From assembly GCF_963576675.1 (NCBI RefSeq), contig NC_088916.1, positions 20,064,501 to 20,128,500 on the forward strand: DNA of 64,000 nucleotides, read 5' to 3'. The notes under the pieces were generated by a model that saw only the letters and a program-made list of their open reading frames with translations, was not told the origin of the DNA and ran no database searches. Position 1 is the first letter of the stretch. Each line of letters begins with the position of its first letter. The stretch comes from Euphorbia lathyris (Eukaryota > Streptophyta > Magnoliopsida > Malpighiales > Euphorbiaceae). Shown in pieces: positions 1 through 64,000 of this stretch. The position numbers were made by a program, and so were the translations under genes.

Positions 1-911
1 TTCCTTCTCTTGAATTCATTCATGTAATCACTGGGATGAAATCCGATCTTTTGAAATTGCATAAAGAAACTGATAAATTGTTGGAAGACATCATTAAAGA
101 ACACAGAGAAGAGTTAAAAGGAGGCCAAAGTAAAGGCAACAATCTTCTTAATGTTCTTTTGGAACTCCAAGCAGATCCTGAATCTCTTTTAACTACAGAC
201 GGCATCAAAGCAATCACTCTGGTTAGTTTAATTTAATTACTAATTATTTTATTGATGATTATGCTCTAATTAGCAAAATGATTCTAGATATTGCTGGTTG
301 CTGGGACTGATACATCAGCAACAGTTCTAGAGTGGTCCATGTCAGAATTGATGAAAAATCCAATAGTAATGAAAAAGGCGCAACAAGAAGTAAGGAAGGT
401 ACGCGCTCAAAATGGAAAGCTTGATGAATCTCTTATTGATGAGTTAAAATACATGAAAGCAATAATTAAAGAGACTATGAGATTACATCCACCGGTATCA
501 CTAATTCCAAGGTTATGTGGAGAAGAATGTATAATTGATGGGTATACTTTAAATGCTAAAACTGAAGTCCTCGTGAATGTATGGGCAATTGGAAGGGACC
601 CTGATCATTGGATAGAATCTGAAAAGTTCAATCCACAGAGATTTGTTGGTAGTGAAGTTGATTATAAGGGTTTTAATTTCGAATTTCTTCCATTTGGTGC
701 TGGAAGGAGGATATGCCCGGGCATTCAATTGGGTGTTGCAAACATGGAGCTTCCTTTAGCAAAACTATTATGTCATTTTGATTGGGAACTTCCGAATCAA
801 ATGAAACTAGAGAATCTTGACATGTCCGAGACTTTTGCACTTGCTATCAAAAGAAAAAATAAGCTCTTCACAATTCCTGTTGCACCTCAATATCTCATGC
901 TTGTGGATTGA
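1..911 (+). CDS. Cytochrome P450, CYP71-type (3' part)
   Basis: C-terminal part of a microsomal haem monooxygenase; the N-terminal half lies before the window. Exon 1 is open from base 3 to 221. A 66-bp intron follows (222-287, gttag...ctag, phase 0), and exon 2 runs 288-911, ending in TGA. The intron sits just before the I-helix, where A-type plant P450s usually have theirs. Visible motifs in order: I-helix AGTDTS oxygen-activation motif, K-helix ETMR (ExxR), NPQRF (PERF region) and the haem loop FLPFGAGRRICPG with the Cys ligand. The C-terminal tail resembles CYP71D/CYP71BE-like enzymes, which oxidise terpenoids and other specialised metabolites; the substrate cannot be read from sequence. 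No break is seen. A UGT 1.9 kb downstream on the same strand could belong to the same metabolism, but this is only a guess. Confidence 0.93.
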
Positions 912-2446
912 AAATTGATCTAAATTGTGTTAGTGGGGTTTTTCTAAATTTTTTTCCACTTTAAAAAGTTGCACTCCAATCTCAATTGTAAAACAAATGT
1001 GTTTGTAATACTGTTCTCGCCAAAATTATTAGAGATGTTATTTGTCTCATTTTAATAATGTATTTGATAGAAAGACTTTAATATATGAATCATTTAAACT
1101 ATTTCACACCTCTCTATTAAGTAAAAAGAAGAGTTAAATATCAGAAAATTCAGCGAATGTAAATCTAGCTTAATAAACAAAATCATAATAGGATAGGTTT
1201 ATAATATCTAAAGAAACATTATTATACACACGATGCACCAGAAAATATTAAGACTCCCGAGTAGAATTATGAGATTAATTCCGAATGAGATCATGGTGTG
1301 CACTCTTAAATTACAATTATTAAAATGCATTTGGTAGTATTGAGGCAGTAGTAGATTACTTGAAATGGGAGAGAGGCTGAAACAAACCCTGAAATTTACC
1401 TGAAAAAGAACAAAACTAACAAAATTAACAGCTCAAAATACTATAACACTCACACTGAATTACCAAAAATTTTAAACTCGCTGAAGTCAATTCCAGCAAA
1501 CCATAAAGTGTAAATCGACTTGAATCTACTATTAGACAGATTGATTGTTACACCGATAGTTTAAATATTTTGTTACACTGATGCAAAATAGCCAGATCAA
1601 TTGCTAAAATGAAAATCATGAAAGAGAGGCTCTAAAAAAGACGGTGGGTTAAAGTAATATCATTTGGGAAAATTACAACAAAAAAAAAAAATTAAAAGAC
1701 GAGGAGTTAGAGTGTAGAAGAAATCATATAGAGAAAGAGAGGAAGAAGGAAAATGAAACCCAGCATACTTATTCTGCTATTATCACCAACAAAAACGTAT
1801 TTGATAATGGGAACATGACATGCTAATCCAATAAAATCATGCACCATTACAACTTTTATTATGATCATCACCATTTTAAAAACATTTGGTTAGTTACTAC
1901 ATACAAACCATTTGTTATTTGTTGCATTTATCAAGGATCAGTACTAGATTTTCAAATGTAGTATCCTATAATGTCCTGTTTTCCTTCATTTCGTGTCCTT
2001 TGTTCTTTTTATCAAGTTTTATCATCTCATCCCAATAATCAATTATGAAGAAAGACAATATAATGAAGAAACTATTCCATTAGTGAGAAGAATATTTAAG
2101 AACCAAAGGCTCGTCGATATCCAACAAGACTGGGTTTCGGAACCTAATTTTTAAATAATTTTTTTATTTATATATTTATTTTTGTATAATTTCAATTCTT
2201 AATTTCATGATGTTAATCTTTTTGGTAATTTTGAACGTTATTCTATCATCGCATATTATGTTTTGGACCTTAAATATTAATAAGTACCAAAGGCTCAACC
2301 TTTATAATTAGAATAACAATAATGCATCAACCAAATAAAATTTATAAATGCATGACCTTAAATAAAAATAAAAAATAAATTTGAGAAATCAAATAAATAT
2401 CAAAGAAAGTTTTTAATAAATTCATTATAAAATCTAGGCCTAATAC
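912..2446. other. Intergenic DNA without a recognisable gene
   Basis: AT-rich DNA with short purine runs. It contains the 3' untranslated region and likely polyadenylation zone of the P450 (about 912-1080). No coding region, RNA gene or clear transposon end was seen. Confidence 0.6.
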
Positions 2447-2710
2447 ATCATTACCTCCCTGAACTTGTCCAAAATAGTAGATTGGCTCCCTGAACTTTGT
2501 AAGTGTCTCACCGACTCATCAAACTTGATTATTCTTTTATTTAGTTATTACAGAATAAGTAAGTTTAGAAAGTTAGTGAGACTCTTGCAAAGTTAAGGGA
2601 GTTAATCTAGTTTTATGGACAAGTTTATAGTGAGCTTGTGATATAAAATAAGCAAGTTTAGGAAACTGGTATGACACTTGCAAAATTCAGAAAGTCAATT
2701 TGGGAGCAAT
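2447..2710. repeat. Fold-back MITE-like repeat with a duplicated arm
   Basis: The left arm (2447-2516) matches, as reverse complement, the right arm (2571-2642): both contain versions of a block built around ccctgaacttgtcc and ccctgaactttg. The loop is about 54 bp. A second, more diverged copy of the right-arm sequence follows in tandem (about 2650-2710). Arms around 70 bp with a short loop and no ORF fit a non-autonomous fold-back element. No target duplication could be fixed with certainty. Confidence 0.65.
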
Positions 2711-2733
2711 CTATGATTTAATTAAACATGTAG

Positions 2734-2742
2734 TATAAAAAA
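2734..2742 (+). promoter_or_regulatory. Candidate TATA box of the UGT gene
   Basis: TATAAAAAA lies 91 bp before the first ATG (2833) and 127 bp before the second (2869). It is the only good TATA-like string close upstream. The region is AT-rich, so chance occurrence is possible. Confidence 0.35.
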
Positions 2743-2832
2743 TAATAAGTGAATTCCAGCAAAAGAGAAAATGACATCTAGCTTTGTCCCCTTCTAAATT
2801 CTCCCTCACTCTGATTCATTAAAAGCTCATCA

Positions 2833-4263
2833 ATGCCAAAGAAGAAAACAAAAAAACAAAAAGAAAAAATGGAATCTAGAGGTTGTGGTTCACATTATCA
2901 TGCAATTATTTTCCCTTTCATGTCCAAAGGCCACACTATTCCACTCCTCCATCTAGCTCACCTCCTCCTCCGCCGTCGAATCTTCGTCACAGTCTTCACT
3001 ACTCCGGCCAACCATCCTTTTATTGCTAACTTTCTATCGGAAACTAATGCCGATATCCTTGACCTTCACTTCCCTGAAAATGTATCAGGAATTCCAGCCT
3101 GCATTGAGAGCACGGACAAGCTCCCTTCCATCTCATTGTTTCATCAGTTCGCTCTTGCTACCGCATTAATGCAACCGGACTTCGAAAAGGAACTTGAAAA
3201 GCTCCCTGCTGTCAATTTTCTGGTCTCCGACAGCTTTCTGTGGTGGACTGCTGAATCCGCTGCAAAATTTGGGATACCAAGATTGGTATTTTCCGGTATG
3301 TCTAATTACGCCACTTGTTTGTCGAAATGCGTAGTAGAGAATAGGCTTTTGTTAGGGCTTGAATCAGATGATGATTTAATCACTTTGCCTGATTTTCCAT
3401 GGATCAAGATTACCAGAAATGATTTTGAATCCCAATTTAGAGACCTTGAACAACAAAAAGAGACTCCCTTTTCTGATTTCATGTTCAATATTTTCATGTC
3501 ATATTCTATTAGTTATGGTTTTATATCAAACAGCTTCTATGAACTCGAACCCCTTTTTGCTGACCATTTGAACCAACTGCAACCAACGAAGACCTTCTGT
3601 ACTGGACCCTTCTGCCTAGCTATTAAGACACCAAACTTCGCAGAAAATCAGAAACCTAGTTGGATTAAGTGGCTAGATGAGAAGCTAATTCAAGGTAAGC
3701 CAGTCCTATACGTTGCATTTGGATCTCAGGCAGAGATCTCAGATGATCAGCTCAAGGAAATAGCAATCGGATTGGAGGAATCCATGGTAAATTTCTTGTG
3801 GGTGACAAGGAAAATTAGTGATTTAGAAGAATCAGTGAAGGGAAGAGGGATTATAGTGAAAGAATGGGTGGATCAAATGGAGATATTAATGCATAAAAGT
3901 GTGGAAGGGTTCTTAAGCCATTGTGGATGGAATTCAACAATTGAAAGCATATGTGCAGGAGTTCCAATTCTAGCTTGGCCTATGATGGCTGAGCAGCCAT
4001 TGAATGCAAGAATGGTAGTGGAGGAGATTAAAGTTGGGTTGAGAGTAGAAACATGTAATAATGGGTTTGTGAAGAGTGAAGGTTTGAAGAAAATGGTGAA
4101 GCAATTAATGGAAGAAGAGATAGGGAAGGAAGTAAAAGATAATGTTAAAAAGTATTCAGAGATGGCCATCAAAGCTATTGAGGAAGGGACTGGCTCATCT
4201 TCCAAAACTTTGGATAGCCTTATTCTGGAGATTTGCGGTGGAAAAAATGGAGCCATTAATTAA
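2833..4263 (+). CDS. UDP-glycosyltransferase, UGT90A-like
   Basis: Cytosolic family-1 glycosyltransferase that moves a sugar, usually glucose from UDP-glucose, onto a small acceptor. It is a single intact exon of 476 codons. The first 12 residues are almost all Lys/Glu/Gln. The second ATG at 2869 gives a 464-residue protein of more typical length, so the real start is uncertain. The N-terminal His in YHAIIFPFMSKGH is the usual catalytic base and the Asp in FLVSDSFLWW is its usual partner. The PSPG sugar-donor box is complete: 44 residues, 345-388, from W to the final Q, with HCGWNS inside. The final Gln favours UDP-glucose. Segments such as DFPWIK, LYVAFG and EGTGSSSKTLD match my memory of the UGT90A group. 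The acceptor is unknown. No frameshift or missing key residue is seen. Confidence 0.95.
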   Translation: MPKKKTKKQKEKMESRGCGSHYHAIIFPFMSKGHTIPLLHLAHLLLRRRIFVTVFTTPANHPFIANFLSETNADILDLHFPENVSGIPACIESTDKLPSISLFHQFALATALMQPDFEKELEKLPAVNFLVSDSFLWWTAESAAKFGIPRLVFSGMSNYATCLSKCVVENRLLLGLESDDDLITLPDFPWIKITRNDFESQFRDLEQQKETPFSDFMFNIFMSYSISYGFISNSFYELEPLFADHLNQLQPTKTFCTGPFCLAIKTPNFAENQKPSWIKWLDEKLIQGKPVLYVAFGSQAEISDDQLKEIAIGLEESMVNFLWVTRKISDLEESVKGRGIIVKEWVDQMEILMHKSVEGFLSHCGWNSTIESICAGVPILAWPMMAEQPLNARMVVEEIKVGLRVETCNNGFVKSEGLKKMVKQLMEEEIGKEVKDNVKKYSEMAIKAIEEGTGSSSKTLDSLILEICGGKNGAIN

Positions 4264-4660
4264 TGGCCAAAAGTATACTATTATAAGAGTTTAAGGCCCT
4301 CTCGAATCGAGCTTTGACCAAATTCATCATACATGCGCCAAGGCTCGCCCTCATTATAACATACTCCATATGAGTTTAAAATATTTATAAAGAAAAACAA
4401 TCATGTTATTGTCGAGATTCCAGAAAATATATGGTACTTGTGGTCGAAAAACACAAGCTTGGAGAAAAAATTCAAACAATGACATATATATTAAACGTTA
4501 TAATGTATTTTATTCTTTATCAAAACCTAATTATCTCGCTAAATACTCAAATGTCTAAGCTTTTTGTGTAATTTTTTATATGGGTTTTTTTTTTTGATAA
4601 CTTATATGGGTTAAATCTTATTTGAGTTGTGAATTATGATGAAAACTAATAATAACCAAT

Positions 4661-4663
<3 letters not shown>

Positions 4664-4694
<31 letters not shown>

Positions 4695-4695
4695 G
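4664..4695. repeat. (TA)n microsatellite
   Basis: About 14 uninterrupted TA units, followed shortly by a second short TA run at about 4699-4708. Simple sequence, likely variable in length between individuals. Confidence 0.9.
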
Positions 4696-4721
4696 AAATA
4701 TATATATAGTAATTAAAAATA

Positions 4722-4888
4722 ATCGAGCCTGCTCACGAGCTTTCGAGTCGAACCTGAGGAAGTTTGGAGTCAGCTCGTTAGTGCTCGGGCCGATCCTGAA
4801 CTCGAGTCGAGCCCTATCGAGCCGAGCTTTGATCGAGCCGAGCTCGAATAGTTTGCGAACTACCAAGGCTCGTTTGCACCCCTAGCCT
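4722..4888. repeat. Degenerate cgagc/gctcg repeat block
   Basis: A dense run of tcgagc, gagctcg and cgagccgagct strings ends in aaggctcgtttgcacccct. It is GC-rich compared with its surroundings and full of short palindromes. Similar blocks are common dispersed repeats in plant genomes; it looks like a transposon end or relic. No coding frame was seen. Confidence 0.5.
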
Positions 4889-5989
4889 TTACCACTATTA
4901 TTATTACCAATTTTCTTGACCATTCGTGCAAGCTATGGTGTGTAGAATATAGTAATACAACCGTCCAATCAAATAATGCATGGTATATGGTAATGCCGGT
5001 ATATATTAGAAATCATGTACTTTGTGTGATTTTTCATAGATGGGTGTCCGTAATAGATCCATTTCACTTTGTTAAAATAACAACCAATTATATTAACGTA
5101 AAATAAGAAAAATTATAAAAAAAGACCACCTTATTTCAAGAAATTCTATAATAGTATTTGTTTATTTGATTTTACTAATATAAAATATAATAATTTAAAA
5201 GAAAATACACAAATAATTTTCTAATAGAAATAATCCAATTCAAAACTTCTTTTTTTTTCAGAAAACATACTCAAATATTAAATAGAAACAGTAAATTACT
5301 GAGTAGAACTTATACGGTGGACTGGATGCAAACTAAGCAAAAGAAAGAATGGGATTAAATATTCCCTATAGCAACAAAAAATAAAACAGTAAAGGCAAGT
5401 TCCATGAATGAATCAAGGGTTCTCCTTTTATGAAAGATCAATAATTCAATTTGTCTTTCATTTGATAAAAAATAATTGAAAAAATTCCTTTTGGTCCTTG
5501 TAGGGTCGGCTCATATATGAGAAATGGGAGGGAGAAATTTCTCATAATAAATATCTAATTCCAAATTAGATATTATCCTTCCATTTAATTATAAAACCAT
5601 AACAAATATTATCCTTTAATATTAAAGATATTTATTTGATTTTATAATATCTTAATTTTACAAAAAAAAAAATGCAACAATAAATGTCATGGTTTGGACA
5701 AAGATAATCCATGTGGTTTAAAAATTGGTAAATTCTAAAAAAAAAACCATGTGGTTTGATGTTGTTCCAAAAAAACTCTTGTGGTTTGTTTTTACAAAAA
5801 AAAAAAGACTGTGGTTTCACCGTTACCCGAAAAACGGAAAAGGGCTTAACACCGTTAAAAATGCTGACGTGGCAAGGGGTAGAGTTGGAATTTTTTTTTT
5901 TTAATTTTTCTTCTTCTTCTTCTTCTTCTTCTTCTTCTTCCTCTCTCTCTTCTTCTTCTTTTTCATCTTTTTTTTCTTTTCTTTTTTTA

Positions 5990-6087
5990 ATTTCCAGAAT
6001 TCTGAAAAATTTCTAGAAATTCTAGAAAATTCCAGAATTCTGGAAATTTTCCAGAATTCTGGAAATTTTCCAGAATTTCTGGAAAAT
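5990..6087. repeat. Tandem palindromes around ccagaattctgg
   Basis: Four to five tandem copies of an about 19-20-bp self-complementary unit (ttccagaattctggaaatt and variants). They lie at the inner edge of the left inverted repeat of the Pack-MULE. The right side has no counterpart, so this is internal filler that could fold into hairpins. Confidence 0.75.
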
Positions 6088-6160
6088 CGCCATCAAAACG
6101 ACCGTCTCTCCCATCGCCAACGCCCTAAAAAAGTAACACAATCCGCCGTGGAAAACGCGA

Positions 6161-6691
6161 TTACAGGTTTTGAAAGCTGAATTTGGTGAAAAATCTCCTG
6201 TTTCGAGCTGATTGGATTTCCGGTGGAGACGACGACACCGAGAGATAAGAGAGAGAAGCATAGGATTGGAATAACGACCACATATCAATACACTCAACAT
6301 GAAATCCATGGCCACATTTCTTCAACCTTCTCCCAATTTCATTTTCCTCGAACACGCTTAAGCAAATCACGCATTCTAAGCTCTTCTCATGTTCTTCTTC
6401 TCTGTGGAAAACGAAGAGCGAAATTGAGGCGATGAGTGAGGGATCGAGTCCCTTGGATTTGGAAGGAGACAGAAGAAATGTTGAAGGAGGAGGATTAAAG
6501 GTGTATGAATTTACAGATGCGGAGGTTGAAGATAAAGATGGAGATGGAGATGTAGATGGAGAGAAGAACCATCTAGCGTAGATATGGAGGAGAAGAACGA
6601 AGAGAATGACGACGAGAAGGGAAATAATTGCGACTAACATTATGTTTGTGTCGTATGAAGATATGCTGTTAATCAACTCATTTTTACCCAT
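6161..6691 (-). pseudogene. ATL-type RING-H2 E3 ligase fragment inside Pack-MULE
   Basis: 176 codons opening with an ATG at 6691. Order seen: a short N-terminus, one strongly hydrophobic membrane segment (about residues 17-39), a Ser/Pro-rich stretch, a GLD-like motif (GLDPSLIASISLF, typical of ATL proteins), then a RING-H2 domain. The first six zinc ligands are present (CVIC, then CGHGFHVEC), and the typical WxxH region begins with DMW. Then the reading breaks: the expected final Cys-x2-Cys pair is missing and the natural continuation lies in another frame (6315 downward). In ATL proteins the RING recruits the E2 ubiquitin-conjugating enzyme, so this copy is probably inactive. It was most likely copied from a host gene by the transposon. 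Confidence 0.8.
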
Positions 6692-7009
6692 TGATTTTTG
6701 GATTTTGATTTGGATTTGGATTTCAAACTCTGAACATTAATGAAGATGATCATCAATGGAGAAGGAAGAAGGAAGAGGAAGAAGAAGAAGGAGGAGAGAG
6801 AGAGGGAAAAAATAAAAAAATAAAAAAAAAATTGAATTTCCAACCTTACCCTTGTGCCACGTCAGCATTTTAACACCGTTAAGCCCTTTTCCGTTTTTCG
6901 GGTAACGGCGCAAACCACAGTCCTTTTTTTTGTAAAAACAAACCACAAGGGTTTTTTTGGAATAACATCAAACCACAGGGGTTTTTTTTGGAATTTACCC
7001 TTTAAAAAT

Positions 7010-7621
7010 TTACAAAAGAGTCCGTGTCTTTTGCAGTTTACAAACTCAATATCTTTCTTGCAAAAAAAAATTATTGTGACTATTAGCGATTTCTAGCAAT
7101 AAAAAAAACTGACTTTTCCGGTATATGTATCCAAAATTCAATCAACAAAAGCATGATAAATACCACTGCTAATATGATTCCAAAAGTATTGAAAAAACCC
7201 CGAGTTTAGACCATCCAGCCTAGAAAACATATTATAGGATGCATTTGGAAACTGTGATTTTGAAATCATCAGATGAAAAAGGTTTTAACATTTCATTCAT
7301 GTTATCCAAAATCAAAGGATCTCAAACATTAACCCTATTATACATATTGCAAATGAGCAAACAGAGAAGCAAAATAGTTTTTGGCCATATTATACCATAG
7401 ATGGGCAGCCGGCATAGGCGGCCGCCTAGGGCCTCCGACTTACGGGGACCTCCGATTGGAAAATATGAAGTTTGTTATAGTTAAAAATTATATAGATTTG
7501 AATTTATAACAAAACCTAGTGTTATGCTTGATGGTAAAAACATAAGGGAGGCATTTGGAAGAGTGAAAGTTCGACTCCCTCAATTTGAATATTTTTCTTG
7601 TTATTATTATTAGTGTAAATA
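7010..7621. other. Spacer with a hAT-end-like fragment
   Basis: Mostly featureless AT-rich DNA. At about 7396-7450 there is a GC-rich string (gcagccggcataggcggc, then cgcctagggcctcc) that resembles the terminal region of the hAT element at 10160-13964, whose ends also read ggccctaggc. It is probably the left-over end of a related hAT element; no partner end was found. Confidence 0.5.
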
Positions 7622-8240
7622 ATTATAAGGTTCCTATGGTTTTACTAAACACGTTATTAGTTAGTCCATTACTTAATTATAAAGACCCTAAGTATTTTGA
7701 GTTTCAATTGTTTAGTCCTTCTGTCAAATATTATTGTTAAATAACATGAAAATACAAAAATAACCTTCATTAAAAGGTCTCTCTTTCTTTATCGATATGT
7801 CTTTCTTAACTCCATCTCTCTTTCTTACTTTCACAAAATTGAGAAGCTGGAAGGTCAAGTCTTGATCAGAGAAAGTCAGTCTTGATCGGAGAAGGTAGAG
7901 TAATTGATCGAATTCCATTACTTAATTCTTGGTAAGTTACTTTCACCCAAAGGATGTTTGCATCTGTGTTTTCTCTTTCCCCTGTTTATGGTTTTTTTTT
8001 GTCGATTGATTATCCTTATTCAGAAAAAAAAACCTTAATATTGATTACTTTTGTTTTTTTTTTTAGAATTTCATCAGAAAACCTTAACCCAGTTCTTTTA
8101 TTGATAAAAGATAAACAAAATGAAAAATTGAATCATTTTATCCTATTCTTTTATGTTTGCTACTTAACCATATTCTTTTATGAAACTTAGCCATGTTCTT
8201 TTATGTTTGCTACTTATTCCAATTTTTCTATATTTTAGAT

Positions 8241-10143
8241 ATGGAAAACAGTATGAATAAAGATGGAACATGCCAAAATATGGGCTTCCGAAATGAAGAG
8301 TTCAATCTGAACGAAGCTGTAAACCAAAATGTGAATCAGGTTATGAGCCAACCAACTGTCCAACTAAATTCTTCAATGCCAAATAATAATGGTGAAGTTA
8401 TGGGTAGAGACATATTCCCTCAAATTTTGTATGAGAAGTTTGCATATAATAGAAGGGGTAGACCACCTAATGCTATTATTAAAGGAAGGGATATCAACAA
8501 TGTCATTAACACAGAAGCAAATAGAACTCGGGGTATGGAGCAACAAAATGAAATGGAAGAGAGTGACAATGATAGTGATGAAGACTATCGCTTATCTGAC
8601 GATGAGGAGATGGCCTTAGAAGAAGGAGATGCAAATGATAATATTCTTATGCAAAAAGGGGGGGCAAATGGCAACAATGACTATATTTTTTATGAAAATA
8701 TAGAATGTGACAATTCTAATTTGAGTGAAGTAGAATCTGACAAGGAGGTGGACATTTACTCTTCGAGTGATGATAATGCCAATGATGCAATCCATTCAAA
8801 GAGGAGAAGGAAGAGGAAGGATTTATTCCAGGGTTTGTATGATAACCCTTTTATTGATCCTGGAAATGGCAACATCAACTTTCAATTAGGTCAAGTTTTT
8901 GATGACGTAGCAATATTTAGGGGAGCATTACGAGACTATTCAGTCAATGGTGGATATGTTGTGACTAGGGTAAAAAATGACTTGAATAGGGTTACTGCTA
9001 AGTGCGGTGGTGTGAATTGTAATTGGAGAATTCATGCTTCTATGGTACAAGATGGTAAAACCTTTATGGTTAAGAAACTCAATGATGTGCATTCTTGTGT
9101 TCGACCTTTAGGGAATAAAAATCCTAATGCAAGGACCAAATGGATCGCTGAAAAGTTGAAAATTTTGCTACAAGGAGATTCTAATGTCACATATGACACA
9201 ATGCAAGCTACTTTAACACATGATTGGGGCATCGAAGTTCCATTGTGGCAATTATATAAGGTTAGGAATCTGGCTAGAAATGGTGATGCAGGGGTGCATG
9301 TTGAATCCTACAGGCAACTACACATATGGATTACAAATATTAAAAGATCAAATCTTGGCACGTGTTTTAAGTTAGAATACCAACCAAGAGATAACTTGGA
9401 TCATCCACCCCATTTTAAAAGTATATTTTTGTGTTTTGAGGGCATGAAAAAGGGTTTTCTGGAAGGTTGTAGACCATTTATTGGATTGGATGGATGTCAC
9501 TTGAAGGGTCCATATGGTGGTGTTTTATTAGCAACTATTTCTATGGATGGTAATAAAGGTATCTTTCCTTTATCCATTGGAATAGTTGAAGTTGAATGTT
9601 ATAGTTCATGGAGTTTCTTCTTGGAAAGTCTTAAGTCATGCATAGATATTGGGGCTGAAGATAGGCCATTTACTTTCATGTCTGATCGATAAAAAGTAAG
9701 TATGATTTTCGATCTGTATCAATGCCTAATAACATATGATGTCTAATATCACATGTTTATCCATATTGTTGTCTACTATGTGAAAATTAATGATTTGCCT
9801 AATATGTTGACAGGGAATTATAGATGATGTAAAAGAGATATTTCTGAATGCATGCCAATGACATTGTGCTCAACACTTGTGGATGAACTTCAAATCAAAG
9901 TTTCCAGGTTCTGGCTTAAGGAAAGAATTTTGGGGTGCAGTGAAGGCTACTAGTTCCTTTGACTTCTGGAGTTATATGAGAAAAATGAAGGATCAACTTG
10001 ATGGAAAACCCAATGAATGGTTGATGAATCTTCTGTTATCACAATGGTCTAAACACGCATTTTGGGCTGAAGCGAAATCTGAGCATGTAACTAACAACAT
10101 GACAAAAACATTCAATACTTGGATTCTAAAGTTAAGAGGTCGT
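8241..10143 (+). pseudogene. MuDR (mudrA-like) transposase, 5' part
   Basis: DNA-binding and catalytic half of a Mutator transposase. The ATG at 8241 directly follows a likely splice acceptor (tattttag). An acidic N-terminal region (about residues 80-190) precedes a MuDR DNA-binding domain (GQVFDDVAIF to VHSC). The MULE transposase domain follows, with the first catalytic Asp in GLDGCHLKG and the second in MSDR. A 118-bp GT-AG intron lies at 9696-9813. Two premature stops are seen: TAA at 9690-9692 (a CAA is expected there) and TGA at 9859-9861 (a CGA is expected). The frame is then cut at 10143 by Sirevirus-1. The continuation is at 35063. Dead as it stands. Confidence 0.88.
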
Positions 10144-10342
10144 TGTTGGTCCCGTATAACAGGACCGGCTCCAGCGTTTTGGAGGCCCTAGGCGGCTTTT
10201 ATATTCTCTTTTTTCATATGTAAATTTATTATTTTCCAAGCAATAATTTCTAAATAGTTGAACAATTATATTATTAACAATAACTAATTATCATATATTA
10301 GTTTTGATGCAACAAACAAAATCAAATAATAATAAACTAAAG

Positions 10343-12935
10343 TTAAGAAGTTATTATTCTTCTCGCTTTTTTATGTGCAAAATCTCTAATTAAATCACTA
10401 TAATCTAATTCAGCTAAAATTTTCTTCTCAATAGACAACATGGCCAAACCATTCAATCTCTCCTGTGACATAGTTGATCGAAGATAATTCTTTATTAACT
10501 TCAGCTTGGAGAAACTTCTTTCGGCAGTGGCTACTGTAACTGGTATAGTCAATATAATCCTGTAAGCAACCCAAGTATTAGGAAAAGCAAGATGCAAATT
10601 CTTGATGTACCCCAACACTTCAATTGGTTTGGTTAAGCTATCTGGTAATGATTTTCTCAACAATTGCAATTCTAAAAATAATTCAAGTCCATCAATATCT
10701 GAATCATCTCCATCTTTCAAAAAAATCTTGTAGAACAAGCATGCTTCATTCTCTCATCCTCCATAGCTTTCAACTTGCTCAAGTTAAATAAGAACCCAAA
10801 AACATCTTCATATTTTTTGAATTGTTCAAATCTTGTATTTAGCGAAGAAAGAGCATTATCAATTATATTTAAAAAGTAATTGACTCGAAAAGATTCTTCA
10901 GCCACTTGGATTGGTTCGTCCCTAGTATTCTCATCAAAAAACTTTTTTTTAAGACGAACACGAGTTTCACGAAAAGTGGGTTCAACTCCCATTTCTAAAG
11001 CAATATTTTTAGCTTCACTTTTTGCAAGTTCAAATCCATTATTTCTGTACTCTTCAAAAAAAGAATGAGACCTTGCAAGAGATTAATACATGCCTCAATA
11101 TTCATATCCTTACTTTGGAGAATCTTGCTAACTTTATTCACTTTCTGTAGAATTTCGAACCAAATAACCATGCCAACAAGAAAATCAAAATTTTGAAGTT
11201 CATAATTTGCTAAAGAACTTGCATCACTTGTTGTAGTTGCATCAGCACCATGTTCTACTAAATGAAGTAACACATCTCTTATATGAGGAGCTTGAAATCT
11301 TATTGCCTTTACACTAGCAACACGACTTTCCCAACGTGTATCCGATAATGACTTTAATGTAAGCCCTTTTCCATTCTGATCTTTCACGTAAGATTTAAGG
11401 ACCTCCCATCGCTTTGTTGAACCAGAGAACAATTTATAAATCCTTTGTACCACTCCAAAAAATGATTTAGCTTGAACAGAACTCATGGCCATATCACAAA
11501 GTGCAAGATTAAGAGAATGACAACCACATGGAGAGTAAAATGCTCTAGGGTACTCTTTTAGAACCCTACTACTTACACCTTTGTATTGTCCATTCATATT
11601 AGAACCATTGTCATAGCCCTGTCCTCGCATATCACTTAAATCAAGTTTCAGATTTCCAATAGCATCTTTAAGTTCAAGAAAAAGTGCATCCCCTGTTGTT
11701 TCAATAACTTTCAAAAATCCAATAAAAAACTCTTCTATTGTTATTGGAGTCGTGGAAACATTAACACATCTCAATATAACACTCATTTGTTCTTCGTGAC
11801 CAATATCAGGAGTACAATCAAGAATAACAGAAAAGTACTTTCTCTCTTTAACAACAGAAAGAATTTTGCTCTTAACCTCACTCGCTAACAAAAGTATTAG
11901 CTCGTTTTGAATATTATGACTAAGATAATGGACACGACGAATCTCTTTTTTTCGAATACGCCTAAGGTGCTCTTCCATTATCGGATCAAAATCAGCAATC
12001 ATTCGAATTATACTCAAGAAATTTCCACTATTATCATCATCAAGTTTCTCATTACTCCCACGAAATGCCAAATTACTACTAGAAAGAGTTTTTACAACAC
12101 ATATAATTCTTTTCAAAACTTCTCCCTAAAACTTTTTCTCTTTCTCGATGGCGTTTTGATTAGAAGAATCAATTGTCAATTTTTTCCTTAACCTGGTTTC
12201 TGCCTCCATCTAGTCTGTTATACTATTAAGATGATCAATGCTCTTTTCATGCTCATTAAGCCTAGAATGAATATTTTTCCAGTCACTATATCCAATGGTT
12301 CCTGTTGTTAAAGTACTTGACATTACTCTTTCTCTTTTGAACAACACACAACAAAAGCAAAACACCTTATCTTTCTTTCGGGAGTATACTAGCCATGATC
12401 TATCAAGTTTTTCTCCATTCCGCAGAGATCGAGTGTAGTGTTTATTACTAAAACTTCTATTTTGTTCATTTATAGGATACACTTCATCTATAACTCTTAT
12501 CGGCCCCTTGTCTACTAAAAAATTAATTTTTCTTTGAGGCATATTAATCTCCCAATTTCCAGGATCAATTAAATCGTTTAAATTTTCTCCATTCACATCC
12601 ATATTTTCATCCAAAGGTTCATCTGTAACTACATTCTTAAGATTATCAATTAAATCTTCATCGGTAATATTCACAGAATTCAAATTCTCATCATTAGCAA
12701 CTATATTCTCAGGCAAAATTTCATCAACATGCGAGGGGTTTAAATTTTCGTCATCAATAGATATGTTATCGACCAAACTTTCATCAATTGTGGCATTCTC
12801 TACTAAATTTGGCAATATATTAATAGGTTTCACATACCTATTCATGGATCCCATTAGAGATTGAGTGAGTTTATCTTGTCTTTCTTTTTTCTTTCTCTTC
12901 GAACTTCCAGAATCAAATTTTCTTTTACCCGTCAT
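10343..12935 (-). pseudogene. hAT transposase (TTF-type zinc finger, DUF4371, hAT dimerisation)
   Basis: A decayed transposase read from 12935 down to 10343. The N-terminal part (12935-12213) has a Lys/Arg-rich start, an acidic Asn-rich middle and a TTF-type zinc-finger region with CFCCVLF. The large middle part (12116-10998) matches the DUF4371/RNase-H-like core ([33 protein letters not shown]). The last part (10738-10346) is the hAT C-terminal dimerisation domain, with TVATAERSFSKLK. Breaks: in-frame TAG at 12210-12212 and 12126-12128, a frameshift near 11060, and another near 10720-10740. The family resembles plant TTF-type zinc finger proteins with a HAT dimerisation domain. It could not make a full protein. 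Confidence 0.9.
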
Positions 12936-12959
12936 TATATTGACAACACCTACAAAATA

Positions 12960-13964
12960 ATAATAATTATGATAATCAAAACATGTAGTATCAATAGTAA
13001 TTAGAAATTAAAGAATTAACAAAAAGGTTATCAAAAGAGAAACTAAATAATAAAAAAAATTACAGTAGTCATAATTTATTAATTTTATACCAAATCAAAA
13101 CTAATAAAAAAGGATTTACATATGACATGGTGTAAATAACAAAATTAAAGATTGTACATAATACATAATAAAGTTTAAGGTTGTTTTAAGTTTTTTAAGT
13201 TTTATTAATGGAATAAAGTTTTGTTCTGGAAAAAAAATTAATGGAATAAAGTTAAAATTTGGGTACTTCTTTTCTCAATTTATTAAAGATTATTTTTACA
13301 CCATTACACTAACCTATCAATATCAAATATCAAATCAAATGTAAGAAAGGAGTAGTTGATTTAGAGATAAAAATTAAAATCAATATAACCTTTTAAATAT
13401 TTGGCACATTAAAGATTCATCATGTTTTTTTTGAACAAAGATTCATCGTGTTAATACATTTAATTGAAGTTTTTTTAAATGCAATTTACAATTTAATAAT
13501 TACTAATTTTTACATAGAAAAAGACAAAATAAAACTCTCACAACAAAGAAGCAGTACTTTGGAAAAAGTTGGATAGTGGCGTGTGAATTGATTGAGACTA
13601 GCCTTAATGGTTGGTTTTGAGTGAGGCTACGCCACCGGAGAGAGAAAACTGTAATTTTCAATAACTATTGACAGAGCTGCACAGAAAAAATAATAGCTTT
13701 TGGCAAAGGATTGATTGAGACTGAGTAGAGAGAGAAGAGAAATTTATTTTGAACCAATCACTTTACTCTGCTCCTATTAAATAGCAATTCTAAAGTAGTG
13801 GTTTTGTGATTGAATATAAATTGTTGTACTTGTATACGTAGGATAGGATTTTATTTTTTATTAATATATAATATACAGGTAAAATTGATTAGTAATTTGG
13901 AGGCCCCACAAATTGTGAGGCCCTAGGCACAGGCCTAGGTAGACTCCCCCAAAAACCAGCTCTG
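12960..13964. other. Non-coding end of the hAT element
   Basis: About 1 kb of AT-rich sequence between the transposase start and the right end of the hAT element. It probably includes the transposase promoter and the subterminal transposase-binding region. No gene seen. Confidence 0.6.
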
Positions 13965-15294
13965 CCGTATAACGTGACAAGGTTAGTTCTAAGGGGGGGG
14001 GATAGGAACTATTTAAAATTTTGTCCGTTAAGGCTGACTTCTTTTCTTTAAGAAAAGGTTTACACAGCGGCGCTAAGTAGTTTTAAGACACAAGCTTAGT
14101 CAACTGGTGACTAAGTTTGTTTCTTTCCTTGAGTCAGGAGATAGCGCTTAGGTCTATTCCTGAACTCAGCTTCTTAGTGCATTCAACTCAGCGTGAGTTC
14201 GTTACTTAGTCAGTTTTATAGCAAGCAATATATAAAGGAGTTTAAAGGTTAGAAATATGTTACTCAGCAGACATATCATGGTTCGGCCTCTCCGCCTACG
14301 TCCAGTCCCCGGAACTCGTTCCGAGCTTTTTGAATCCTCTATTGAGCTCTTTAAAGGTAGAGCACGAAACCCTTTACAGCAGAAGCTGAGTATACAAGAG
14401 TACCTTCCTCTATTCCTCTACTCACTCCTATAACTACCGCTGAGTGCTATAACCGAGTACTCAGCTTCTCCTTTCTATTCTTCTAGAAATGATAAGTGTT
14501 TGTCCTAAACAACAATTGCTAAGACACTTTAGATGAATGAAATCACTCTAGACTTTTACACAAAGATTGGAATTGGTGTAAGGTTTGCTTTGCTTTTCTC
14601 ACAGAACTTCAAGTATGAATTTGGTCAGCGTTTTGACTTGATTGAAGATCTGCATCGAATGAAGCAATTGAGAGGCCTATTTATAGTGACACTTGAGGCA
14701 CCGGTGATTTCGAATTTCGAAATAACCGTTGGAGTCAAACGGCTTCCTGTCGCTTTCACTCAGTACGTGCTCAGCGTCCTCGGCCAATCATATTCGTGTA
14801 TCTTCTGTCTTCACCAGTACTCAGCAGCTTTTCGTCAGATGAAACAGAATGTTTCCACATTTATGGCAAAGTCTTCCAGATAGCTTCCTGCGCCTTCTGA
14901 GCTTTACCCAAAGTAGAAATACTTTGTCTCCAACTTCATTCTGTTCTGCCGCTGACCTGACAACCTTGTCGCTCAACTCAGCAGCTTCGTCTTGAAGCAA
15001 TTTGGTCGAAGGCTTCTCGATCCTTCTTGTTGCTGGGCCAACGCCTTACTCAGTACGACGGCATTTTTTAGTCTTCTTGGGCCGTGAGGCTTTGATCTAT
15101 TGATTTGGGCTTGACTTCCTCTTTTGGGCCTTTGGGCCATTTATCTTAATGTCTTATAAATCAAATAACTCAATATTGAACAAACACATTAGTATGAATA
15201 AATCAAAGCATTTAAATTTAATGTGTTGGAATATTTTTATCATTCACATAAATAATTTTGTCAAATCAAAATCATGTGGAAAGGTGTTTCAACA

Positions 15295-15309
15295 AACTCC
15301 CCCATTTTG
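15295..15309 (-). other. Polypurine tract of Sirevirus-1
   Basis: On the minus strand a purine-rich run with GGGGGAG lies directly before the 3' LTR. This is the expected priming site for plus-strand DNA synthesis. Confidence 0.75.
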
Positions 15310-16038
15310 ATGTTGGCAAAAATATTCAATAAGGAACTCAGTGTTGAGCTCCCCCATGATGATTGACCTATTCTTAACTTCTTAAGATTCTCCCCCGTAA
15401 GGGTTGAGCCGCTGACTTAGTTTTACTTTAAACATTTTAAGGTTTAATCAAGTAAGTCTAAAGTCAGTGTTCAAAGTTAGGTCAGTTCTTGGACCAGGCT
15501 TACTTCACTCAGTTTCGATACAGAGTTAAGCGGAAGATTAAGTTCGAATATTGAAGTTAGCTGAGTGAGTTAATTGAGGCTGAGTAATTCAATGTTTTGT
15601 CAATCCTTAGATCCTTTGTTCAATTAAGACATTATGAGACAAGTTGTGAATTTAGATCAACACAGCAGATAGGCATTAAAGCGAAGAAAATTAAATAACA
15701 AGGTTGATTTAAAGAAGATACGTTTATATTAGTATTTAGCACACAACACAGTATAAGCAAGTCAGCAAATTTACAAAAAAAAAAATATATCGCCTAATAT
15801 TGAAGGAGACTTGGTTAGGCTTGGTCTTGTTTTGTTGCTGGGGTTGAGTGCTAGGAGGCTTTGGTTGAGTGCTAGGGGGAACACTTGAAGAAGTGGAACC
15901 AGGATGTTGGTTCTTTTGCTGAGTTCCAGCTGGATGTTTATCTTTGCTTTTCTCCCCCTTTTTGCCAGCATCAATGGGCTGAGGGACAGCTGCATAAAAC
16001 TTCCCTTGCTCAACAGCATGAGTTAGTAGGGTGGAATA
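15310..16038 (-). other. Sirevirus-1 region between extra ORF and 3' LTR
   Basis: The part nearest 16038 is the C-terminal continuation of the extra ORF behind a stop; it reads a Lys/Gln/Ser/Pro-rich tail comparable to the tail of the copy ending at 61150. The rest, to 15310, is non-coding and contains several ctgagt/actcag strings. Confidence 0.6.
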
Positions 16039-18822
16039 CTACTGGATCTGAGCCGTACTGTGCTTGAGCCCGTCAAAGACCTTGATCCCACTATTCATGT
16101 TGGATGCCAGAATGTCCATATGAGAGCTGATGACGCTGAGTATAAATTGAAGGGACTTGCCCATCCAGCTCATGGTATCAGTCATTATAGCGTAAGATTG
16201 ATGGTACATCTTGAGTAGGCCAACGTCATAGTGGTGTCGTTGGTTAGTCTGATGTGTGACATGGTCATAGGTGGCCTTTGTAAGTTGAAAAATCTCAGAG
16301 GTCTTGGCCTGTTCAGTTTGCATCTCTTCTCTTGATAAATTTAGCATGCGAAGGGATTCAGCAATTTGCTCGATTGTGCATTGAGAGTTAGATCCAACTA
16401 ATTCTTGAGTTGTGGTCAGCTCAGTTTGGACTTGAGTAAGTTGAGCTGACTTAGCTACATCTGAGTTGGCGGCAATTAAGGCGTTGAGTTTCCCTTCAAT
16501 TATGTCCATATGTTGCACCATGTGCAAGTGAAGGTTTGCCATTTTGGTAGCGAACTCTTGCTTTGGCTGTTGAGCTACCATTTCAGTCAGCACACATAAG
16601 AGCTCTTTGAGGCCTTTGAGTTTAGTGAGGAATTGAGTGAGGGTGCTCAGTTGTGTAGGCTCCACTGAACTGCGCTCAGTTTCAGTTCCATGAGTACTCT
16701 GTATTTCTGCGATGAGTTCTTGGGCAGCTTGGAAGATTCGTTTCCTAGTCTGGGAAGAAGTCAAGAACTGCAGAGGGTCATTTTGAGAAGTTTCAGGAAC
16801 TGAGCTTTGGTTGGCTGCAGGTTGTTGTTCATTTGAGTGCACACCAGTAGTAGAGTTGTCCTTTTGATTAGGTGAGAGGTGAACAATCTGAGTGGCAGAC
16901 GGAGTGATTGGGTCAGATGCAGGAGTTGAAATATTCTCTGGCTATTCAAGATGAGAGTTGAGTGATTCCATAGCATTGTCTACCTGCTCAGTGTCAGTCG
17001 AGAGCTGAACATTGACTTGAGGAGGAGTCAGCTCGAGATTGTCCTGAGCGGGAGATTTCTCCAGTGTATGTTCCTTCTCTTGAACAGCGGGTTCATCGAT
17101 CACTTGCTTTGAGGAGCTAGTAGCAGCGGTGTCGGCAGACTCGGCATGTTCCTGACCATGAGGAACAGAGGCTTGTTTTTCCTTGACTAGTGAGGGCTTT
17201 GAAATGGGTTTAGAGAAAAAGTTGAAGTCCAATTCAGTTAAGCTTACGATGGGTTCATGGAGAGGTGAGTCATCCAGTATATCAAACACTTGAGGTATGT
17301 TTGCCTTCTTCTTGTATCGTTTATCACTGCCATCTTTAGAAGGGTTGGAGGATGGAAGTAGATCAGATGACTCAAGCTGAGTTTGTTCAGGTTCTGTAGT
17401 TGTGGTGTCAACAGTGGACTCAACTCTTGGCTCAGTGGTCCGATTCTTTGAAGTGGATTTGGTTGACTCAGTGTGCTTTGTCTGCTCAGCAGAGATAGAT
17501 TGTTGTTGTTGCTTGTTTGCAGGTGGAGTTCTTTCAGCAGATTCCTGAGTTCGCAGAAAGAAGGAATCCTTTGGAACAGATACATCCAGAGGAATTGCAT
17601 CCAATGGTGTAGCTCCAGAAACCCTCTTCCTCTTTAGGGGTGACTCAGTGTTCTCTTGTTCATTTTCAGTTTCTTGAACAATGGCAGGTCGTTTTTGGGC
17701 AACTTTGCTAGGTTGAGGTTTCTTTTGGATTGACTCAGCAGGAGATTTGTCAGCCATAACAACTTTGAGGCGTTTGACAGTTTGGAGTGTGGGTGCTGCC
17801 TTTCTCTTCTTTCCTTTATCGGTCGGCTCAGCTTCCTCTTCAGCTTCAATCACCGCATCCTTTCCTTTCTTTGATTTAAAAGGAAGACCGTAAGCAAGTT
17901 TAGTGAGGTCCTCAATTGTGATTTCCGTACCTAAAATGCTTTCCTCATTCTTAAAGCTGATTCTGTAATCCCTAAGGATTTTGGTGATGAGTGAGCCCAT
18001 TCGAAGTGCTCTAGTGCTTCGTTGCATAGCCCAGATCGGGAATACATGCATGTTCAGGGGTCTGTAGTTGAGCATATGCCATAAGAAGCATTGCTCGAAG
18101 TTGGAGGCAGAGGATGTGGCGTTGACCTTTGGATAGATGTAGTTGGTCAGTAAGTAGTGGGCGTGCCTCTGATGCTGAGTAAGCGAAGTGCAAGAGACTT
18201 CCCCTACATGCCCTTCAGGTTTATAGAAGGTAGCGGTGTACTTGACCTTCTTGTGGTCATTTGTTCTTCTCAACTCAGCTCCCTCGTCTTTTAAATCTAA
18301 CAAGGTAGCTAGATATGATCGGTCGATGATGATTTGCTTCTTGTTGACATAAGTGACCATGAAATCAATATCGTCCGTGGCAACCAAGAGATTGGAGTAG
18401 AACTCAGTGACAAGCCTTGGGTAGGTCAGCCCATTTAGGGAGAATAGTTTGGTCCATCCGTTCTTGGATATCCAGTCACTGTAAGGTTTCACCGTTTCTA
18501 CGAAGCTTTTTGAGAACCATCGTGAAGCTACAACGTCTAAGCCTTCAACGTCGGAGTATACGGATCGAAAGGTTCTCTCCTCAGTTTCCTTAGTTTTCTT
18601 ACCCTTGTCCTTCTTCTTTTTCTTAGAAGGAGTTGAGTGCTCAGTGTGAGGATCAACACCCAGAATGCTGACCTCGTCCATGGGTTGGTCATGCTGACCA
18701 TGTCCAGTATTTCCCTCATCTTCTAGAGTATCAACATACTGTTGCTCAGGTGGGGAGCCTGGGTTGATGTCTGAGCGATTGTCCTCATATTGATCATCGA
18801 AAAGATTCTGGGAATCAGACAT
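16039..18822 (-). pseudogene. Sirevirus-1 extra ORF in the env-like position
   Basis: Long ORF behind pol, opening with ATG at 18822 and reading MSDSQNLF. One frame runs 626 codons to a TAG at 16942-16944, then on to a second TAG at 16039-16041. The N-terminal part has a very basic KKKKKDKGKKTK stretch (a possible nuclear signal). A conserved globular block follows (RWFSKSF, EFYSNL, SYLATLL, SASNFEQCF, GSLITKIL). Then comes a long hydrophilic Ser/Thr/Glu/Pro-rich linker, and an alpha-helical C-terminal block (LKMYHQSYA). The same blocks occur in the copy at 58154-61150. I see no signal peptide and no convincing membrane segment, so envelope function is doubtful. The N-terminal block recalls the 'putative plant transposon protein' family; function unknown. 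Confidence 0.8.
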
Positions 18823-19319
18823 GGTGTTCTTGAGAGTTTCTTTAAGAGGATTTGAATTTCAGAAGTTTAGAGAGAGTGAAGGTTCGAGTGCGAATTTCAA
18901 GCGTAGATAGTGAATATGAGAAAACATTCACTATTTATAGACGATGAATGATGACTTGATAGGTTGGATGGAACGGTGGGTATTTGAACCGTCGAAAGTC
19001 AGTTATTACTGACATTAATTTCGAGAAACGGCGTGTGCTATCAGTAATGATGATGCTTATGTCATCCTAGAGGCTACTTAATGCGCGTGCTAGTATTAAT
19101 TCCACAACGGATCTTTTACTCAGCGCTAAGAATTCTAAACGTTTAATGTTCTGAGTAATTAGTTCTACGCAAAGGAATTATTCGTGTGCTTAGTAACTCA
19201 GCGTAAGATAACCACTCAGCGTGTATGTCTACTCAGCATGTAATAGACATTGATTTAGCATAAATCACTCAGCATGGTAATCAACTCAGCATGCATATAT
19301 CACATATTATACTTGGAAT
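18823..19319 (-). other. Sirevirus-1 spacer between pol and extra ORF, with gctgagt repeats
   Basis: Non-coding spacer. On the minus strand four copies of catgctgagt-like units lie at about 19190-19290, in the same order and spacing as in the other sirevirus (57600-57800). Conservation of a non-coding stretch between two diverged elements suggests a role in RNA, for example splicing, translation of the extra ORF or packaging. Confidence 0.65.
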
Positions 19320-19394
19320 TTATTGAAGAGGATTAAACATACCAATGGCTTCTCTAAGTATGTTGAATTGCTCACGAACCAGTGGCTTTGTGAA
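19320..19394 (-). pseudogene. Last codons of Sirevirus-1 pol
   Basis: C-terminal end of the RNase H region (FTKPLVREQFN), ending in TAA at 19320-19322. It was separated from the rest of pol (28863 upward) by the insertion of Copia-2; the 5-bp sequence GATAT is duplicated at 19395-19399 and 28858-28862. Confidence 0.88.
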
Positions 19395-19399
19395 GATAT

Positions 19400-21243
19400 T
19401 GTTGGGGTTTAGTGTCCTATAGACAATTGTTCTAGGATACAAACTTAATGTAAATGAATTGTTCTTTATATCATTTGTTTTAATGAGATATATGTTTTAT
19501 AACTATATAAAGGCAATCCATTTTAAGCACTAAATAAAGTCTAATAAAAGGAAATCTGTAAGTTTATTTAAAGTGATTATAAAGTGTTCATACAAGCATG
19601 AAGTGAGACAAAACTTTATAATAAACTAATAAACTTAAAACCACCCCAAGTCAAGTGATATATTTAGGATTGATATATCACTGTTGAGACTTGTATGTAA
19701 CAATGTCTTCTGTCCGACAAAAAGCTGATCTCACAAGCTTCATATATGCAGATATCTGGACAGTTACATAGATCCGATGAAAAGTTGTTCATTAGGATTG
19801 GGGATCCGATTTGAGATAACAGGATGGGTAGATTCATCCTTGTCACATGTTCATCTCATTGGTATTAATAGGTATAACTAATCCTCAGACTCAAAGGAAT
19901 ATTAATTGGTATTCTGGATTACGGAATGTGACGCTTTGACTCTGGTGTAACACGATCCTTAACAGAGATGACTCTGGGGTGTGAACAGTAGATGTTGGGT
20001 ATCACAGGAAGTGATTGCGGGATCGTTATATATTGGATTGAGCATTTATCACTCCCGATAAATGGGAGATACATCCATGGATCGTTGTGGAAGACTCGAC
20101 TCTAAATCCTTGCAAGGTGATAGCTTAAAACTTGAAATACAGATTTCACTTAACCTATCTATTTGAGTTGACTCGGCCTGTACAAGTAAAACGAACGTCT
20201 CGCTATATGTGACTTGACATCACCCATAGTCATAAGATTCAGTTCAAGGATGTAGTTGATAAAGGATCGAATTATACTGTAACTAATACGGAAAGGTTAA
20301 CGACAGAATTAACATGTCTTCTTATAGCTCTGGGGGAATGATTACGGACTTGCTAATCACATACTTTGTACATCATTCCGTTATGCAAAGATTAAATATA
20401 ATTTTTTGAAAATTAATTTAATAACGTTGCATACGGCTAGAAGCAATAAGAACCTAATGGGTCACACATAAGACTTGGAACCTAAAAGAGAGATAGATGT
20501 TAATTAATTGATGGAAGCCCAATTGAGCCCAATAAGGCCCATGGACCAAGGGGGGTCGAAATTCATGTGATTAAATACATGAATGATTAATTTGATTTTG
20601 TTATTCCTAATTAGATTAGGATTATGAATTAAATTAATTAAGAGATAAATAAGTTAGGAGTTTTAATTAGATTAAAATACTCCTATTATTATCCTTAATA
20701 TATTAGATATATAATGAGATAATAATAATTAGGAATTCTATTCCGAATTGAATTCCTATTCAGTAACCTAATTCTATCTAACTAGGGATTAGATACAAGA
20801 GATTATAAATACCCCTCCCCCTTGAGATTTTCGAAATCTAATAAGCCATTCCCCTAATTGAGATTTTCGAAATCTACCTAGTGCAAGAGAGAGAGAAAAT
20901 TCGACACCCCTAGTTCAAGGACGATATTTCTCTACGGCTTCCTTTGATCAATTGATTTCATCTATTTCTTTTATCCTTGATCTTGTGTTGATTAGTTAGA
21001 GGCAATCTACTTTGGTTGCTATTCAACGGTTGATTCTAAATTAATCTTCCCGTGTTTGATTCCGTGTTTGGGAACTCGGAGAAGAGTTGTGGGCACTTCA
21101 TTAACAACGGTAGATTGATCATCAAAAGGTAATTCTTTTTATCCCTCTTTATATGAAATAACGGTTAACGGATCTTGTGGTTAAATGGAAATAGGTTAAA
21201 AAATTTATATTTCCGCTGCTATACCTTAGCCTAATTTCCAACA
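19400..21243 (+). repeat. Copia-2 5' LTR with TATA box
   Basis: Begins TGTTGGGG and ends TTCCAACA. A TATA box (TATAAAT) is at 20804-20810, so transcription should start about 30 bp later. Short open frames inside are repeated in the other LTR and are not genes. Confidence 0.93.
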
Positions 21244-21244
21244 G

Positions 21245-21256
21245 TGGTATCAGAGC
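21245..21256 (+). other. Copia-2 primer binding site
   Basis: TGGTATCAGAGC lies one base behind the LTR. It is complementary to the 3' end of plant initiator-Met tRNA, the usual primer of copia elements. Confidence 0.93.
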
Positions 21257-21619
21257 CATCGTTAAATCCGTTATTTCATATATGAAAATTTAGAAGTTTT
21301 TCAATAGGATTGAATAAATATTTATAGTTAGGATTAATTAACAAATTGTTTTGATTAATTAATTCTAAGGATAAATAAGTTTTAATTAATTGTTAATTAA
21401 AATAGATTATGCGTATGTTCCTAATTATTTTGGTTGATAATCATTATAACGAAATCTATTAGTTTTATAGTTAGATTGATAAAATCAGTTTTATTAATTC
21501 TAAAGATAAAACGGAAATCTATAGTATTTTTTCCTATTTTCTGAAAATCGTTTTAGAACTGATATATATATATATATATTTAAAATTGTTTTATATAAAA
21601 AAAATACGTCAGCAGCCCG

Positions 21620-21745
21620 AGTCGCGCCTCGCGGCGCGACTGGCCGCTGTCGCACGGCAGCAGCCGCGTGCGGCGCCTGGCCGCCGCTGCCGCAAGGCAG
21701 CGGCGTTCCAGCCGCCCTAGGGCTGCTGCCAATCGGCAGCAGCCC
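21620..21745 (+). other. Four GC-rich hairpins in the Copia-2 leader
   Basis: Inside very AT-rich leader DNA lies a GC-rich island with four successive hairpins, each with a 4-nt loop: 21620-21641 (9-bp stem, TCGC loop), 21646-21661 (6 bp with one G-T pair, GCAC loop), 21682-21705 (10-bp stem, GCAA loop of the GNRA type), 21720-21745 (11-bp stem, AATC loop). They sit about 380-500 nt behind the primer site. A role in RNA dimerisation or packaging is inferred from position only. Confidence 0.8.
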
Positions 21746-22578
21746 ACTCTCAGGCCCGGCCCGAGACCCACTTGATTTAAATTGTTTAAAATCGATTTTA
21801 TATTTAAATATATATGTTTCAGAAATTGATAGTTTTCTGTTTTGATTATCGAATGAAAATTTGTTTAAAAGTTTGTTTTACCAATTTGTAAATCAAAATG
21901 TTAAATGAATTAAAATCAAAATAATTGGGACGTGCATAATTAAAGTTTCGTATAGTTATATTAATCTAAAGATTAATATAAAAGATACGAAACTATTAGA
22001 AGTAAAATTGGATGAAAGTTAATTGATAAGTTAATGTGATTAACATAAATATTACATAAGATAGTTATGTAATCAACCAATTAAATTTATTTAATTGAGT
22101 CTATGCATGTTTGGAGTTATGGACATATTTGGACCCTCTTTTAGTCTTTTGGTATTTTTGAAATAGGGCATGCGAGTCCTGCCTTTCTACTATCTATTGT
22201 AATTTCTCATCTCATCTAATTCCCTTCAATTCAATTGAAGTTTTCTTTAGTAGTATAGAAATTAATATGTAATTTCAAGGCGCCATGGAGAAGACGGAGG
22301 ATCTAAAGAGAAATATGTAATAGTTAGTATTTCCTTAGGTTTGCCCTTTTATTCCGTCTCTGGCTCGACGGAATAATTTAGATGATATGTCCATAACGCC
22401 AATGTATGTGAATGTATGTGTCTGATGTATGCTAAAGCAAATCAAGACTAAGTTAGATTATGAGACCTAAAATAAAATCCCTCATTAAAAAAGTTAAGTA
22501 AATAAACAAGTTATTAAAATCGGTTGCCCCTCCCTAATATTATAATTCAGCCGGCAGTGCTGAGGGCCTTTGGGTTGT

Positions 22579-22851
22579 TGAGCAAACTCAAGCTCGGGGT
22601 CCTTTCGGTAACACCTGAATTATCGAAAATTACTTTTCATGAATATGGGGTAATACTTAAATTAGATTATGATAATTGGATGAGCAAACTCATATTGTCA
22701 TAAACTAATGGGCAAGATGGTTGGGATTAATGTGAATAGCATATTAGTTACTAATGTGGTTAGTAACCCAATAACCTAGGAATCACATTAAAGATGTGAT
22801 TGATTATATGAATCTACCTAACGAATGAGACTAGCTTGTTGAGCAAACTCA
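22579..22851 (+). repeat. Three copies of TGAGCAAACTCA in the Copia-2 leader
   Basis: The same 12-mer occurs at 22579-22590, 22681-22692 and 22840-22851. Each is a mini-hairpin (TGAG, loop CAAA, CTCA). The surrounding leader (21246-23064) has no convincing ORF. Confidence 0.75.
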
Positions 22852-23064
22852 ATGCGAAATCTCAGGAGTTAGGATCCTAGCTCACTAAAGGATTTGTGAA
22901 ATTCTTTGAATTAATATGGAGGGCTATTAATTTGGTAAAATAGTGGGAGCAATCTAAAATAAACTAAAAGGCCTATAATTTTAGATTGATATACTTTAAG
23001 CAAATGAATGACATACGTTTACTCTTTCTCACTCTCAGGTTTAATTAAACGCACTCTTAAAATC

Positions 23065-26000
23065 ATGACTAAAACCAATCTGCAAAACATTCTTACCGAT
23101 AACAAATTGAATGGTTCAAACTTCACCGACTGGTTTCGTAACCTCAAAATTGTTTTGAAGTTCGATAAGATAGGGTATGTACTTGATACAACGATACCCC
23201 CTATCCCTGCTGATGATGCTTCCATTGAGGAAATTGATGCTTACCAGAAGCACAAGGCTGATGATGATCATGCCGGATGCATCATACTTGCATCGATGAC
23301 ACCGGAATTACAAAGGCAACATGAGGAAATGGATGCCTATTCCATCATCATGCACCTTAAAGAGCTGTTTGGGAAACAGACTAGGTGCGAACGCTACGAG
23401 ATATCCAAGTTGCTATATCGTTGCAGGATGCAAGAGGGCACATCTGTCATGACACGTTGTGTCAAGATGATTGGCTACATTACCAAACTTTCTAGTATTG
23501 GATTTGCGATGGATAACGAATTAAGCATAGACTTAATTCTTCAATCCCTCCCAGAGAGTTATTCACAGTTCATTATGAACTATCAGATGAATGACTTACA
23601 AACCTTTCTTGAAGAGCTTGCAAATATGCTCAAGTCAGTTGAGCCCAATATGAAGAAAGACAAAGCCATACCGGCTCTTGTCATTGAGGGATCAAAGAAA
23701 AGGAAAGGGAATTATCCCAATCCTAAATATCCCAAGAAAGGTAAGAAAGTCGTGCCCTACAAAGCTAAGGGAAAGGAAGTGAAGAAGCCCAAAGGAGAGT
23801 GCCACTTCTGTGGTAAAGACGGGCATTGGAAGAGGAACTGCAAGGAGTACCTAGCCTCCCTCGAGAAGGGAAGTGGCGGTGCTTCAACATCTGGTATGTT
23901 TTATATTGAAATAAATACAGTTTCACAGTCTGAATCATGGGTACTTGATACCGGATGTGGATCTCATATTTGTACAAATATACAGGAGCTAAAACAGACT
24001 AAGGAACTAAAGAACGAAAGCATAAACTTGCGAGTAGGAAATGGAGCAAGAGTTGCCGCCCTCGCAATTGGAGATTATGTTTTAAATTTGCCCTCTGGGC
24101 TTGTAATAGAATTAAGGAACTGTTTGTACGTTCCGCAAATGTCTCGAAACATTATTTCTATTAGCCGTCTTGTTGACAACGGTTTTCATATTTTAATAAA
24201 AGACAAGAGTTGCAATTTTTATAAAGATTCGATCTTTTATTTTTCAGGAATATCACAAAATGGGATTTATGTGTTAGATGTCAAAATTCCTGTTTTTGCA
24301 ATTGATACCAAAAGACATAAGCTAGATAATTCAACTTACTTGTGGCATTGTCGTTTAGGCCATATAAACAAGAGACGCATGCTAAAGCTACATTCAGATG
24401 GGCTTATAGATCCAATCGATCTCGAATCATTGGAAACATGCGAATCATGTTTAAAAGGTAGAATGACAAAGACACCCTTTAGTAATAAAGGTGAGCGTGT
24501 ATCAGACACTCTAGGACTCATTCATTCAGATGTATGTGGTCCTATGTCAGTCCAAGCAAGAGGAGGATTCAGATTCTTCATAAGCTTCATAGATGACCAT
24601 ACCCGATATGGTTACATCTACTTGATGAAGCACAAATCAGAAGCTTTTGAGAAATTCAAATGCTTCAAGAATGAAGTAGAAAATCAATTAGGAAAGAAAA
24701 TAAAGACGCTTCGATCTGATCGAGGTGGTGAATATCTTTCAGATGATTTTCTGAATTATCTAACTGAATGTGGGATATGCTCACAATGGACACCTCCCTA
24801 TACACCACAACACAATGGTGTATCCGAGAGGAAAACCCGTACCCTACTAGATATGGTACGATCCATGATGAGCATGGCCTTACTTCCAAAGACGTTCTGG
24901 CGCTATGCCTTAGAAACTGCCCTCTTCACCCTAAATCGAGTACCAACTAAATCTGCTAGTTCCACACCATATAAATTGTTCGTTGGTAGGAAACCCATGT
25001 TCTCATTCATGAGAGTATGGGGTTGTTCAGCATTTGTCAAGCGCATTGCGTCCGATAAACTAGATTCGAAATCTGATAAATGTTTCTTCATTGGATACCC
25101 TAAGGAAACTGTGGGATATTACTTCTATCATCCAGATGATCAGAAAGTGATAGTATCCAAACATGCAACCTTCTTAGAGAAAGAGTTTCTCGAAGAAACA
25201 CAAAAGGGAAGCATGATTGAACTTGACGAAGTTCAAGAAGAAGAAACACCCACTGAAACAACAGAGGCGGTTGAGGTACCCGAAGGAGTCCCATTAGATG
25301 AGACTCCAGTGCCACCTATTCGTAGATCACAAAGAGTTCATGAACTCCCAGTTAGATATGGTTTTCTAGTGGGAGATGATAATGAGGTTCCCGTGTTAGA
25401 TGACGAACCCAAAAACTACGAAGAGGCTCTTACTAGTCCAAATTCTAAAGCATGGCTTGAGGCCATGGATTCTGAAATGGATTCCATGTATACTAACCAA
25501 GTGTGGACTTTGGTTGATCCACCCGAAGGGATAATACCCATTGGGTGCAGGTGGATCTTCAAAAAGAAGACAGACATGGATGGAAAGGTTAGCACCTACA
25601 AAGCTAGGTTAGTAGCGAAAGGATATCGTCAGAAGCAATGAATTGATTATGACGAAACTTTCTCTCCTGTGGCTATATCCAAATCAATCAGAATCATGCT
25701 TGCAATTGCCGCTCACTTCGATTATGAGATTTGGCAAATGGATCTGAAAACATCTTTCCTAAACGGAAACCTGCTTGAGGATGTATATATGATGCAGCCT
25801 GAAGGTTTCATATCGAAGGATGCAAATAAAGTTTGCAAACTTCAGAGATCCATTTATGGACTCAAGCAAGCATCAAAAAGCTGGAATAAGCGTTTTGACG
25901 AAACCATAAAACAATTTGGTTTCGAACAAAATTGCGAAAAAGCTTGCATTTACAAGAAAGCAAGTGGGAGCTCTATAGCATTTCTCATACTATATGTGGA

Positions 26001-26979
26001 CGATATATTATTAATGGGAAATGACATTGCTCTACTACAGTCGGTGAAAGTATGGTTATCTGGTAACTTCTCAATGAAAGACCTTGGTGAAGCAGCTTAT
26101 ATACTTGGTATAAAGATCTACAGAGATAGATCGAGAAGACTGCTTGGTCTTTCACAGGCTACATACATTGAAAAGGTGCTAAATCGGTTTAGCATGCTTG
26201 AATCGAAACGAGGTAACTTACCCATGCTACATGGAGTAAAGTTAAACAATCATCAATGTCCTAAAACCGATGATGACAAAAGATGCATGGTTGTAGTCCC
26301 GTACGCCAGCGCAATCGGTTCGATTATGTATGCCATGCTATGCACTAGACCTGACGTAGCGTTCGCGTTATCTGTAACGAGTCGTTACCAAGGAAATCCG
26401 GGAGACGAGCATTGGATTGCCGTCAAGAACATTCTTAAGTACTTAAGAAGAACTAAAGATATGTTCCTAGTGTACGGAGAAGGTGATCTGAAAATAGAAG
26501 GATTTTCAGACGCAAGTCATCTCACAGATGAGAATGATTTTAAATCCCAATCAGGATACCTGTTTATCTTGAATGGGGGCGCGGTCAGTTGGAAGAGTTC
26601 CAAGCAGGGAAGTGTAGCTTTCTTTACGACCGAGTCAGAGTATATCGCAGCTGCGGAAGCAGCAAAGGAAGCGGTTTGGATAAGAAAGTTCATTACAGAA
26701 CTTGGTGTGGTGCCTGACATTGTAAATCCCATTACACTGTATTGTGATAACAATGGAGCCATTGCGCAAGCAAAGGAACCATGGTCTCATAATGCGTCCA
26801 AGCATTACCTTAAGCGATACCACATCATAAGAGAGATTGTGGCTAGAGGAGATGTGAGAAAAGAAAGAGTACCTATAGAGGACAACGTTGCAGATCCGTT
26901 GACAAAGCCCTTAACCCAGAAAGTACATGATCGTCATTTAACTTCTACTGGGATAAGTTTTAGAAACAATTGGCTTTAG
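23065..26979 (+). pseudogene. Copia-2 gag-pol polyprotein, one stop
   Basis: One frame from ATG 23065 (preferred over the ATG at 23008 because gag proteins of this type start MTKTNLQ-like) to 26979. Order: gag domain, zinc knuckle CHFCGKDGHWKRNC, protease with DTGCGSH, GAG-pre-integrase zinc region (LWHCRLGH), integrase core with FIDDHTRYG and SDRGGEY, reverse transcriptase with YVDD, and RNase H with FSDAS, ESEY and LYCDN. A single TGA at 25639-25641 interrupts the start of reverse transcriptase, where Gly is usual. It makes proteins from every domain up to integrase; RT and RNase H would need read-through. It could serve other copies in trans only in part. Confidence 0.95.
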
Positions 26980-26981
26980 TC

Positions 26982-26993
26982 CAAGTGGGAGTA
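26982..26993 (+). other. Copia-2 polypurine tract
   Basis: aagtgggagta lies directly before the 3' LTR, the usual plus-strand priming site of copia elements. Confidence 0.75.
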
Positions 26994-28857
26994 TGTTGGG
27001 GTTTAGTTTCCTATAGACAATTGTTCTAGGATACAAACTTAATGTAAATGAATTGTTCTTTATATCATTTGTTTTAATGAGATATACGTTTTATAACTAT
27101 ATAAAGGCAATCCTTTTTAAGCACTAAATAAAGTCTAATAAAAGGAAATCTGTAAGTTTATTTAAAGTGATTATAAAGTGTTCATACAAGCATGAAGTGA
27201 GACAAAACTTTATAATAAACTAATAAACTTAAAACCACCCCAAGTCAAGTGATATGTTTAGGATTGATATATCACTGTTGAGACTTGTATGTAACAATGT
27301 CTTCTGTCCGACAGAAAGCTGATCTCACAAGCTTCATATATGCAGATATCTGGACAGTTACATAGATCCGATGAAAAGTTGTTCATTAGGATTGGGGATC
27401 TGATTTGAGATAACAGGATGGGTAGATTCATCCTTATCACCTATTCATCTCATTGGTATTAATATGTATAACTAATCCTCAGACTCAAAGGAATATTAAT
27501 TGGTATTCTGGATTACGGAATGTGACGCTTTGACTCTGGTGTAACACGATCCTTAACAGAGATGACTCTGGGGTGTGAACAGTAGACGTTGGGTATCACA
27601 TGAAGTGATTGCGGGATCGTTATATATTGGATTGAGCATTTATCACTCCCGATAAATGGGAGATACATCCATGGATCGCTTGTGAAAGACTCGACTCTAA
27701 ATCCTTGCAAGGTGATAGCTTAAGACTTGAAATACAGATTTCACGTAACCTATCTATTTGAGTTGACTCGGCCTGTACAAGTAAAACGAACGTCTCGCTA
27801 TATGTGACTTGACATCACCCATAGTCATAAGATTCAGTTCAGGGATGTAGTTGATAAAGGATCGAATTATACTGTAACTAATACGGAAAGGTTAACGACA
27901 GAATCAACCTGTCTTCTTATAGCTCTGGGGGAATGATTACAGACTTGCTAATCACATACTCTGTACATCATTCCTTTATGCAAAGATTAAATATAATTCT
28001 TTGAAAATTAATTTAATAACGTTGCATACGGCTAGAAGCAATAAGAACCTAATGGGCCACACATAAGACTTGGAACCTAAAAGAGAGATAGATGTTAATT
28101 AATTGATGGAAGCCCAATTGAGCCCAATAAGGCCCATGGACCAAGGGGGGTCGAAATTCATGTGATTAAATACATGAATGATTAATTTGATTTTGTTATT
28201 CCTAATTAGATTAGGATTATGAATTAAATTAATTAAGAGATAAATAAGTTAGGAGTTTTAATTAGATTAAAATACTCCTATTATTATCCAATAAGGTTAT
28301 TATTATTATCCTTAATATATTAGATATATAATGAGATAATAATTAGGAATTCTATTCCGAATTGAATTCCTATTCAGTAACCTAATTCTATCTAACTAGG
28401 GATTAGATACAAGAGATTATAAATACACCTCCCTCTTGAGATTTTCGAAATCTAATAAGCCATTCCCCTAATTGAGATTTTCGAAATCTACCTAGTGCAA
28501 GAGAGAGAGAAAATTCGACACCCCTAGTTCGAGGACGAGATTTCTCTACGGCTTCCTTTGATCAATTGATTTCATCTATTTCTTTTATCCTTGATCTTGT
28601 GTTGATTAGTTAGAGGCAATCTACTTTGGTTGCTATTCAACGGTTGATTCTAAATTAATCTTTCCATGTTTGATTCCGTGTTTGGGAACTCGGAGAAGAG
28701 TTGTGGGCACTTCATTAACAATGATAGATTGATCATCAAAAGGTAATTCTTCTTATCCCTCTTTATATGAAATAACGGTTAACGGATCTTGTGGTTAAAT
28801 GGAAATAGGTTAAAAAAATTATATTTCCGCTGCTATACCTTAGCCTAATTTCCAATA
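26994..28857 (+). repeat. Copia-2 3' LTR
   Basis: Matches the 5' LTR with few scattered differences. TATAAAT is at 28418-28424. It ends in CAATA instead of CAACA, a point change in the terminal dinucleotide that integrase needs. Confidence 0.93.
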
Positions 28858-28862
28858 GATAT

Positions 28863-31800
28863 CAGCAAGCTGCTCATCCATTGGGACATAGGTCAGCTTG
28901 ATCTCTCCCTTTAGTACATGATCTCTGATGAAGTGATGTCTTATACTGACATGCTTCATCCTGCTGTGCTGGATTGGGTTCTTTGATAGGTCAATGGCAC
29001 TCTTGTTGTCACATTTGACTTCAATTGTCTTAGTCTGAACGCCATAATCTTCTAGCCGTTGCTTAATCTAGAGGACTTGAGCAACACAGCTTCCAGTAGC
29101 AATGTACTCAGCTTCAGTGGTTGACAGGGCTACTGACGCCTACTTCTTACTGAACCAGGACACAAGACAGCTTCCAAGGAAGTGACATCCTTCTAAGGTG
29201 CTTTTTCGTTCAAGTTTGTCTCGTCCGTAGTCAGCGTCAGTGTATCCAATGAGTGTGAAATCATGAGTATTGGGATACCATAAACCTGCATTCACTGAGC
29301 CTTGCAAATATCTAAGGATTCTTTTTACAGCTATGTAATGAAATTCCTTAGGGTTAGATTGATATCTAGCACAGTAACATACTGATAACTGAATGTCTGG
29401 CCTACTAGCAGTCAAGTAGAGTAGAGAGCCAATCATACCTCGATACAATTTGCTGTCTACTGACTTACCATTTTTGTCAGCGTAGAGGACAGTGTCAGTG
29501 CCCATAGGGGTAGATATTGACTTGCAATTCTCAAGTTCATACTTCTTCAATATCTCCTTAGCATACTTAGTTTGACTGATGAAGATGCCATTTTTCCCTT
29601 GTTTGATTTGAAGTCTAAGGAAGAAGTTGAGTTCTCCCATCATTGACATTTCAAACTCAGTCTGCATCTGCTTGCTAAATTCCTTGCACATGGACTCATT
29701 AGTGGCACCAAAAATAATGTCATCAACATATATCTGAGCCAGTAGGATATCTTTACCCTTCCTCTTAATGAATAAGGTTGTATCAGCTTTACCTCTGACA
29801 TAATTTCTAGTCAGCAGGAAACTGGTCAGCCTCTCATACCAAGCACGTGGTGCTTGCTTGAGACCATACAGAGCCTTTTTGAGCTTATAAACGTGGTTTG
29901 GGAACTTGGGATCCTCAAACCCTAGAGGCTGATTAACATAGACTTCCTCATTTATAACTCCATTAAGGAATGCACTTTTAACATCCATTTGAAATAATTT
30001 AAAGTTCATATAACTTGCATATGCACATAAGATTCTTATAGCCTCTACTCTTGCCACTGGGGCAAAGGTCTCACCGTAGTCAATACCTTCTTGCTGACTG
30101 TAGCCCTGAGCTACAAGTCTTGCTTTGTTCCTGATCACGTTCCCTTGTTCATCTAGCTTGTTGCGGAAGACCCATCTTGTTCCTATGGTCTTCTGGCTTC
30201 TTGGATTTGGCACTAAGTCCCATACTTCATTTCTTCTGAACTGATCAAGTTCTTCTTGCATTTCACTCATCCAGAACTCATCATGCTCAGCTTTAGAGAA
30301 GTTCTTTGGTTCCTGAACTGAGATGAATGCTACGTTGCTGAGGTATCTCTTGAGTTGATTTCTTGTCATCAGGGTGTTTTCAGCAGCATCAAGAATAGCA
30401 CTCTCTAAGTGTCCTCTTGGAATTCTGATCTCTTTTGGTAGAGTGATGTCTTGAGCTGGTTGTGTTTCAACAATCTCTGCAGGCATAGATTGGTCAGTGA
30501 AAACAATTTGAGTTTCGCTTTTACCTTTGCTCAGCCCTTGAGGTAGTGACTCAGCGGCTGTTTCTTGGTCAGCGCGTGCTGAGTATGGATCATCCTCAAT
30601 CAGCTGCTTGTCTTTTTCTGCAGGGTTAGTTTCATCAAACTCAACGTGTACTGACTCTTCTAAGACCTAAGTTCGTTTATTGAAAACTCTGTATGCTTTG
30701 CTGTTTGTTGAGTAGCCTAAAAAGATAGCTTCATCAGCTTTTGAATCAAACTTAGCAAGGCTGTCTTTAGTATTTAGAATAAAACATTTACAGCCGAAGG
30801 CACGAAAGTATCCAATGTTGGGCTTTCATCCTTTCCAAAGTTCGTAGGGAGTCTTTTTCAATATGGGTCTGACTAGAGCCCTATTAAGTATGTAGTATGC
30901 TGTGTTGATAGCTTCTCCCCAAAAGTACTTTGGAAGCCTATGCTCACTCAGCATTGTCCTAGCTATTTCAACCAAGGTTTTGTTTTTCCTTTCAACAACC
31001 CCATTCTGTTGAGGCATTCTAGGAGCAGAGAAATTATGGTCAATGCTGTTGGCTTCACAGAATTCAACAAACTGTTGGTTTTTGAATTCTCCACCATTAT
31101 CACTTCAGATGTGAGCTAACTTTAGGTCTTTATCATTTTCAAGTTTTCTTACTAATGTTGAAAATGTCTCAAAGGTTTCATCCTTGCTACTCAGCAAGAT
31201 GACCCAAGTGTACCGAGAAAAGTCATCTACAATGACCAAGGAAAATCTCCTACCACCCAAGCTCAGTGGTTGGACTGGTCCGAAGAGATCCAAGTGTAGC
31301 AACTCAAGTGGACGCTTGGTTGAGACAATGTTTTTACTATGAAAAGATGTTTTAGTTTGTTTTCTAGCCTGACAAGCATAGCATAATTGATCCTTTTCGA
31401 ACTTAAGTTCTGGCAGTCCCTCAACTAATTGCTTTCTTGCTAATTTGGCCAGGAGATCCATGCTTACATGACCAAGTCTCTTGTGCCATAGCCAGGAATT
31501 TTCTTCCTTTGACACTAAGCATACATTTTTTGAAAATTTCTTTTCCAAATTCATCATAAAGACATTATCAATACGAGGGGTAGTTAAAATCAATTCATTT
31601 GTTTTTCCCTCGAGTATTTTACATCCAGTGTTATCAAATATAACTTTTCTCCCATTATCACATAGCTGAGCTACGCTGAGTAAGTTATATTTAAGTCCAC
31701 TGGCTAGGGAAACTGACTCAATAGTAGGATTACCACCAACGATTCCTGACCCTACTATCTTACCCTTTTTGTTGTCTCCGAAACTTATGCTTCCACCTCG

Positions 31801-32083
31801 TTTATGCACAAGTGTGATGAACTGAGTTTCATCACCAGTCATATGCCTCGAGCATGCGCTGTCAATGTACCACATTTTTTACTTCTCAGCACACCTCAGG
31901 CTTACTTGCAATATAGCTAGTTATCTTTAGGTACCCAAGTCTTTTTGGGTCCTTGTTTGTTAGGCTCAGCAGGTAAAGCATCATATTTAATCTTATGACG
32001 ACACACTTGGACAGTGTGTCCATTTTCCCACAGAAGTCACAACTGACCTTTCGTTTGGGATATCTCACTGACTGGTCAGCACC
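28863..32083 (-). pseudogene. Sirevirus-1 pol (protease, integrase, RT, RNase H)
   Basis: Decayed pol read downward. Protease motif DSACSRHM at about 31860 (Gly of the usual DSG is Ala), GAG-pre-integrase LWHKRLGH, integrase core (LDLFGPVQPL, SDNGGEF, QNGVVERKN), reverse transcriptase ([21 protein letters not shown]) and RNase H (TDADYGRDK). In-frame stops: 31105-31107, 30826-30828, 30667-30669, 29140-29142 and 29068-29070. A one-base deletion near 32020-32024 separates the gag frame from the pol frame inside a zinc-knuckle-like motif. RNase H is cut at 28863 by Copia-2 and ends at 19320. Most stops can be explained by C-to-T changes. Confidence 0.92.
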
Positions 32084-33658
32084 CTAGTGTTGAGCATACC
32101 AGCACACCTTCGTGGTGTGTCCCTTCTTCCCACAGAAGTCACACTGGACATTCCGCTGAGGATTCCATCTCTGCTGACTAGTACTTAAGTACTGAGTGTT
32201 CAGAGGAATATTTCTTTTATTCGGAACCTTGAATTGATTCTGAATAGATGTGACATCCTTTCTCAGTTTCTTAGAATCTGATTGGACCTCAGAGACAAAC
32301 TTGTGCATAGTTTCTACGTTGCTATGCAAAGTTGAGTTGTCTTGGAGAAGATATCGAAGGTCACTCAGTTTGACCTCTTCAATCTCATCACATCGCCTGC
32401 TGAGTGCTCTAACCTTCTTGTTACACTTTTTGATAAGTGTGTAGAGGTCACTCAGGGCATTTATCATTTCATTTCTAAGCAGGGGTAGTGATATTTCATC
32501 AGTTGGGTGTGTCTTATCGTCAGATGCAACGGAGGGGTCAGCATGCTCAGAAACACAAGGCTCAACAAACTCATCTGCCATGAAGCAGATCTTTACTGAC
32601 TCAGTGGCATCAGCTCCTGATGATGATGACTCATCACTATCACTCCAGGTTGCCACCATTGCCTTCTTGTTGTTCTTCTTTTCCTTACTCAAGGTATGAC
32701 AACTTGATTTGATATAGCCAGTTTGATGACATTCAAAGCATGTGATTGGCTTTGAGCTGTCCTTCTTGTACTTGTTGTCGTTGGACTCAACTTTGTACTT
32801 GTCAAACTTCTTGTAAGGCTTCTTTGAATACTTATCATTCTTTCTGAACAACCTTTTCATTTTTCTAGTGAACATGGCCATCTCTTCATCGTCTGTTGAG
32901 CTCCCGTCAGTGGAATCAGCTTTTATGACAAGAGACTTTTGCTTCTTATCCTCAGACTTCTCCTTCACCTCAAAGTTCTTCATTGAGATCTCATGGGTCA
33001 GAAGAGATCCAATGTGTTCATCATACTTGTAGGTGGTCAAGTCTTGAGCTTCCTCAACAGCAGTTTTCTTGGCTTGCCAGCTTTTGGGAAGGCTCCTCAG
33101 TATCTTCTTGACTTGCTCTTCCTCGGTAAAGATCTTGCCAAGTCTTTTGAGCTCGTTGATTATGTTTGTGAATCTTGATTTCATTTCAGAGATTCCTTCA
33201 TCATCATTCATTTCAAACAGCTCGTACAACCTCATGTGCTGGTTCACCTTGGACTCCTTCACTTTGTTGGTTCCTTCATAGGTGACCTCCAGTTTCTTCC
33301 AGATTTCCTGCGCTGACTCACAACCTGAAATCTTGTTGTACTCTGCAACATCTAACGCACAGTGAAGCATGTTTATAGCCGAAGCATGATTTTGTAGCTT
33401 CTTGAGGTCATCTTCTGCCCACTTAGTCTCAGTTTTAACAACCGTTTGGTCGTCAACAGTTTCAACAGGAACAAATAGGCCTTGGACTATAGAAAGCCAT
33501 GCACTCATATTTGTTGCCTGAATGAAATTTTTCATTTTGTTCTTCCAAAAGGTGTAGTTAGACCCGAAGAACAGAAGAGGCCGAGTAATGGACAGTCCCT
33601 CAGGAAGAATCTGAGTTGTCTGATTTCCTGGGAGGAAACGAGTGCTATTCTCAGCCAT
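32084..33658 (-). pseudogene. Sirevirus-1 gag
   Basis: 524 codons from ATG 33658 to a TAG at 32084-32086. The N-terminal gag/UBN2-type domain (FWKNKMKNFIQ, YELFEMNDDEG, ILRSLPKSW) is followed by a Lys-rich region, a zinc knuckle CFECHQTGYIKSSC, a coiled-coil-like hydrophilic stretch and a second knuckle CDFCGKKGHTTKVC. A third, damaged knuckle lies just beyond the stop (about 32020-32040). A gag of this size with several knuckles is typical of sireviruses. The capsid-forming part appears whole. Confidence 0.9.
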
Positions 33659-33708
33659 TGTGGGGATCAGCTCAAGATAGTTATATCTTGCTCAGTGAGC
33701 TTTTAACT

Positions 33709-33720
33709 GCTCTGATACCA
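33709..33720 (-). other. Sirevirus-1 primer binding site
   Basis: On the minus strand TGGTATCAGAGC lies two bases behind the 5' LTR. It is complementary to initiator-Met tRNA. Confidence 0.92.
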
Positions 33721-33722
33721 CT

Positions 33723-35057
33723 TGTTGGTCTCGTATAACGTGACAAGGTTAGTACCAAGGGGGGGATAGGAACTATTTAAAATTTTGTCCGTTAAGGCTG
33801 ACTTCTTTTCTTTAAGAAAATGTTTACACAACGGCGCTAAGTAGTTTTAAGACATAAGCTTAGTCAACTGGTGACTAAGTTTGTTTCTTTCCTTGAGTCA
33901 AGAGATAGCGCTTAGGTCTATTCCTGAACTCAGCTTCTTAGTGCACTTAACTCAGCGTGAGTTCGTTACTTAGTTAGTTTTATAGCAAGCAATATATAAA
34001 TGAGTTTAAAGGTTAGAAATATGTTACTCAGCAGACATATCCTGGTTCGTCCTCTCCGCCTACGTCCAGTCCCCGGAACTCGTTCTAGCTTTTTGAATCC
34101 TCTAGTGAGCTCTTTAAAGGTAGAGCACGAAACCCTTTACAACAGAAGCTGAGTATACAAGAGTACCTTCCTCTATTCCTCTACTCACTCCTATAACTAC
34201 CGTTGAGTGCTATAACTGATTACTCAGCTTGTCCTTTTTATTCTTCTAGAAATGATAAGTGTTTGTCCTAAACAACAATTGCTAAGACACTTTAGATGAA
34301 TGAAATCACTCTAGACTTTTACATAAAGATTGGAATTGGTGTAAGGTTTGCTTTGCTTTTCTCACAGAACTTCAAGTATGAATTTGGTCAGCGTTTCGAC
34401 TTGATTGAAGATCTACATCGAATGAAGCAATTGAGAGGCCTATTTATAGTGACACTTGAGGCAACGGTGATTTCGAATTTCTAAATAACCGTTGGAGTCA
34501 AACGGCTTCATGTCGCTTTCACTCAGTACGTGCTCAGCGTCCTCGGCCAATCATATTCGTGTATCTTCTGTCTTCGCCAGTACTCAGCAGCTTTTCGTCA
34601 GATGAAACAGAATGTTTCCATATTTATGGCAAAGTCTTCCAGACAGCTTCCTGCGCCTTCTGAGCTTTACCCAAAGTAGAAATACTTTGTCTCCAAGTTC
34701 ATTCTGTTCTACCGCTGACCTGACAACCTTGTCGCTCAACTCAGCAGCTTCGTCTTGAAGCAATTTGGTCGAAGGCTTCTCGATCCTTCTTGTTGTTGGG
34801 CTAACGCCTTACTCAGTACGACGGCGTTTTTTAGTCTTCTTGGGCCGTGAGGCTTTGATCTATTGATTTGGGCTTGACTTCCTCTTTTGGGCCTTTGGGC
34901 CATTTATCTTAATGTCTTATAAATCAATTAACTCAACATTGAACAAACACATTAGTATGAATAAATCAAAGCATTTAAATTTAATGTGTTGGAATATTTT
35001 TATCATTCACATAAATAATTTTGTCAAATCAAAATCATGTGGAAATGTGTTTCAACA
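33723..35057 (-). repeat. Sirevirus-1 5' LTR
   Basis: 1335 bp with TG...CA ends. The minus-strand TATA box TATAAATAGG is at 34448-34439. It keeps the uninterrupted hAT target site near 33730. The 5-bp target duplication GTCAT follows at 35058-35062. Confidence 0.93.
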
Positions 35058-35062
35058 GTCAT

Positions 35063-35652
35063 CCAATTGTCGAACTCTTAGAGGCTTACAGGCAGAAATG
35101 TATGTTAAGACTGCACAAGCGTCATGCAAAAGGATGTGAAATGGAAGGAAAATTAGTACCTTTTGCAAAAAAAAAGCATTGAACGAAGTGATAAATGGTG
35201 CCAGATATTGTAGATTAATTCCTGGCAGAAATGGAGAGTTTGAAGTGAAGGATGGAAATGCACGGTATGCGGTAAGAATGGCAAATCAACAGTGTAGTTG
35301 TGGATGGTGGGAAATCAGCGGAATGCCCTGTAAGTATGATGCCTTATGCATAGGGTATAAGAGGGAGAAAATAGAAGAATATGTTGATCCTTATTTCACA
35401 GTTGAAACATATATGAAGGCATATGATGGTGCAATTCACCCCGTTCCAAGTTATGTGAACTTAAATGATAACCCAATACAGGCAATTGAACCTCCTCCTC
35501 TCAAAAGACTGTCTGGTAGACCTAGAAAATCAAGAAGGAGACAAGAAGGTGAGGAACAAGCTTCTGCAGCAGTGACTACATACTCAACTGTGAGATGTGG
35601 TACTTGCAAGATATTAGGCCATAACAGGGCAACATGTCACACCCGACCCTAG
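35063..35652 (+). pseudogene. MuDR transposase, 3' part (SWIM and zinc knuckle)
   Basis: Continues in frame from codon 10141-10143. After LLEAYRQKCML a run of nine A (35167-35175) has a one-base length change that shifts the frame; the rest is open from about 35176. The SWIM zinc finger reads CSCGWWEISGMPCKY: the final His ligand of the CxC...CxH pattern is Tyr here. A basic linker and a CCHC knuckle (CGTCKILGHNRATC) follow. The last Cys codon is formed at, or right beside, the start of the next repeat at 35635, so the true C-terminus may be lost. SWIM and knuckle domains are normal at the C-terminus of MuDR transposases. Confidence 0.87.
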
Positions 35653-36570
35653 ACGACCTCAATCGGCATCAGACGTGAAATAGAAAGATCATAATCAAAA
35701 CTTCTCTTCAATATATATTCTAAAATAATTCATATTCCTACTACATTAGTCATTTGAGGACCTCAACATATATTTACCAACTCCATTATATTACACTTGA
35801 AATACTAAAGTTCTAACCATAATTCTAACAATAAGCAGCCAACTTCCAAACCTCGCCTAAATGGTCGGTAACCTTCTCTATATCCTGTACTTTCTCACCT
35901 AAAAACATTAAAACATTTAAAAACGTGAGATAAAAATCTCAATAAGAAACTATCAGCTATAAAAACTAACTTTATTTAACATAGCTACATATATACATTT
36001 ATAAAGGGATTTAATCAAAACTTTATAAAATATACTCAAAACGTAAGTTCATAAAATAAAATTTGTGTATGCGTATCCATCCTCGAATTCCACCCGTGTA
36101 GCTTATCATAATATCAATACTCGAGATATCTCATTTATATCTCGTTCCTTGCCTAACAGTTAGGACTACCAGCCGTGCACTCTGGCCATACCGCCATTAG
36201 GTATGGTCTTACAAATACAACTCCTACCCCGGGCAATCCTAGATGGACAAAACTTTTTTATCTTTCAAAATATCACAACTCATAAAAATCATATTTGGAC
36301 TTCAATCCAAAATAATAACAACAATAACCGCAACATATTTCTCAATCCAAAAACAATTCGTAAGAAATCATCAAATTAATTTTATTCACTATATATATAC
36401 ATTGAAACCAAAAACATATATGTATATATGTAAATCAACCAAATTAAGCCTTAAATCAACATAATCAAGTAAAATCTGAAATTCACATAGAAGCATAGTC
36501 AATAGCTTTATTTGAACCATAATTTCACAATAAAAAGTAAAATCGTGAAAAATCCCAATTTTACAAAAAT
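35635..36570 (-). repeat. LTR-like fragment, reverse orientation
   Basis: Starts TGTCACACCCGACCC. Read on the minus strand it would end GGTCGGGTGTGACA, a 3'-end form common in plant Ty3/gypsy LTRs of the chromovirus (Tekay/Del-like) type. No ORF. It contains a small hairpin (ccatacc...ggtatgg, about 36187-36207). The other end is cut at the junction with the truncated Tat LTR at 36571. The identification rests mainly on the end sequence. Confidence 0.45.
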
Positions 36571-38996
36571 CCCAACGACTTTGGGCGACGCCCAATTTTA
36601 CTTGGGCGTCGCCCAAAGTTCCGGGATCCGTTTCCCTATATAAGGGCACGGATCCCAATGCAAAAAAGGAGGAAGGATTTTTGGAGAGAGCTTTCTCACT
36701 CTAAACATTTTTAGAGAGAGAGAGTGAATTTTTTTGAGAAAAATATTTTTTTCTCTCAAAAATTCCACATTTCCTAAAGTTCAATTTTTACTAAATTTTC
36801 ATTAAAAACGGAAGATCGTGGTTCGTGGAATCAATCGGCTTCGACTGTCAGATACCGAATTTAAGGTATTATCCGAGGACTAGACTCTCTTTTATTTTAT
36901 TTTATTTATCTTCTTCTCCTATTTATTTTTATGTTATAGTTTTTATTTATTTAGTTATTTATTTATGTTGTCACATTTTATTTAATTAGCGTATTTATTT
37001 AATTTCCATTTCGTGTTGAATAAAATTCGGTTTTGTTTTAAAATAAAAAACCTCGTTTTGATATCCCAATACGAACCGTGATCCGATAAAAAGGTAGTTC
37101 GGGTATCGAAAACGTTGTAATTACAAGTTTTTAATTTAAAAGAAATTTCCAAATAATGATTTGAAATAAAAAACGTCGTTTAGGAACTTCCGTTTTCGAC
37201 TATGATCCATTTTTGGTAGTTCGGAAATCCAAAACGATTGAATTAGATTTAATTTAAAGCTTTCGAATAAATCCGGAGAATATTGGAGTGCTGCTGTAAT
37301 TTGTCATTTCTGTCACTAAATGTTGTTTACCGACGGATTTTCCGTCGGTAAATCTGCCAAAACGTAAAAGATGCCATTTCAGTCCCTTTTTCTTAACTTT
37401 TAAGCTTTCAATCCTTAATATATATATGTATAGTTATGTAATATATGTTTTTCAAATTATTTTAGACCTTTAGTATATGTAATTATTTTAGAATATTTGT
37501 ATGCTTTTTTATTATTATTCTATTTTACAATATAAGTATAAGTATATATATGTCTTTCTTTTTATTCATTTGGGCTCTATTAGATTCTATTTTGAAGATT
37601 ATTTACTTGGGTATTTTGGAAAATAATTAATATATATTAGTATATGTTACTTTTGATATTTAAAACGATAATAGATATGTATATATGTAGTTTTGGGATA
37701 TTTGGATTATTTTAGTGGTTATTGAAGGAAATTATTTTTGGATGAATATTATTTTCTTAGTTATAGGATTTACTTACTATTTTCACATTTTTAAAGTATA
37801 GATATATTGTACCTACTATTTTTATATACATATAGTTTCTTTTGTATAAACTTTTATTTTCTTATTCTATTTTTTGATTTAAATGTATATATATATATGC
37901 TAGAATTACTTTCTTTATTCCTTTGGACCATTCATGGGTCCATGTTTCAAATGGGCTTTATTTGAGTATGAGTCTTGGTTTAAATGGGTTTATTATTACA
38001 AGTATAATAGGTAGAGAGTCCATTAAATAAGAGAGGAAAATAAATCACAAAAAGAGAGCTTTCAATATAATTATTTAAACTAATGAATTTTTAGAGTTTC
38101 CTAATGTAAGTAAATAGAGTTGTTTTTGTTAACATTTCAAATCATTTCTCAAAACACCACGTCTTAAAACCTTAGTCCGTTCCAACGGCGGATTAAGCGA
38201 ACATTATAATTAAAATCGTTTTCTTTGTGAATAATAGAGTTTTAGAATCATTTTCTTAAAGGATTTGTACAACATGATATTGACTTGTATGTTTAACCAC
38301 GTTTTCTCATTAAAAGGTTCTTATCCTAACGTTTTCAAACACTCGAGTCGTTCCAACGGCGATTCGGGTAAAAATTCATCAAACGGGGTTTTAAAACGCA
38401 CCTAAATCGTTCCAATGGTGATTAAGGTGCGAACCGTGTAAATAAACTCGTTTTGGGAAAAATAAGTTAGTGTAGAATAAACACACAGCGTGACATATAA
38501 ATGAAGTTGTAAATAAATCACTTCTTTCTCCCCTTTCTCTGTGTATGTATAACATAAATGGGTGATTCTTTACTAGTATGGCTTTCCAATAATATATGCT
38601 CAAAACGGTTTCTGAAAAAAGAAAGAAAAGGGTTTCAAATGAATTTTAAACTTAAAGAAGTATACGATTAGTCCGTTATCGCCTAACATGCTGAGTAGGA
38701 GGCCGGTGGTTCATAACCGGGCGATGTCGGGGTGCCTAGTAGCCTTTCTCCGGAAAGGAGCTAGCCTTCTCGGCTCGTACCTAAGTTTCCCGAACCCACA
38801 CCGGTCTCCCGCAAGGGATCGGTGTTCATTTTCCCATTCGTGGGTGGCGACTCTTCCATATCTCCGAGCTCCGGTCCTGCCGAGCAGCTTGATTCCACGA
38901 TTGGTTGCTTTCGGCGCCAATCACCGCTTACGTCGCCATGAGGTTGTCCACCCCCCGGTCCGCCCGGGAGATTAGGCCGCGGCACCTCGTCTAACA
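36571..38996 (+). repeat. Tat element 5' LTR, truncated
   Basis: Matches 54054-56491 of the 3' LTR nearly base for base. The outer U3 part is missing and replaced by unrelated sequence to the left. The core promoter is retained: TATATAA at 36637-36643. It ends in CTAACA at 38996. Confidence 0.93.
36625..36657 (+). promoter_or_regulatory. Tat LTR core promoter: TATA box in a nested palindrome
   Basis: TATATAA (36637-36643) is at the centre of CCCTATATAAGGG, itself flanked by GGGATCCGT and ACGGATCCC. The same arrangement is at 54107-54140 in the 3' LTR. The LTR transcript should start about 30 bp downstream. Confidence 0.75.
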
Positions 38997-38998
38997 AG

Positions 38999-39015
38999 TG
39001 GCGACTCTGCTGGGG
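38999..39015 (+). other. Tat element primer binding site
   Basis: TGGCGACTCTGCTGGGG begins two bases behind the LTR. It is of the type used by Ogre-like elements, which I recall as complementary to an Arg tRNA; the tRNA assignment is from memory. Confidence 0.8.
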
Positions 39016-40939
39016 AAGCGAGAAATTTGATTCCGGAAGGCGTGTATTAAGCCCTTAACGGGGACGGATCGTTTTACTTCTTTTCGTATGCATTCATGTG
39101 CATTATTGCAAACCCTTTGGGTAATTTCCCCGAAACCTCTAGCGAGAGTCCATTCGTCGCTCGAAAGAGGCTAGTGTAAGTTCCCCCTTACAGTAAGGCG
39201 CCAAAGGGTCCCCATCCATTCGTTAGGGGCGAATTTGTGCGGTCCTGTGAGGTCCCGCGGTCAGCCGTGTCAGCATATAGTAGCCTTAGAAGTTTCCATA
39301 GGATCACCCGTTACTATTTTTGATGTGATAAATGAATCAGTTCGTGTTTTCAAACCGCCATAATACGTGTCTAATCCTAAAGTATGTAAAGAAAAATGAG
39401 ACGATGCGTTAATATATACTCATGAATCGACATACTAATTACCCTAAAACATCGAAACGATTTGAACTAAAGACGACTTAGTTATCTCGTATGAATGAAC
39501 ATGTGCGACCCGCCTTGTCCCTTTCGGTGTCCCGACGAAGGCACGTGTTCAGGAAATGCGTTATGACGTAAGCACGTAGTAGTATGAATCGGTTTGGTAT
39601 TAAGGATAATTACATCTCGATACAAAAGACTATATTAACAGTAGCCGTTATTCACATTCTTTAAATAAATTGGGATAAAACGAGATCAAGACGAAACGAA
39701 AACGAAGAACATTTTTGTCCTGAACGACCCTGTCATAACGTGAAAAGTTTCGCACAAGTAGCCCGTCCCTTCCGAATGAAAGACGAGCTTTTACGTTATG
39801 CCTCGTGTCGTTCTTAAGAGAAATGGATGTGTCCGTAAAGGTGACTAAGAAAATAAAAGAAAAGAAAAATGAACTAATCGACCAAAATCATTCCGAGACT
39901 ACGATATATATCAATCCCGAGGGTTGTTAAAGAAAATAAACCAATGTCGTTGAATACGTGCCTCGGACGAGTGTATACCCCGTTTAAAATCTCGAAGCCG
40001 AATTAAGCCAAACCATATAATTACGCCATATGGACGAGACTGCGGGTTTTGACTAACGACTCGATCATTTCGACCGTTACCAAAACTGCAAGAAATATGG
40101 CCCGATATACGTGTTTGCTTAAATTCGCGCCTAAAGGAAAGAAAACGGTGATATCCTCGCTTCGAACAAACACGCGATTTAACGAAAGGTTGGTTTTTTA
40201 TAACCACACTAAGAGGATATATCCCGTAGGATTGAGAAGAACAACGAACTGTTGCTAGCCGAAAGGTTACCGTGCGCTCAAAATAAGACTCGCCGTCTTT
40301 TCACGTAGCTAAAATGAGCAAACGGATCCTCGACGCTAAGAACAAACGCGTTACGCGATGAGTCCGTTCCCTAAAATAAAATCCAAAAGTGATTCCATCA
40401 CTAAATAAACACGTGGTTACGTCTCTCGATAGATCCAAAAGATCCCGTTGTAATCCAAAATCGAGACACGAACCCACACGAACAAAAGGGAACGAATCAT
40501 TGACAATAACGAACGATTAGACTAGAAGAATAACTCGTACCGCGTCTAAAAACTGAGATGCGCTCAAAGGGAGTCAAAACCCGAATTAATGCGTCTCGCG
40601 AAAGGACAAAAGACGAGTTATTCCGAAAGGACAATCCAACTTGGTCGATTTCTTAGTCACTGAACGTTGATGCGTCGAAAACGAACTGTGTTGTATGGTG
40701 AATGATTTATTTTTCCGCAATAATCGACGGCATCACGCGTCCCCTGGACTGCAATGTGAGCCCCAAACCAAAATCCTAGGAAAGAGACCTGGACCAACGA
40801 GTGTGTGGAGGAATAAGGGTGGAAGAGAGATGTTGTGATACATGTAATTAGACTAACGGTTGTTCTTCTTATCTTATAATCATAAATAAATAAACGCACA
40901 CACCACGAATCATGCATATAAAATCATGCATACATACTA
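39016..40939 (+). other. Tat element 5' leader
   Basis: About 1.9 kb between primer site and gag without a convincing ORF. It is rich in cga and aaacg strings. Ogre elements often carry an extra ORF here; none is seen. Confidence 0.6.
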
Positions 40940-42095
40940 ATGGATACCGTTCGCGCAGACGTCATCATTAAGCGGTTGTGGTTTCGCGAGAGTAATCGGC
41001 TTGTCAGAAAGTTTGATCAGCTACGAGTAGACAGTTCAGAATCAGTAGTTGTGGCTTCTGAATCATCTTCGTCTGGGTATACTCAGTCTTCCGTCAGTAT
41101 GTCTGCGACCAACGAGAAAGTGGCTGAATTGGAGAATTCTGTGAACAATATCAATGATCAGCTGGCCGCGATCTTGGCCCAGCTAGCGGAGTTAGCACTG
41201 AAGGACAACAAGAGTGGTAGTAAGCGTGCTGAGAATGAGGTGAACGATGGTCCTCGCTTTGGGAATGAGGAGGATTATCAGGATTATATCCGAAAACAGT
41301 TAGAGAAAGAGAAAGCTAAGGAAGAGGAGTGGAAGCAACACATCACACAGGAAGTGCAGGACTTGCGTGGAGGAAGTTCCGGGAGTCAGGACTTTTATAA
41401 CTTGAAAAATTGTTTATCGGCAACAGCTTTGCCTTTGAAATTCTGGCTCCCTGACATGAAAAATTTCGATGGAACGGGGGATCCCACCGCTCACATGAAT
41501 CAGTATGTTGCTGTGATGAAGCACACGATCCTGACTGAGGATCAAGTCCTAGGGCTGTTTAACACCTACCTAGAGGGGGCTGCCCTCACATGGTTCCATG
41601 CATTGCCGATGGTGACAAAGAGGGATTGGAAGGAGTTAGCGAAGTCATTCATCGCTCAGTATAGCTTTAACACCATGCTGGAGGTCACTTTGAAAGAGTT
41701 AGAGAGCACTAAGCAACAGGCTGGGGGAATCCTTTTCCGATTTTGTGAAAAGATGGAGGGCTAAGGCCGCAGTGATGAAACAAAAGCCGCTCGAGCAGGA
41801 TCAGATTCGAATGGTGGTCGGTAACACGTTGCCGTATATCAAAAATGAGTTGCGGTATATGCCATTTACGGATTTCAATCAGATGTATAGTTGCGCCTTG
41901 ACGATTGAAGGGGATGGAGAGCCGAAGAAAGCTTATACCAAGTGGACGAAGTCAGGATATAGTGTCGGAGGGCCTAGTGCGAGTACGGAATCCGCAGCAG
42001 TGAAAGTGCTTGATCTTAATGCTATTGAAAAGAGGTAGTTCGCCAAGTTCGATCAGACTTACGCAAAAGTTTTTGAGCGTCTGCAGAAAAAGGGA
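40940..42095 (+). pseudogene. Tat gag (first gag domain) with frameshift and stop
   Basis: Opens with ATG 40940. A coiled-coil-like stretch (about residues 50-95) precedes a retrotransposon gag domain at 41450-41690 with FDGTGDPTAHM, GAALTWF and RDW. A one-base deletion near 41745 (overlapping frames 41745-41764) moves the reading into the next frame (KRWRAKAA), which continues to a TAG at 42036-42038, where CAG is likely ancestral. The same frame then runs straight into the long ORF behind. Gag forms the particle and binds RNA. Confidence 0.88.
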
Positions 42096-45000
42096 TTGTT
42101 GAAAGCCCTTACCCCGTATAACAAAGCTCAACCTACTCCGCAGATACAGGGTAGAGGGTATTGTGAATTCCATAGCAGTTATGGGCATACAATTGAGAAT
42201 TGTGAGAGGCTGAAACACGAAATCCAGGATTTAATCGAGGAGAAAAAGATAGCTGATCCTTCGTCAGCAAACCCTTCCACTAGGCGTAATCCATTGCCTA
42301 ATCATAGGGTGAGCATGATCGGAGTTGGTTTGACAGAATGTGTAGTGATGGAATCCTTCGAGGAGAACGTAGAGGAGTTGTTGGACTCCGATGAGAAGAA
42401 TAATGTGGGAAATGGTTTGTATGTGTCGGCTTTGGAAGAGGAGCCAACGGAAGAAGTGATGGATGATAGAACTGAAACTGAGGAGACCGAGGAAGTCTCA
42501 TCTCGGAGGATCATGCCTGTGTTGAAATTGTTTAGTGGGGTAGAAGACCCCGAAGCTCATTTGTATGGATACGTGTGTGCTATGTTTGGAGAGCCATACA
42601 AAGTGGAAGAGGTCGCTCCATGGTTCCATCTTTCGCTGGTGGGCGAACCTTTGAAGTGGTTTCAATCGCTACCTGACGCGACTAAGCATGATTGGTCACT
42701 GGTGTCAAGCTTGTTTTTGATGAAGTATCGAAGAGACAAAATACGGGCAGGGGAATATAGCGCAATGCAAATTGGGCCTATCAAACGTCCGTTTTCGACT
42801 GTCAGCAAGTATAATGAAGGGAAGGACCCCATGGAGCACTTGCATTTTTATCTGTCGGCTATGGGTCCTCTAGGTTTCAAAGAGGGGGAGATCACGAGCT
42901 TGTTTTGCAACTCACTGGCAGGAGAGTCACTAGTGTGGTACATGTCTCTTCCAATGCACGTTAAAGCAGATTGGGCAAAAATGACTAAGAGATTCATCAA
43001 GAAATACGCCGCACGGGAATGTCCAGAGGAAATGCCTGCATTATCCAAAGAGGAGACACCTGAAGCAGTAACAGCCATGTCTAAGTATAAAGGAGATGAG
43101 AACCCCATTGATCACATAAACCATTTCCGTGCCTACATGTTTGACGCGGGACTCTACCGAAGTGAGTTAGTCCAGCATTTTCCAAAGACACTCATAGGAG
43201 AAGCTTTGATGTGGCACCGAATGCTCGCGGCAAAGACAAAAGGGGACTGGGGATCCCTCATGGAGGCCTTTGTGCAGAGGTATGAGAGGTACATTCCGTG
43301 GACAGGGTCGGTGGAAGATTTAGAAAGGATCAGGCAATTCCCCGAGGAACCATTTGTGGATTATGCTAGAAGATGGAGGTTCAAGTATGCCTCGTGTCGG
43401 GTCACCTTGAGTGATCAGGAGCAACTCATGTGCATCCGGAAGGGTGCTATTCCACTCGTGGCTAGAAGAATGAATGGAGTGTTCCTCAAGGACTATGAAG
43501 AACTGATAGGCTGGGCTCGGTATGGATCGTCGAACCCTTCCTACATAAATCCGAATGTCCCTCACATAATGGATCTGATGGTCGTGGACGTTTGGGGAAG
43601 TTCCTCCGACGAGGAAGGTATCAATCAGAGGGTTCCGATCAACATCTGGGATGAGTCTGATGATGAGTCGGAAGTGGCTGTTAGCACAGAAGGGAAGATT
43701 CTGCCGGGGTTCGAAATCTTCAATGATGTTGCCGACTGGGGCAAAGAAAAGGTGAGCTGCTTTGTCGAGGAGATTATGGTGCTAGACTTGAATGCCGAGG
43801 AGCAAGTCATCACCATTGAAGCAACTGCAGGAGCGGGAGATGAGCCTAGTACCTCCAAAATTCATGAGGAGCCCGAGAACCCTGATGATGAAAATTGTAT
43901 TACTGCTTTGTTTGAATCAGATGATGTAATCACCCATGCTATCAATGAAATGAATTCTGATTTTGCTTACTTGCTTGATGTTGATCATGATCATTCCATG
44001 CATTCTCATTCATATAACATGCCTACATTTGAAATCAATACGATAGAAATGTCAACTTTCAATCTTGGTACGGATGAAAATCCTAAATTTATACAAATTG
44101 CTCAAGCATTAACTATTGAAGAGAGAAAAGAATTTGAGAGAATAATTAAAAAATACGAAATTGTATTCGCTTGGACATACGAAGACATGCCTGGAATTGA
44201 TCAATCTATCGTAACTCACCGCATTCCAACTTATCCCGAAGCAAAGCCCGTAAAGCAGAAGCTCCGATGTATGAGTTCCGAATGGGCAGATAAGATCAGA
44301 GAGGAGGTGAAGAAGCAGTTAGAAGCAGGATTCATCGAAGTGATCGACTATCCCCCTTGGGTCGCAAATGTGGTACCAATTGCGAAGAAGGACGGCAAAG
44401 TGAGGATGTGCGTCGATTACAGAGATCTTAACAAGGCATGCCCTAAGGATGAGTTCGCATTGCCTCATATCGACGTATTGATCGACAGTGAAGCGTCAAG
44501 TGTATTACACACGAATGTGGATGGTTTCATGGGCTACATGCAAGTTCAGATGGCCGAAAAGCACAAAGCAAAAACCTCGTTCACAACTGAGTGGGGGACA
44601 TACTGTTACAGAGTAATGCCGTTTGGGTTGAAAAATGCCGGGGCAACTTATCAGAGAATGGCCACAGCATTGTTCCACGATATGATACACAAGGAGGTAG
44701 AAGTCTATGTGGACGATATGATGGTCAAATCAGAGACAAGAGAATGGCATTTTGCCGCGCTCGAGAAGTTTTTGGCCCGAATTGCAGAATTCAAGCTAAG
44801 GTTAAACCTGAAGAAGTGCTTTTTCGGCGTTTTGTCGGGGAAAATATTAGGCTATGTAATCGGAAATAAGGGAATCAAGGTTTATCCTGATAAAGTGAAG
44901 GCTATACAGGAGATGTCGGCGCCGAAAAATGAGAAAGAAGTGAGAGGGTTTCTGGGGCAGGTTCAATATATCAGTCGGTTCATAGCGCGACTCACCGCAA

Positions 45001-46820
45001 TCTGCGAGCCAATCTTTAAGTTGTTAAGGAAAGACCAACCCACCATCTGGAATGATAAGTGTCAACAAGCTTTGGAGAGCGTCCGGAACTATTTGTCTAA
45101 TCCGCCAGTGTTGAGACCGCCTAAGCTAGGGAAGCCGCTTCTCCTCTATGTAGCGATCGAGGAGCGATCTATTGGGGAAATGTTGGCTCAAGAGGGAGAC
45201 ACCGGTGTGGAGCACGCGGTGTATTATTTGAGTAAGAAGTTCCTGGAGTACGAGCTCAAGTACAACATGATCGAAAAGACATGTGTGGCAGTAGTATGGT
45301 TGACAAAGAAACTACGGCATTATTTTCAATCGTATAAAGTGATCATTATTTCTCGGATGGACCCCGTGAAGTATTTGTACCGAACTCCATCCTTGACGGG
45401 GAAGTTAGCCCGATGGTTGTTGCTTCTGTCCGAGTTTGACATTGAATATGTGACGAAGAAGGTTATCAAAGGAAGGGCCGTGGCAGAGTTTCTGGCTAAC
45501 CAACCCTTGAATGCAGAAGAGGAAGAAGTAAGCTATGATTTCCCCGATGAGCACTTGAACGCAATCGAAGTTATACCGTGGAAAATGTTCTTCGATGGAG
45601 CAGTTAATTCGAATGGAGCCGGAGTAGGAGTACTACTTACCTCACCGGAAGGAGAAAGGATCCCGATGGCCAAGAAGTTATCCTTCCCTCTCACTAATAA
45701 TATGGCCGAATATGAAGCGTGCATTTATGGTTTAGAGTCATTAGCGGTATTGGGAGCATCATATGTCGAAATTTGGGGTGACTCCAAGTTGATCATCGAA
45801 CAGGCACAAGGAAACTGGGAAGTGAGGGAAGAAAGGCTACGTCCATATCTAGATCAGCTAGAAGGGTTGGCACAAAGATTCAAGGAGTGTCGTTTCTATC
45901 ACATTCCTCGAGCGCAGAACCAGGCGGCGGATGCTTTGGCCACTTTGGTGTCAGTTTGGGACAACCCCTGGAACCTTGCCTCGAAACCGTTGGTATTAAG
46001 GAGATCTCACAAACCATGCTACGAGGACGTAATACTGTTAGGGGCAGATGAAAAACCGTGGTATTTCGATATCGTGAACTTCATGAAAAATGGAACATAT
46101 CCGGCAGAGTCAGAACCGAGGGATCAAGCAGTGATTAGAAGGTTAGCTCGGCAGTTCGTCATCCACGATGACTTACTTTACAAAAGGCACATCGATGGGT
46201 TACAGCTAAGGTGCTTAGATGCGAGAGAAGCCCGCGAGGCGATGGAATCGGTGCATTCAGGAATTTGCGGGGCCCATATAGGAGGAGCGGTGTTAGCAAA
46301 GAAAATCATAAGGCAAGGCTTCTACTGGCTCACCATGGAAAGAGATTGTAACGAGTATGCAAAGAAATGCCATGATTGTCAAATCCACGGCGATTGCAGT
46401 CATCTTCCGGCCATGGAACTACATGTGCTAGCACCTATTTGGCCATTCGCTGCTTGGAGCATTAACATCATCGGCAAAGTAAGGCCTAACGCTTCAAATG
46501 GACATAAGTTTATTGCTGTCGCCATCGATTATTTCACCAAGTGGGTAGAAGCAGAGTCGTTTAGTAAACTGGGATCCAAGCAGATGAGAAAGTTCATTGA
46601 AAAACACTTGATCACCAGGTTCGGAGTGCCTCATCACATGATTACAGATAATGGGGTCCAGTTTCAGGGGGAAGTAAGAAATCTTTTCCGAGAATATGGC
46701 ATTGAACATCACAGGTCTTCTCCATACCGTCCACAGGCTAATGGAGCAGTAGAAGCAGCTAATAAGAACCTTAAGAGGATTCTCGTAAAAAACGGTGGAA
46801 TCACATCGGAATTGGCATGA
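42039..46820 (+). CDS. Tat polyprotein: three further gag-like domains, RT, two RNases H, integrase
   Basis: One open frame of about 1590 codons. Order: knuckle-like CEFHSSYGHTIENC (about 42160), acidic linker, gag-like domain 2 (about 42500-42740), 3 (42797-43010) and 4 (43077-43530), a long acidic linker, RT (44150-44870, YVDDMMV), the RT-linked RNase H (45100-45480), an archaeal-type RNase H (45580-45960: FFDGA, MAEYEA, WGDSKL, ADALA), integrase zinc finger (46245-46385) and integrase core (46440-46800, TDNGVQF). Tat elements normally have an aspartic protease between gag and RT; no D-S/T-G protease motif is found in that stretch. The first catalytic Asp of integrase is Asn (WSINIIG). A frameshift near 46795 detaches the integrase C-terminus. 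Confidence 0.9.
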   Translation, partial: FAKFDQTYAKVFERLQKKGLLKALTPYNKAQPTPQIQGRGYCEFHSSYGHTIENCERLKHEIQDLIEEKKIADPSSANPSTRRNPLPNHRVSMIGVGLTECVVMESFEENVEELLDSDEKNNVGNGLYVSALEEEPTEEVMDDRTETEETEEVSSRRIMPVLKLFSGVEDPEAHLYGYVCAMFGEPYKVEEVAPWFHLSLVGEPLKWFQSLPDATKHDWSLVSSLFLMKYRRDKIRAGEYSAMQIGPIKRPFSTVSKYNEGKDPMEHLHFYLSAMGPLGFKEGEITSLFCNSLAGESLVWYMSLPMHVKADWAKMTKRFIKKYAARECPEEMPALSKEETPEAVTAMSKYKGDENPIDHINHFRAYMFDAGLYRSELVQHFPKTLIGEALMWHRMLAAKTKGDWGSLMEAFVQRYERYIPWTGSVEDLERIRQFPEEPFVDYARRWRFKYASCRVTLSDQEQLMCIRKGAIPLVARRMNGVFLKDYEELIGWARYGSSNPSYINPNVPHIMDLMVVDVWGSSSDEEGINQRVPINIWDESDDESEVAVSTEGKILPGFEIFNDVADWGKEKVSCFVEEIMVLDLNAEEQVITIEATAGAGDEPSTSKIHEEPENPDDENCITALFESDDVITHAINEMNSDFAYLLDVDHDHSMHSHSYNMPTFEINTIEMSTFNLGTDENPKFIQIAQALTIEERKEFERIIKKYEIVFAWTYEDMPGIDQSIVTHRIPTYPEAKPVKQKLRCMSSEWADKIREEVKKQLEAGFIEVIDYPPWVANVVPIAKKDGKVRMCVDYRDLNKACPKDEFALPHIDVLIDSEASSVLHTNVDGFMGYMQVQMAEKHKAKTSFTTEWGTYCYRVMPFGLKNAGATYQRMATALFHDMIHKEVEVYVDDMMVKSETREWHFAALEKFLARIAEFKLRLNLKKCFFGVLSGKILGYVIGNKGIKVYPDKVKAIQEMSAPKNEKEVRGFLGQVQYISRFIARLTAICEPIFKLLRKDQPTIWNDKCQQALESVRNYLSNPPVLRPPKLGKPLLLYVAIEERSIGEMLAQEGDTGVEHAVYYLSKKFLEYELKYNMIEKTCVAVVWLTKKLRHYFQSYKVIIISRMDPVKYLYRTPSLTGKLARWLLLLSEFDIEYVTKKVIKGRAVAEFLANQPLNAEEEEVSYDFPDEHLNAIEVIPWKMFFDGAVNSNGAGVGVLLTSPEGERIPMAKKLSFPLTNNMAEYEACIYGLESLAVLGASYVEIWGDSKLIIEQAQGNWEVREERLRPYLDQLEGLAQRFKECRFYHIPRAQNQAADALATLVSVWDNPWNLASKPLVLRRSHKPCYEDVILLGADEKPWYFDIVNFMKNGTYPAESEPRDQAVIRRLARQFVIHDDLLYKRHIDGLQLRCLDAREAREAMESVHSGICGAHIGGAVLAKKIIRQGFYWLTMERDCNEYAKKCHDCQIHGDCSHLPAMELHVLAPIWPFAAWSINIIGKVRPNASNGHKFIAVAIDYFTKWVEAESFSKLGSKQMRKFIEKHLITRFGVPHHMITDNGVQFQGEVRNLFREYGIEHHRSSPYRPQANGAVEAANKNLKRILVKNGGITSELA

Positions 46821-47304
46821 GCAGCTCCCACTCGCATTATGGGCTTATCGCACGACAATTAGAACCTCAACTGGGGCAACACCATTCTCTTTGGTGTATG
46901 GAACAGAAGCAGTCTTGCCGATTGAGATCGAAAAGCGATCGTTGAGAATCGCAGTGGAGGCAGAAATTCCCGAGGCGGAATGGGCGAAGAAGCGATGTGA
47001 GCAGTTGGCTCTAGTTGACGAAAAAAGGATGGAAGCGCTTTACCATGTACAGTTATATCAAAGAAGGATGGCTCGGGCTTTCAATAAAAAGGTCAAGACC
47101 AGTCCTATCAAAGAAGGAGATTTGGTGCTGAAACAGATCCGTGTGACGCACACCGACCCGAGGGGGAAGTTCAGGCCTAACTGGGAAGGACCATTCGTCG
47201 TGAAGAAGATACTAAGCAAAGGAGCGGTGAAGTTAACCACAATGGACGGCATGGAATTCTCCGAACCTACCAACCTGGATAGGCTTAAGAAATACTTTTC
47301 GTAA
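46795..47304 (+). pseudogene. Tat integrase C-terminal part (shifted frame)
   Basis: Continues integrase after a one-base shift beside an A-run at about 46787: WHEQLPLALWAYRTTIRTST through the chromo-less C-terminal domain (NWEGPFVVKK) to TAA at 47302-47304. The sequence is typical of Tat integrases and shows no other break. Confidence 0.9.
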
Positions 47305-47804
47305 AAAAAAAAAAATAAAGAAAAATAAAGAAAAATTCCCGATAGGTTGAAAACCCGCAAAGGGCGACCTATGCAACAATAAGGGAAATCCCAATGGGTG
47401 AAAACCCGAAAGGGCACTCATTTAAAAATTCCGAGATAGTAAAAGGAGAGGAGAAAAATCGCTGGGATCCGAAAACCGAAAGGCGGGTCTTGGTAACAAT
47501 AGTTATGACTTGAGCAATTACAAAAACAATGTATAAGAGACTAAGTATTTCTGTTGTTTGTAAATAAATAAAGGCATGAATATATTTGACGAGAATGATT
47601 GGAATCATCATAATCTACTGAATGCATGGTAATATGAATCACGAGTTATACATTTCCTATCCTACTTTTCACAAAAAGCCTACCTACTATCCACCCCACT
47701 CCCTATACATCAGCTATACATCGGGGAAACTCTAATAAAAGCTACAAAGCAATAATGAAAGCTACAAAGCAATAATGAAAGCTACAAAGCAATACATAAC
47801 GAGC
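47305..47804 (+). repeat. Post-integrase spacer with repeated hairpins and a 20-bp repeat
   Basis: At 47345-47480 three related units read gaaaacccgcaaagggc, gaaaacccgaaagggc and gaaaaccgaaaggcggg. The second contains GGGT-GAAA-ACCC, a stem with a GNRA-type loop. At 47737-47795 a 20-bp unit (gctacaaagcaataatgaaa) is present in three tandem copies just behind the stop of the antisense gene, in its probable 3' untranslated region. Confidence 0.7.
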
Positions 47805-50081
47805 CTAATACGGAGGGAAGTCCCAATAGTCCTCAAAATCTCTCAGGTGTGATGCCCGCTCCGCAGATAGTGCCTCCTCGGCAGCACGCGCTCTCTCATC
47901 AGAAACTCGCGCTCTCTCATCAGAGGCGCGTGCTCTCTCATCAGCAGCTCGTGCTCTCTCCTCTGCAGCAAGGCGCCTGATCGACTCATCACGCGCCCTC
48001 TCCTCGACGGCAAGGCGACCCTCAGTCTCCCGTCGCATCATCCCTGACCAGTGATCATTTCTCTCCTGATACACCTGACCAACCCGGGCGTCGGCCTCCC
48101 GCACCAACTCACTCTGCCTCCGCTCGTGGGCATGAAGATCACTCTACAGAAAAAGAAAAAAAAAAGAACAGATAAAAAGCAGCATAGGCCAAAAACATAA
48201 ATCATACATACATGCATACATTCCACTACACTAAAGTAAAGTAATGATACATACCAGGTGATCGGTGCAGCGCAAGCTGAGGCGATCTCGTAGGTAACCA
48301 CACAGCCCCACATAATCCGTACAAGTCTCCCTCGTGGTCAGAGAAGCGTCTGAGGGATCAAATGGGACCCTCGAGGAGAAGATAGGAGGAGCCGCCTCGA
48401 ATCCCGCATAAGCTGCCCCGGACTCGTCATAGCAAATCGTGGCATAATCTCTCCCGTAGTCTGGTAGGGGCACGCCTAGGGAAGACCTCTCCGGTCGGGC
48501 AGCGCTGGAGGACTCGCCGACGTAGTAGGGCTGCTCACACACAGGCGTCTGAGCTCGAGTACCATCAAATAAATCAGATAAATGGGCACTCCTCCAGGAC
48601 CCCTCCTGCCAAAAAAAACACACAATAAAAACCCCTAAACATCTCATGAATGAAAGGTAAAATAAGAAGGGGGTGGAACCACTTACCGGGATCTCCTCCT
48701 CACCGAAGACTGCCGCGATAGCCTCCCTCGAAAATACATCTGCCACCGGATCCACCTCCATCGCTGCCGTCGGGGCATCCCTCGCGCTCAGCAGAGTAGA
48801 TAAGTAAGGCTCACGGCCCCCGGCGTGAATCCACACCGCTCTACCAACAAACCGACGGGTCAAGTCCCGACGAACGGTCGATAAGGGCATGGTCCGCACC
48901 GCGAACATAGAGACGGGGATCTCACCCGGTGTCCAATGAGCATCCCTAACTCCAGTGATGCCTCGATCCCCTAAATACCATGCCCGCACGCAGGGGCCGG
49001 TGAGCACACACTGCTGCTCCTAGATCATCGATACATATGTATAATCGGGGCCGAAGTCGAGGTCGTCCCACCTGAACTTAATCTAAAAAATGCACAAAGA
49101 GAAAGTCAGAAAGACTCAAACAAAAACCGAGCATGATTAGGCAAAATCTACCTGTGTGAGGGTCAGCGAGTTGATCCAATCTAGGAGCCGTGGCACCGTC
49201 CGACTCCTTTCGGCGCTTAAGTCAAAATCCCTCCATCGAGTCATGAAAGGCGGCCTCGGTACTCTCGGTCGAGATCGAGACCGGCTGGGAAGGATGTGCC
49301 TCTCATACGCCCACACCTGCGGTAAAAACAAGGACTAGGAGTGTGAAAAACGCAAAGAAGATAAGACGAGCAAGTCAAGAAGGCGTCACGTACCAGCAGA
49401 GCAAAGGTGTAACCACCGAAATCCTTGCGCTTCCGGCAAGTCAGATCCAAAAACTTGTAGAGAAAGGCTAAGCCTGCCCCTGCCCAATCGTAGGAAGCCG
49501 CTGCATCCAAATCGCTGAGTGCCTGAATGAGACCCGCATGTACCTTTCCACCCTTCGTGCGGAAAATCGTCTCACTCAGAGTATACACTAAGAAGCTGCG
49601 AACCGCCAAGTCGGTATCGTCTGTCTCGCAGAAATCTCGTCGACTCAAGAGGCTCGCGGTGGAAATAAACTTCGCTGGAGTAGATTTGGCGCAAAGACGA
49701 ACTCCCGGTCCAATCAAGGCAGCGAGCCTAGCAAGGTCGACCCGTGGTCGCATCATATCGAAATGGAAAGGGACGGGAGTGTTGCTCCCTCGTAACCCTG
49801 TCAGCAGTGAGAAATCTCTGGGCGAGATGGTCATCTCCCCAAAAGAAAGGTGGAAGGTGTGGGTCGAGTCAACCCACCGCTCACATAAGGCCCGTAGGCC
49901 GAAACGATCGCATACCCCGTTGGTGTGGGGCAACGCTGCAATAAAAGGCTCGAAGCCCAACTCGCGCACGCGGGCTCTCGCCGCGGCACCTAGCCTATCG
50001 TACCACGAGTGAATCTCGGCGGTGGTCCCCGAAATCTCAATGAACTAAAAAGAACAAGACAAGAAAATTTAAATACAGCTT

Positions 50082-51568
50082 TGTTGAGCGATTTCCGCAA
50101 GTGCACGATTTCGCTTGTAGTAATAAAAATATCGATCCCACAGAGATACGTTTTTTAACGAAAAACTTATTTTTGAATCTTTAATTTCGAACTTGTTAGA
50201 TTTATAAAATGTAAATAAAAAGTGAAAATTGGATTAATTGAATTTAGGAAATTTATTTGATTGAATTTGAAAACTTTGAGTATTTGAAAATGCTGGAATA
50301 AGATTATATATTTAGAATAAATCGATTGTTAGAAAGATCTTCTGATTTTAAGGATGAATTTTACAAAACAGGAACATTTAGAACTTATTAGAAAAATGAA
50401 TGAATTTGTTCATTTGCATTAAGCAAAGAAAATAACTTAAACTTTGTATTATTATGATGATGAAATAAATGACGGAACCTCTAATTAATTGGCTTTGAAC
50501 GCGACAAAACCCTTTCGGGATAGTTGCCCTTACTCAAATTAACACTCTTTCGAGATGATAATTTGCCTAAGTGTTCAACAAAGTTTCCTTATAATGATTT
50601 TGAATTCAAGTGCATATTAATGAAAACACCAGCCTCACTTATATTGGATTGGTTACCATAAGTGCTGCATAACGATTTGTCGAATAGAACGGACTTTATT
50701 AGATGAAATGTAAATTGATACAAGTTTACAGAGAATAAGGAGCATTGAGTTCTTCGAGGGCGTGCAAGTGAAGGGCTTGATCGGTTCCGCTTCCTTGGGT
50801 TTCCTAGGAGGTTGTCAGGCTCGGGGGCGAACACTTTACTCAATCTTCTCGCTGTAACTTCGTAATAGGGATTCGGTCGGCCACTACCATGATGCAAACT
50901 AAAACTGGAACAATGTCTAAACGCTACTGAGTTGTAATTAAACTATAAACAATATGTGTACCTCATCTTGTTTTGTACAGAATCTAATTTCTAACTCTCG
51001 AAATGTTTTTACTTAGAACTTCGACATAAGTTCTACGCTCTGATTTCTATATCTATATTGAAGTGATGTATCCGTTGGTTAAGAGTCGTGTCCGTTGTGA
51101 AAGGACGTCTTTATCCACTTGAACGAACGCGTTTCTTGGATTTTCAGCATGTGTTAAATGCTCTTGGTGAATTTCTGCACTTATCGAGGATAGTAATCCG
51201 CGGCCGTGAATGACGTAGCACTGAGCTTGAGCGACGGACGAAGGGGAGAATTGGTTGTACCGCGCGTGTCGCGGCCGCGGGTCTGGGATCCACTGTCGCG
51301 TCCCGGCAGGTTTTCTTACTTCTTGCTTTCGTTCGTGTCCTCGACTTGGCGCTTTCGATTTACGTTGTCTTTGACTCCTTTTGTAGGGCTTTTCTTCTGT
51401 TTTAGATCCTTTTTCGTTCCTATTTGGATTTTACCAAATATTCAAGTACCTTGCAAGAAAGAAAGATATTCGAAAGTAAAAGTAATCTAAACAGATATAA
51501 ATAACACAAATTCGTAATAAAAATGATGTAAATGTTAATGATATTTTAGGTATATTTTGGGCTTAACA
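50082..51568 (-). mobile_element. Solo LTR of an Athila-like element in intron 1
   Basis: 1487 bp, TG...CA ended, flanked by AGCTT (50077-50081) and AGCTC (51569-51573), a 5-bp duplication with one change. Its minus strand matches the LTR at 61481-63014 from the first bases (TGTTAAGCCCAAAATATACC) to the last (GCGAAATC... to CTCAACA). No internal region is present, so it arose by recombination between LTRs. It enlarges intron 1 of the antisense gene. Confidence 0.88.
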
Positions 51569-51739
51569 AGCTCCTAAAGCATGCAATTGATAAGAACGCG
51601 TTAAGACTAGGTATCTTTCATAGAGACATCCGGTCAGTTAGGACCAATTTTCTGTAAAAATCTCTCCTGTAGGGTCATTCACGTAGGGTTTAGTCAATTC
51701 TTTAATCCACCATCGTCTGCGGGGACGAGGAGCATAGAT

Positions 51740-51960
51740 TAGGTTTTACTATTTACGTGCATTAGTTAAGTTTTTACTATTCACGTTTTTACTATTCACG
51801 TGTATTAGCTAAGTTTTTACTATTCACGTGCATTAGTTAAGTTTTTACTATTCATGTGCACTATTCACGTTTTTACTATTCACGTGCATTAGTTAAGTTT
51901 TTACTATTCACGTGCATTAGCTAAGTTTTTACTATTCACGTCTTCACTATGCACGTTGTT
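51740..51960. repeat. 28-bp tandem repeats with G-boxes
   Basis: About seven partly broken copies of a unit reading ttttactattcacgtgcatt. Four copies keep a perfect CACGTG. They lie in intron 1 of the antisense gene, about 400 bp behind its start. CACGTG is the core of plant G-boxes bound by bZIP and bHLH factors; regulatory use is inferred. Confidence 0.8.
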
Positions 51961-52371
51961 TGTACCGTTAGCATGCATAAATTTGTAGTGTCACTATTCA
52001 CATGCATATAGCGCGCATTCTTACAAAAATAAACAGGTGTTACTTGTGAATAAAGGAATTCACGTTTTCTAGCTAAAGTCCTCTAAGGCAGTCTAAGGGT
52101 TAGCATGCAAATCATGTTCGGATAGGAATGCTAAAGCCTAGAGTTCGAATCAAATAAAAGTGAGAAATTACTTACCTCGTTGTAGCGTGTCCTGCTCAAA
52201 TGCGTCGTAGGGTCGTGGAAGGTATCCACTCTATCCAGGTTTACGTAAACCTCGTCCATGCCTCTAGTGCCATCCCATTCATCTAAATCCATCCCGAGAA
52301 TAATCCAAATTGAAGTCTAGTGAGAGAAAGAAGAGAGAGAAGGGGTGGGGTTGAAATGAAACCCCACCACC

Positions 52372-52378
52372 TTATATA
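52372..52378 (-). promoter_or_regulatory. TATA box of the antisense gene
   Basis: TATATAA on the minus strand, 80 bp before the ATG at 52292. The distance allows a start site about 30 bp on and a short 5' untranslated leader. It is independent of the LTR promoter. Confidence 0.65.
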
Positions 52379-52729
52379 GGAAGAGGGAATGGCATTCCCG
52401 TAAATAGTGAAAAAGGTACGATTTGACATAAAGGTAAAAAGTAAATAATTAATTACTAGGTGCACAGACCTCCGATTGGCAGTCCGTTTCAGCCTGCATT
52501 TCTCCCAGACAACGACCAACATTGCCAAGATATGAACTCCAGACAACAGTCAATTTTTACAGAACAGTGATACCAGTCAAAATACAGATGACAGTCAACA
52601 GAAAAACGATCATTAGTCTATATCATTTCAGACTAAAACACATTCCCATTGAACTTCCGAGATGATAGCTCCAGTAAGAAGATACAAACAATGGTGTCGT
52701 AAGAAAATAAAGAAACAATCCCAGCTTTT
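52379..52729. other. Upstream region of the antisense gene
   Basis: Non-coding. Several short acagtcaa and ccagacaac strings recur between 52490 and 52620. No ORF of its own. Confidence 0.5.
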
Positions 52730-53119
52730 GAGCCATCTGACTCACGGTCGCAGACCGGAGTTGCTTTTGAGCCATCTGACTCACGGTCGCAGACCGGAGT
52801 TGCTTTTGAGCCATCTGACTCACGATCGCAGACCGGAGTTGCTTTTGAGACATTTGACTCACGGTCGTAGACCGGAGTTGCTTTTGAGCCATCTGACTCA
52901 CGGTCGCAGACCGGAGTTGCTTTTGAGCCATCTGACTCACGGTCGCAGACCGGAGTTGCTTTTGAGCCATATGACTCACGGTCGCAGACCGAAGTTGCTT
53001 TTGAGCCATCTAACTCTCGGTCGCAGACCGGAGTTGCTTTTGAGCCATCTTACTCAAGGTCGCAGACCTGAGTTGCTTTTGAGCCATTTTACCCGCGGTC
53101 GTGGACCAGGGTCGCTTTG
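52730..53119. repeat. 39-bp minisatellite, open on both strands
   Basis: Ten tandem 39-bp units (gagccatctgactcacggtc then gcagaccggagttgctttt), with degenerate copies continuing to about 53190. Because 39 is a multiple of three and the unit lacks stops, both strands read 13-residue repeats (SHLTHGRRPELLL on plus, MAQKQLRSATVSQ on minus). Variable tandem repeats in the 3' untranslated part of Tat/Ogre elements are known and can seed satellites. Coding use is unlikely. Confidence 0.9.
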
Positions 53120-53407
53120 ACCTGAGTTGCTTTTGAGCCATCCCATTAACGGTCGTACACCGAAATTGCTTTTGAGCCATTCTTACCCATAACCAACGTA
53201 CGTTAGATTTCGAGAAAAGAACATCCATCGACGGCCACTCCAAAGGTGACGATGGAAGGAATCAGAGGACGACACCGGAACGCGCAGCGCGAAGGTCAGG
53301 TATGCTCCCTCCTACTCTTTACGTGTCTTTTACTTTTATATGTTTTACATTGCATGTGTTATGTTAGCAAAAAACGTTTTCGAAACACACACATCACTGT
53401 CAAAATA

Positions 53408-53423
53408 GAAAAGTAGGGGCAAC
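53408..53423 (+). other. Tat element polypurine tract
   Basis: gaaaagtaggggcaac directly precedes the 3' LTR start TGTAGACA at 53424. This is the usual plus-strand priming site. Confidence 0.85.
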
Positions 53424-56400
53424 TGTAGACACTGAGTCGGAGGACCTGTGACGAAAACCTGAAAACAAGACGGTTGAAGCGATTGATTCCGGAAGTTTTG
53501 AAAAACAAAAAAATATAAAGAATAATAAACGTATAATAAGGAAAGAAAATTACGGCGGGTCGCTGTTGCCGGTAAGGTGGCTCGCGTATGCTTAGCGGCA
53601 TGGCGCAGGTGCTTAGTGGCATCCGGCGCGCGGTCGACAATGGTCGAACGCCCGTTCGACGGCACAGGACGTGCGCTCGGCGTCCGTCGGACGCACGCGT
53701 CCAACCACGAGTGGCACATTCTCGACGTCCGAGCAACGCCTGAGTCTGATAGCGCGGGGCACGCTCTCGTTGGCCACTGAGCGTGCGCGCCCGGCAGCGC
53801 GGAGCGCGCATTCGGCGGCCGCAACGTGTGAGCGTCCGACGGTGCGGAATGTGCGCTCGGCGGCCGTGGGGCGCGCGCGCTCGACAGCGCGAGGCACGCC
53901 TCGGGGGTCGTCGGGCGGGTGCCCAACCACGTCGGGCAAACGCCCAACGAGCGTTGGGCGATCGCCCAACAAATGTTGGGCGGTAGCCCAACTTAGTGTT
54001 GGGCGGCCGCCCAACAAGCCTTGGGCGGCCGCCCAACAAGCCTTGGGCGGCCGCCCAACGACTTTGGGCGACGCCCAATTTTACTTGGGCGTCGCCCAAA
54101 GTTCCGGGATCCGTTTCCCTATATAAGGGCACGGATCCCAATGCAAAAAAGGAGGAAGGATTTTTGGAGAGAGCTTTCTCACTCTAAACATTTTTAGAGA
54201 GAGAGTGAATTTTTTTTAGAAAAATATTTTTTTCTCTCAAAAATTCCAAATTTCCTAACGTTCAATTTTTACTAAATTTTCATTAAAAACGGAAGATCGT
54301 GGTTCGTGGAATCAATCGGCTTCGACTGTCAGATACCGAATTTAAGGTATTATCCGAGGACTAGACTCTCTTTTATTTTATTTTATTTATCTTCTTCTCC
54401 TATTTATTTTTATGTTATAGTTTTTATTTATTTAGTTATTTATTTATTTAGTTATTTATTTATGTTGTCACATTTTATTTAATTAGCGTATTTATTTAAT
54501 TTCCATTTTGTGTTGAATAAAATTCGGTTTTGTTTTAAAATAAAAAACCTCGTTTTGATATCCCAATACGAACCGTGATCCGATAAAAAGGTAGTTCGGG
54601 TATCGAAAACGTTGTAATTACAAGTTTTTAATTTAAAAGAAATTTCCAAATAATGATTTGAAATAAAAAACGTCGTTTAGGAACTTCCGTTTTCGACTAT
54701 GATCCATTTTTGGTAGTTCGGAAATCCAAAACGATTGAATTAGATTTAATTTAAAGCTTTCGAATAAATCCGGAGAATATTGGAGTGCTGCTGTAATTTG
54801 TCATTTCTGTCTCTAAATGCTGTTTACCGACGGATTTTTCGTCGGTAAATCTGCCAAAACGTAAAAGATGCCATTTCAGTCCCTTTTTCTTAACTTTTAA
54901 GCTTTCAATCCTTAATATATATATGTATAGTTATGTAATATATGTTTTTCAAATTATTTTAGACCTTTAGTATATGTAATTATTTTAGAATATTTGTATG
55001 CTTTTTTATTATTATTCTATTTTACAATATAAGTATAAGTATATATATGTCTTTCTTTTTATTCATTTGAGCTCTATTAGATTCTATTTTGAAGATTATT
55101 TACTTGGGTATTTTGGAAAATAATTAATATATATTAGTATATGTTACTTTTGATATTTAAAACTATAATAGATATGTATATATGTAATTTTGGGATATTT
55201 GAATTATTTTAGTGGTTATTGAAGGAAATTATTTTTGGATGAATATTATTTTCTTAGTTATAGGATTTACTTACTATTTTCACATTTTTAAAGTATAGAT
55301 ATATTGTACCTACTATTTTTATATACATATAGTTTCTTTTGTATAAACTTTTATTTTCTTATTCTATTTTTTGATTTAAATGTATATATATATGCTAGAA
55401 TTACTTTCTTTATTCCTTTGGACCATTCATGGGTCCATGTTTCAAATGGGCTTTATTTGAGTATGAGTCTTGGTTTAAATGAGTTTATTATTACAAGTAT
55501 AATAGGTAGAGAGTCCATTAAATAAGAGAGGAAAATAAATCACAAAAAGAGAGCTTTCAATATAATTATTTAAACTAATGAATTTTTAGAGTTTCCTAAT
55601 GTAAGTAAATAGAGTTGTTTTTGTTAACATTTCAAATCATTTCTCAAAACACCACGTCTTAAAACCTTAGTCCGTTCCAACGGCGGATTAAGCGAACATT
55701 ATAATTAAAATCGTTTTCTTTGTGAATAATAGAGTTTTAGAATCATTTTCTTAAAGGATTTGTACAACATGATATTGACTTGTATGTTTAACCACGTTTT
55801 CTCATTAAAAGGTTCTTATCCTAACGTTTTCAAACACTCGAGTCGTTCCAACGGCGATTCGGGTAAAAATTCATCAAACGGGGTTTTAAAACGCACCTAA
55901 ATCGTTCCAACGGTGATTAAGGTGCGAACCGTGTAAATAAACTCGTTTTGGGGAAAATAAGTTAGTGTAGAATAAACACACAGCGTGACATGTAAATGAA
56001 GTTGTAAATAAATCACTTCTTTCTCCCATTTCTCTGTGTATGTATAACATAAATGGGTGATTCTTTACTAGTATGGCTTTCCAATAATATATGCTCAAAA
56101 CGGTTTCTGAAAAAAGAAAGAAAAGGGTTTCAAATGAATTTTAAACTTAAAGAAGTATACGATTAGTCCGTTATCGCCTAACATGCTGAGTAGGAGGCCG
56201 GTGGTTCATAACCGGGCGATGTCGGGGTGCCTAGTAGCCTTTCTCCGGAAAGGAGCTAGCCTTCTCGGCTCGTACCTAAGTTTCCCAAACCCACACCGGT
56301 CTCCCGCAAGGGATCGGTGTTCATTTTCCCATTCGTGGGTGGCGACTCTTCCATATCTCCGAGCTCTGGTCCTGCCGAGCAGCTTGATTCCACGATTGGT

Positions 56401-56491
56401 TGCTTTCGGCGCCAATCACCGTTTACGTCGCCATGAGGTTGTCCACCCCCCGGTTCGCCCGGGAGATTAGGCCGCGGCACCTCGTCTAACA
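53424..56491 (+). repeat. Tat element 3' LTR, complete
   Basis: 3068 bp from TGTAGACA to CTAACA. The first 630 bp (U3) are very GC-rich, with degenerate repeats of about 45 bp (agcgcg...cgctcggcggcc) at 53560-53930 and a cluster of palindromes at 53930-54100. TATATAA is at 54120-54126. From 54054 on it matches the truncated 5' LTR. Open frames inside are by-products of GC-rich repeats, not genes. Confidence 0.93.
53930..54100. repeat. Palindrome cluster ttgggcggccgcccaa before the LTR TATA box
   Basis: Eight or so units of the form cccaac-n-ttgggcgnncgcccaa. Three carry a perfect 16-bp palindrome with GCGGCCGC at the centre; others have variants (gcgatcgc, gcgacgc). They end about 20-40 bp before the TATA palindrome. 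They could form hairpins or bind a dimeric factor. Confidence 0.8.
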
Positions 56492-57581
56492 CCTGTATGG
56501 CCTGAAGCAAGATCCAAGAGCTTGGTATGAGAGGTTGACAAACTTCCTGCTGACCAGGAACTATGCCAGAGGAAAAGCTAACACAACCTTGTTCATTAAG
56601 AAAAAGGGTAAACATACCCTACTTGCACAAATCTATGTAGATGATATAATATTTGGTGCTACTGACGAATCTTTGTGTAAAGAATTTAGCAAACAGATGC
56701 AAACTGAGTTCGAGATGTCCATGATGGGTGAACTCAACTTCTTCCTTGGACTTCAAATTAAGCAAGGTAAGAATGGCATCTTCATAAGTCAGTCCAAGTA
56801 CACCAAAGAGATGTTAAAGAAATTCGATATGGAAGATTGCAAACCCATATCAACCCCTATAGGTACTGATACTGTCTTATGCAAAGATGAGAAGAGTAAG
56901 TCAATAGATAGTAAACTTTATTGAGGTATGATAGGCTCCTTACTTTATCTCACAGCTAGTAGACCTGATATACAGTACTCAGTATGTTATTGTGCAAGAT
57001 ATCAAGCTGACTCTAGGGAATCTCACTTAATTGCTGTAAAAAGAATTTTTAGATATTTGCAGAGCTCAGTTGATGCAGGTTTATGGTATCCAACCTCAAA
57101 TGACTTCACACTCATTGGATATACTAATGATGACTATGGACGAGATAAGCTAGAATGTAAAAGTACTTCAGGAGGATGTCATTTCCTTGGAAGCTGTCTA
57201 GTATCTTGGTTCAGCAAGAAGCAGTCATCAGTTGCCTTGTCTACAACTGAAGCTGAGTACGTAGCTGCTAGAAGCTGTGTTGCCCAAGTTCTATGGATTA
57301 AGCAACAACTTAAGGATTATGGAGTAAAAACAGAAACAATAGAGATCAAATGTGACAATAAGAGTGCCATTGATCTATCCAAGAATCCAATCCAACACAG
57401 CAGGATGAAGCATGTCAGCATAAGGCATCACTTCATCAGAGATCACGTACTAAAGGGAGAGATCAAACTGACCTATGTACCAACAGATGAATAGCTTGCA
57501 GATATCTTCACCAAGCCATTGGCTCGTGAACAATTCAACATACTAAGGGAAGCTATCGGTATGTCTAATCCTTTTCAATAA
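56492..57581 (+). pseudogene. Sirevirus-2 RT and RNase H, 5'-truncated
   Basis: In frame from 56493 ([15 protein letters not shown]). RT motif [10 protein letters not shown], then RNase H with TNDDYGRDK (the usual Asp pair altered), STTEAEYVAA and KCDNKSAIDL, ending FTKPLAREQFN and TAA at 57579-57581. Stops at 56922-56924 (TGA, CGA expected from Sirevirus-1) and 57492-57494 (TAG, CAG expected). Both fit C-to-T changes. Confidence 0.92.
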
Positions 57582-58153
57582 TTCTATGTGAAAAATTGAA
57601 TGTTGAGTGATTGCCATGCTGAGTGAATTCAAAAATTAGTAACTACTACATACTGAGCTTAAAATGTAGAAAATCACTCTATGCTAAGTTAATGTACATG
57701 TTGAGTGATTATCCTGAGTAAATACACATGCTGAGTGATCACTCTATGCTGAGTAGATATACATGCTGAGTGATTATCCTATGCTAAGTTACTAAGAGAT
57801 AAGAAATTCATCTACGTAGAACCAGGTACTCAGTATCACAAATGCTTCGAACTCTAGTAAAACTGAGTAAAACCTACTTGCACCATTAAATGCTAACACA
57901 TGTAATAAATAGCACCTAGGATAACGTAAGCAATAATGGCAAAACCCATGCGCCGAACGTGTCATAAATGACAGAATCTCTGTCGATTGAACATCCCAAG
58001 GAAAAATGGCTAGTCCAACGAATAGGATCGATTTAAATCTCTACAAATAGTGGAAGATTTCCCACTTAATCATCTTTACACTTGAATCCTTTGGCATTCC
58101 AATCTTTGTCTCTCTCTGAATTTCAAAATCCCTCGAAAATCTCTGAGAAGAAA
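57582..58153 (+). other. Sirevirus-2 spacer between pol and extra ORF
   Basis: Non-coding. Units like acatgctgagtgat recur at least five times between 57600 and 57790, ending in a segment (atgctgagtagatatacatg and on to gttactaag) that aligns with Sirevirus-1 near 19190-19260. Probably untranslated leader of the extra ORF. Confidence 0.65.
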
Positions 58154-61150
58154 ATGTCGAACCCTCAGAATGTCTCCGGTGGTGATTCCGAAAAACATCA
58201 CACCGATGAAAATCCAAACTCTCCTCCCCAGCTTAACCAAACTCCGAACAAAAACCCTCAAGCTGACCCAGCAAGCTCTTCAAAGAAGCCCAAGGAAAGG
58301 ACCATGGTCAAGGTCCACAAGAACGTCAATAATCTGGAAGTTCTGAAATGTAGATGGTTCTCTCCCAGCTTCATCACCGATGAAAAACCCTTCTGTGAGT
58401 GGATTGAGAAGAATGAATGGGTAGGACTCTTCTTTCTCTCTGGGAAAACATATCTTAGGTTAATTAGGGAATTTTACTCCAATCTTTATATCGATAAAGA
58501 AGATGCTGACTACTTGGAAACTTCCGTCAAGGGGCACAAGATAACAATCACCCCATCTTACTTAGCAACCTTACTCAACCTGCCAGAGGAAGGAAAAGAG
58601 TTTAGGACAACCAAAGAAACGCTTGACCATGTCAAAGGATTCTGCAAACCAAAGAATCGCAAAGGAGAGATACCCAGCACATGTATGGGGCAAAATCAGA
58701 AGATGGCTCATTACATATTGATCAACTTCATCTTTCCAAAGCTCAACTTAGTATCGTCGGCCTCCAACTTCGAGCAGTGCTTCATATGGCACATGCTGAC
58801 CTACAACCCACTCAATATACCGGTGTTTCTAGTCGGTGCACTTCAAGAAGGAGGTAAGAAACTCAGACCGGGCTCCCTAATCACTAAAATCCTCGAAGAT
58901 CGGAAAATAGAAACAATCAATAAAACTCAGAGTTTGGGAACTGAAATTACAGCGGCTCTGCTATTTGGGTTAGTATTCAACCAGCCTTTGAAGGGGACTG
59001 AAGATGTTGAGGAAGATGAAGAAGAAAATGATGCTGAACAGGAAGTGGAACCAAAGAAAGGAAAGAAAGTTATTGTTGAGTCTGCTGAGCCAGCAAAGAC
59101 AAAGAAGAAGAGAAAAGCACTTGAAACGTGCTCAAAGGATATTGATACTGTCCCAAGGAAGGTACGAGCTGTATCTAAGGGGAAGAAAGTTGATGCTGAC
59201 CAAACACCTAAGTCAGCAGAGAAACGAAAAGGGCAAGTTGAGCCCGAAGAGGAGAGTGAAGAAACTCCAGAACAACCTCTGCAGAAGAAAAGAAGAAGCT
59301 CTGCACAGAAAATTATTGAAGCTGACCCCCTCGACTGGGTTGTCACTCCTAAATCACACTTCGTCAAAAGTCTCGGGATTGACCTTGAACAAACCCCTAT
59401 TGAGCAAGAAGAGGAAGAACAGAGAAATGATGGCACTCAGCCTGATATTGCGGAAGAAGAGCATGCTGAGAAAACACAAACTGAGGATAATGCTGAGCAA
59501 GAGGAGAATCCAAATATGGAACATCAAATAGTTGATGTTGAGCTCACCGAAAATAACAGTGCAGAAGATGAAATCAATGCTGATCTTAGGGAAAACTCCT
59601 CTTCTGACTCTAGTGAAGATATTCAAGCTGATCCTTCACCTCCTAAAGCTAAGGCATTCAAAAGGCTAAAGAAGAAAGCCTATAAAGCATCTGTTATTGA
59701 TCTGTTAGGTGATTCTCCGCTTCGAGACCCAATCACCGATCTATCTGACATCCAGTTTCGATACTTCTCCAATGATACTGAGTCTCCTCCTAAGGAACCT
59801 GCGGAAAATCAAGCCTCTGTTACTCATACTGAGGAACAAGCCAAGACTCTGGAAAATCCAAATTCTGTCGAGTAAGAGCTCGAAGTCCAAGTTGCTCAAG
59901 ATGGGGAGCAAACGATGGAACAACCTGATCAACTTCCACATCATATTGAGCAGGTCAACATCTCTGTAAGTCCTTCACCGCAAACCCAGAATACACAGAA
60001 TGTTGAGCACTCAGCTCCTCATACTGAGCTACCACAAGGCCCAACCATTGACCAACCAAACCAAACTGGTAAGCAACCAACTCCACCACCATCAAGTTCA
60101 ACTTCAATTCCTGCCTCTGAGTCAAATCCTGCTAGTAACTTGGCCTATCTGAGTGCTACTGAGTCTGGGCGCAAAATCATTGCCACTGCTCAGTCTCTTC
60201 TTCAGGATTTGAATCCTATTCATACAGATGCTACTGGGTCCGCAAATCTTGAGTCCTCCCCAATCTCATCCATCACTCAGCTTCTGAACGAAATTCGGAG
60301 CCTTAAAGATCTCATCAGTGTTATGACCACGGTCCAGACACAGCAACCTAAGCAAGACCAAATTGCCAAGGTAACTGAACTATTGCTCATGATGGTCAAC
60401 CACATGAATGCACTTGAAGGCAAAGTCCAGAGTTTCTCTGACGTAAATCCGGGGTATGCTACTTCTATTGAGCTTAAAGACTACTTTGCTAAGCTGACCA
60501 CGGACCTGGCCAACATTGGATCTACGGTTCATTCTGAATATGCCACTTCTGCTGAGTTGAACCAATACTTCTCAAAGTTGACCTCTGATCTGAACTGCAC
60601 ACGTGAATTGATTTCCTCCACTTCTCAATGTACCATTGATCAACTGAGTGAAGCTGTGCGTTTACTAAATGTAAACAAGGAAAAGATGGATGTTGACCCC
60701 ATCAATACTGATGCACTTCTGAGCCTTTCGCGATCAGTACGTTTCACCAATGCTCAACGCCAATTCTATGACTCAGCTGTGCTCAAAATGTACCACCAAT
60801 CCTATGCCCAGCTAACTGAGTCCATCTTCTGGATCAGCAAATCTCATGAGTGTCTCATCAGCATGCTGAGTGGCTCCCTACGGGTTCCTAGATCTATTCA
60901 AGATGATTGTGTTCCAGTTATTGATGGCCTGAGTGAGAGTACAAGGAGGTTGAAGCGTTATTCCAACGCTTTGTCTGCTGCTGCTAGAAATGATACTTTT
61001 CTTCCTCCTCCTCCCGATGATGGCAAAACGGGGGAGAGAAAACAAGATGGAATTCAGCACGCAGGTGGTGCATCAGGCAGTAAAGAAAAAGGCAAAGACA
61101 AGTATCAAGCTGAGCATCAAGCTCAAGTTACCTTAAAGAAGAAAAAGTAG
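58154..61150 (+). pseudogene. Sirevirus-2 extra ORF in the env-like position, one stop
   Basis: Preferred start ATG 58154 (MSNPQNVSGG, like MSDSQNLF of Sirevirus-1); the frame is also open from 58082. It reads to a TAA at 59873-59875, then in the same frame on to TAG at 61148-61150, about 998 codons in all. N-terminal block shared with Sirevirus-1: CRWFSPSF, REFYSNLY, SYLATLLNLPEEG, SSASNFEQCFIWHML, GSLITKIL. The middle is acidic and Lys-rich and probably disordered. The C-terminal helical block has LLMMVNHMNALEGK and LKMYHQSYAQLTESIFW. No signal peptide or membrane span is evident. The stop is not at the same place as in Sirevirus-1, so both are independent lesions in a formerly single protein of about 1000 residues. 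Confidence 0.82.
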
Positions 61151-61480
61151 CTTAGTCGTACTTTAGGACTTAGCATGTACTTTGTGGTTAATATTTTGTG
61201 TGCTTGATATTTTGTGTGCTTGATATTTTATGTGCTTCATAGGTTAATCTATGTTAAGAACTATTCTATCTGAATTATCTAAATACCATGCCTAATGTTA
61301 TGTGCTAAAAGCTGATCGATCAAAATTGAACAAACAAGTAAAAGTAAACATACTCAGTATACGTTAAACACTAAAACAATCTGTGTATCAAACTGAGTAT
61401 TTAACCATTTCTGAAAACTGACCTAGACTCATCTAAATTAGATCTTGGAAGGTCTAGAATTGAACTAAGTCAGTGCATGC
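61151..61480 (+). other. Sirevirus-2 region behind the extra ORF
   Basis: AT-rich, with three tandem tattttgtgtgcttga-like units at about 61190-61240. No ORF. The 3' LTR is not reached because another LTR begins at 61481. Confidence 0.55.
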
Positions 61481-63014
61481 TGTTAAGCCCAAAATATACC
61501 TAAAATATCATCAATAATTACATCAATATTGCTACGAATTTATGCTATTTATAATTGTTTAGAAAGCTTTTACTCTCGAATATGTTTATTTCTTGTAAGG
61601 TACGTAAATATTTGGTAAAATCCAAATAGGAACGAAAAGAGCTCAAAAATAGAAGAAAAACCCTACAAAAGGAGTCGAAGACGACAAAGATCAATTACAC
61701 CAAAACAAGGACAAAGACGAATTCAGAAACAGAGAAAAATGCAAATTCTCAACAGAGAATCCAAAATTCTCGGTAGAGAATTTGGGGCCGCGACAGGGAA
61801 TCTCAAATTCTCGGTCGCGACACGCCCTTTCGTCCGAAGGCTGAAAAATCAGTTCCTCATTCTCGGCAGAGAATTTCCATTCTCGGTAAGAGCAGAAATT
61901 CTGCCAAGTACAATGAACACATGTTAAAATCCAAGAAACGCGTTCGTTCGGGTGGATAAAGACGTCCTTTCACAACGGATATGACTCTCCACAATGGATA
62001 CGTCCTTTCACAACGGACACGACACTTCAATCACGACTCTTCAACATCTATAAATAAAGAGTTGATTGAGAGTTGAAAAATGAATAATAAGAGAGTTAGA
62101 TTTTTAGATTAGTGCAAGAGTTATGCAGAAACTCTGACTCAGAAATGAGTCAGAGATTAGAATTTCATTTCTGTTCAAAGCAATATGATGTACACACATT
62201 GTTTATTCAATAATAACAAGTTTAGTAGCGTTTAGACATTGTTCCAGTTTAGTTTTCATTTTGGTAGTAGACTGACCCAGTCTCTATTACGAAGATTCAG
62301 CGAGAAGATTGAGTAGAGGATCCGCCCCTGAGCCTGACAAACTCTAACGAAACCCAAGGAAAGGATTGATCAACCCGTTCACTTGCAAGTCGTCGAATGT
62401 TTCCATGCTCCATGTTCTCTGTAAACTTGTATCAATTTATATTTCATCTAATAAAGTCCGTTCTATTCGATAGATTTTTATGCAGCACTTATGGTAACCA
62501 ATCCACTAAAGTGACTGCTGGTGTTTTCATTAAAACGTATTTAATCCAAAATCTTTACAAGGAAACTTTGTTGAACACTTCGACAAATTATTATCTCGAA
62601 AGAGTTTTAATTTGATTAAGGGCAACTATCCCGAAAGGGTTTTGTCATGTTCAAAGCCAATTAATTAGAGGTTCCGTCATTTATTTCATCTTTATAATTC
62701 GTACAAAGTTTAAAGTTGTTTTCTTTGCTTAATGCAAATAAATACATTTGTTTACTTTTCTAAAAAGTACTAAACGTTCATATCTTGCAAATTCATTCTT
62801 AAATCAGAATATTTTCTAACGTTTTCATAATCTAACCTAATTCTCATTCTAGCAATTTCAAAACCAAAACCGATTAAACGATTTTCCCATATTATAAACC
62901 TTAAAGTAAATTTAACCGATTGTAAATAAGTTTTGTTAAAAAAACGTTCCCTGTGGGATCGATATCTTTTATTACTACAAGCGTATACCGTGCACTTGCG
63001 GAAATCGCTCAACA
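61481..63014 (+). repeat. 5' LTR of an Athila-like gypsy element
   Basis: 1534 bp from TGTTAAGCCC to CTCAACA. TATAAATA is at 62049-62056. Between 61745 and 61890 several attctcggtagagaatt-type palindromes recur, and at 61965-62030 the string ctttcacaacgga is repeated. It matches the solo LTR at 50082-51568 (reverse strand) outside this variable zone. Confidence 0.88.
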
Positions 63015-63020
63015 AGTTTT

Positions 63021-63038
63021 TGGCGCCGTTGCCGGGGA
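63021..63038 (+). other. Primer binding site, tRNA-Asp type
   Basis: TGGCGCCGTTGCCGGGGA lies six bases behind the LTR. It is the form used by Athila and related gypsy elements, complementary to the 3' end of tRNA-Asp. Confidence 0.88.
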
Positions 63039-64000
63039 ACGCCAAATTTTTAACAAAAATTTATATTTTTCGTGTTTTATTTCGAACCTTGGTTTATAGT
63101 ATATGTATTTATTTATTTATTAGTTTTTATTTTTTGAGGATAGTCACTAGGACTAAATCCTTGTTGTTATTTAACGTTTGCAATTAGATATTTGCAGATA
63201 AAAAAATTCAAGTTTTTTCAAAGATAACCTGGAGATTTGATTATCAATGAAATCATAGAAGGAGTCTACAGAAAAGAAATTTGGCTAGCAGATACATCAG
63301 AAGGGAAAGAAGATTTTTGAAACAGGATGTCAGACGTGACATATGATTTTTTTAGAAAATTTACCTTTTCCCCAAACACATTTCACTCTTTTCTATAAAC
63401 TAAACCCTTCACCAACATATCAAATTTCTTTGTTAAGAAATTTATTCATTTCCTTCAAACCCAAATAATTTCCCTTTTTATCACATCCTTAAACACCTAC
63501 ATCTATCTCTCTAAGAAATCACCATGGAAAATCTTCTCAGACCGATATATCAGAAGTAGGATGAAATTATCTTATCCGCCAGGAAGGAATTGTATACTTT
63601 TAATTTAGTTTTGAAAGTTTCAGTTTATGTGCGTAGTTTTTGTTCGAGGCCAGAACCAGAAGTTCGGGCATTTAACCGAAATCACTAGATCCTTAAATTG
63701 AGAAAACGCTAAAAAAAGAAAGCGCTTAAAAAATATAAAAAAAAAGAAGAGAAAAAAATATATACATTAATAATTTCAAGTTGGGGTACAGTTCTACTTT
63801 CTTTTATTACTTCTTGAAATTATTCTCAGGTAAGTTATATGGACAGAACCATTATTTAAAAACCGGTCTAAGTAATTGATTATGTCCATAATTTTGATTC
63901 TCCTTGAGAATTCTTAAGGTTTATCACATTTTTTAGTTTTTAGTTTTTCATATTTTAATTTTTACATTTCATTTCATTTTAGTTTATACATTAGTCTTTA
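63039..64000 (+). other. Leader of the Athila-like element
   Basis: AT-rich leader up to the window end. No gag ORF begins here; it should lie beyond 64000. Confidence 0.65.

What the first reader, a model, noticed from the sequence alone, without database searches (positions are those of the whole stretch)
40940..43540. Four gag-like domains in series in a Tat/Ogre retrotransposon, and no protease
Seen: the pattern (F/Y)xGxxxPxxH(L/I/M)xx(Y/F), then GExLxW(F/Y/H), then DW occurs four times (41450, 42520, 42797, 43077), each with similar spacing. The copies differ strongly from each other, so they are not a recent tandem duplication. Domains 2-4 are in one frame with RT and occupy the place where Tat elements normally have the aspartic protease; no DSG/DTG-type protease motif is found there. 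Inference: either a non-autonomous lineage whose capsid is built from a multi-gag fusion and matured by a protease in trans, or a lineage that replaced proteolysis by another strategy. The long open frame argues that it was functional until recently.
Basis: partly seen in the sequence, partly recalled or inferred. Interest (0 to 1): 0.88.

Follow-up and report, generated by a model that had tools for sequence, protein, structure and literature searches.

The report
Retrotransposon with capsid repeats replacing protease
A plant jumping gene of the Tat group carries four diverged copies of its capsid (shell) domain, three of them sitting where its protein-cutting enzyme should be; a relative with the same order exists in a spurge and a similar swap is seen in beech, so such elements may be able to persist without a maturation protease of their own.

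Summary
A gag profile made only from other plant elements finds four capsid domains in the window and nothing else in six frames; 900 shuffles of the three extra domains reach at most 9.2 bits, the real ones 34-45. Domain 2 models as a capsid N-lobe, domain 4 as N-lobe plus C-lobe; domain 3 was not modelled well. A Tat-protease profile that finds 62 of 124 relatives (48 of them its training set) finds nothing in the window. The layout is not unique: one Euphorbia lathyris gene model has the same order at 68-89% identity outside a gapped domain 3. The extra domains lie nearest the element's own gag, suggesting internal duplication. Unexpectedly, Fagus sylvatica models of another Tat lineage have a second capsid N-lobe in the same place and no detectable protease; separate origins are likely but not proven. 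The LTRs are 98.4% identical: a recent insertion, now with broken gag and integrase. Most likely a protease-deficient Tat lineage, matured in trans or working uncleaved, its polymerase held in the particle by extra capsid domains. Architecture well supported; mechanism inferred.

The parts
36571..38996 (+). 5' LTR, lacking about its first 630 bases (upstream sequence is unrelated)
   Evidence: 98.36% identical to 54054-56491 over 2442 columns, 20 mismatches; 3' LTR starts earlier
38999..39016 (+). putative primer binding site TGGCGACTCTGCTGGGGA; likeness to tRNA-Arg sites of Ogre is recalled, not tested
   Evidence: sequence just after the LTR
40940..41764 (+). gag N-terminal part with capsid domain 1 (N-lobe about 41431-41700); frame lost near 41.72 kb
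   Evidence: ORF; Retrotrans_gag E 7.9e-6; own profile 2.2e-21
41703..42035 (+). capsid domain 1, C-lobe part, in another frame, ending at a stop at 42036
   Evidence: ORF; contiguous with the N-lobe and zinc knuckle in E. lathyris P0002, so intact gag copies exist
42162..42203 (+). zinc knuckle (CEFHSSYGHTIENC)
   Evidence: read from the ORF; matches knuckle regions of P0025, P0027, P0104, P0118
42492..42770 (+). capsid domain 2 (N-lobe only)
42771..43031 (+). capsid domain 3 (N-lobe only)
   Evidence: own profile 1.7e-10; 38% identical to domain 2; no confident model
43032..43541 (+). capsid domain 4 (N-lobe and C-lobe)
43542..44099 (+). acidic linker before RT; aligns with the linker of P0017, without its protease and G-patch part
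   Evidence: 29.7% over 138 columns, E 7e-13
44379..45437 (+). reverse transcriptase (44379-44861) and RNase H (45129-45437)
   Evidence: RVT_1 4.8e-27, RT_RNaseH 6.5e-24
45591..45944 (+). second, archaeal-type RNase H (aRH), hallmark of the Tat clade
   Evidence: RVT_3 4.2e-22
46221..47301 (+). integrase (H2C2 46221-46385, core 46443-46733, C-terminal part in another frame from 46789); the core lacks its first catalytic acidic residue
   Evidence: Pfam; ORFs; compared by eye with P0001 and P0042
49244..50044 (-). antisense extra ORF with plant mobile domain
   Evidence: PF10536 E 3.2e-21
53424..56491 (+). 3' LTR (start inferred from TG after polypurine GAAAAGTAGGGG 53408-53419)
   Evidence: sequence; pair with the 5' LTR from 54054 on

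Best explanation
It is a Tat-clade (Ty3/gypsy) LTR retrotransposon from a lineage in which the protease and G-patch stretch between the nucleocapsid zinc knuckle and reverse transcriptase was lost and three diverged copies of the lineage's own capsid domain (N-lobe, N-lobe, N+C-lobe) stand in its place. Shown: the domains, their order, the absence of a detectable protease, a second copy of the order in Euphorbia lathyris, and a PR-bearing nearest RT relative. Inferred: the extra lobes dock the RT-RNase H-integrase part of the polyprotein into a particle built by Gag (its own or that of a co-resident Tat element), so that packaging no longer depends on an exact Gag/Gag-Pol balance; processing is done in trans by the protease of a co-resident Tat/Ogre element, or partly dispensed with. 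The lineage would thus be non-autonomous for protease.
For: Four capsid domains by an independent profile with shuffle controls and capsid folds for domains 2 and 4. No protease in six frames of the window by a profile that finds 62 of 124 relatives, 14 outside its training set. The same order gag C-lobe, knuckle, d2, d3 (part), d4, linker, integrase in E. lathyris P0001. Replacements between the window and P0001 are more conservative than random single-base changes in d4 (p 0.0004) and d2 (p 0.0098), which fits selection on the extra domains. The nearest RT relative P0017 (99/94 support) keeps the C-terminal part of the protease (E 1.5e-13) and a G-patch, so the loss is younger than that split. 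LTR identity 98.36%: copied long after the protease was lost. A PR-bearing Tat element that could help in trans, P0118, lives in E. lathyris. In the set of 47 gag-bearing models, extra gag domains occur only in 4, and none of these 4 has a detectable Tat protease.
Against: Nothing here shows function. Only one other model (P0001) carries the array, it is a gene model with a 34-residue gap in d3 and no RT of this lineage, and it runs on into an unrelated gypsy element. P0002-P0004 end at or soon after the knuckle region, before domain 2, and do not bear on the array. The conservative-replacement result is uncorrected for 9 tests: d4 survives a Bonferroni correction, d2 does not; knuckle, integrase and linker parts show no excess. 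Tree positions of the extra domains involve long branches; in the leave-one-out tree domain 4 is almost as near to a Vitis gag as to its own (4.28 against 4.35). Missing protease in gene models is not rare by itself: 5 of 41 single-gag models with RT also lack it. The host genome could not be searched, so copy number and intact copies are unknown.
Confidence: 0.5

Rival explanations
1. The lineage needs no protease at all: the multi-capsid Gag-Pol assembles and reverse-transcribes uncleaved, the capsid string replacing proteolytic release.
For: Protease absent from the window copy and undetected in E. lathyris P0001 and three Fagus models, with extra capsid domains in the same place in both.
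Against: No experiment; the survey passages seen state that cleavage by PROT releases the mature proteins needed for replication (PMC6317226). PR-bearing Tat elements co-exist in E. lathyris (P0118), so trans supply is simpler.
Confidence: 0.2
2. The capsid array is an interfering parasite: spare capsid lobes enter and poison or hijack particles of autonomous Tat elements, as gag-derived restriction factors do elsewhere (recalled; the Ty1-derived factor Drt2 appears among fold matches).
For: Lobes without their C-terminal partner (d2, d3) are what a capsid decoy would look like; PR-bearing hosts co-exist.
Against: The lineage keeps RT, two RNase H domains and integrase, more than a pure decoy needs.
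Confidence: 0.1
3. A decayed, non-functional chimera: the array is a relic of unequal recombination with no role, carried along by trans mobilisation.
For: Window gag and integrase are broken; P0001 is also a relic joined to another element.
Against: Same order in two diverged copies, open frame through d2-d4 and RT, conservative changes in d4, recent insertion, parallel in Fagus.
Confidence: 0.15
4. A protease is present but too diverged, or on another RNA of the same family, for my profile to see.
For: Gag and protease are the most variable domains in plant elements (PMC6317226 passage).
Against: The profile finds 14 relatives outside its training set, including partial proteases and the closest RT relative P0017; the space between knuckle and RT is filled by identified capsid domains and a linker that aligns to P0017's linker.
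Confidence: 0.05

Closest known systems
Tat clade (Ogre, Retand, TatI-III) of plant Ty3/gypsy LTR retrotransposons
   Same: Order gag, RT, RNase H, aRH, integrase; antisense extra ORF between pol and 3' LTR; RT 55-61% identical to Tat-type relatives
   Different: Three additional capsid domains and no protease or G-patch; ordinary relatives have one gag domain, and 36 of 47 gag-bearing models in my set show a Tat protease
Non-autonomous Retand clusters (PMC11963269, abstract and passages seen)
   Same: Lineages amplified while lacking a standard domain
   Different: The passage lists 7 clusters without GAG, 2 without GAG and protease, 1 without RNase H and integrase; none is described as lacking protease alone or gaining capsid domains
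Fagus sylvatica Tat elements P0102, P0104, P0124
   Same: Second capsid N-lobe between zinc knuckles and RT linker and no detectable protease
   Different: One extra domain, not three, nearest to Fagus's own gag; RT in another part of the Tat tree
Arc/dArc, PEG10, RSV and Ty1 capsids
   Same: Fold of domains 2 and 4
   Different: No tandem capsid string joined to RT is among the matches listed

Membership tests
Tat clade of plant Ty3/gypsy | gypsy domain order, RT-RNase H before integrase | tested here: met
   Pfam order in ORF 42039-46820
Tat clade of plant Ty3/gypsy | second (archaeal-type) RNase H, the feature that sets Tat apart (PMC6317226 passage) | tested here: met
   RVT_3 4.2e-22 beside RT_RNaseH 6.5e-24
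Tat clade of plant Ty3/gypsy | RT falls among Tat-type elements | tested here: met
   RT tree, 38 rows: sister to P0017 99/94, inside a 14-row group 90/99; Tat label of the relatives rests on their aRH domain
Tat clade of plant Ty3/gypsy | primer binding site type and target site duplication length of a subclade | not tested
   5' LTR end is missing, so no target duplication; PBS not compared with tRNAs
Autonomous LTR retrotransposon | aspartic protease among the five polyprotein domains (PMC6317226 passage) | tested here: not met
   no hit better than E 3.8 in six frames; no Pfam protease in gag-pol
Autonomous LTR retrotransposon | intact gag and integrase in this copy | tested here: not met
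   frame changes and a stop in gag, frame change and lost catalytic residue in integrase
Retrotransposon/retroviral capsid (CA) domain, for domain 2 | sequence profile match and N-lobe fold | tested here: met
Retrotransposon/retroviral capsid (CA) domain, for domain 3 | sequence profile match and N-lobe fold | tested here: inconclusive
   profile 1.7e-10, but no confident model: parts under pLDDT 50
Retrotransposon/retroviral capsid (CA) domain, for domain 4 | sequence profile match, N- and C-lobe fold | tested here: met

The most novel reading that the evidence does not exclude
Replacement of the protease by extra copies of the element's own capsid domain is a repeatable evolutionary route in Tat retrotransposons: at least twice (Euphorbia and Fagus lineages) a maturation protease was exchanged for tandem capsid lobes, giving elements that assemble with, and reverse-transcribe inside, particles without proteolytic maturation.
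Probability: 0.2. Interest if true: 0.85.

Novelty: new variant of a known kind. Interest (0 to 1): 0.62.

Why it matters
Proteolytic maturation is treated as a fixed step of the LTR retrotransposon and retrovirus cycle. A lineage that lost its protease, kept RT, RNase H and integrase, gained capsid domains under apparent constraint, and still inserted recently would make it testable whether capsid tethering can stand in for cleavage, or whether such elements live on another element's protease. The Fagus parallel suggests the exchange may not be a one-off.

Tried and rejected
Artefact or single-copy recombination: rejected as sole explanation because E. lathyris P0001 has the same order. Recent tandem duplication: rejected, 28-38% identity between domains. 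Capture of gag domains from foreign elements: disfavoured, since domains 2-4 group with the lineage's own gag (97/94), but long branches meet, and with one extra domain kept at a time the support weakens, domain 4 being almost a tie. One common origin of the Euphorbia and Fagus extra domains: not formally rejected (AU p 0.086; p 0.090 for Fagus d2 within the Euphorbia set); RT positions make two origins likelier. Protease hidden elsewhere: six-frame profile scan negative; a simple D-S/T/G-G motif scan of ORFs of 60 aa or more in 38997-53428 printed no match.

Led nowhere: PDB sequence search with domains 2-4 (two weak poxvirus hits, E 0.36 and 0.38); viral contigs (3 pattern matches, no relative); tRNA scan (0 genes); my first motif pattern had the wrong spacing, corrected. 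The host genome search was asked six times and not answered, so copies in the host were not counted. One search ended in a script error after its four clade questions; the leave-out part was redone in another form. A possible repeat of VLDLNA after domains 1 and 4 (7 of 11 residues, E 0.83) is too weak to use.

Literature: seven searches and passages of two papers; no listing title or abstract start, and no passage seen, describes tandem gag domains in place of a protease. Subscription papers are mostly not in that library.

Rows dropped: the gag tree used 39 of 57 domain rows; 6 too short, 12 removed by hand (10 near-duplicates, one foreign gag, one truncated Fagus second domain). The RT tree used 38 of 121 rows after an 85% identity cut, with chosen rows kept. 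One search listed 120 of 3886 hits.

Full report
What is there. The window holds a long LTR retrotransposon at 36571-56491. The two LTRs pair over 36571-38996 and 54054-56491 at 98.36% identity, 20 mismatches in 2442 columns. The 3' LTR appears to begin earlier, at 53424, with TG after a purine tract, so the 5' LTR lacks about 630 bases at its outer end; no target duplication was found. At a recalled rate of 1.3e-8 substitutions per site and year the LTR difference means roughly 0.3 million years. Gag-pol runs from 40940 to about 47301. RT, RNase H, a second archaeal-type RNase H, the integrase zinc finger and integrase core are all above Pfam's cut-offs. An antisense ORF downstream carries a plant mobile domain.

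The protease. Pfam is no test here, because the Pfam column for the 120 listed relatives shows no retropepsin family even for full-length ordinary elements. I therefore built a profile from 48 relatives around their protease motif. It matches 62 of 124 fetched proteins at E 0.001 or better, 14 of them not in training, and nothing in 1416 six-frame pieces of the window (best E 3.8). Among 47 gag-bearing models 36 have a protease. The 11 without are P0001; the gag-only models P0002 and P0003; five single-gag legume-type models with RT (P0054, P0071, P0076, P0080, P0084); and three Fagus models. So a missing protease in a gene model is weak evidence by itself; in the window it rests on DNA.

Not unique. 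Searching with residues 150-690 of the ORF found one protein among 3008 candidates, E. lathyris P0001. Piece by piece it matches gag C-lobe 78%, knuckle part 68%, domain 2 75%, domain 3 48% with a 34-residue gap, domain 4 77%, linker 79%, integrase 88-89%. It is a gene model over a relic, missing RT of this lineage and running into an unrelated gypsy element with its own protease. A second search, by length class, gave P0002-P0004, also E. lathyris, which carry gag and knuckle parts but end before domain 2. P0002 shows an unbroken gag, so intact gag copies exist. Whether the window itself is E. lathyris or a near relative was not settled.

Constraint. Lacking the E. lathyris DNA, I asked whether residue differences between window and P0001 are more conservative than random single-base changes in the window's codons. 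They are in domain 4 (p 0.0004) and domain 2 (p 0.0098), not clearly in gag C-lobe (0.09) or linker (0.11), and not in the knuckle part (0.57) or integrase (0.37); domain 3 could not be tested. With nine tests in that call only domain 4 survives a Bonferroni correction.

Origin. In a tree of 39 gag domains, domains 2-4 group with the lineage's own gag (97/94), and a Fagus second domain groups with Fagus gag (97/90); the program warns of long branches. With one extra domain kept at a time, domains 2 and 3 stay nearest their own gag, domain 4 is nearly tied with a Vitis gag, and Fagus d2 stays nearest Fagus gag without a starred group. One clade of all extra domains costs 13 log units, AU p 0.086, so it is not formally rejected. 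In the RT tree the window is sister to P0017 (99/94) and then P0042 (96/81), inside a 14-row group (90/99) holding PR-bearing elements; Fagus RT lies outside it near ordinary PR-bearing elements including E. lathyris P0118. P0017 keeps the end of a protease and a G-patch, and its linker aligns with the window's. The simplest reading is loss of protease and G-patch, with gag duplication, after the split from P0017, and a separate similar event in Fagus.

Fagus. P0104 has a full gag at 119-207 and a second N-lobe at 616-696 (E 5.8e-19 by the independent profile); P0102 has a cut second domain (1.6e-12); in P0124 it is not significant by that profile, though the iterated profile saw a fragment. 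None of the three has a protease hit. They are near-identical copies of one family, so they count as one case, and hidden introns cannot be excluded.

How it may work. Inferred: extra capsid lobes tie RT and integrase to the particle lattice; cleavage comes from another Tat element or is dispensed with. The recent insertion, set against the deep divergence of the domains, says copies moved long after the protease was gone, by whatever means. This copy itself is now broken in gag and integrase; with under 1% LTR difference, a few lesions after insertion would be enough (estimate by inference).

What is known. PMC6317226 (passages seen) gives five standard domains, protease included, found in nearly all polyproteins surveyed, and aRH as the mark of Tat. 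PMC11963269 (abstract and passages seen) lists Retand clusters lacking GAG, GAG plus protease, or RNase H plus integrase. My seven searches showed no report of tandem gag domains in place of a protease. I rate this a new variant of a known kind.

Noticed in passing
49244-50044 (-): Antisense ORF inside the element with a plant mobile domain (PF10536, E 3.2e-21); an accessory gene of unknown role in this lineage.
   Followed up: partly
50081-50998 and 62152-63015 (inverted): 79% identical inverted stretch shared by the element's antisense region and a neighbour at 57-63 kb whose ORF 58070-59872 has Transposase_32.
   Followed up: no
13966-35057 and 19400-28858: Two LTR-like pairs (97.0% and 96.8% identical), one nested in the other, with copia-type domains inside and a Transposase_32 ORF at 16945-18858 on the minus strand.
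   Followed up: no
53909-54078: GC-rich, nearly palindromic tandem repeat (unit CGTTGGGCGGCCGCCCAACAAG) in the 3' LTR, near where the 5' LTR is cut off.
   Followed up: no
52724-53101: Tandem array of about ten 39-base units just upstream of the 3' LTR.
   Followed up: no
288-908 and 2815-4260: Parts of host genes for a cytochrome P450 and a UDP-glycosyltransferase.
   Followed up: no
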